Origin: Apostichopus japonicus
Taxonomy: Eukaryota > Echinodermata > Holothuroidea > Aspidochirotida > Stichopodidae
Length of the DNA: 64,000 nucleotides
NCBI RefSeq assembly: GCF_037975245.1
Contig: NC_092569.1
Location: 23,216,168 to 23,280,167 of the forward strand
Direction of reading: 5' to 3'
This document shows, in pieces, positions 1 to 64,000 of the stretch. The position numbers and the translations under genes were made by a program. The notes under the pieces are model-generated. The model was given only the letters and a program-made list of their open reading frames with translations. It had not been told where the DNA came from and searched no databases. The stretch's first letter is position 1, and every line of letters begins with the position of its first letter.

Positions 1-3
1 ATA

Positions 4-291
4 CACACATAACACAGTTACAGTTACTACTGTAAATCTTAAAGTTTTGTGACTAGGTAAAAACTGGATCGTGCTATAAACCGGTAGCATGTGTTATTGT
101 GTTTACAGTAAGAACTGAGGAAATGTGTAATATAAACAAATCCAGTTGTTGGAATTTGTTGGGAAAACACATATCTTTAGTTCTTACTGTAAATCTACTA
201 GCACATGTTACCGATTTATCAGCACGATCCAGTGTTCACTGTGGTACAAAACTTTGAGATTTACAGTAGTTGCTGTAACCTCAGTGTGAAT
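4..291. mobile_element. Foldback MITE, family A, copy 1
   Basis: The two halves are near-perfect inverted copies of each other. The left half carries ACTACTGTAAATCT, CTGGATCGTGCTATAAA and GGTAGCATGTG, and the right half carries their reverse complements in reverse order around a short centre near 150-170. It has no coding capacity, so it is a non-autonomous hairpin element. A second copy lies at 55367-55654. The left end is close to the window edge, so a target-site duplication cannot be judged. Confidence 0.8.
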
Positions 292-2300
292 CAGCTGACC
301 ACACCCTCCAATTCCTAAAGTTTATTTCTGAAAAGGTAAAAGAGAAATTTAATACAAGACCGTGAACTTCTAGCTTGTCTTATACAGCAAGGAAGCTGAA
401 TTAATTTCGGCGATCAAATATAACTCAGTTTCTTGTCGAAATTTAGACAACCATAGTCGACATATCCTCACTGAAATTCGCTCTTAATTCACAGATATCA
501 CTTGAAATCACCGTTGCGTATGTTTTAAATTACCATTATTGAAATAATGACAGACTATTTTCTCTGATAAGTCTTGTTTTTTTCTCGCTACGAGATCCGA
601 TGTCACATAATATGGGAAGCAATCAGTTTCAATTTTGCTTTAAAGTCAATCAATCCGTTCATGCGGTAATGTTTTGTAACAAGTAAAGACATGAGCGTGA
701 ATGCCAATTGAAAAGTGAGGGGGCGGTTCATAAAAGACTGAACACGGATAAAACTGAAGGAGTCTGCTCGTAGCGAGCGCCTCGGGGCAAAATCTTTTTT
801 TCGGGTGGGGTCAAAGGGCCGCCTAAGGGCCCTGACGGGGTCCAGGGTAAAAGTCCAGGCAAGAGCCGAAGTCTTCCAGTTTGTTTCTGTTTGGTTACTG
901 CATTTTTACCAAAAGTCAGACCTGGCAAGTGATTAGACATAACTTAGGAAAGACTTATCTATTTAATATCCGGGTGAAACTTAGGGCCTTTATCATGATT
1001 GATAAAATCGAATCCTGAACCCAAACGGAAACATTCTCATTTTTTTGTTTCTCAAATACAATAATCTTGTTATACAGATGTCTACAATTTGGTACCTGAA
1101 GTACAATAAAAAAAAATCACCATTGAGTATCTGGCCACATTCACTTTATCGGAAACATACAATAAAAATACTTCAGTTCCCAAGCCAGGGTAGAATCTCT
1201 AGGGGTAGTTGAGTGATATCTAGAACAATTATGTATCGTCTAAATGATGTGGGTATATACTAGGGCCTTTTACGAAATTGTTAGTCAATGGGCCACCTCC
1301 CAAACTGGACCATTATGACACTATCGAAACGTAGCGCCCGCATCGGTTGGAGCGTAGCTCAGCAAGAAATTATTTTGTGAAAAATGCCCGCCCAGATTGC
1401 CGGAAATGGTACATTGCGAGCCTTGTAAGTTGCATATGAACATTCTAAAATGTGAGATCTCATGTTGTAGAAAATTTTACCCTCCACAAAAAAAAATTAT
1501 ATGAGAAGAAATCTTTGCGGGAGAAAATCACTTCGTAAGGGAGAAATAGGTCTTAACGTTACTTCATAAGCTATAATATTTGTTTCACATACCAAAGAGG
1601 GACCTACTAGAGGGTGTGGGGGGGGGGGGGGGCAAGTGAGCTGAGTGGATCGGCCGTGTAACTGACTGAGCCTCAATATTTTTAGTTAAATCAACGGGTC
1701 ACTGATTAAGGGGCTAACAATATAACTGATAAGCCTTTAGATACACAAAGACGTAATAAGTATATAGTCCAGGCGTTCACATAATCATAGGCCTACTTCC
1801 ATCTAGGAAGTTGAACTCTCACGGGCGCAACTGCCTCCCCCCCCCCCCTCCATGCAGGTTAAAAATAATATGCTGGAAAGGAGATTAGCGAATGCTGTTG
1901 GCTTTCGTGATCTGCTGGCTCATTATATAGCCTCAGAGTTATATGGGCGCTGTTCCTCATTTAATTTAGGCTACAAATAAAATCATTTATTCTTAAGTAT
2001 CACCCTGCCCCCTCCCCCGTTCCTTCCCATGATTGATGACCTTTAGCCAAGTCAAGGGAAACAGAGTCAACCCTCTATTGCAGCCAAGTATTTAAGACAT
2101 GGTAGACTTTATCCAATAGAAAGGACACCACAACCGGAGCAGATTAGAATTTGCTCAATTGACGTCAATTAAAGATCATTTTGACTCAAAGAGAATCAAA
2201 TCGATAACATGATTGGTTTCAAAAAGTCCAATGAAGATACCGTAGTATTCCATAAAAGAAAGGCTCATGAGTCATAATATTTATTATGATTTTAGCTTTA
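292..2300. other. Intergenic, no gene seen
   Basis: I find no convincing exon here. Around 1325-1440 there is a stretch (CATCGGTTGG followed by AGCG, then TGCCGGAAATGG) that resembles part of the element at 61851-62130, so it is probably a decayed transposon piece. Around 715-900 a GC-rich stretch with GTAGCGAGCGC looks like another repeat fragment. Long homopolymers occur at about 1616-1632 (G) and 1837-1848 (C). Confidence 0.5.
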
Positions 2301-2700
2301 CTTTTATTTCAAGCACAAATCCGTGTCCAAGGTTTCAGACTTCCTTGTTCTGTTTTCTACGGACGCTGTTGAGTAGCAGTTCTCATGCAATGTCTTCCAT
2401 TTGTTGTATGTATTTATCACGTAATGAATTGAACCAATACGTTTAGTGAATTATTTGTAGTAACAAAGATGGAAACAATGTTTTACTGTACGTTATAAAT
2501 TCCCCCAGGCAGTATCTGTAGCAACCTGTTAGTAGGTGAAAGTTACTTTCAACTTGTAATTCAGACAAGAGCAGGTCTCTGTAGAAGACGATACGCGACC
2601 ATCAAGATGTACTGTAATAAACTTTATTCGTTAGTTCGAGTTTCATGTTCCTTTGGACAGGCGTCTTCCTCAATTCAAGTAAAATTTTTGGTGTCTAAAA
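2300..2700 (+). pseudogene. Decayed 5' end of a third FREP copy
   Basis: This stretch aligns by eye to the region upstream of, and including, exon 1 of both FREP genes. Shared blocks are GACTTCCTTGTTCT at 2338 (also at 6111 and 19156), GTGAAAGT followed by TCAACTTG and AATTCAGA just before the start, and TTCCTTTGGACA inside the signal-peptide exon. The ATG at 2607 opens a frame that begins MYCNKLYS, which is no longer a clear signal peptide. No following FREP exons are visible before the next copy begins. It is probably the truncated remnant of an older duplication unit. The alternative is a shared promoter-borne repeat. Confidence 0.5.
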
Positions 2701-2989
2701 TACATCTCTTTATATAGATGCTTCATAGGGGAAAAAAATATCATACGGAGTGCAAATATGTGACATCGTCATAACCATTAAAAGTCACCAATCATTATTC
2801 GCTTATTTCAAAGCATATCAATACATATTGATAGCTGATGAAAGAAAATAACATATATATTTGATTACATTTTTTAACTCCATATATTGATATCTTTCGT
2901 TTCCAATGAACAATCAATTTTAAACTGCAGTTCGATTTGCTAAAAATTATATAAACGATTACATTAACGACCTAACAAAGTAACACGTA

Positions 2990-4100
2990 AACTCATAAGC
3001 AATTATAAATAAACAAACAGAATTAATAGAAAAGAAAATCACATAGCCCCACCCCAAAAAAAAATAATAATGATAAATAAATATTGTCATTGTTTCTTAG
3101 AAAGTAATTAATACATTCATTTATTGAACCTGTCATTTTTAAGAGTGTACTACGGCATTCCTTATTTGCTTTGTTAAGTATGTAATATTCTACCTGTAAG
3201 TAATATTTGAGTTTGGAGTAAAATGAAATAGCATCTGACATCTTATCACCTAATTTGCAACTGAGGACATAATACTTTGCATGTAAAAGATAAACAGTTG
3301 ATCGGATGTTTAGCTTCTTCGATATAACCAAACTAAGCGTGATCATGGTTAATACCAACGTTTCTCTCCAGGCAGAGGTTATCAGACTCTAACCAGAAGG
3401 TTTTACCAAAATCACATTCTCAAACCAAATGCTTTAGTGTTTTATTTTCTTTCTGACAAAATTTACAAAACGAGCTATCATTTACATTGATCTTGAATAA
3501 AAACATGTTGGTACTAAGTATTCTATGCAAGAAACGGAACTGAAAGTAATGTGTTTTGGTATCTCTTACAGCCAGATAAGGTAACGTAAACATGATTTCC
3601 AGTCATACGTCTTGCTATCGATTTCATGCCATTTCTGGATTGCTGTTGGTTGTTGTGATTTGTTCTCTATTAGATATTTGTAAAAATACTTGGTTACTTT
3701 GGGTGACGTAATAGCTTTTACAAGGCGTTGCTTAATACCATTTGTGTTGTGAGCGTTATTTACACTTTTCTTTCAAGGTTTTGGAACCGCCGACCAAATT
3801 TCGAAATAAAAAGTAAAAGTGAAATGATCCAGATCGAGCTTAGTACAAAAACCATCATAACCAATAACCATTGTTGTCGAAAAAGTCACGCAATCGAAAA
3901 GCACCTTTTTGTTTGAGAATATTTGAAAAAAAAAGGATCTTATTATCAATATTGATGAATTCATTATTCAAAACAATCTGGTTACAATACGTATCTGGGG
4001 GTCTGTAGTAAAAATCCGACCATGCATAACTCACGTCACGAATACAATTATTTGAGATATTAATGTCCTTTTTATAAAAGTTGTATTTGAATACAAATCC
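2990..4100 (-). mobile_element. Degenerate L1/Tx1-like LINE, 3' part, antisense
   Basis: Reading the minus strand gives, with frame breaks, the C-terminal part of the same LINE protein that is intact at 45408-48709. Examples are YFQFRFLHRI matching YFQFKFLHRI, the Cys motif FCKFCQKENK matching CSFCKLHEET, and LLHAKYYVLSCK matching LILHMKIYISDC. Several stops and frameshifts interrupt it. No RT catalytic core is visible, so it is a 5'-truncated, long-dead copy. It is homologous to the LINEs at 23509 and 45408. Confidence 0.75.
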
Positions 4101-5080
4101 TTTTCCATATCTCTTTATAATTACTTACAATTACTAAGACACATAGGAGATGACTATGACTAACCATATTTGTAATACACATGAGATGCAACATCTGTGG
4201 GTCAGCATGAATAGTTCATGGAATTAAGACAAAGGGGGCTTCTACGAATATGATGTGGGTGTAGGGGTGAATAAGTCATGAACAGGAAGTAAGTAGTTAC
4301 TCTTAAGACAAAGAGGCATGGAATCACATGTTTAAAGTAATGTGATGGGGAAATAACTACATACCAAATTACACTTAATATTAAAAATACAACTCAAATA
4401 TTTTCTTGACAGGTTATCAGCAAGGAGTGGGGACGTGGAAGTTCTCTCCCCGCTCGAATGAGCACCAGATACAAACACAAACAATGATATTGGTACGACT
4501 GTTTGCCAATTATTTTACTTTGAAAACGACGATTATGAACGAACATGCCACCGAGGGAGCAGGTAACAGCAACAAATATATGAATAAATCCGTGAAACAG
4601 GCGTTACTATTTTAGGTGAATTGTTATGTTTGGGTTAGTAACACAGAATATATACAGACAGCAAGACAAATGGATCAACACACATGCTCTCGATTACATT
4701 CAATGACTTGCTTCCGGTGAACACACGACCTTGCATATTTCTTCTTAGCAAAGGTTGATGATTTACTATTAAAACATTTTTTTTTTCAAATTCCAATATG
4801 TTTTTACTCATGAACGTTCATATCAAAAACATAATATTGAAATACTCCAATTGAAAGTTCATTACTTGAAATATAACTCTAATGTAGAAATATGTTAAGC
4901 TACTTGGTGTTAACATCAAATTGAACAACAAGCAGTGATTTTACAACAATTTAGGTATATTTTATAATGCAGTCCGTGCCGATGTTAAACATAAATTACC
5001 ATGATCATTGCAAAGTTTACATATTTTATTAACCTTACCTAAAAGGGTATTCCTTTTGTTAGCGTGAAAGAATCAAAGAA
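4100..5080. other. Intergenic, no gene seen
   Basis: AT-rich sequence without a supported exon or a recognised repeat. A 69-codon frame at 4406-4615 has no homology signal I can recognise and no splice context, so I do not call it. Confidence 0.5.
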
Positions 5081-6343
5081 TGAGATTAATAAAGCAAATG
5101 CAATATCATCTTTCAAGAAATAAATAGATAAGCAAAGTGTTTATAAGTATGTTGTTTGAATCAATGTAAGTCAGGTGGTTTCCATTTGATTAGTGAGTCC
5201 CTTTTGAGGATTTGACTAGGCAAATATTTTGTTGGACATTGAATTATATTGGTTTCATCGCAACCACTGTAGAATGATTGAGTACATCGTCACATTCTCT
5301 CATTTTCACACATCTTTATCCGAAAATGCAGCTCTATAATGTTTATACCTTTAAATACAGCAAGCTCTCTCGCTTATTTATTTTCAAACATGAAAAAGTA
5401 AATAGTTCTTTGAATAACGATACGAAGTTAATTTTCCATGATTCAATTTTACTAAGTTTCTAAACACAAAGCATAAGCTCTAGCAAAGAAAAAATGGAAT
5501 TCAACAATTATTTCAAACTATCCTTGTCAGACCTCTTTAAGTCTTCAGACCTGTGTATTAATATGCAATTGATAAAGTAACAATTCCCACACGGAACACT
5601 ACAGACTTTGATGTAAATGTTTCAAGTGGATTTTACTGTTAATCGTTTGCGTCCCTTTCATATTCACTGATATATGATAATGGCTAGTTTTACTTCTCCA
5701 TCAGTATAGCCCTACTTGTAATATAAAGCTACGGTGATTTACTGCCTTCAGTTTACTGTCAGCATACCGTAGTTTTTTCATCGTTTCGTCAGGGCGTTAA
5801 AGAAAAGTACAGGGTTTGACGGGAAATTAGAACCTCAATAAGTCCTAGATTGGCTTCCTATATATAGTCTTCTTTCAACAATTTTTCTAAAGTTTAGTTT
5901 TCTTCTGAATACAGAAATATTTAATTAAATTTAATTTAAGTAATATTCATTTAAACCAAGGCTATTTAGCTTAACGTTATGGACTTGACCGGAGATCACA
6001 GTTGTGTTTCCCGATAGAGATCACGAGGGGAAGAATCATATCAAGATGGCTGACTCGTAGTTTTTACTGCACGATTTCAGTAGTCTCGATTTCCTTGTCC
6101 AATGAGGTTTGACTTCCTTGTTCTTCTGTCTACCGACGCGCGTTAGAGACAACATTTAGGTGGAAACTACCATACTACTAAAATGCATTTTTTAATGAGG
6201 TTAACTATGTTCTGTATTTTCTACCGTACATTCTAAATTACTCGATGTAAGGTACGTTATGTCATCGACAGAGGTGAAAGTCATTATCAACTTGAATTCA
6301 GAGAAGGGCGAGTCACCAGAAAAGATTTCACCCTTTCGTCAAA

Positions 6344-6421
6344 ATGATCAGCAAGTTTTATTCAATCTTCCAATTTTTATTTTTCCTTTGGACAACTAGC
6401 TGCCTCGTTTTTCGTGAATCG
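6344..6421 (+). CDS. FREP copy 1 exon 1 (signal peptide)
   Basis: Encodes 26 codons starting MISKFYS with a hydrophobic core and a phase-0 end at a strong donor (GTAAGT at 6422). It is nearly identical to 19389-19466. The start is set by this conservation. The match stays strong through about 250 bp upstream, which must contain the promoter and 5' UTR. Confidence 0.8.
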
Positions 6422-6620
6422 GTAAGTTCTAGTACTTTTATATTTTTTAATTTAATCCAGCATAAAAGTCAAAGTCAATTCATATTTGGTTCCTTCTTAT
6501 GTAGCACACAGAAACTACAGAAAAGAATTTTAAACGCATTTTATTATGAACCTTCTTCAGTCATCTGTAGTAGTATAGATGTTTTAATGTACTTGCGCGA
6601 TAACAGAATTTGAAACTAAA

Positions 6621-7680
6621 GTTTTGATTGTTCAAAAGATAATATAAGATATTGGAAATGGAGATATGATAATTCCTCAAATTCAGAACAATGTTCATAT
6701 TTGGTATATTGTAGTGATCTGTATTGAAATAAACATCATTGTCTGTAACGCTTCAAAAGTCCGTAACAAATAATTCAAAAATTAAACGCAAAGGATATTG
6801 AAGTGTTTAGAGTAAACTTTCGAGTAGATTTAAATATACTTTTTCAGAGTAATGAAATACTTTTAACTAATTTTAAGCTCCCTACAAAAAGAGTCCCAAA
6901 TTAAAACAAAGTAAAAACGTTCAAATCTTGAATAGCAATTCTCCTTTTGACCATATTTTAAAGTAAAGTTTTGATTGTTCAAAAGATGGTATATGATATT
7001 GGAAATGGAGACATCATAATTCCTCAAATTCAATACAATGTTCATATTTGGTATATTGTAGTGATATGTATTAAAATAAACATCATTGTCTGTAACGCTT
7101 CAAAAGTCCGTAACAAATAATTAAAAAAATAAACGCAAAGGATATTGAAGTGTGTAGAGTAAACGTTTGAGTGGATTAAGAAATACTTTTTTCAGAGTAA
7201 TGAAATACTTAAAATTAATTTTAAGCTTCCTACAAAAAGAGTTTCAAATTAAAACAAAGTAAAAACGTTCAAATCTTGAAGTGCAATTCTCCCTTTTGAC
7301 CATATTTTGAATTAAAGTTTTGATTGTTCAAAAGATGGTATATGATATTGGAAATGGAGACATCATAATTCCTCAAATTTAATACAATGTTCATCTTTTG
7401 GAATCCTGCATTTGTCTGTATCGAAATAAAAAAGATGGTCTGTATCGCTTCAAAAGTGCATGAGAAATAATTCAACAAAATAATAATAAACGCAAAGTAT
7501 ATTTCAGTAATTACAGTTAACGTTGAAGTTGATTCAGTTAAACCTTTTTCAGATTAAATTAAGTACTTAAGTTATTTTAAACTCCCCACAAACCACAAAA
7601 GAGTCTCGAAATTGAAACAAAAGACAAGCAATGAAATCTTGAACAGAAAGTCTCCTTTTGACTATATTTTAACAAATCAA
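6621..7680. repeat. ~348-bp tandem repeat, 3 units, in FREP copy 1 intron 1
   Basis: Units begin with GTTTTGATTGTTCAAAAGAT at 6621, 6968 and 7317. Each contains CATTGTCTGTAACGCTTCA or a variant. In copy 2 the corresponding stretch (about 19668-20280) is only about 1.75 units, one having been lost by a join near 19932. Confidence 0.85.
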
Positions 7681-10600
7681 GAAATAAAAAGAGATTCGAT
7701 AATCATTAAATATTATATTTTTGGCAAAAATATTGAAATTAGAATTAAATTAAATTAAATCTAATGCTTTCAAGTTCGTTTATGTTTTACATTAATCTCA
7801 GAAATTAAAAGCATTAACCTTTAGAATTTCTGCAATGTGGTAAAGAAGGCACTAGTTGTATGTAAAGTAAAGGTGTTAGATGAAAGATCGGATAATCAGG
7901 ATGGATTTTTTTTTGCAAATTCGATAAATAATGGTAATAGTACTAGTAACTTAGTAACGTTCTGGAACCATTTAAGACACAAGCATGTAGTTAAACATTC
8001 AAAGTTCTTTAAATAAAAACGATATAAAAGATGTATAAAATATTGAGCTCTTGTTGTGTTAGTAATTCATAAACCCGTATTCCTACCTTTAACTTTAAAA
8101 GTGAACATTAACCTGTTAGTTGTATATCTCTCATAGGTACAACTTCAGAACTGTCATGTGTTTAAAAAAGACGTGCTAAAATTTGTAATAGGATTTTATC
8201 ATTAATGAAATCAGACATAATGCAGACTGTCATAAATGCAAGTTTTACCGATAGTATCATTCAAATACGGTAGTTTCAAATAAAGAAAAGTTATAGCTAA
8301 GATGTACATGTCCATACTTTGAATATCTCGCTTCAGTTTCTTAACTTTATAATAATTTACGAGAAAAGAATGTTTTGACTTGATATTAATTATAGTTTTC
8401 ATCCGTCTAATTCAATTCACATTGAAACTTATGATTTAATATAATGCCACCAATTTTGTATTCCGATGTAGATCTTCTTTATTTAACAGAAATCTATCAA
8501 TTTCAATGAAGCAATGGACAAATAACAAAGTTAAATTTTAATTGAGTAACCAATTTAGCGTAAACTCTACATGATTTACTGAGGATGAATAAAATTAAAG
8601 TTAATGTTAGACGTAAAAATCTCTGGACTTACAGTTTTGTGCAATTTGCCAAGTTTAAATGAGGGAAGGCAAATATACATGAAATATATATCATTTTAAT
8701 ATACTAAGACATTTTCGCAAAGTCTATAATAAAACTTCAAGAAACTTAATAAATAATTCTTAAGATTTGCAGAATCTGTCGAGCATTTGCAGTTAACCCA
8801 TAGATATATTTTTATATCCTTCAAAGATTTAGAAAAAAAAGCAAATAAGTCATATTGCACATCAATTTGGCGAAAGAATGAGTCAATATGATTTCACCTT
8901 CTAAACTTTGAGAACCATTGGCATATCATTCTTCCCAACTGCTTCTTCATTTAATGTATTGTAGTCTTACAAAAGTTATACAACTCGCTTAAGATTATAC
9001 AAGGATGAGAGAAGTCAGAAAGTAAATAGAGCATGTTCTGAATTTCAAATAAAAGAATATACCAGCATACGTTTATTGTAAATTGTCGTTATATGATCTA
9101 TTAAATCATATATTGTGTGTAGCTTCAAGATAAGTAGAAAATTCAATAATAACTCAAACAAGACAATTTGAAAAAATCAAAATCAATGTATTGTAAAAAG
9201 GACCCCTTCTTTGTCACTTAAAGTTAAAGGTTCGGTTATGACTAAAACATTTTTTTTTTTAAACATTTTTGGGCACAATAAATTTTCAAACATAGAACAG
9301 TATCGTCAATATGAGTGTTTTTAGTACTGGTAAAGTTCCTGTGAGACTTGCTTCACCAGTGCGAAGCTGTGTCAATCGTAAGTAAGCTGCATATTACGAC
9401 CTTCGTTTCAGGACAACAACAAAATATAAGAAACATACGTAATGTGTACTTTTAAATTAATTACTAAGAGAAATACGTTCAACTAAATACATGTAAGATA
9501 AAGTATTCTGCAACGTTATTGGCAACCATGTTGATGTTTTCTTTTAGTTGTAACTGTTTGTTCTTACGTTCGACTATCTGCAAAAGTATGTGGATTTACA
9601 AACTAAAATCAGAAGATAGTAAGTAAATGTAAAACATTAATTTGTACTGTAAACATAAAGAAAACACATATTTTGCTTAATTCCAATGAAATTTGAAAAT
9701 CGCTATGCGTCTAATACTTTTATTGCTCATAACTCCTACAAAGTAGTATGATTCGCGATCAATATATATTCTTGGTTCAACAGATCGTAACCCATTCCAG
9801 CAAATATCTTATAAAAAATGTTAAGTCTCAATTCATTGCCGTTTCGAACAATATAAGTTCCGATAACTTTTCTCGAATACTTACTTAGAGTAAAAGATTC
9901 CGGGATACAGGATACATTGGAAAGACCTTACATCCAACTAAATAGGCTGATAATTTTTTGAATATTCGAAAATTCAACATTTGTTGATTTGATCTTCTTT
10001 TTCTTTATGTCAGACTCTTAATAATTAAGATCACAGCGACTGTATGTTTGTATTTTAACACTGACAGTTTATTGCTGAACATTGATACTTAATATATTGA
10101 CGATACGTTTGTACCTAAGGGCTACCTCTGTGTATTATTGATATGTTAGCTGAGCGATACAATTAGTTATTGGTATACATTTCTTAACCGAGTATGTCAT
10201 AATAGCTTTAAAAAGGCACCTCATTTTTCTTAAATTTGATCACAACTAACAGTTACATCAATCCCATACTCGTAGATACATAACTTTTACGTCATTAATT
10301 ATTATTTATAACAACACAAATAAAGTGTTACTTAGAAAGAAGAAAAAAAAAACAACCGTAAGATAACAAAAAAGGGAGGAAGTTGTAATGCCATAACTTG
10401 TTGTCAGCCAGCAGAAGATTTTGCATTTTTCATTAACTATCTTGTTATCTATATTTTCCTCTGAAGTTTAATACACCATTTTCGATTGTAAAAAAAAAGT
10501 ATTTCCTTCTCAAAATAAACTGATATTCCGGAGCAATGTCTGTGTCTGTTTTTGTTTTAATGAAAAATACAATAGTAACAATTCATTTAAAGGGAATGTC

Positions 10601-12811
10601 ACTTATAAGTTTTTCTAAAAAAATATATGTCGTAATTTATTTATTCTGTATCATTAGCTAACAAATCTATACTTGAATTTGCTATTTCTGGTTCGGTTGT
10701 CACTTTAAAAAAAAAAGGGGGGGTGTTGATATGTGTTTACAACATAACCTGAAATTACATGTGCATTGTGCAATATTTGTCACTTCATTGATTTCGTTAT
10801 GTTTTACACAGCTGGTACGAACATTTTAAATCTTCCCACTCCCTAACACCTCAAAAAATAGTAATATATTAAGGTTTCAATGTCAACATAAAAACCGTAT
10901 AGGAAATTATCAGGATTTAATTCAGTAAGGTTATAATTATATTGTTTCCTGGTAGATATAAAGCTCTTACATCATGTAAACGAAATAAGTGCATTTTCGC
11001 TTTAACTGTCTCGTCAATTTCTTTCTCTTCAGTGTAAAATTTCAAATGCAAAGATTGAGATTGATCTCTGTTTAGAAAGAACGACAATGCCTATATCAAT
11101 TATTTTTTTGTCAACCAGGAAGGTTTAAGATTGGGGAATGCAAGTTAGAATTGTAGAAGGAAGAGTTATTGTTGTAAAAACGTAAACACAACAGAGTACA
11201 ATCATTTTCATCTGCTAGTCTAGTCTACACATTTAATTTGCATCTTAATTCATTATCATTCGAGCGTTGTCTAATGAGCCCTCGAAGGATTTATGAGTAC
11301 TGATTATTTATAGTGGAGCTAGGCTGTTTATCTGAATTCTGTTTAGTGTTAACCTATACCATGTCTCTTTTAACGGTACATTACAAATATCTGTATTAAC
11401 ACTTCTAATAGATTCAAACACTCCATGCCTTGGCGATACATGTTTTCATCCTCCCACTCCCGTTGTTTGAGAGAGGAATGTGTGAGCTTGTTAGCTTAAT
11501 GTTTGAAATGGACAACTCGAGTAAAGATAAAAGCGAGTCGAGTGATTTGTGTTCATCATCGGTCCCCCTCTCTGCCCTCTCATTTCAATTGGAATACATT
11601 TTTCTTTCTAATTTTAAATGAACCAATTTCAATAATTTCAATTTCAATAGCAATATTGTTGCACCCATAGAGTAACTGACATCTTCGCTATCCCCAAATC
11701 TATCCAACCGGCAATCACTACTTGTTTTTTTAGTTGATGCATTCAAGTAGGCCCAGTAAGTATTTCCAGTAATACTTCTCAACGTAAATGGGACACACAT
11801 TTCACATTTACTCCGTAATATAATGAAAACCTGTTTTCAAAAAAGTTTGAAATCTTTTTTCAGAGCTTGATATCCAGAGGTCACTGATTCGAATCATGTT
11901 CTATCCAAAAGCTTCTTTGCTCTATTCCATTGTTTAAAACAACAAAGTCACTTTCCTGTTATTCATTTACATATATATATATATCTTTTTTCTTCGGTTA
12001 GAGTGCCCAACAGACAAGTGATGGATCTACTAATGGAAAGATATTAGGTGAGTGATGCTTTCCCCTCTTGATTCCAAATATGTAATTTAAATATAGTAAA
12101 CCCTTGTTACATTATATTTATCATGTAAACAACACATGCATTAGGGCATGATTTTTTTTTTTGGGGGGGGGTGGTTCGTCTGAAGTATTAGTGGACGAGA
12201 ATGGAAGAGGAGGTAAGGTGTTTTGGAGCATTCAAATAGAAATCTATCTTAACAGTTAAACAAAACAGTAGATATAACTCATGTTAGATTTGTATGTATA
12301 GTGTAAAGTACGCAGTGTTAGGTTGTGCTGTTAGAGTAACTTTTTTCTGCAAAACTACAAGTGTGAGACCTTTCGGATAGTTGAAATTAAGAACGTGTTG
12401 TATGCAATATATGTAAACCAATATCAAAAATGCAAAGTAAAAAAATAATGTAGACAATTTTTTATTTATTTCTTTGCTTTTTAGGTTCATCATCATTTTT
12501 CTTCTATCAACAATCGACTTATCCGAGAGATTGCAGAGAAGTCCAGGGGCAATGTTCATCCAATAACTCTTCCGGTGTCTTCATGATCAAACCAGATGGT
12601 TATCTGGATCCATTTGAGGTTTACTGTGATAACACCGACAGTTCCGGTGGATGGACGGTATGTCTTTGGTTTCTTGCTCTTCTATCAACAATTGTCAGAC
12701 TGAAACAATCATGTTCACAGCAGCTGGAAGAGTATTAACGATGTTACTAACATAGGCGTTGGAGGCGGGGGGGGGGGCTGGGATGGCTGCAGCCCCACAA
12801 CCAATTTTTTT

Positions 12812-13195
12812 TGTGAAACTTCGGAAGAAAAAATTGCAGTGTGTTTTTCATTTTTTTTTTTGGTGAAAATTCGGGCAATATGCTGAGAATTTTTCGGGCA
12901 TCTACTGAAAAAGAATAATTTGCAATGTGTTTTTCATTTTTTGGGGGGTGAAAATTCGGGCAATATGCTGAGAATTTTTTCGGGCACCTACTGAAAAAGA
13001 ATAATTTGCAATGTGTTTTTCATTTTTTGGGGGGCGAAAATTCGGGCAATATGCTGAGAATTTTTCGGGCACCTACTGAAAGAAGAATAATTTGCAATAT
13101 GTTTTTCATTTTTTGGGGAGTGAAAATTCGGGCAATATGCTGAGAATTTTTCGGGCATCTACTGAAAAAAGAATAATTTGCAATGTGTTTTTCAA
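12812..13195. repeat. 85-bp tandem repeats inside the hAT-like element
   Basis: Four near-identical units begin with GTGAAAATTCGGGCAATATG (or a one-base variant) near 12863, 12949, 13034 and 13119, preceded by a partial, more diverged unit. Variation is mainly in A and G homopolymer length. Confidence 0.9.
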
Positions 13196-13290
13196 TGGTT
13201 AAACTGATATTATTATTATCGTTATTATTGTAACGACTTCCCCAATAATTCTAACCAATATGGAATGGTAATAACACGGAATATTTTTCG

Positions 13291-13418
13291 CGCTCTCCGC
13301 GCGCGTTCAACATCTTAATGTGCATGTCAAATAGGCTTTCATCGGTTATCGGCATGTGATGTAAAACCGATGAATGCCTATTTGATAGCACATTAACTTG
13401 TTGAACGCGCGCGGAGCG
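13291..13418. repeat. Long palindrome inside the hAT-like element
   Basis: The left arm CGCTCTCCGCGCGCGTTCAA and following bases pair with the right arm ending GAACGCGCGCGGAGCG. The arms are about 55 bp each around a loop near 13346-13364, and would form a long stem-loop in single strands. Confidence 0.9.
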
Positions 13419-14875
13419 AACAAAAATTTTGGTTATATTTTTCGGGCAAGTCGTTACAGCCCATCCCCCCCCCCCCCCCAATCAAATTAGGCTCCTACGC
13501 CTATGGTTACTAATATCGGTAACAATGTTATATATGTTTAAGTTACATTGTGCTATTCATTTATTTTTTAATTACCTAAAGACAGAGACGGCTGTGCTGG
13601 ATGCCAAATATTGCGCATTGAATGAAAGATCAGTAACTCTCAAATCATTTCGGTAACGACTCTGTCCATAGGTAATACAAAGGCGTATCGACGGGTCCAT
13701 CGATTTCAGGCGCGACTGGGACAGCTACAAGTCTGGCTTCGGGTTTCTCTCTCATGAATTCTGGCTTGGCAACGAGAAGTTGTCTTTCTTGACCAACCAG
13801 AAGAAATACCAATTGGTGATTGAGATAACCACATCAAGCGGTTACTTAATTCGGGTTTCTTACGATGATTTCCGTATAAGTGACGCCTTTAGTCACTTCA
13901 AGCTGGTCAACCTCGGAAACTATTCTGGAGAGAATACTGGTGAGTTATCACGGAAAAAATTAGATATAAACGCAATATTATACCCACATTTCTTAAAAGG
14001 CTTTAATATATGTGAAGATTACTTGTTTCGTGACGTCGTCAAACATTTCATTAGATGACAGATATGCAGGGTCATCAGGGGAGATTCACTGACAAACCTC
14101 TCTGGCCCATTTGGTACATCCATCTATGGTCAACCATCGCTTTGATAACAGAATACATGTGAACTTTATTTATCAAACACTTCATTCACTTCATTAGGTA
14201 ACATACATTCCGAGTAACATTAATGTAATAATAATTCAAATTAATTTTATCTTACAGATGCCATAACATTCACTTCATTGACACCAGCAAAAGATTGTCA
14301 GGAAATTTATGATGATGGTTCTAGAAACAACGGTATAAACAGCATCAAACCAACCGGATGGACCGGGTCAGCATTTGAGGTCTACTGTAACATGACTGAC
14401 GGAGGAGGATGGACGGTAAGTGTTATAGCCTACGATAAGCACGGAGATTACATTATGAACTATATAGTTCATTAGTAGATCTTGCACTGGAATACATTTT
14501 TCTCTAATGTAAGACTAACCTTAATCGTAACCATTCTTATCACCGATCTATGTCTTTTATTGGATTTTTCGTGATTTTCTTTGTCATTGTTCTTAATGAT
14601 ATTCGTTTTATATACAAGAACATTTTACATTGTACCACAGTCTATTGACATTTATTTTTTATTCTTTACCTCCATGATTGAGGAAGTTTGGTTTGTTCTA
14701 CCTTTGAACTAATTAATTTGCCAGATGAAAAGTTTTTACGTATCAAATAACCTTAAGAGGGTAGTTCATTTTGAGAATATGAGATTTCAAATTTCACACC
14801 CGGGAGGCCACAAATATTATTCACGTTTGTGTTATTAACTACTTTTATCATTTTCAAATCTTTAAGGTGTTCCAG

Positions 14876-14878
14876 TGA
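14876..14878 (+). other. Premature stop TGA in FREP copy 1
   Basis: The reading is GTG TTC CAG TGA CGT, against GTG TTC CAA CGA CGT in copy 2 at 27688. A CGA-to-TGA change is the classic outcome of deamination at a methylated CpG. Skipping the 265-bp exon would shift the frame, so splicing cannot rescue it simply. Confidence 0.8.
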
Positions 14879-16899
14879 CGTGTCGATGGTAGTCAGGACT
14901 TCTACCTTGGATGGAACAGCTACAAGCAAGGATTTGGAAATTTAAATATTAATTTTTGGCTCGGAAATGATCAACTTTATTACTTGACCAACCAAAAGAG
15001 ATATGAAATCAGAATCGACTTAGTGAACAGATACGGAGCTCCATACTACGCCAAGTTCGACTTTTTTAGGACAAACGACGAAAGCGATAACTATCGGTTA
15101 TCCGGTGTTGGGACCTACAGTGGAACAGCAGGTTTGTAGCCTACACATCTCCTTTAATACTAAATATGGTATTTCAGTCTTACTAGATATGAGACATGAA
15201 CAGGTTATCGTTTCATCGAAACTACCTTTCTCTAGAAATATATTATTACTTCAGTTAAGTATAGTATATATTGACATCATCTTAAGGATAAAGAAGTAGA
15301 TAACAAGGTATGGAGGCCAACCAGATTAAAAATGCATCAGCATAGGAAACTACCTAAAGCTGTATTTTATAGTTACCAGTTCCACAATCCTGGCAACATT
15401 GTCCAATACCTCCAAAAGTGCAATGACTGGACACTAATTATAAGCACCGTTAAACCACTATTTAGAAGCAATCACTAAATGATAAATACAGACAGGAAGA
15501 GAATGCTGCATGTATCACGTATAAGGAAACGGAATAAGTTAGTCCAAAGAGGACATTGCAAAAAGCTTAACAATAGACTTAATTTTAACTTACAATTCAA
15601 GATTCAAGATACATATTCAAAACACTATCTAATGACTGACTGGCATGCTCAAAACATTTAGAACTGCTCCACATATCCTTACATTTGTTAATTTCTCTGA
15701 GACGTATCCCGGGAGTGGGAGGGGGACATCCATTGCTCAAAACTATTTTGTTGTTGTTACCCAATTGCATAATATAAGTGAGTAGATCATAAAAACATGC
15801 AGTATTGACAATTCACACAATTCATCACTATGCATACATGTAATTACACCTCTCATACATTGGTGATGAATAACAAACCACGAACAAATGTAGACACTAA
15901 ATCTAGTGTGTTTTATTTAATAGCACAATAACAAAAAGTGAATCTTACTCTGACACAATAAATAAGCATTCTGTCTTTAGTAGGTCTATACAAAACGACG
16001 ATTGTCGCATATGTGATCAGCTAGATATATAATTTACAGCTACATTGTGATACTTGGTGATAAGATGTATCTTAGAGATACTCACTGGAATGTATTGATT
16101 TAGTATGATGTGCAATAAAAAAAGAGAATTATGGTCATATGGGTACACCTGACTACATTAAAATATTCATCAACAACTAATATCGTATAAGTATTATCAA
16201 TAATACCAAAATCCAATAATAGCTATTAACCAGAGAAAAAGCCTCGCATGATCTCGTTTCCCTAAAACTAAATTCATACATTGGAATAATAGAATTGACG
16301 TGAAGAATGTTAATCAACCAGTCTGGTTATATGTTAGTGATTACAGAAAATGATATTGAGAAGGTTAAGCATGTATCAGACGTACAACAGTTATATTGAT
16401 GATTGGTATTGACGGTGTGTCTTTGTATTTGATTCTTTCTTCCAGGAGATGCTCTAAGTTATCACCTGAACCAGCAGTTTACAACAAAGGACCGAGACAA
16501 TGACGCTTATGGTTCTTATAACTGTGCAAGTTATTATTATTATTATAACGGTGCATGGTGGTACAAGAGTTGTCATCATTCTAACCTGAACGGTGTCTAT
16601 GCCGCTTACTATTTCCAGTGGAATAACCTCCCCGGAAGTTATTATTATGTCAAATTTACAGAGATGAAGATCCGCCCTATCTAAAGACTGAATCAGATGA
16701 AGGGAGAAAACTGTTACATCGCTGATCGTAGAAAAAACATTACTTAAGATATTAATTTAAACAACAATTGTTTTTTTTTATTTGAAAATAATAAAGAAAC
16801 TCTGAATCCATGTGACCATGTTTTAATAGCACTACTCGCATTTCGTTCCACGTTACCGTATCTATACTACTTAAACGTGTGATGGATAAAATGAAACGA

Positions 16900-17680
16900 A
16901 TAAAGTAGTTTGATACGATATGAGCAATATTGTAAAAATATATAGATTAAAGGAAATGAATTAAAGCTAATGACAGTGGCGTAGCCATGGGTGCAAGTGA
17001 CGCCCCCCCCCCCACTTGTGCATTTACAAATTATATATATATATCGTATATCGTATACCGTATATCTTATAGTTCTTTCCATTCTGCTTTACAACTATAT
17101 TGACATCATGGTAATTTGCAACGCGATAAAAAAACAACTTAACTCTATCTTGATATCCCTAAACTATATGTTGCTGAGTCTTGGACAGTCCTCTATTTTT
17201 TTCTTTAACTGGGAAAATATAGGTATAGTTACAATATTTGAATTGATGTGTTTATAGTAAGCTACCAATATTATATATCTTGAACACAATTAACGGAAAT
17301 TTTAAGCAACGATATCATCGACAAATTGCCTTTGATACCCCCTACCACTTGACGCAATGCGTTCAAAATCATCGGTTACCGAAAGAAAAAAAAATCTACC
17401 GTGTGGCTTTGAATAATGTTTCGTTCGCATTTAACTTCATTATCAAATCAAATCAGTCGTAAAGAATTTTTTGAAACGCCAGCGATATTTCCGTCTGACA
17501 ACGGTTTTTGAGATTCTGCAGGAAACGTAAATTCTAGAAAGAAAGCTTAGCAAACGGCGTGTCATGAATGTATTTCCCGTTATTTCTGTACGTGTTTTTC
17601 TCACCAATGGCGGTGCCATAGGAGTAGGGATTTCCAAAAACCTGGATGTTCCCAAATCGCGTGAATGGAGTCAAGTTTTA
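16900..17680. other. Spacer between the two FREP units
   Basis: No exon is supported. A fragment at about 16974-17026 (GTGGCGTAGCCATGG, a run of C, then CACTTGTGC) looks like a short hAT-like MITE end. A short TA run follows at about 17032-17050. Confidence 0.5.
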
Positions 17681-20600
17681 GATTAAGAAAAGCAAATACA
17701 ATATCATCTTCCAAGAAATAAATAGATTGGTTAAGAAATTATAAGTATGTCGTTTGAATCCATGAAATTTCTAGTTTCCTTTTTTTATAAATTAGTCGTT
17801 TTCGAGGAATTTACCTTCTCCGTTGTTTTGCTTCGCGACCACTGTAGGAGTACTACCTAAATACAGAACCCCGAATTAATGTTATTACATTTCGAATCAT
17901 CTTCATTTGCGGAATAGACGCTTCGTTCGTATTTACCCATTCACAGAACTGATTCACCAGGCTTGCACATCCTTTCCCTTTGACAACCTAAATAATTGCT
18001 CATATACATCCCACATCTTCACATATCTTTATCCGAAATTTCAGCTTAGAGTACGCCCTATAAAAATTATAATTTTAAACACAGCATGCTACAATAATCA
18101 TGCCTCGCGTGATTGACTTAAGATTCTAACCGTGTCTTCTACGACAACCTAGAAACCACTAACAAAGAATACAAATTCTCACGTGCACATTCAAACTGCT
18201 TCAAATTGAAGAACAATGGCTCATTGGCATTACTTCTGTAAATATCATATTTTCCACGAAGCAATTGGTGGGTGTACATAAGAACTTCAAGATTTGTAAA
18301 TATTTACTTAATGTTGCATTGTATTTTGTGTTTTTTGCCAATGGCTCGAGAGACATGACGATATGAACGAAACATTTCCCCAAAGTTCTATTTCCTGCAG
18401 GAAAAGCCTATTACCTATGCAAAGTGATTGTATGGACAAGTTAATAGTTTCTTGAATAACGATAAGAAGTTAATTTTTCAGGATGCAATTTGCTATAAGC
18501 AAAAGCTTCACTTTCTTACCACAAAATATAAGCTCTTGCAAAAAGAAATATTCAAAATGCCACAATTATTCCAAACTATCCTTGTCAGGCCTATATAAGT
18601 CTTCAGACCAGTGTATTTATATGCAATTGATAAAGTAACAATCCCCACGCGAAACACTACAGACGTTGATGTAGATGTGTTCAAGTGGATTTTACTGTTA
18701 ATCGTTTGCGACTCCCTTTCTCATTCATTTATATATGATAATGGCTAGTTATACTTCTCCATCAGTTTAGCCCTACTTGTAATATATAACTACGGGGATT
18801 TACTGCCTTCAGTTTACTGTCAGCGTATAACATTGTTCTTCCATCGTTTCGTCAGGAAGTTAAAAAGAAGGACAGGGTTTGACGGGAAATTAGAACCTCG
18901 ATAAGTCCTAGATTGGCTTCCTATATGCGCAATCTTCTTCCAACCCTTTTTCTACAGTTTACCTTTCTTCTGAATACAGAAATATTTTATTTTATTTAAT
19001 TTAAGTAATATTCATTTAAACCACGGCTATTGACCAAAAATCACAGTTGTGTTTCCCGAAAGAGATCACGAGGGGAATAATCATATCAAGATGGCTGACT
19101 CATAGTTTGTACTGTACGATTTCAGTAGTCTCAATATCCGTGCTCACAGAGGTTTGACTTCCTTGTTCTTCTGTCTACCGATGCGCATAAGAGACAACAT
19201 TTAGTTGAAAATACCATTTTACTTTAATTCCTTTTCTAAATGAGTTACCAATGTTCAGTATTTTCTACCGTACATTCTAAAATTACTCGATGCAAGGTAC
19301 GTTATGTCATCGACAGAGATGAAAGTCATTATCAACTTGAATTCAGAGAAGGGCGAGTCACCAGAAAAGATTTCACTCTTCCGTCAAAATGATCAGCAAG
19401 TTTTATTCACTGTTCCAATTTTTATTTTTCATGTGGACCACGAGCTGCCTCGTTTTTCGTGAATCGGTAAGTTCTAGGACTTTTATATTTTTAAGTTAAA
19501 CCCAGCATAAAAGTCAAAGTCAAATTTTATTTTGGTGCCTTCTAATGTAGCACACAGAAAAAAAAGAGAAAATAATTTTAAACGCATTTCATTTTAACCT
19601 TCTTCAGTCATCTGTCGTAGTATAGATCTTTTAATGTACTTGAGCGATTACAGAATTTGAAACTTAAGTTTTCATTGTTCAAAGATGATATAAGATATTG
19701 GAAATGGAGATATGATAATTACTCAAATCCATGAAATTTGCATATTTGGTATATTGTAGTGATCTGTATCGAAATAAACATGATTGTCTGTAACGCTTCA
19801 AAAGTCCATAACAAATCAATCAAAAAGTAAACGCAAAGGATATTGAAGTGTTTGGAGTAAACGTTCAAGTCGATTAAGATACACTTTTTTTCAGATAAAT
19901 TAAATACTTTAAATTAACTTTAAGCTCCCTATAAGATATTTGAAATGGAGACATCATAATTCCTCAAACTCGATACAATGTTCATCTTTTGGAATCCTGT
20001 ATTTGTCTGTATTGAAGTAAAATGATGTTCTGTATCGCTTCAAGAGTGCGTGATAAATAATTCAACAAAATAATAATAATCGCAAAGGATATTTCAGTAA
20101 TTGGAGTTAAGGTTTGAGTAGATTCAGGTATATCTTTTTTTCAGATTAATTTAAGTACTTTATATTTATTTTAAACTTCCCACAAAAAAGTCTCGAAATT
20201 GAAACAAAAGACAAGCAATCAAATCTTGAACAGCAAGTCTCCTTTTGACTATATTGTAACGAATCAAGAAAATTCCACCAAAAAAAGAGATTCGAAAATC
20301 ATTAAATATTTATATTTTTGGCAAAGATGTTTAAATTAGATTTTAATTAAATTAAATATAATGCTCTCAAGTGTTTTCATGTTTTATATTCATCTCAGAA
20401 ATTAAAAGCGTAAACATGTAGACTTTCTGCAATGCGTTGAAGAAGCCACTAGTTGTGAGTAAATGTAGTAGATGATAGATCGAATATCAGGTATGGGATT
20501 TTTGAAATCTTTCAAATAAATTAGTTTATTGTAATATTAATAATAACTTAGTAACGCTCTGGAACCATTTAAGACACAAACATGTAGTGAAAATTAAAAG

Positions 20601-23508
20601 TTCCATAAATATAATAGGTATAAAAGAGGTATACAATATTTAGCTATTGTTAAGTTAGTAATTTATAAACCAGTATTCCCCATCTATAACTTAACAACAG
20701 CAATTTCACCTGTTAATTGTATATCTTCCCCACCGGCACAAATTCAGAACTTTCATGTGTTCATTAAAGACGTGCTAAAGTTGTTAATATGATTAAATAC
20801 TAATGATAGCAGACAAAATGCAGAATGTCATAAATGCAAGTTTTACCGATAGTATAAATCGATTACGGTAGTTTCAATTATATAAATAGAAACGTTATAG
20901 CTAAGATTTACATGCCCATACTTTGAATATCTCGCTTCAGTTTCTTAACTTTATAATAATTAACGAGAAAAAAATGTTTTTAATTCATATTACTTCTCTT
21001 AAAGTTTTCATCCGTCTACTTCAATTCACATTGAAACTTATGATTTACTATAATGCTGCCAATTTTGTATTCCAATGCTCGAATATTACATCTTCCTTAG
21101 TTAACAGTAATCTATCAAATTTAATTAGGCTATGAACACATAACAAAGTTTTCTTTTAATTGAGTAACCAATTTAGCGTAAACTCTACATGATTTACTGA
21201 GGAGAAAGAAAATTAAGGAGTTTAAATGAGAGAAGGCAAAAATACATGAACTTTATATCATTTCAATATACAAGGACATTTTCGCAAAGTCTACGATAAA
21301 ACTTCAAGCAACTAAATAATTATTTCTTAAGATTTGAAAAATTTGTCGAGCATTTGTAGTTAACCTATATATACATTTTTATATCCTTCAAAGATTTAGA
21401 GAAAAAGCTAAACTCAACTGTTTCTTCACTTAACGTATTGCAGTCTTCCAAGAGTTATACAACTCTTTTAAGATTATACAAGGATAGGAGAAGTCAGAAA
21501 GTAAATAAAACATGTTCTGAATTTAAAATAAAAGGATAGACCAGCATACGTATATTGTATCTCGTCGTAATATGATCAATGAATTCATATTTTGTGTTAT
21601 AGCTTCAAGAAAGTAGAATATTCTTTAATATCTCAAACAACGCAAATTGCAAAAATCGAATTGAAATTAGTGTAAAGAGGACATTTTCTTTGTCACGTAA
21701 CGTTAAAGGTTCGGTTATAACTAAAAACATTTTTTTTGTTATTAACATTTTTTGGGCACCAATAATTTTTCAATCATAGAACAGTCTCGTGAAATGAAAT
21801 TGTTAATATAATAATCAATGCCTACCGTACTTAGTATTGGTATTGTTCAGTATCGCCTCATAACGTTATAACGTGATTATATTTTAAACTAATACATTCC
21901 TATGAGACTCGCTTCACCAGTGCGAAGTTATGTCAACCGTATATAAGCTGCATATTACGACCTTCGTTCACGAAAAAAAATTAAGAAACGGACGAAATGT
22001 GTACTGTCAAATAAATTACTAAGACTAAATCGTTCAAATAAATACTGGTAAGATAAATTATTCTGCAACGTAATATGCAACCTTGTTGATGTAGGCCTAA
22101 ACTTATTAATATTTGTTTTTACTTTCATAGACAAAAGTATGTGGTTTGTGGTTATTTTCGCTTATTGTTCCACAATTTCCCACAATGATAAGATTTGCTT
22201 TATTTACAAACAAAAATCAGGAGATCCTAAGTAAATGTGAAACATTGATATGTACTATAAAAATAAAGAAAACACATACTTTGCTTAATTCCAATGAAAT
22301 TTGAAAATCATTATCATTAATCATTGCTCATACAAAGTGATATGATGCGCGATCAATATATATTCCTGGTTTAACAGATCGTAACCTATTCCAGCCAAAT
22401 GTCTTATAAGAATATTATGTCCAAAGTCATTGCGTATTCGAAAATATAACCTTCGATAGCTTCTCTCGACCACTTTACTTAGAGTCAAAGAATCCGGAAT
22501 GCAGGATAAATTTGGAAAGACCTTATATCCAACTAAATAGGCTGAGACTTTTAAAAATCTTAAAAATTCAATATTTTGTTGATTTGATCTTCTATTTGTT
22601 TGTGTCTTCATAATTTAGATCAATGTGACGAGATGTTTTTAATTTAACACTGAAATTATATTGCTGAACATTGATACTTAATGTATTGACGATACGTTTG
22701 TACATATAGGCTACCTCTGTGTATTATTGTTATGTTAGCTGGGCAATACTATTAGCTATTGGTATACATTTCTTAACCGAGTATGTCATAGTACCTTTAA
22801 AAAGGCACCGGACTTTACTTTGATTTGACTAACAGTTACACCAATCCCATACTCGTAGATACATAAATTTTACATTATAAATAACAATACAAATAAAGTG
22901 TTACTTAGAAAGAAAAAGAAAAACCGTAAGATAACAAAAAATGGAGGAAGTTCTAATGCCACAACTTGTTGTCAGCCAGCAGAAGATTTCGCATTTTTTT
23001 CATTAACTATCTTGTTATCTATATTTTCCTCTGAAGTTTAATACACCATTTTCGATTGTAAAAAAAGTATTTCCTTCTCAAAATAAACTGAAATTTCGGA
23101 GCAATGTCTGTGTTTTTTTTTATTTTATGAAAAATACAATAGTAACAATTCATTTAAAGGGAATGCCACGTATAGGATTTTCTAAAAAATATGTCGTAAT
23201 TTATTTATCCTGTATCGTTACCTAACAAATTTATACTTTAATTTGCTATTTCTGGTTCCGTTGTCACTTTAAAAATAGGTTGATATGTCTTTACAACATA
23301 ACCTGAAACTAGATGTGCATTGTTCAATCTTTCTCACTTTATTGATTTCGTTATGTTTAACAAAGCTGGTACGAAAATGTTAAATCTTCTAACTCCCTTA
23401 CACCTCCCCGGACAAGAAAATAATAATATAGTTAAGTTTTCAAAGGCAACAGAAAAACCTTAAAAGAAATTTGCAGGATTTAATTCAGTAAGATATAATT
23501 ATATTGTT

Positions 23509-24043
23509 CCGACTCTCCAAACTGTACCTTTTGCGATACGCATATTGAAAGTATAGAACATCTGTTCTGGGAGTGTAGTGTGACATCCACCTTTATTTTA
23601 GGGGTTGAGGCTATGTTATTAAATAAGCAATTCTCTTTCTCCAAGAAGGATATCCTTCTTGGTTTCAGTGTTGATGTAGCTCACCCAAACAATTTTCTTA
23701 TTTTATATATGAAGCATTTCATCTTTCAATGTAAATTGAATAAATGTATTCCTGCTGTAGAGGATTTCTTCTATAAATTTAAGTTTACAATAAGTGTAAA
23801 AAAGTACACAACATCGATATCGTAGTAAAAGTAAGGTTAACTTTATGCAGCTTAAACAAGCCTTTAGGACATGTGATTCTCTTTTCCAATAATCTCGTTT
23901 GATCTATTGTGCTGTTTATTAAAACAACTGTTATTTTGTTATGACGTTTATTTAATATGAAGCATCTATAGTATGAAAATATGAAGTCTATTAATTTGAC
24001 TGAAGTTATCAATAAATGGAGGAAAAAAAGAAGAAAAAAAGAG
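23509..24043 (+). mobile_element. 5'-truncated LINE tail in FREP copy 2 intron 1
   Basis: Carries the last ~100 codons of the Tx1/L1-like LINE: DSPNCTFC, IEHLFWECS, LLNKQFSFSKKDI and FFYKFKF, very close to the copy at 45408. It ends in an A-rich tail. A 12-bp target duplication AATTATATTGTT flanks it (23497-23508 and 24044-24055). The same 12 bases occur once, uninterrupted, in copy 1 at 10935-10946. Confidence 0.92.
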
Positions 24044-26540
24044 AATTATATTGTTTCCTTGTAGATATAAAAATCTTAGAGCATGTAAATGAAATAAGTG
24101 CATTTTCGCTTTAACTGTCTCGTCAAATTGTTTCTCTTTAGTGTAAAATTTCGAATGCAAAGATTGAGGTTATTCTCTGTTTAGAAAAAAACAACAATGC
24201 CTACATCAATTATTGTTTTGTCAACCAGGAAGGTTTAAGATTGATGAATGCAAGTAAGAACTGTAGAAGGAAGAGTAATCGTTGTAAAAACGTAAACACA
24301 ACTAAGTAAAATTTTTTTTTTTATCTTCTAGACTAAGCTTTTAATTTGCTTTTTGATTCATTATCATTCGAGCGTTGTCTGATGAGCCCTCGAAAGATTT
24401 ATGATTATTGATTATGTATAGTGGAATTAGGATATTTATCTGAATTCTGTTTAGTGCTTTCCCGTACCATGTTCTTATAACGGTACATAACCAATATATG
24501 TATAAGACTTTTAAATGAAATAAAACACTCAATGCCTTGGCGTTACATGTTTCCCCCTCCCCTCCCGTTGTTTGAGATAGAAATATGTGAGCTTGTTAGC
24601 GAAAACATTTTTTAAATGATCAACTTGAGAATAGATAAAAGCAAGGCGAGTGATTTGTGTCTATCATCAGCCCCCTCTCTGTCTTCTCATTTCAATTGGA
24701 ATACATTTTCTTTCTAATTTTAAATGACTTGAACCAATTTCAATAATTTCAATTTCAAGAACAAGATTGTTGCACCCATATAGTAACTGACATCTTTGCG
24801 TCCCCAAATCTATTCCACAGGCAATCACTTCTGGTTTTGTTCATTGCTGTATTCAAGTACACCCAATACGTTTTCCCAGTAATACTACTCAACATAAATG
24901 GGACACATACTTCACACTGACTCGGAAATATAATGAAAACCAGTTTTCAAAAAAGTTTGAAATATTTTTCAAAGCTTGATATCCAGAGGTCAATGATTCG
25001 AATCATTTTTAATCCATATACTTCTTTGCTCTATTCCATTTTTTAAAACAACAAAGTCACTTTCCTGTTATTGGTTACAAATATTATTTTTCTTCGGTTA
25101 GAGTGCTCAACAGACAAGTGATGGATCTTCTAATGGAAATATATTAGGTGAGTGATGCTTACCCATCTTGATTCCAAACATGTAATTAAAATTAAAATTA
25201 AACCCTTGTAACATTAGATTTATAACGTAGACAATACTTAAAAAATATACACATGAATTGGGGCGTGGTTTGCGGGGCTTCGTCTGAAGTATTGGTGGTC
25301 GAGAATGGAAGGTAATTTAAGGTGTTTTCGAGCATTCAAATTAAATTCAAATTAGTCGCCGTAACTTATGTCAGATATGTCTGTTGAAGTGTAAAGTACG
25401 TAGTGTTCCACCTTTTCACAGATATATTTTTTTCCTAAAGTCACATATTTTTTGCAAAGCTACGGATGTGAAGTCTTTCGAATAGGGGAATTAAGAACGT
25501 GTTGTGTGTTATATGCGTAACCCATTGAAAACGCAAAGTTAACAATGATGAGAACAACTATTTTTTTATTCCATCACATCATAGGTCAATCATCATTTTT
25601 CTTCTATCAACAATCGACTTATCCGAGAGATTGCAGAGAAGTTCAGGAGCAATGTTCATCCCATGACTCTTCCGGTGTCTTTATGATCAAACCAGATGGT
25701 TATCCCGATCCATTTGAGGTTTACTGTGATAACATCGACAGTTCCGGTGGATGGACGGTATGTCAAAAATTTTCAGACTGAAATGACATTGTTCACAGCA
25801 GCTGGAATAGTATTCATGATGTTAAAATACCGTTAACAATGTTTTATATGTATAAGTTACATATGGTAAAGAAAAATACATTTTATTTGTTGCTTGAAGA
25901 TTGAATGTGAGATCACTGGCTACAAAATCATTTCGGTAACGACTCTGTCAATAGGTAATACAAAGGCGCACCGACGGATCCATCGATTTCAGGCGCGACT
26001 GGGACAGCTACAAGTCTGGCTTCGGGTTTCTCTCTCATGAATTCTGGCTAGGCAACGAGAAGTTGTCTTTCTTGACCAACCAGAAGAAATACCAGCTGGT
26101 GATTGAGATAACAACATCAAGTGGTTACTTAATCCGAGTATCTTACAATCATTTCCGTGTAAGTGACGCCTTTAGTCACTTCAAGCTGGGCAACCTCAGC
26201 AATTATTCCGGAGAGAATACTGGTGAGTTATCACTAATAAATTAGTTAACAACGCAATAACATACTCATATGACATAAAAGGCTTATATATATGTGAAAA
26301 TGTATTGTTTCGTGACGTCGTTAAACATTACATAATATGACATATATGCAGGGTCATCGGGGGGAATATCACTGACAATCCTCTCTGGCCCATTTGGTAC
26401 ATCCCTCTATCGTCAACCATCGTTTAAATACAAAAATACATCTGAACTTTACTTATCAAACACTTAATTCTTTTCATTGGATTATATACATTCCTAGTAA
26501 CATTAATGTAATAATAGTTCCAATTAATTTTATCTTACAG

Positions 26541-26751
26541 ATGCTTTAACATTCTGTCCCAGCAATATGGACATTGATAACTGCAGTACCGCGTGTCAAC
26601 GAACTTGTGAAGCCCCAGGAATCTGTCAGGATGAGGTCTGTACTGATGGTGAAGTCTGTTTTGTCCCGATGGATTCTTCATGAAGGGATCTCACTGTGTA
26701 GCTCCTAAACAATGTGGATGTTACGTATCAGAAGGGCAGACGATCGTAGCA
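26541..26751 (+). CDS. FREP copy 2 exon 5, TIL-like cysteine-rich module (frameshifted)
   Basis: Length 211 bp. The phases of the flanking exons need a multiple that gives 213 including the carried base and a restored one, so exactly one base is missing. In frame it begins DALTFCPSNMDIDNC with regular cysteines. After TTTT at 26659 the cysteine pattern continues only in the shifted frame (PDGFFMKG, HCVAPKQCGCY). Trypsin-inhibitor-like modules of this type occur in von Willebrand and mucin-type proteins. Copy 1 has no equivalent. Confidence 0.75.
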
Positions 26752-27829
26752 GTAAGTACAGGAGTCATCCATTAAAGAAATAATAAAAACGACTAATAAA
26801 CTTTAATGTAGAACTTGTACGTTACTAATATGTTATACATAACTTTAATCTCAATTTAAATAATTGCTACAAACTGGAGTAAGGGATGACTGCATATTGT
26901 GATATCAACACGTGTTAAACTATAACATACCATTTTTCTGACAGGAAGGTGACTTTTTTGTGAATTCTGGATGTACAAGAAAGGGTGTTTGTACGAACGG
27001 TGAGATCATCTGGGATGAAGGTTACGCATGCAGCCCTAAAGCGGAGTGTGGCGTACGGAATGAAATAAGACAATGCTATTGTGCTAATGGCTACAGAGGG
27101 GACGGTGTAAATTGCACGAGACCACCTAAAGATTGTCAAGAAATTTTTGAGGATGATAGTACCAGAAACAGCAGTATATACAGAATCAAACCGACCGGAT
27201 GGACAGGGTCAGCATTTGAGGTCTACTGTAACATGTCTGACGGAGGAGGATGGACGGTAAGTGTTATAGCCTACGATAGGCACGGGAATACATTACGAAC
27301 TATATAGTTCATTTCTAGAACTTGAAATGGAATGGATTTTTTCTGATGTAAGGCTTACTTTAATCGTTAACAGACTTTTCACCGATCTATGGCTTCTGTC
27401 GGATAATTTTAATATTATTTCACATGAGTTGTACCGCAATCTATTGCCATTTATGCATTTTTTGAATCCCATCGTGTTGAATCTTCACCTTCTGAGGAAT
27501 TCTGATTTCTTTTTTCATATATACTCATTGTATAGCCTAGGTTGAAAGTTTTTGCTAATCACATTACCATAAAGGTATTCCATTTCAAGAATACGAGATT
27601 TCAGAATTCCACATCCGAGAGGCCACCAATATTATGCAACTTTGTGTTACAAACTATAATTACGATATTTCCTTTGAAATCTTATAGGTGTTCCAACGAC
27701 GTGTCGATGGGAGTGAGGACTTCTACCTTGGATGGAACAGCTACAAAGAAGGATTTGGGAATTTAAGTTTTAATTTTTGGCTCCGAAATGATAAACTTTA
27801 TTACTTGACTAACCAAAAGAGATATGAAA

Positions 27830-27831
27830 TA
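27830..27831 (+). other. 19-bp deletion junction in FREP copy 2
   Basis: Copy 1 reads ATGAAAT, then 19 bases, then AGATACGGAGC. Copy 2 reads straight through ATGAAATAGATACGGAGC. The exon is 246 bp here against 265 bp in copy 1. The frame then runs into TAA soon after the lesion. Confidence 0.9.
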
Positions 27832-29782
27832 GATACGGAGCTCCATACTACGCCAAGTTTGACTTTTTTCGGATAAACGACGAAAGCGACAACTATCGGT
27901 TAACCGAGGTTGGAACGTATAGTGGAACTGCAGGTATGTATAATTAACCATGAATTACTTTATAGGGACATTGCTGTTATTTATGCTAACCATATTTGTG
28001 TGAACGTCCATGTCTAGCAGTCAACCACTTCAAAGACAATTAAAAATTCTTAAACATGATTAAATTCAGATTATGGACAAAGATTTTGAATGAATATCGC
28101 CTATAATAGATTGATGCCAAACTCGATTAGGCGGCATAAATTTATTTTTTTTAAATAGGTTAATTTTAGTTCAAATCTACAATTATATAAAAATGTTATC
28201 CTCAAATCTTTGTAAATCTTTGATTTACATTACCTCTTTTTTGCTCATCACATACTGCTTTGGAAGTATTGAATTGTTTCCATCACTGCGTAATATCTAC
28301 CATCCAAACAATTATTAACAACTTAGTTAATTTAAGTATATGGATGCTTCCTCAGTACTGTCATTAATGAGTTGCTAAATGTCCGATCCACAATGACATA
28401 CATGTAATTATTTCTTATAAATCATCTGAAAGGCTATGAGTTATTCAATCATGCGGTCATCTATAATTAAATTTACACAAAGTGTGCAATACACTCGTTG
28501 GTTTTACTAACGACACCATTTTATTTTGTATCAGACACGTAAACATGTGCCGTTATTGATTAATCATGTTGCTACGGAAAGCAGCATAAGTTTATCTCAG
28601 TCTATACAGAAAGTAAAGATTCTAGCCTAACCAACCACCTTTCACCATAAGTGCAGCGACAGCCCTACGAAATAAAACATCCCTATGTTCTGCTTATCAA
28701 TTAATCTCTGAGTTAAACATTTCGATATTTGGATTCATTTACATTAACATCCCGTTGGACTCAACGTTCTGATAATTGTACATATTGAAGACGAGAATTA
28801 GAGCGAATGTGTCCTGACAGTCTGCATACGCCCCAGAAATTCCTAAAAAGCTCTAAGATGACGCAAACGAGAACAATAACATAACATAAATTCTTGAACG
28901 ATATTCATACTCCGGTACCCACTTGACATTATTTGACACGTAGATCAATGTAACAATTAACATTTCACATATCATGGATATATAACCCTTGAAGTGATAA
29001 TATTTTATTCATAGCCTCGATTCTTAGGTGTTATAATATAAGGCAAATACGAAAATACAGCAGATATGTAGAGTTACGTCTTTCTATCTTACTGATACAT
29101 TCTACGTAATTCAATGATTAAATTGAAAAACCCAAGTGAGGTCAACATATTTATTAGTAATCATTCATTTCTATTACAATGTTAAGTCAGCTCTTAATGA
29201 AAAACATTACAATAAGCAGAGGAATAATTTATCCTGAGTTAGTACAAGTGATAATTGGCAACAGACGTTACAACTTTAAAGTAAGAATATTGTTTACTCC
29301 TACGTCTGTGCTTCTCTTGTATTAATTCAAAAACAAATCACCGAACGCACTTTGTATCTGACGCATTTAATAACACAAATCAAAACAACAAATAGAATTA
29401 TATAATTGAATGACAGTCATAAGAAAGGATATGAATTCATGATGCAGTTTAACGTCGTACATTACTAAACTGAAAACAACGCCTCATTGTGAATCAACAC
29501 GAAACAAGATCCTTGCACGATAATATTCATTGCAATTACAATTGTTGAATGCATGATGTAAATATATATATATTGATCTTTTCTTCAACAGATACCGGAG
29601 GACGAAGTACCCCTGATGGCTATGCACTTAGTTATCACCTGAATCAACAGTTTTCAACAAAGGACCGAGACAACGACGCTTATAGTAATAATTGTGCAAG
29701 TTATTATAAAGGTGCATGGTGGTACAATGATTGTTCTATTTACTCTAGTCTGAACAGTATCTACGGGAATTATTACTTTTAT

Positions 29783-29785
29783 TAG
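29783..29785 (+). other. Premature TAG in last exon of FREP copy 2
   Basis: By alignment TGG (Trp) in copy 1 corresponds to TAG here. The normal-looking frame continues for 20 more codons to KIRPI and a TAG at 29846-29848. Confidence 0.85.
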
Positions 29786-30789
29786 TATTACCTTCCCGGA
29801 AGTAATTATTATCTCAAATTTACAGAGATGAAGATCCGCCCCATCTAGAGATTGAAGCTGACGAAGGACGAAAACTGTTACATCGCTGATCAAAGAAATA
29901 AAAAAATACTTGAGAGATTCATTTAAGAACAATTGAATGTTTTTCATTTGAAAATAAAAAGAACGACTTGGCTAATTTGTAATGGCACTTCTCGTATTCT
30001 TTCCAAGCTTACCTAATTTATCTAGTCTATTTTCCCGTTAAACGTACGATTGAATATAATGAAATAAAAAGAAACCGAAACATTCTCTTTGACGTCCAAA
30101 AATTAATTTGTTTGGGTAGTAGTTGGCTAACAAAACGCTATAACTTCCTGGGCTTCGTTCCCTGGATACCTATAGGCTCAAAAAAATTGGAACCTCTAAA
30201 AAATTTTTCTGTGCTTCCGTTAAACAGCTACAAGTAAGATGTCTGAGACCACTGCCGCTTCCGGGCCTAGAATACCTCCCACAGAAGTTAAAATTCATCT
30301 TTCTGATATGTGGTTTGGTTCTTAAAGTCGCTTAGAGAGAACAAAAGATATCTCAAATTCCAACTATTTCCGGGGACTTTGAACTTTATAAACGTGCTTT
30401 TTTGTACTTTCAAAATGTTCCAATATCATCCTTTTCCCAGTTACCCCTCCCGACCCCCAAATTGGCCGTCACTTTCTCTCACATTGAAAGAAAACAATTC
30501 TAACTGTCTTTACAATTTCATTCTTGCCTACCATTTCAATTAATATGAATGTTATTTATAAATTGTCTTAAAACGTTGCAATGCTCTATTCGATTCTTTA
30601 ACTTTATGTATTGCAAGGGGAATGTCTTAAACCGACTGCAACCCGACCACTACTTGAGTCGCGTGACTGCCTAAGTGTGACAAATTCCATTGAAGCTTTA
30701 AGATGACGTCATCGGCTTGACCTTTTTCGAACGCCGAGTGTTATCGAACTAGAACCAGTTGGTTGTTTTTCTTCAGGTTAGCGTGATTC

Positions 30790-30802
30790 TATCATTCTTT
30801 AT

Positions 30803-30833
<31 letters not shown>

Positions 30834-30985
30834 CATATACATATATATAAATGAAAATCGTAATGAATTGGAAAATCAAGAACAGTGAAAAAACTTTCAG
30901 CCTCCACCGGGATTCGAACCACGGGCCTTACGCTCTGTACGCGGACACCCTAACCACTAGGCTATGGACGCTGATTGTATGTCCA
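30790..30985 (-). mobile_element. tRNA-derived SINE
   Basis: On the minus strand an A-box-like TAGCCTAGTGGTTAGG (30947-30966 region) is followed by a B box GGTTCGAATCCC (30909-30920 region) with tRNA spacing. A non-tRNA body follows (CACTGTTCTTGATTTTCC) and the element ends in a TA-rich tail at about 30800-30850. The cloverleaf is imperfect, so it is a SINE head and not a tRNA gene. Confidence 0.7.
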
Positions 30986-31183
30986 GAGGTTCGAAACCGG
31001 TAAGGAAGGTCGTAATTCCACTGTAGGCGTTTGTCACCTGTATCGAATAATACTAGTTCTGTTTTTGGTGACATATTTTGCCTTACTCTAGAGATCAAAC
31101 ATGATGCTAACCAACTCGAAATCATTTTTGATTCCTAAAGCCGGATCTCGAAAGAGATACTTTGAACAGACTTTATGTTAATG

Positions 31184-31185
<2 letters not shown>

Positions 31186-31243
<58 letters not shown>
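31186..31243. repeat. (TA)n microsatellite
   Basis: Uninterrupted TA dinucleotide run of roughly 55 bp. Confidence 0.95.
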
Positions 31244-31638
31244 CGATTATTATGAAGTGTAAAGGGAATTCAGCACTCACACACCCTTGGGATTGAAACA
31301 AGTGACCTAAAAGGAAAAAAGTCTTGTGGTAATAATAAAAAAATCCACAAATTGATACTGCTTACAAACTATTGTTAATTAGCAGTGTCCGGGGGTTACA
31401 TCCCCGTGCCATTTCTAGGCGCCCAGAAAAATATACAGATACTCGGTAAAATATGGAAGCGCTCAGGAAAAAAAGGAATAAATGATGAACGACTGTTTAA
31501 ATTATCCATTCGACTTTTAATATTTCCCCGAACCTCACATGAACAAAACAAATAGGAAAATGAAAAGATCTGTCAAACAAACGTAATGAGCTTCAGTCCT
31601 ATTATTTAAATGAAACGCAATCAGCTATAGCTATATCG

Positions 31639-31668
31639 ATTATATATATACAATGTATATGCATATAC

Positions 31669-31735
<67 letters not shown>

Positions 31736-31853
31736 GTATATGCATATACATTTATATATATATATATGCATATACATTTATATATATATATATATATACA
31801 ATGTATATGCATATACATTTATATATATATATATATATATATGCATATTCATT

Positions 31854-31897
<44 letters not shown>

Positions 31898-31899
31898 TG
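31639..31899. repeat. Compound (TA)n array with ATGCATATACATTT units
   Basis: TA runs alternate with repeats of a palindrome-rich motif, TGTATATGCATATACA. The roughly 96-codon frames through it in both directions are artefacts of the repeat. Confidence 0.95.
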
Positions 31900-33525
31900 T
31901 CGGACTTGTGATTCATGAATATGCATTGTTCAACCTTTGCTAAATTATTTGCATTTTCTTATAAACGAAGCCATTGAAATCTACAATCTGAGAACAGTGT
32001 AATTTACATTGTTTTTTAATTCATTCCCCGTAACAAACTAGCCTAATAATACCTTAGACAGCTTCTAGCAGAGTCCTGGGTTAAGTTTGGTACAAGGAGC
32101 AATTATCTACGTACGGGAAAACATACCGTTGCAACATTTTGAATGCAGCCTTTCTTCAGGGAGGGGTTTGAGAGGGGAGGGGAGGGGAGGGGACAAGTTA
32201 GGATAAAATTGGATCATAGCTTGACCCTCCTTTGACATTGTATCTGAAGTTTGTTACCTTTATACCAAAGTATCTTTCCTTAACTGTGGCTTGAACAGTA
32301 TTCAAGGCTAAAGGGACGTGAACAAATTTGGATTCAGCATAGCTTCTTTTGTTTTTTAAATCCTTTCCTGCGTGGGACTGATCTTAAAAACAAAGCTATT
32401 GGAATAAATACAACCCAGTTGAAGAGTCTTATCTTTTCTTTTGTATGACTCATGAGTCTTATCATAATACACGTCAATGGTATTTAGAGACTAATAACAC
32501 AATACCTGAATTATGAATACGAGCAGCGAACCGTAACAATAATTGGCAATACAAACCTTAACCGTTAAGGACATGTATATTTAAGCCATGGCAGGTGTAC
32601 AATGATTACGACGTTACATTCTGTATTTATTATCATAGTATAATTCTGTCAACTGTTTCAATATAAACAGTACCGAAGTGTGAAGGAGAGTGGGGGGTGG
32701 GGGTGTGGTTGGTGAATAAGACTGAAATGCAGCTGACAATTAGTTATGACTAAAATAAATTCTACTAAGCACAATTAGAGGGCTGCTTTAATGTAACCCA
32801 TGTAAATAAAATTGCGCCAAATAATAATATCAAAACAACCGAAGCCAACTTGATGATCGAAAACTATTTTCTTGATAGCAAAGTAAATTCCGAAAATGCT
32901 CCCTCCCCCACTCCTTAAATATCCATACAAATGTCTCTCCCCCACCCCCAACCCACCCCGCCCCTTCCTCCCCTTCCTTCGTCCCTCGTCGTCATCGCGT
33001 ATTGATTACTAATACCAACAAAAATGTAGCCATCATTAATATTCATGAGGATAGTAACATAACTATTTTTGTTTTACTATAGGCTATGGTAATCCTTGGT
33101 ATATGTTTAGACTTCTTTCATGTGTACAAGTAGAACGGGCGTTGTCACTTTAGGGACCAAACCGTAACCTATGTTTGTATATACCCATTGAAAATCGGTG
33201 ACGAGATTTTAGATTCAGTTGTTCTTTACTTAATAACAAAATAGTGTGCAAACAATGACCCGTTATAGCGAAGAGTATCCTAATCCATTGAACCGTACAG
33301 AGGGTAATTTTGACACGTTGGGTTATGAAAGGGGAACTATACACAACCTAACCACTGTGCTGACTGTCTGGCGTGTAGGTACATGTGTAACACTGGCTAG
33401 ACGAGGTATGGAAATATTATAGTCTGAATTATAGAACACTGGGTTCGTAATGTGTACGGATATCACACAGATTTAATTCCATCAGTGCATATTTACCCTG
33501 GGATTTAAAAATTTCGTCGTCAGAA

Positions 33526-36500
33526 ATGGAAGGATTCTACTATCTACGTTTTACCTTTGAGGGACTGCAGGATAGCCTAGTTCCTGTTTGTTTATTAGTG
33601 ATATTGTTTACTCCACAGATTAGCCTTACTCAGGATTCCACGACACAAACAGTCCTACGTACGGGAAGAACTACGCGAATGCTTAATTCTGAAAAATCTA
33701 CAACTTTCCGATCCGATGTCACAAATAAGATTATCACTGACGTTATGGAAACTAGATCACCTAGTATGTTAAGCGGTCCCCAACGAGAGATAAAAACTAC
33801 GGTGGGTACTTCAATGCAACCTACCTCGGGGAGTGATGGTGAGGATAACTCTGTGATTGTTACAGCACAGACAATGCCACCACCCATGGAAGACGCCCTA
33901 ACGGAGTTAGTCACAGAATTAGTTAATATTTCGTTCACAGATATTCTGATGGAAACTGTTATTGTCACCGATAGATTGGAAACAGATATAGTTACCGAGC
34001 TTAATAATAATTCAGTAACAGATTTAACCACGGAGAAAGGTAAAGTCAAATGAGAATTATACTTTTCATTAAGAGAATATGGGTTTTCTCACGATATTAA
34101 GCTGCTTTCTTTCGGAAATTTTATAGTTCACTTTCGTTTAAGAAGGATATCTACCTATTGTAGTCTTGAACGAAAGCTGGAGCGGACATGATGAAGTGTT
34201 CAATTTGTTTTGTTTTGTTCTGAGGTGTTCCCAATGTGGTTGGTTGGGTGTACCTATTGGGCGAAATTGGGTCATTATGTTCAAGGTTGCTAACCTGTAA
34301 TCCGATTTGCAGAGACCTCCCTCGTGACTCCCCCTATACCCCTACTATACCCCCCCCCCCTTCCGCCTTTGGTGCTTGGTCTAGTCAGCTTACATCAATG
34401 GCTTGTCACTACACACACTCAAATACGATTTAAGTCCTTACCAGTTTCTCGAGAAAATGGGATATTTCACCATATTCTTTCTTTTACGAACTTATTGAAC
34501 TATCTTAACTTGGAACGGTACCATTGCTTAATTAGTAACAAATTGTAAATCAGATTGATGTGCTCATATAGTCTTACAGTTTGGGTAACACATAGCTTTA
34601 TTACATCAAGTTCATGCAACAGAGCAAAGAAAAACAAGGATTCAAACGTTTTCCTTTTTATTCTTATTTTTGTTTTGCTTTTGCCTGTGTTTATCCATCT
34701 ATTACAAATCTTAGGATATGTGGATCAAATAAAAGTAGTATTATTTTCATAAGGACTGATATACTTCATACATTTATTTGTTTTTAATCTGAATATTCAT
34801 ACAGCTGATCTTGTACAATCAACATTATTTTTACTGTTACTGTGTAACAGAAAATATCGTCTTCAGTGCTAAATCCTGCACGTATACACTCTCGTTAAAT
34901 ATGAAAAATAGTTTCAACGGATTTGTGCAGTGACGTCACTTGGTAACACTCGAAGGCCAAAAGCAACTATAAATACTGTATTTGTATCCCTTATTCAGGA
35001 TGACGTCAGTATGAATTATTCACACATCTTAACAATAGACTAAGTATACACACCTATAACATACGATTCCGCAAATAATACAAGAAGAATCGAACAGTAT
35101 TCTAATTGTACTCTATTACAGGTAGTTTCATGAAAAATACATGTTCCCAAACTTAATGAAATTTCGCCATAATGATGTTTCTGTTTACAATTAGTTGTGT
35201 ACCATTAGTTCAAGCTTGTTGGTCGCATATGAAACGTTACCACTTGTGAGCGTTTATATATCGAAGCAAACATACTGTATAACTTCAGATTGCCCCAAAT
35301 GTTATTCAATCATTTGAATATATTTTTTCTTGTATGTACTGGATTAAGAGTGGGGAGGGGATAGATTGGTGAAGGATAGAGTGGGGGAGGGGGCGGTGTA
35401 TATATGTTAATATGTTTCCTTCTTTCGTCTGTCTCCTCAACATGTTTTTGAAAATATTCTATATCAAGGAAAATTTGCATATTTGACAAATGTGGATGTG
35501 AATCAAACTTAAAATATATGTAATGATACCTTTACACAATACTGACCAGACCATGTATTGAAAAGATGATAGGAATACCAACTTCTCCATTAAACCTAGT
35601 AATGCATGTGTAAGTTACATGTTATAAGTTGTTTCTATAATAAGGGTCTTATCAACTATATAACTTAATACGGTTAGTTTTTATACCGTAGATATTTCAT
35701 TTAATTTGTTAATAATTATTTGTTTACAATAGGTTGCCATTTATACCTAATTTCTTGGTGAAATTGGGTATAACTGTTAAGCGAAATTGTTAGGCGAATT
35801 TTGATGTTAACATTCATTTAAATCTTGAGAATTATCCTTACCAAAAAAATTAAAATTCTATGCAAAATGCAGCTTTAATTACCTTTCTTTTAAAAAGTTA
35901 AATCTTAAACTTGCCTCTCATCAGAGAGGAAACTCTGCTGTCCTGAAGGGTTTACTGAGGTAGGAGATGGGTGCTTTCTGTTCCAGGACGACGAGGTCAA
36001 TAATATGGAAGCCTTGGAATTATGTTCATTCCATAATGAAGGAAGCCTGGCTAAAATCGATCCTCTTGTGCCAGTCACAGTAAGATATTTAATTTAAATA
36101 TATCATAAAAGTATCCAAATTAAGTATTTAAAAAAAAGGATCCAATATTAATTGATTTTCTTTTAATGCCCTTCCTGTGTTTTTTTTGTTTTTTTTTAGG
36201 GGTAGGGGAGGGGAGCGGGAGATTGATGAGTTTTGATTTTATGCTGTCATTAAGGAAATAAAAGTATTGAATCTTGCTGTGTTTGCTGTAAATATGCTTC
36301 CGATTTTTCTTACGCCTTTTTCTTGACAGACATATCTCTTAGAAGTATTACAGTTTTATATTGATGTAGAGTTTGTCTGGATTGGGCTACAACGTGCAGA
36401 GAATGACAGCTTTACCTGGTCCTTTGATGAATCTTATCTTAATGCAAGGTAACGTAATGTAAAGAATATATATTCTCAGCAATTATAACTTGATGATTCT

Positions 36501-39500
36501 CGTAGAAATAGGCTGGAAAGAGAATTGTTAGATTCAACGTTTCATTGTAATGATTCAACGACTTGACTCAAGTTAATTAAATAGCTGATATCATTTTTTA
36601 GACATTGTTCCTTATACCAATTGCTCGCAACCAGGGGGTATGAAGCTTTACAAAAGTGGGGGAGGGGGGGGAACAACATCAGTGGGGCACTTCCTCGTTC
36701 CACAACCTCCACTCGCTATGCTATAAACCGATACACACCGGCCAATATCCCTTAAGTATATATGATGTGTTAGTATGCTATCAAAACTATTTATTGAGAT
36801 TGTTTATTGTTAACCGTGCTACAAAAAAAAGATATGGGACGCCATCTTAAAAATAGCATGTACAGACTAAAAATAAATAATTAAAATAAAATATTAAAAT
36901 TAACAAAGGCTTGAGATATCCAAAAGGGGCACATTTTATTTGCCAGTAGGGCACATTTGCTATTTTGAAAAAAAGGGCACGTGCCCCATTGCCCCCCCCC
37001 CCCCCCCGCTCCTACCCCCTGCTCGCAACCCTCCTAAGCTCTCGAGGATCTTGATCCCCTACCCACCAGAGCCGCACAATCCCTCAGAATTGTGAATACC
37101 AACTTGGACGATGGCGGACTCAACGTTAGAAAGTACTTTGTAGCATTCGGCCGGTACCCGATTACAACAGCATGAGTAGGACTACAAATAGAATTCCCCT
37201 TGACGAGAGTAACAGTACAATGTTCTAAGCCCGCATAATAGTAACTAGTTACACTGATATACATGCTAAATTCCGAGTACGCGTACCATTACGAGTACAA
37301 ATCAATGCGGACGAGTGCAAGCTCGTACAAGCAACATTGTTAAAATACACCTACGAGTACGGACGAACTACAAATCTGCATTGTGATGAGCTAAGTGGGT
37401 CTGTAACTTTACAATTAGTAGCCTGTCGATGGAATGCTATACCGCTTTAAGATCGAAGTGTTCTCATTTTGTTTTTTTTATTTTGTGTTTTCATTTTGTG
37501 TTTTCATTCTGTGTTTTCATTTTAAAATACCAGTGGACTGTACCATTTTGTACTAGGTGGAATCTGAGTGAGTTACTAAGTACTGATGGGCTATATAACG
37601 AGAGTATATATATCGAGTGAATCGACGGTATGAAACGCAGGGACTATAGGTAGATCAAATGTTGTTAACAAAACCTAGCCAAATTTTACAACAGGGACGG
37701 ATTTGGGAATAGAGAGGTTTGGGAGAATCCTCCTGTAGATATAAGGTTGAAATGGGTTGTACAACTCGCAGCAACCATGCCCACTTACCCCGGCTTTTGT
37801 GAATCTATGTGTTTTCGTTTCATAATTGGAATAAGTAAATCCAAAATGAATATATAAACAATATTTACTTACAGCAACTGGGGCGTTGGACAACCAATTA
37901 ACAATACCAGTTTACAATGCGTCGCTGTGAATCGTAATGGCACCTGGGAGATACGGTCGTGTGTCAACACAGAACTACCCTACCTATGTCAGGCAATGCA
38001 AGTCTCCTGCGCAGGTACGCACAATAAGCACTGGAATGGTTGCTATGGATATTAACTTGTTCATGTTAGGCTCTTTGTGTGGATAACTCCAAAACCAGTA
38101 ATAGCGGACTTTTGTATTGTGAATGATTTAGTGTGTAGAGTTCTAGACTATTGTGAGATTAATGTTTTTTAAGTCGGTTAAGGGTAATGGGAATGTAACC
38201 CCCCCCCCCCCCCACCCCTTTAGAGGTTCTTATCGAAGGAGATGAAGTAGTATATTTACCGTTAACCTCCATAACCGACTCCTTAGCACTGGCACCGTTA
38301 GAACAAAAGGAAAATACATTTTTGTTACAAATGTCTTCGATAGTACTTGAGGGAAGGGGTGGTGCTAAAGTGTAATGGTGTCAATGTTATGGGAAAACTT
38401 CCGACTAACTATGGAGGAAAACGTATTAAGAGTAACATAGAGTATTTTTATAAGTTGATTGTAGTAACATTCTACATTGATTCAATGTTATGCTATTGAA
38501 TACCATTACAATATACCGGTAGGTCATACGGTTAACTAGTCAATTTTTATTCCAATCTTATAGCCTAATATTTCTTACTTTTTTTTCGAATTTCAATTTG
38601 GTCCTATATGTGTTGATTATAGGTAAAAGTCTTTCGTTGACGGAATGTATTTCTACTAACATCTCAAAAACATCCCTCATTAAACCTTCAGTTTGTGACG
38701 AAATTAATGATTGTAGTGTTTTAGTTTCATCACCTTCAATCGTTTTGTGAATGTTTGATAGGGCTTGGAATATTGCCGACCTATTTAATAAACTGCCTTA
38801 AGGTATTGTGAGCAATCAGCCTGATATTGCTAAGTTTCTTATGATTAGATTTCAAATTACAGTTGCCAGTGACGTCATACATCGTCTCATTTCATTTGGT
38901 ATAGAGTTGACGACAGCCCCCGAAGTCACCACCGATCTGACTACAGCAGAATTCACCGAAGACGTAACCAACGCCACCACCACCACCACCACCACCACTC
39001 GAAGGTTGACTACCACAGTTACCGAACCGCCGAGTACGACTACCAAACCGCCGAAACGTCAGACAACAATAGATGGCGATGAAGAGGACGCCACCACAGA
39101 AATGATAACGTTCGATGAATCGACAAGACCTAAGTCTACGACAAAAAGACCAACCACGACGACAACATCTCAGACGACCGTATCCGTAACGACTACGACG
39201 GTCCTCTCGACCAGTCCTACGAAAATATCCGACCGTGTATTCTCATCGTCAAGTATGACGTCAGTTATGGTTTCTGGTATGGATGCCCAGAAAAATGTAA
39301 CCTCAACCATTGCAATATCAGACAAGACCAGTACAGACAGCAACGGTCCTACAAAGGACGTTAATCCCACAAGACCAGCAGTCTCAATGACAACTGACAA
39401 TAACCCTCCACCGCCTCCACCGCCGCCTCAACGATCGCCGTTATCAGCTATAAATAGATGTAAGTATTAAAATTAACCCAATATTTAGAACTGCGACAGT

Positions 39501-41741
39501 GACATCTCCACAGTAGAAGTTCCTCTTAGAACGATTGTTGTCATCGTCATAATGTCATTCTAGTCCAATTGTACTGAACTGTATTTAAGACAAATAGATA
39601 ATCAGGAAAATCTTATTATTTTCAAACTTCCCTTCAGCCGTTATTTTTCGGTCCTTGACACCAGCCCCCCCCCCTTGGGACCCGGGACCCCGGCTATACC
39701 GGCTTATAATTACGCCCCTGCTTAAGTGTATTTAACTGACTGAATGTTCCGTTGAAAACAAATATTTTCTCGGAAACATAGAAACCCAAAACATACTAAA
39801 TGTTTGATATCCATTAGTAAAGCTCGAGCCATAAGCGCGTTGTTGTTGCATTTGCTCACTTCTCAAAAAACAACAATTTGTTTTCTCATGCAACACCAAG
39901 GTGTACTTTATAATTTTGTTAGTACGTTTAAAATTTTGTAACAGTTTGGGATCATGTCCGTTCAGACCGTTCAGAGAAGTGGTAAATCTGGTCGCTATAA
40001 TCTATATGTAAAATAACTAATGTGAAATAGAAGCTTTAGATGGTTGCAAACAATCTATTTCTATTTTGTGAAGTTTGGGAGTTACTTGTATCGCATAATC
40101 TGATTTGTAATTTCTCTTTTTTCTGCTTTTTTCCAGTGTTAATCTCCATCATCGTTATATTTTTTGTGCTAGCTTTAATAATCGGGGCCATCGTAGTGTA
40201 TCTCTTCTACAAACGAAAACAGTAAGTAGAAATCGGTAGATTTATTTATTTATTTATTTATTTCCCAAACAGCAGTAAACAGCAGAATCTCTGAATTTGG
40301 TACCCCCCCCCCAAAAAAAAGAGAGAATGAGAAAAAAGGATCATATATGCGGATGGTATTACTAAATTTACCAACCCGGATAGGCGATTCATTAGAGGCC
40401 TTCGTCTGTTTGTATGCATTATTCCTTTCGAACAATTCTTTGCTAAAACCTGATGGACGCATGTAACCAGCTGGACAAAACTATCATCATTTAAGACTTG
40501 ATGGGATTTCTTACGTCTGCTGAGAATTCAAATGATGACAGTTTTCCTAAGATCATCTATATTTGCTCTGTTAACATGTTATATGTAATTTCCTTTGTAA
40601 ACGGTGACTGTGGGTACAAACTTTAAATTTACTATGTTGTATACCCAAACCATTGCTTGCAGTACCACGTACTTGTTGAGTAATGATCCTTCAACCACCG
40701 GTGGCTAAATAGTGAAAGTGGTTGGGCTGTGTAGTCTAGCACACGTATCGCTAGGTCAGTACATGAACATCATAAAACTCAACAGAAGTTCATGAGGTTA
40801 ATTGGCATAATATAACATGTTTATAACGCATTAATAATTTTTCAAGGGACAGATGGTGTTGGATGGTTGGTTGGTTGGATGGTGTTGGAAGTCACCCATT
40901 GGCGTTCTGTTGGTCGTATTAATTCAAAAGACCACGAATTTAGAATTATCGCGACGTCCAAAGCTAACGGGTTAACATTAGGTCTCGATCGAGGAGGCAA
41001 AATCATTTTCAAGCTATAGTCTTAAATGAACATGTAACATAGTTTTAATGTGAATGCCTTGAACCACCGGCATTCCTACTGTGGAATTTTGCGAACAATA
41101 TTTCCACTTTCTCTCTTTTGATTCTGACTATGACTTATCAGCGTCACATCACTTAATAACAATTATAAGAGTTCGTTTAGCATTATAATTATACAAAATT
41201 GCCTATAGAATTACACATATTCTCTGAATGTAGTTAGATGCAAGTGCATAATTAAGTTTCTACTAGAGCCATAATGAAATATTAACAAACATCATACTAT
41301 ACTTAACTTGAATAATGTGCATAGTAGGCTGTTAAAGGGTGCTTAAATCCTATACAGTAAGGTCATAAATGAACGGTACAGGAGTAGTTGAATATGTTAG
41401 ACGCCCCTCCCTTTTTTTCTTCTTGGTGATGGTTTGGATTAATCTTACAGCGGGCTACATTTCTTGAGTGGGCCTCACTTTTAACAGATCTTTTAAAAAT
41501 TCTTCATATGTCTTCTCTCTCTGTCTCTTCCAGAAGTAAGAAAGCAGTCTACGATGTAGAGGAAGCTGAACTAGATGACATCAAATCGATAGAGGACATT
41601 GCTGGTCCTAGCACGTCATCTGATACGAGTGTAACTGGGGGTATAGCAAATACTTCATTTGTTAATGATGAACTTCCTGGATTTTCAGCAAGTCATTTTG
41701 GCGGTCTAAGAGGAAAACGTGCTAGCTATGATATTACGTAA
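33526..41741 (+). CDS. Single-pass membrane C-type lectin with mucin-like segments
   Basis: Proposed exons: 33526-34039, 35925-36079, 36330-36448, 37875-38014, 38863-39459, 40137-40221 and 41534-41741. All are GT-AG with phases 1,0,2,1,1,2, giving about 605 aa. Order: signal peptide (VCLLVILFTPQ), Ser/Thr-rich stalk to ~171, C-type lectin domain ~175-308 (CCPEGF, WIGLQRAEN, NWGVGQPIN, LPYLCQ), a second Thr-rich mucin-like segment ~310-500 with poly-Thr and poly-Pro, one transmembrane helix ~509-533 (IIVIFFVLALIIGAIVV) followed by YKRK, and a ~69-aa cytoplasmic tail. The usual EPN/QPD and WND calcium-sugar motifs are absent (QPIN and TWEI stand there), so classical sugar binding is doubtful. 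The tail has tyrosines in VYDV and SYDIT but no consensus ITIM or ITAM. Exon 5 might begin at 38905 instead. Poly(A) signal candidate near 41942. No lesion seen. Confidence 0.85.
35925..38014 (+). CDS. C-type lectin domain exons 2-4 of the receptor
   Basis: Three exons build the domain. Exon 2 holds the first cysteines and the SLAKID strand, exon 3 the WIGL core, and exon 4 the NWGVGQPIN loop and the last cysteines (CVAVNRNGTW, RSCVN, YLCQ). Four canonical C-type lectin cysteines can be placed, plus an extra N-terminal pair typical of the long form. Confidence 0.85.
36632..37021. mobile_element. hAT-like MITE in the lectin gene intron 3
   Basis: A 390-bp insertion with inverted ends CAGGGGGTATGAAG and the complement of CAGGGGGTAGGAGC, flanked by an exact 8-bp duplication CTCGCAAC (36624-36631 and 37022-37029) that fits nTnnnnAn. 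Internally it contains repeated GGGCACATTT and a GGGCACGTGCCC palindrome at 36975-36986. It has no coding sequence. Confidence 0.92.
38863..39459 (+). CDS. Mucin-like Thr/Ser/Pro exon 5 of the lectin receptor
   Basis: Encodes about 199 residues dominated by Thr, Ser and Pro, with a (ACC)n run giving eight Thr near 38972-38998 and a Pro run near 39409-39428. Such segments are usually heavily O-glycosylated stalks. The open frame extends upstream to 38808, but splice acceptors at 38861-38862 and 38903-38904 both keep phase 1. Confidence 0.8.
39660..39720. mobile_element. MITE end fragment in a lectin gene intron
   Basis: A C-run followed by CGGGACCCCGGCTATACC and ATTACGCCCCTG. The last motif is the complement of CAGGGGCGTAAT, the typical start of these hAT-like elements. 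No partner end was located. Confidence 0.4.
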
Positions 41742-44190
41742 CCCGAATACCTTATCAATGTTTTTTTTTTTTTGGGGGGGGGGGGGGGAGATGTGAGAGG
41801 AGGAAGGGGGAGAGGTGGAATAAATTGATTTGCAAATTTGTACAAATTGGTCTTGTTGAACATTTGCGTCACTAGTATGTATCAACTCTACCGTTGGCTA
41901 TTTTGTACTGTACTCAGATAAATATGAAACGGGAATAAGAAAATAAAATAAAATTCTGGTGTTTTAATCTAATTATAAAAGAAACGGCTGGTCTAGTCCA
42001 CTTATTTGTGACAAACCAACGGTAAAAACAACCCCCACCCCCCCCCCCCTCCATTCACCATGTGGCTCTCGGCGCTCCAGTTCAAATTTCATATAAAAAA
42101 TACATAGGGAGTTCAAATCGGCTTATCAATTTTCTTTATACGCAGATTGTTCATTACGTCGAGTTTTTACCCTGTGTTCTTATTGCATTTGTCTGAATAA
42201 CAGAAATCAGTTTTGTCTGATAAACCATTTGCTGGTCAAAATCTCATCAGTTGTAACTTACAGAACTTGCTGAAAAAAGGGGTTGCAAAACTTTACGTTT
42301 TTTAATTTGCTTAACTATTCATGTTTCATTTAAAAACAGATTTTATTTTTACGTCAAGTATAAATATAAAAGATGCCCTCTGGTATCTTTAAAATTGTTC
42401 AGATTGACTTTGTGATTCTCATTTCAAGGTTTCGATAAAATAAAGAAAATTACAGTCAAACGGAAATACTCTCTTCATGTATATTCCATTCATAATTATT
42501 GTAAGGAATCTTATATTTTTCAATGCCAAGAATATTTAAAAAAGATGTAATACAAAATATACAGAGTTGTTCAGTGACGTCATCAGTACATGGTTCGAAC
42601 TGGGTTCAAAACGGACCTTGAGGTTAAGGAGTCAAAAGGCGGCCCGTTAAATATGGGGGGGGGGAGGAGGGAGAAATGCTATACTTATTTTCATAATATT
42701 CGTAAGGCAAAATGAAAGGAGCAACAAGGTGGGGGCAGCACACTGGCTCTTTGTGTCTCTGAAAGTGGGTCGTTGAATCATTTTCACCGACAGTGAATCA
42801 CCGCCTCCCCCCACCCCCTTTATCCACGCCGTGTGTTACGCTGCAGCTGTTGTGCAGATGGAATAGTTGGTTGGGTTGTGGGGGGGGTGGCTCTACTAAA
42901 CTTCCTTCTCCAGTCTGAGAAGTTCAGTCAAATGTTTGCTCCATTCAGTATATATGTATGTATATATGAAGGTATACATGGGACTACTCCTCCCATATAT
43001 TTAAGCCTGTACACATTCATTCGGTGTGGCAAGGTTATTTAATCAAGTATAAGGGAACATCTAATTATTTCAAAATTAAGAAATTGAGCAAAGTTTTGAA
43101 TAATTGTATTCGACAATCTACTAAGCTATATTCAGAATTACTTTAGAAGTAAATATATACATCAGTATCATTATTATGAAACACATTTCTAAAATATCCC
43201 AATAGGCCTTATACTTCTGCATGCAAATTAACGGAAACATCTGTTAATAATGAAATTCCTTTTTAATATTCTCTAAATTCCTATATATACATGATCGTAT
43301 CTTTTATCTCTGGGCCGTTCCAGATCGGAAGCATGAATTATATTTAAAAACAAACTATATAATACACAAACAAAAACTAGTTCATTCTCTAGCTAGTGAC
43401 AGAACAAGGCCATCAATCACCTGGATAATATATTAATATTAATTGTTTCTAATTAGATAAAATTCATAAATAATTTTTTTTTTAAGAATGTTTTAACATA
43501 ATTTTTAAGTTTAAGTAATTTCTCATAACAGCATTGCATATTATATCAGCAAAATCGCTCAAGGCATTTACTGTCCAGTAATTAATTCTGGTAAGTTTGG
43601 CGTTGATTTACATTACATCCTTTTAGAGGGAGGGGGGGGGGGGTCTTTGTATGTATATAAATATACACACATATATGCTCACAACAACGAATGAAAAAAA
43701 GACAGGCAGTAGGTGCGAAGGAATGTCAAACTTTTTCAAAGAATATGTTACTTTTGGTATTATTAATCCCTGTCAGAAACCGAAAGTTAAAGGCGGAAGA
43801 ATTAGACAACTCCTCCGGGCCCAGGACTCACTTTCAAAAAGATCCATGCCACTACCTAAATCAGTCTGGAAATTCAGAATTCGCCCATCAACCGCCCCAC
43901 CTTTCCCCCACTTTGAATTACAATGCTCATCACTGGTGTATATTACATTATTTACCCGCTTGCCACTACCTAAATCAGTTTGGGAATTAAGAATTCGCCA
44001 ATCCACCGCCCCTCCTTTCCCAACTTCAAAATTCCAATGCTCATCACTGGTATATTTTACATCATTGACCCGCTCTATATACGGGAAAGCATCTTGACTT
44101 GTACGGGAATAAAGATAAATACTAATGTAGATGAACAAAGTGGTCGATTAACGGTTTACATTGCAGATACACACAGTTATTGGGAAAAGG
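41742..44190. other. Intergenic between convergent lectin and kinase genes
   Basis: Contains the 3' UTR of the lectin gene and, from the other side, the probable 3' UTR of the kinase. It has G-runs near 41770 and 43630 and a 117-bp direct duplication at 43848-44080. No further exon is supported. Confidence 0.5.
43848..44080. repeat. ~117-bp direct tandem duplication
   Basis: Two adjacent, diverged units, each starting GCCACTACCTAAATCAGT and containing CAATGCTCATCACTGGT and ACCCGCT. The 148-, 99- and 121-codon frames through it on both strands have no recognisable family and follow the repeat. Confidence 0.85.
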
Positions 44191-44868
44191 TTGATTCATT
44201 GATTCATTTGATTCATTGATTCATAGGTTGTTTTTGATTCATTGATTCATTTGATTCATTGATTTATAGGTTGTTTTTGATTCATTGATTCATTTGATTC
44301 ATTGATTCATAGGTTGTTTTTGATACATTGATTCATTTGATTCATTGATTCATAGGTTGTTTTTGATTCATTTGATTCATTGATTCATAGGTTGTTTTTG
44401 ATTCATTGATTCATTTGATTCATTGATTTATAGGTTGTTTTTGATTCATTGATTCATTTGATTCATTGATTCATGGGTTGTTTTTGATACATTGATTCAT
44501 TTGATTCATTGATTCATAGGTTGTTTTTGATTCATTTGATTCATTGATTCATAGGTTGTTTTTGATTCATTGATTCATTTGATTCATTGATTTATAGGTT
44601 GTTTTTGATTCATTGATTCATTTGATTCATTGATTCATAGGTTGTTTTTGATACATTGATTCATTTGATTCATTGATTCATAGGTTGTTTTTGATTCATT
44701 TGATTCATTGATTCATAGGTTGTTTTTGATTCATTGATTCATTTGATTCATTTGATTCATTGATTCATGGGTTGTTTTTGATTCATTGATTCATTTGATT
44801 CATTGATTCATAGGTTGTTTTTGATTCATTTGATTCATTGATTCATAGGTTGTTTTTGATTCATTGAT

Positions 44869-44873
<5 letters not shown>
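44191..44873. repeat. ~43-bp minisatellite at the 3' end of the kinase gene
   Basis: About 15 units built from GATTCATTGATTCATTT and GATTCATTGATTCATAGG plus TTGTTTTT, with some short units. On the minus strand it begins exactly at the kinase stop codon, which itself lies in the motif CAATGA, so it forms the start of the 3' UTR. Confidence 0.95.
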
Positions 44874-62626
<17,753 letters not shown>

Positions 62627-62636
62627 GACGACGAAA

Positions 62637-62760
62637 CTTGAATGAAAAAGAAAATGAATAAAAATAACAATAATTCTAAGTGTACGGAAGTTATACGGTA
62701 TACTGTCTCTTCGTTTACATAAAACAATCCAATTCTACTTACCAACTTGTTTGACGCATG
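62637..62760 (-). other. Likely 5' UTR intron of the kinase
   Basis: Reading the minus strand, AACAAGTTG is followed by a consensus donor GTAAGT at 62742. A pyrimidine-rich stretch ending CAAG at 62637 sits 10 bases before the start codon. This gives a 106-bp intron and puts the first, non-coding exon above 62743, near GCGCATGCG. Confidence 0.5.
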
Positions 62761-63390
62761 CGCCCTGTGTGCAATTACAAGTTAGTGAAATCTTTCAACA
62801 GTTGGTCAGGTTTGCAATTAATCTTCCGTCTAGAACTTACAATTTTAATGTAAATCATCTGTATTGTATTAATCATAACAAACCACGCCAGTATCACTAG
62901 AAATTTAGTTTATTTTATATGACAGATAGCCTAGCTGTTATAGCCTAACGTCAAACATTTACACATGTTTCACCTTCTCTGTAGTTACCTATATGCCTCA
63001 CTATTTTACTATTCTACCGTCCTTATGGTGTAATGTGATGTAAGTGATCAATTGATAATGTTTTTTATCCAGTTAAGGCGGATCCAGAATTTTATGAAAG
63101 AGAGGGTGTGAACGTGGAGTCGAAGAATCCGACTCCCATCTATGGTTGGGGTGGGGGTTGGGTCCTACCCATAGGGAAAAAAAAACACGTCAAATGGTGG
63201 ATTCTGAGGAATATTTAGGTATACTATTATATATAAACGCTATCATTTGTACTATAACTACTTTTGCAGTTTTTGTGAGATTGGAAACAGGAAGGATGGA
63301 GGGGATGTAATACCCCACACCCCTCTGGTCGGATTCACGCATGTTATATCTTCTTTGTAATAATGAATAAATAAATGATCGTTTTGAAGT
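62760..63390. other. Upstream region of the kinase
   Basis: Should contain the kinase promoter, but I see no TATA box or clear CpG island beyond the GCGCATGCG patch near 62755. No exon supported. Confidence 0.4.
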
Positions 63391-63391
63391 A

Positions 63392-63830
63392 ATTCTCCTA
63401 GTTCATGACATGGCCCCTGATTACATATTTTACTTGCTTGTTTTTGAGGGAGGGAGGTTGGGAGTAAACCCCCAACTTTGCTCCAATTACGGTAACGGAC
63501 TTGTAGTCCCTCCTATTCGGACCACATTTGGTGAGCGGGCTTTTAATGTTGCTGGTCACCGCCAGTGGAATTCTCTTCCTACTGATCTCAACGTGTGCTA
63601 CTCGGTAGGTCTTATTTCATGTTAATTTAAACGTATCATTTTAAGTAAGCTTTTGTTGTCTTATCTGTTCTGCATTACTTTTACTTTTTTTTTGTATTTT
63701 TGTATTTTTGGTTTTGCGTTTTATCCCTTTTGCTTCTTTATATCCTTCTTTTATTGTACATCGCAGCAGAATAGTTTTAATAGTTGTTGACGCTTTATAA
63801 TTTGATTAATTATTAATATCATTGCTATTC
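63392..63830 (+). mobile_element. CR1/L2-like LINE 3' remnant
   Basis: Short frame with HDMAPDYI, then RTTFGERAFNVAG and QWNSLPTDL, the typical C-terminus of CR1/L2-type non-LTR elements. It is followed by a T-rich 3' UTR ending CAGAATAGTTTTAA and GACGCTTTATAA, also typical. The first and second motifs are joined by unrelated-looking residues, so it has decayed. This LINE family is different from the three Tx1/L1-like copies. Confidence 0.65.
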
Positions 63831-64000
63831 ATTCAGGGATATATTCGTGAGAAATCTGCTGGTAAAATGTGAATTGGTTTATTATTTTGAAAACTATAAT
63901 TGTGGTATCAAAACTATAACTGCACATAGTTTTGTTTCACCCAGTTCAGCCCAGTGTAAGGCTGGATATGACAACTCCCTCCACTGAGTCTACACACGAA

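Follow-up and report, generated by a model that had tools for sequence, protein, structure and literature searches.

The 64,000-nucleotide stretch of Apostichopus japonicus DNA analysed here (contig NC_092569.1, positions 23,216,168 to 23,280,167; hereafter the window) carries two head-to-tail copies of one FReD gene between about 5 and 30 kb. These are probably tandem paralogues encoding secreted proteins, which stayed under joint constraint for a long time and were then lost separately and late, i.e. an instance of birth-and-death turnover with recent null copies. Such turnover had been proposed in the first-pass annotation of this DNA, and the evidence (constraint after duplication, followed by late lesions) is consistent with it. 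If correct, the pair provides a small dated case of recognition-gene turnover, with copies that were kept for most of their divergence and then broken late and separately. The process itself is already known, and turnover of this type is ordinary for such families.

Both copies lie on the plus strand, copy 1 at about 5.06–16.8 kb and copy 2 at about 17.66–29.96 kb, in DNA that is animal-like and AT-rich (28–40% G+C in most 2-kb steps of the window). When the window was compared with itself, nt 5390–16798 aligned with nt 18432–29963 at about 79–88% per piece, and weaker similarity between the copies reached back to nt 5062 and nt 17659, respectively. Seven exons were modelled in copy 1 and eight in copy 2, and their order in each is a signal-peptide-like exon, a 46-base exon, exons A and B, and then C', D, E and F. 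All modelled introns have GT...AG borders and the phases fit, except for two phase breaks that are found exactly where the two frameshifts claimed for copy 2 predict them, so that the earlier statement that splice sites and phases are kept in both paralogues holds.

The putative signal-peptide exon of copy 1 (nt 6344–6421) is an ORF with a hydrophobic stretch (recognised by eye) and a GTAAGT donor, and shows 92% identity to its counterpart in copy 2 (nt 19389–19466). A direct junction to exon A is ruled out, as the first exon ends in phase 0 while exon A starts in phase 1, and for this reason the 46-base exon is needed. A scan of the 6-kb intron 1 for conserved exons gave exactly one candidate, running from phase 0 to phase 1 (nt 12002–12047 in copy 1, nt 25102–25147 in copy 2), and none in the reverse-complement control. 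When the thresholds were loosened, the forward strand still yielded this single candidate, and the reverse control yielded one whose phases differed.

Exon A (nt 12485–12657 in copy 1, nt 25585–25757 in copy 2) and exon B (nt 13672–13939 and nt 25955–26222) encode the first and middle parts of a first domain, FReD1. In copy 1 they match positions 2–44 (30.1 bits) and 45–131 (89.4 bits) of the Pfam Fibrinogen_C profile (PF00147, cut-off 22 bits), and the copy 2 scores are nearly equal (28.6 and 88.9 bits). The two exons together match the first 131 of the 221 profile positions, and FReD1 ends at about 131–137. Its own last third is absent from the window, where a tblastn search with the exon F peptide returned the two F exons and one match elsewhere with an E value of 0.056. 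In copy 1, C' and D form a single in-frame exon (nt 14258–14415) that carries the first part of a second domain, FReD2 (profile 2–44, 34.4 bits). The middle part is encoded by exon E (nt 14867–15131; profile 49–133, 79.8 bits for the part that follows an in-frame TGA), and the last third by exon F (nt 16446–16684; profile 142–220, 59.8 bits), which is intact to its stop codon and has an AATAAA at nt 16790. Exons A, B, D, E and F of copy 1 each score above the Pfam cut-off, and D, E and F together (with an X at the TGA) cover positions 2–220 of 221, which is a complete three-part domain. According to the profile searches, the predicted protein consists of a putative signal peptide, a half FReD without its last third, and then a complete FReD.

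Between the two FReDs of copy 2 lies a cysteine-rich stretch with similarity to TIL, TILa and EGF modules, every match being just or well below the respective Pfam cut-off. It begins in the C'/TIL exon (nt 26541–26751; TIL 17.2 bits, cut-off 24.5), after which the phase is broken, and continues in an exon that combines TILa/EGF-like sequence with the first part of FReD2 (nt 26945–27256; Fibrinogen_C 28.1 bits). The latter sequence scores 28.2 bits for EGF_3 (cut-off 28.5) and, with the end of the TIL exon, 26.1 bits for TILa (cut-off 27). Copy 1 is without 555 bp that copy 2 has at this place, the TIL stretch having been either lost from copy 1 or never present in it. Exon E of copy 2 (nt 27688–27933) is 19 bases shorter than that of copy 1 in the alignment, and its exon F (nt 29592–29848; profile 141–190, 47.1 bits for the part preceding an in-frame stop) has about 30 extra bases at the 5' end.

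Copy 1 has 10 plus-strand ORFs of 50 aa or more that lie between its signal-peptide exon and exon A, and Pfam searches of these detected no IgSF domain; the conserved-exon scan of intron 1 in both copies revealed nothing besides the 46-nt exon, hence no IgSF exon. Since no IgSF was found, the gene falls outside the snail definition of a FREP, which calls for one or two IgSF domains besides a signal peptide and FBG, and is to be called a FReD gene. The name FREP, used in the first-pass annotation, is acceptable loosely, as FReDs are present, but not in the strict snail sense. Passages of two reports on Biomphalaria (PMC7588048, PMC10875847) describe FREPs, sFReDs and FReMs as secreted FReD families in which genes have been duplicated or lost and some members are truncated; of three B. 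glabrata lines, for example, one reportedly lacks FREP13, one has a single gene and one has 27. The FREPs described there need IgSF, unlike the gene considered here, and none of the architectures named in those passages (sFReD, FReM, FREP with one or two IgSF domains) corresponds to a half FReD, a TIL-like stretch and a full FReD. A FReM is composed of EGF-like and FBG domains; a candidate EGF-like stretch before the complete FReD occurs here in copy 2 only, with a score just below the cut-off. In a PDB search, FReD2 (X at the stop) aligned over nearly its full length with the vertebrate proteins FIBCD1 (4m7f_A, E value 1.2e-51), tenascin-R and ficolins, but these chains carry one complete FReD, and the other domains of the present gene lie outside the match. 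Searches for two or tandem fibrinogen domains, and for a fibrinogen-related protein joined to a TIL domain, retrieved no publication on either among the matches listed. The layout of the gene is unusual. Family membership and the putative secretion signal suggest a secreted binding protein, by analogy to ficolins, FIBCD1 and snail FReDs, and we infer that the product would act in microbial recognition.

In copy 1, an in-frame TGA (nt 14876–14878) in exon E replaces what is an arginine codon in copy 2, and arginine is also found at this position in the FIBCD1 and tenascin-R chains. Copy 2 shows a displacement of the reading frame by one base within the TIL exon, located by the phase break in or near a T run (nt 26659–26662), a 19-base deficit relative to copy 1 in exon E (nt 27830/27831), which shifts the frame, and an in-frame TAG in exon F (nt 29783–29785). 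The nonsense codon of copy 1 and the three different lesions of copy 2 had all been reported previously, and each of the four places was verified. None of the lesions is common to both copies, again as reported, the TIL lesion being beyond comparison because the stretch is missing from copy 1. Three of the four are not homopolymer indels. The signal-peptide exon, exon 2, A and B are free of lesions in both copies. Exon F of copy 2 departs from both copy 1 and FIBCD1 in the motif that follows a conserved cysteine, where copy 1 keeps the S-N-L-N-G of FIBCD1; in FReD lectins the region after this cysteine lines the ligand pocket. Every product modelled for copy 2 meets a frameshift or the TAG, and judging from its sequence this copy is most likely dead. 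Copy 1 is predicted to be null or near-null for the double-FReD product; as a sign that the whole gene is dead, a single TGA is thin evidence. Between the TGA and the last exon junction there are 253 bases, and a stop that far before the last junction is, by the usual rule, expected to cause nonsense-mediated decay. A secreted half-FReD product of copy 1, which had been allowed for earlier, is less likely for that reason.

Over the whole gene (387 codon pairs), dS is 0.240, dN is 0.071 and dN/dS is 0.30 (bootstrap 0.20–0.44), in a pairwise comparison of copy 1 with copy 2, which does not assign changes to either lineage. Split codons, pairs containing a stop, the surroundings of the 19-base difference, exon C' and the TIL stretch were left out. 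The ratio is 0.23 (0.10–0.50) for A+B (FReD1), 0.26 (0.13–0.54) for D+E of FReD2, 0.41 (0.18–0.92) for F and 0.29 (0.04–1.06) for the first two exons. Neutrality of one copy ever since the duplication predicts a ratio of at least 0.5, which is excluded by the whole-gene value, but not by D+E, F or the first two exons alone. Purifying selection thus supports the earlier claim that both copies were functional after duplication. Neutral decay since the duplication would have produced about 12.7 lesions in copy 1 and 16.4 in copy 2, against 1 and 3 observed (P = 4e-5 and 7e-5). These expectations derive from noncoding substitution and indel rates (the copies differ by 1066 substitutions and 95 indels over 7154 aligned bases). 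The rates include no correction for multiple hits and are regional averages, and the timing is rough. As the lesions are far fewer than neutral decay would give, loss was late in each copy, in agreement with the recent loss proposed before; read literally, the counts place the end of constraint within about the final 8% (0–44%) of the divergence for copy 1 and about the final 18% (4–53%) for copy 2. Any relaxation that followed the lesions is too recent to show in substitutions.

The course of events envisaged is that, after duplication, purifying selection would have kept both copies producing protein during most of their divergence, as read from the substitutions. Local rearrangement, in the form of the 555-bp module difference and a replaced E–F intron, would have gone on alongside point decay, and each copy would then have taken its own disabling changes at a late stage. 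Lesions in both copies could be expected of old pseudogenes, dead from soon after the duplication, but the shortfall of lesions relative to the neutral expectation and a dN/dS well below 1 make this extremely improbable. Sequence or assembly error, including the laying of two haplotypes in tandem, is very improbable: the lesion at nt 26659–26662 affects a single base in a run of T, and one-base changes at homopolymer runs are a common type of sequencing error, but the other three are substitutions or the 19-base difference. In addition, a dS of about 0.24 together with unrelated E–F introns is too much for two haplotypes, such divergence exceeding, to our knowledge, the haplotype difference in nearly any species. 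It is improbable, rather than extremely so, that one gene or both still have intact alleles in the population, the assembly having sampled broken ones. The lesions are very few, which would suit such null alleles, and the pattern is known in animals, since the dispensable genes of mussels include FReDs, recognition genes with presence/absence variation (PMC7653742). The mussel case, as described there, is one of whole-gene absence, however, while point decay is seen here, known from one assembly.

For copy 1, an escape by splicing has to be weighed against separate late loss of both genes. Exons C'D and E might form a skippable cassette, so that exon B is spliced to exon F and the copy lives on by making a secreted lectin with a single complete FReD and without the TGA. 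This is unlikely, although several features are in its favour: in both copies the end of exon B and the start of exon F are in phase 1, A+B+F matches Fibrinogen_C at positions 2–220 of 221 with 196.2 bits (194.1 for D+E+F with an X at the stop), and the exons upstream of the cassette are those without lesions. Moreover, F is the only last-third exon found per gene by tblastn, and yet FReD1 is constrained. On the other hand, a shared phase is expected from the common exon structure of FReDs and is in itself no evidence of use, the C'D/E cassette is also constrained (0.26), which means that skipping is not the sole mode, and in copy 2 the same splice still meets the TAG. It is rather improbable that the gene is a splice-switch lectin whose shared last exon F would complete either A–B–F (single FReD) or D–E–F (double FReD, with an optional TIL/EGF-like spacer), the TGA of copy 1 abolishing the long form only. 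If copy 1 does escape, a gene annotated as a pseudogene would live on as a single-FReD gene, and use of the B-to-F splice would show that a FReD gene can carry a nonsense codon in a cassette exon without being a pseudogene. Two other routes were rejected for copy 1: skipping of exon E alone is out of phase (265 nt), and an alternative acceptor just after the bases that precede the TGA would leave the TGA in place.

Divergence between the copies is mosaic. In noncoding sequence it amounts to 12–14% in the 5' flank and intron 1, and to 20–27% from the intron between exon 2 and A to that between D and E, except for the B–C' intron (15%). It is 0.134 to the left of nt 12208 versus 0.225 to the right (block-shuffle p = 0.0025), while the best change point over all columns, at nt 14474, is unsupported (p = 0.08). 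The E–F introns (nt 15132–16445 in copy 1, nt 27934–29591 in copy 2) are not homologous in the alignments and have no recognisable similarity (best noncoding matches of at most 22 bases); alignment resumes at exon F and extends to the poly-A signal. The five longest identical tracts (99, 71, 69, 57 and 54) exceed all of 2000 permutations, but two of the five fall within exons (A and B), and a pattern of this kind could also arise from rate variation. Either exchange with another paralogue or intron replacement may have produced the mosaic. Derivation of the whole 3' end from another paralogue would fit both the unrelated E–F introns and the dS of 0.385 in exon F, a value based on few sites (15 of 49.8).

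Copy 1 also harbors an 86-bp tandem repeat (4.3 copies, nt 12825–13194) inside a 764-bp stretch that only this copy has. Within a 546-bp stretch found only in copy 2, which was therefore inserted after the duplication or lost since, there is a fragment (nt 23499–23825, plus strand; zf-RVT 21.2 bits, below cut-off) resembling the tail of a non-LTR element located further downstream in the window. That element is a long reverse-transcriptase ORF on the plus strand (nt 45394–48621; RVT_1 114 bits, zf-RVT 38.5 bits), and sits between tyrosine-kinase exons of the opposite strand. Four minus-strand ORFs (nt 44869–53656) match parts of a tyrosine-kinase domain, two of them with scores that pass the Pfam cut-off and two with lower scores, and a further minus-strand ORF starting with MGNK (nt 62363–62734) might, by eye, be the first exon of this gene. 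A 17-bp G-rich minisatellite of 67.6 copies occupies nt 56071–57190, with a GC skew of 0.6 in that step. Directly downstream of copy 2, on the minus strand, lies a tRNA-Cys-like gene (nt 30898–30972) with anticodon ACA, which is unusual for Cys.
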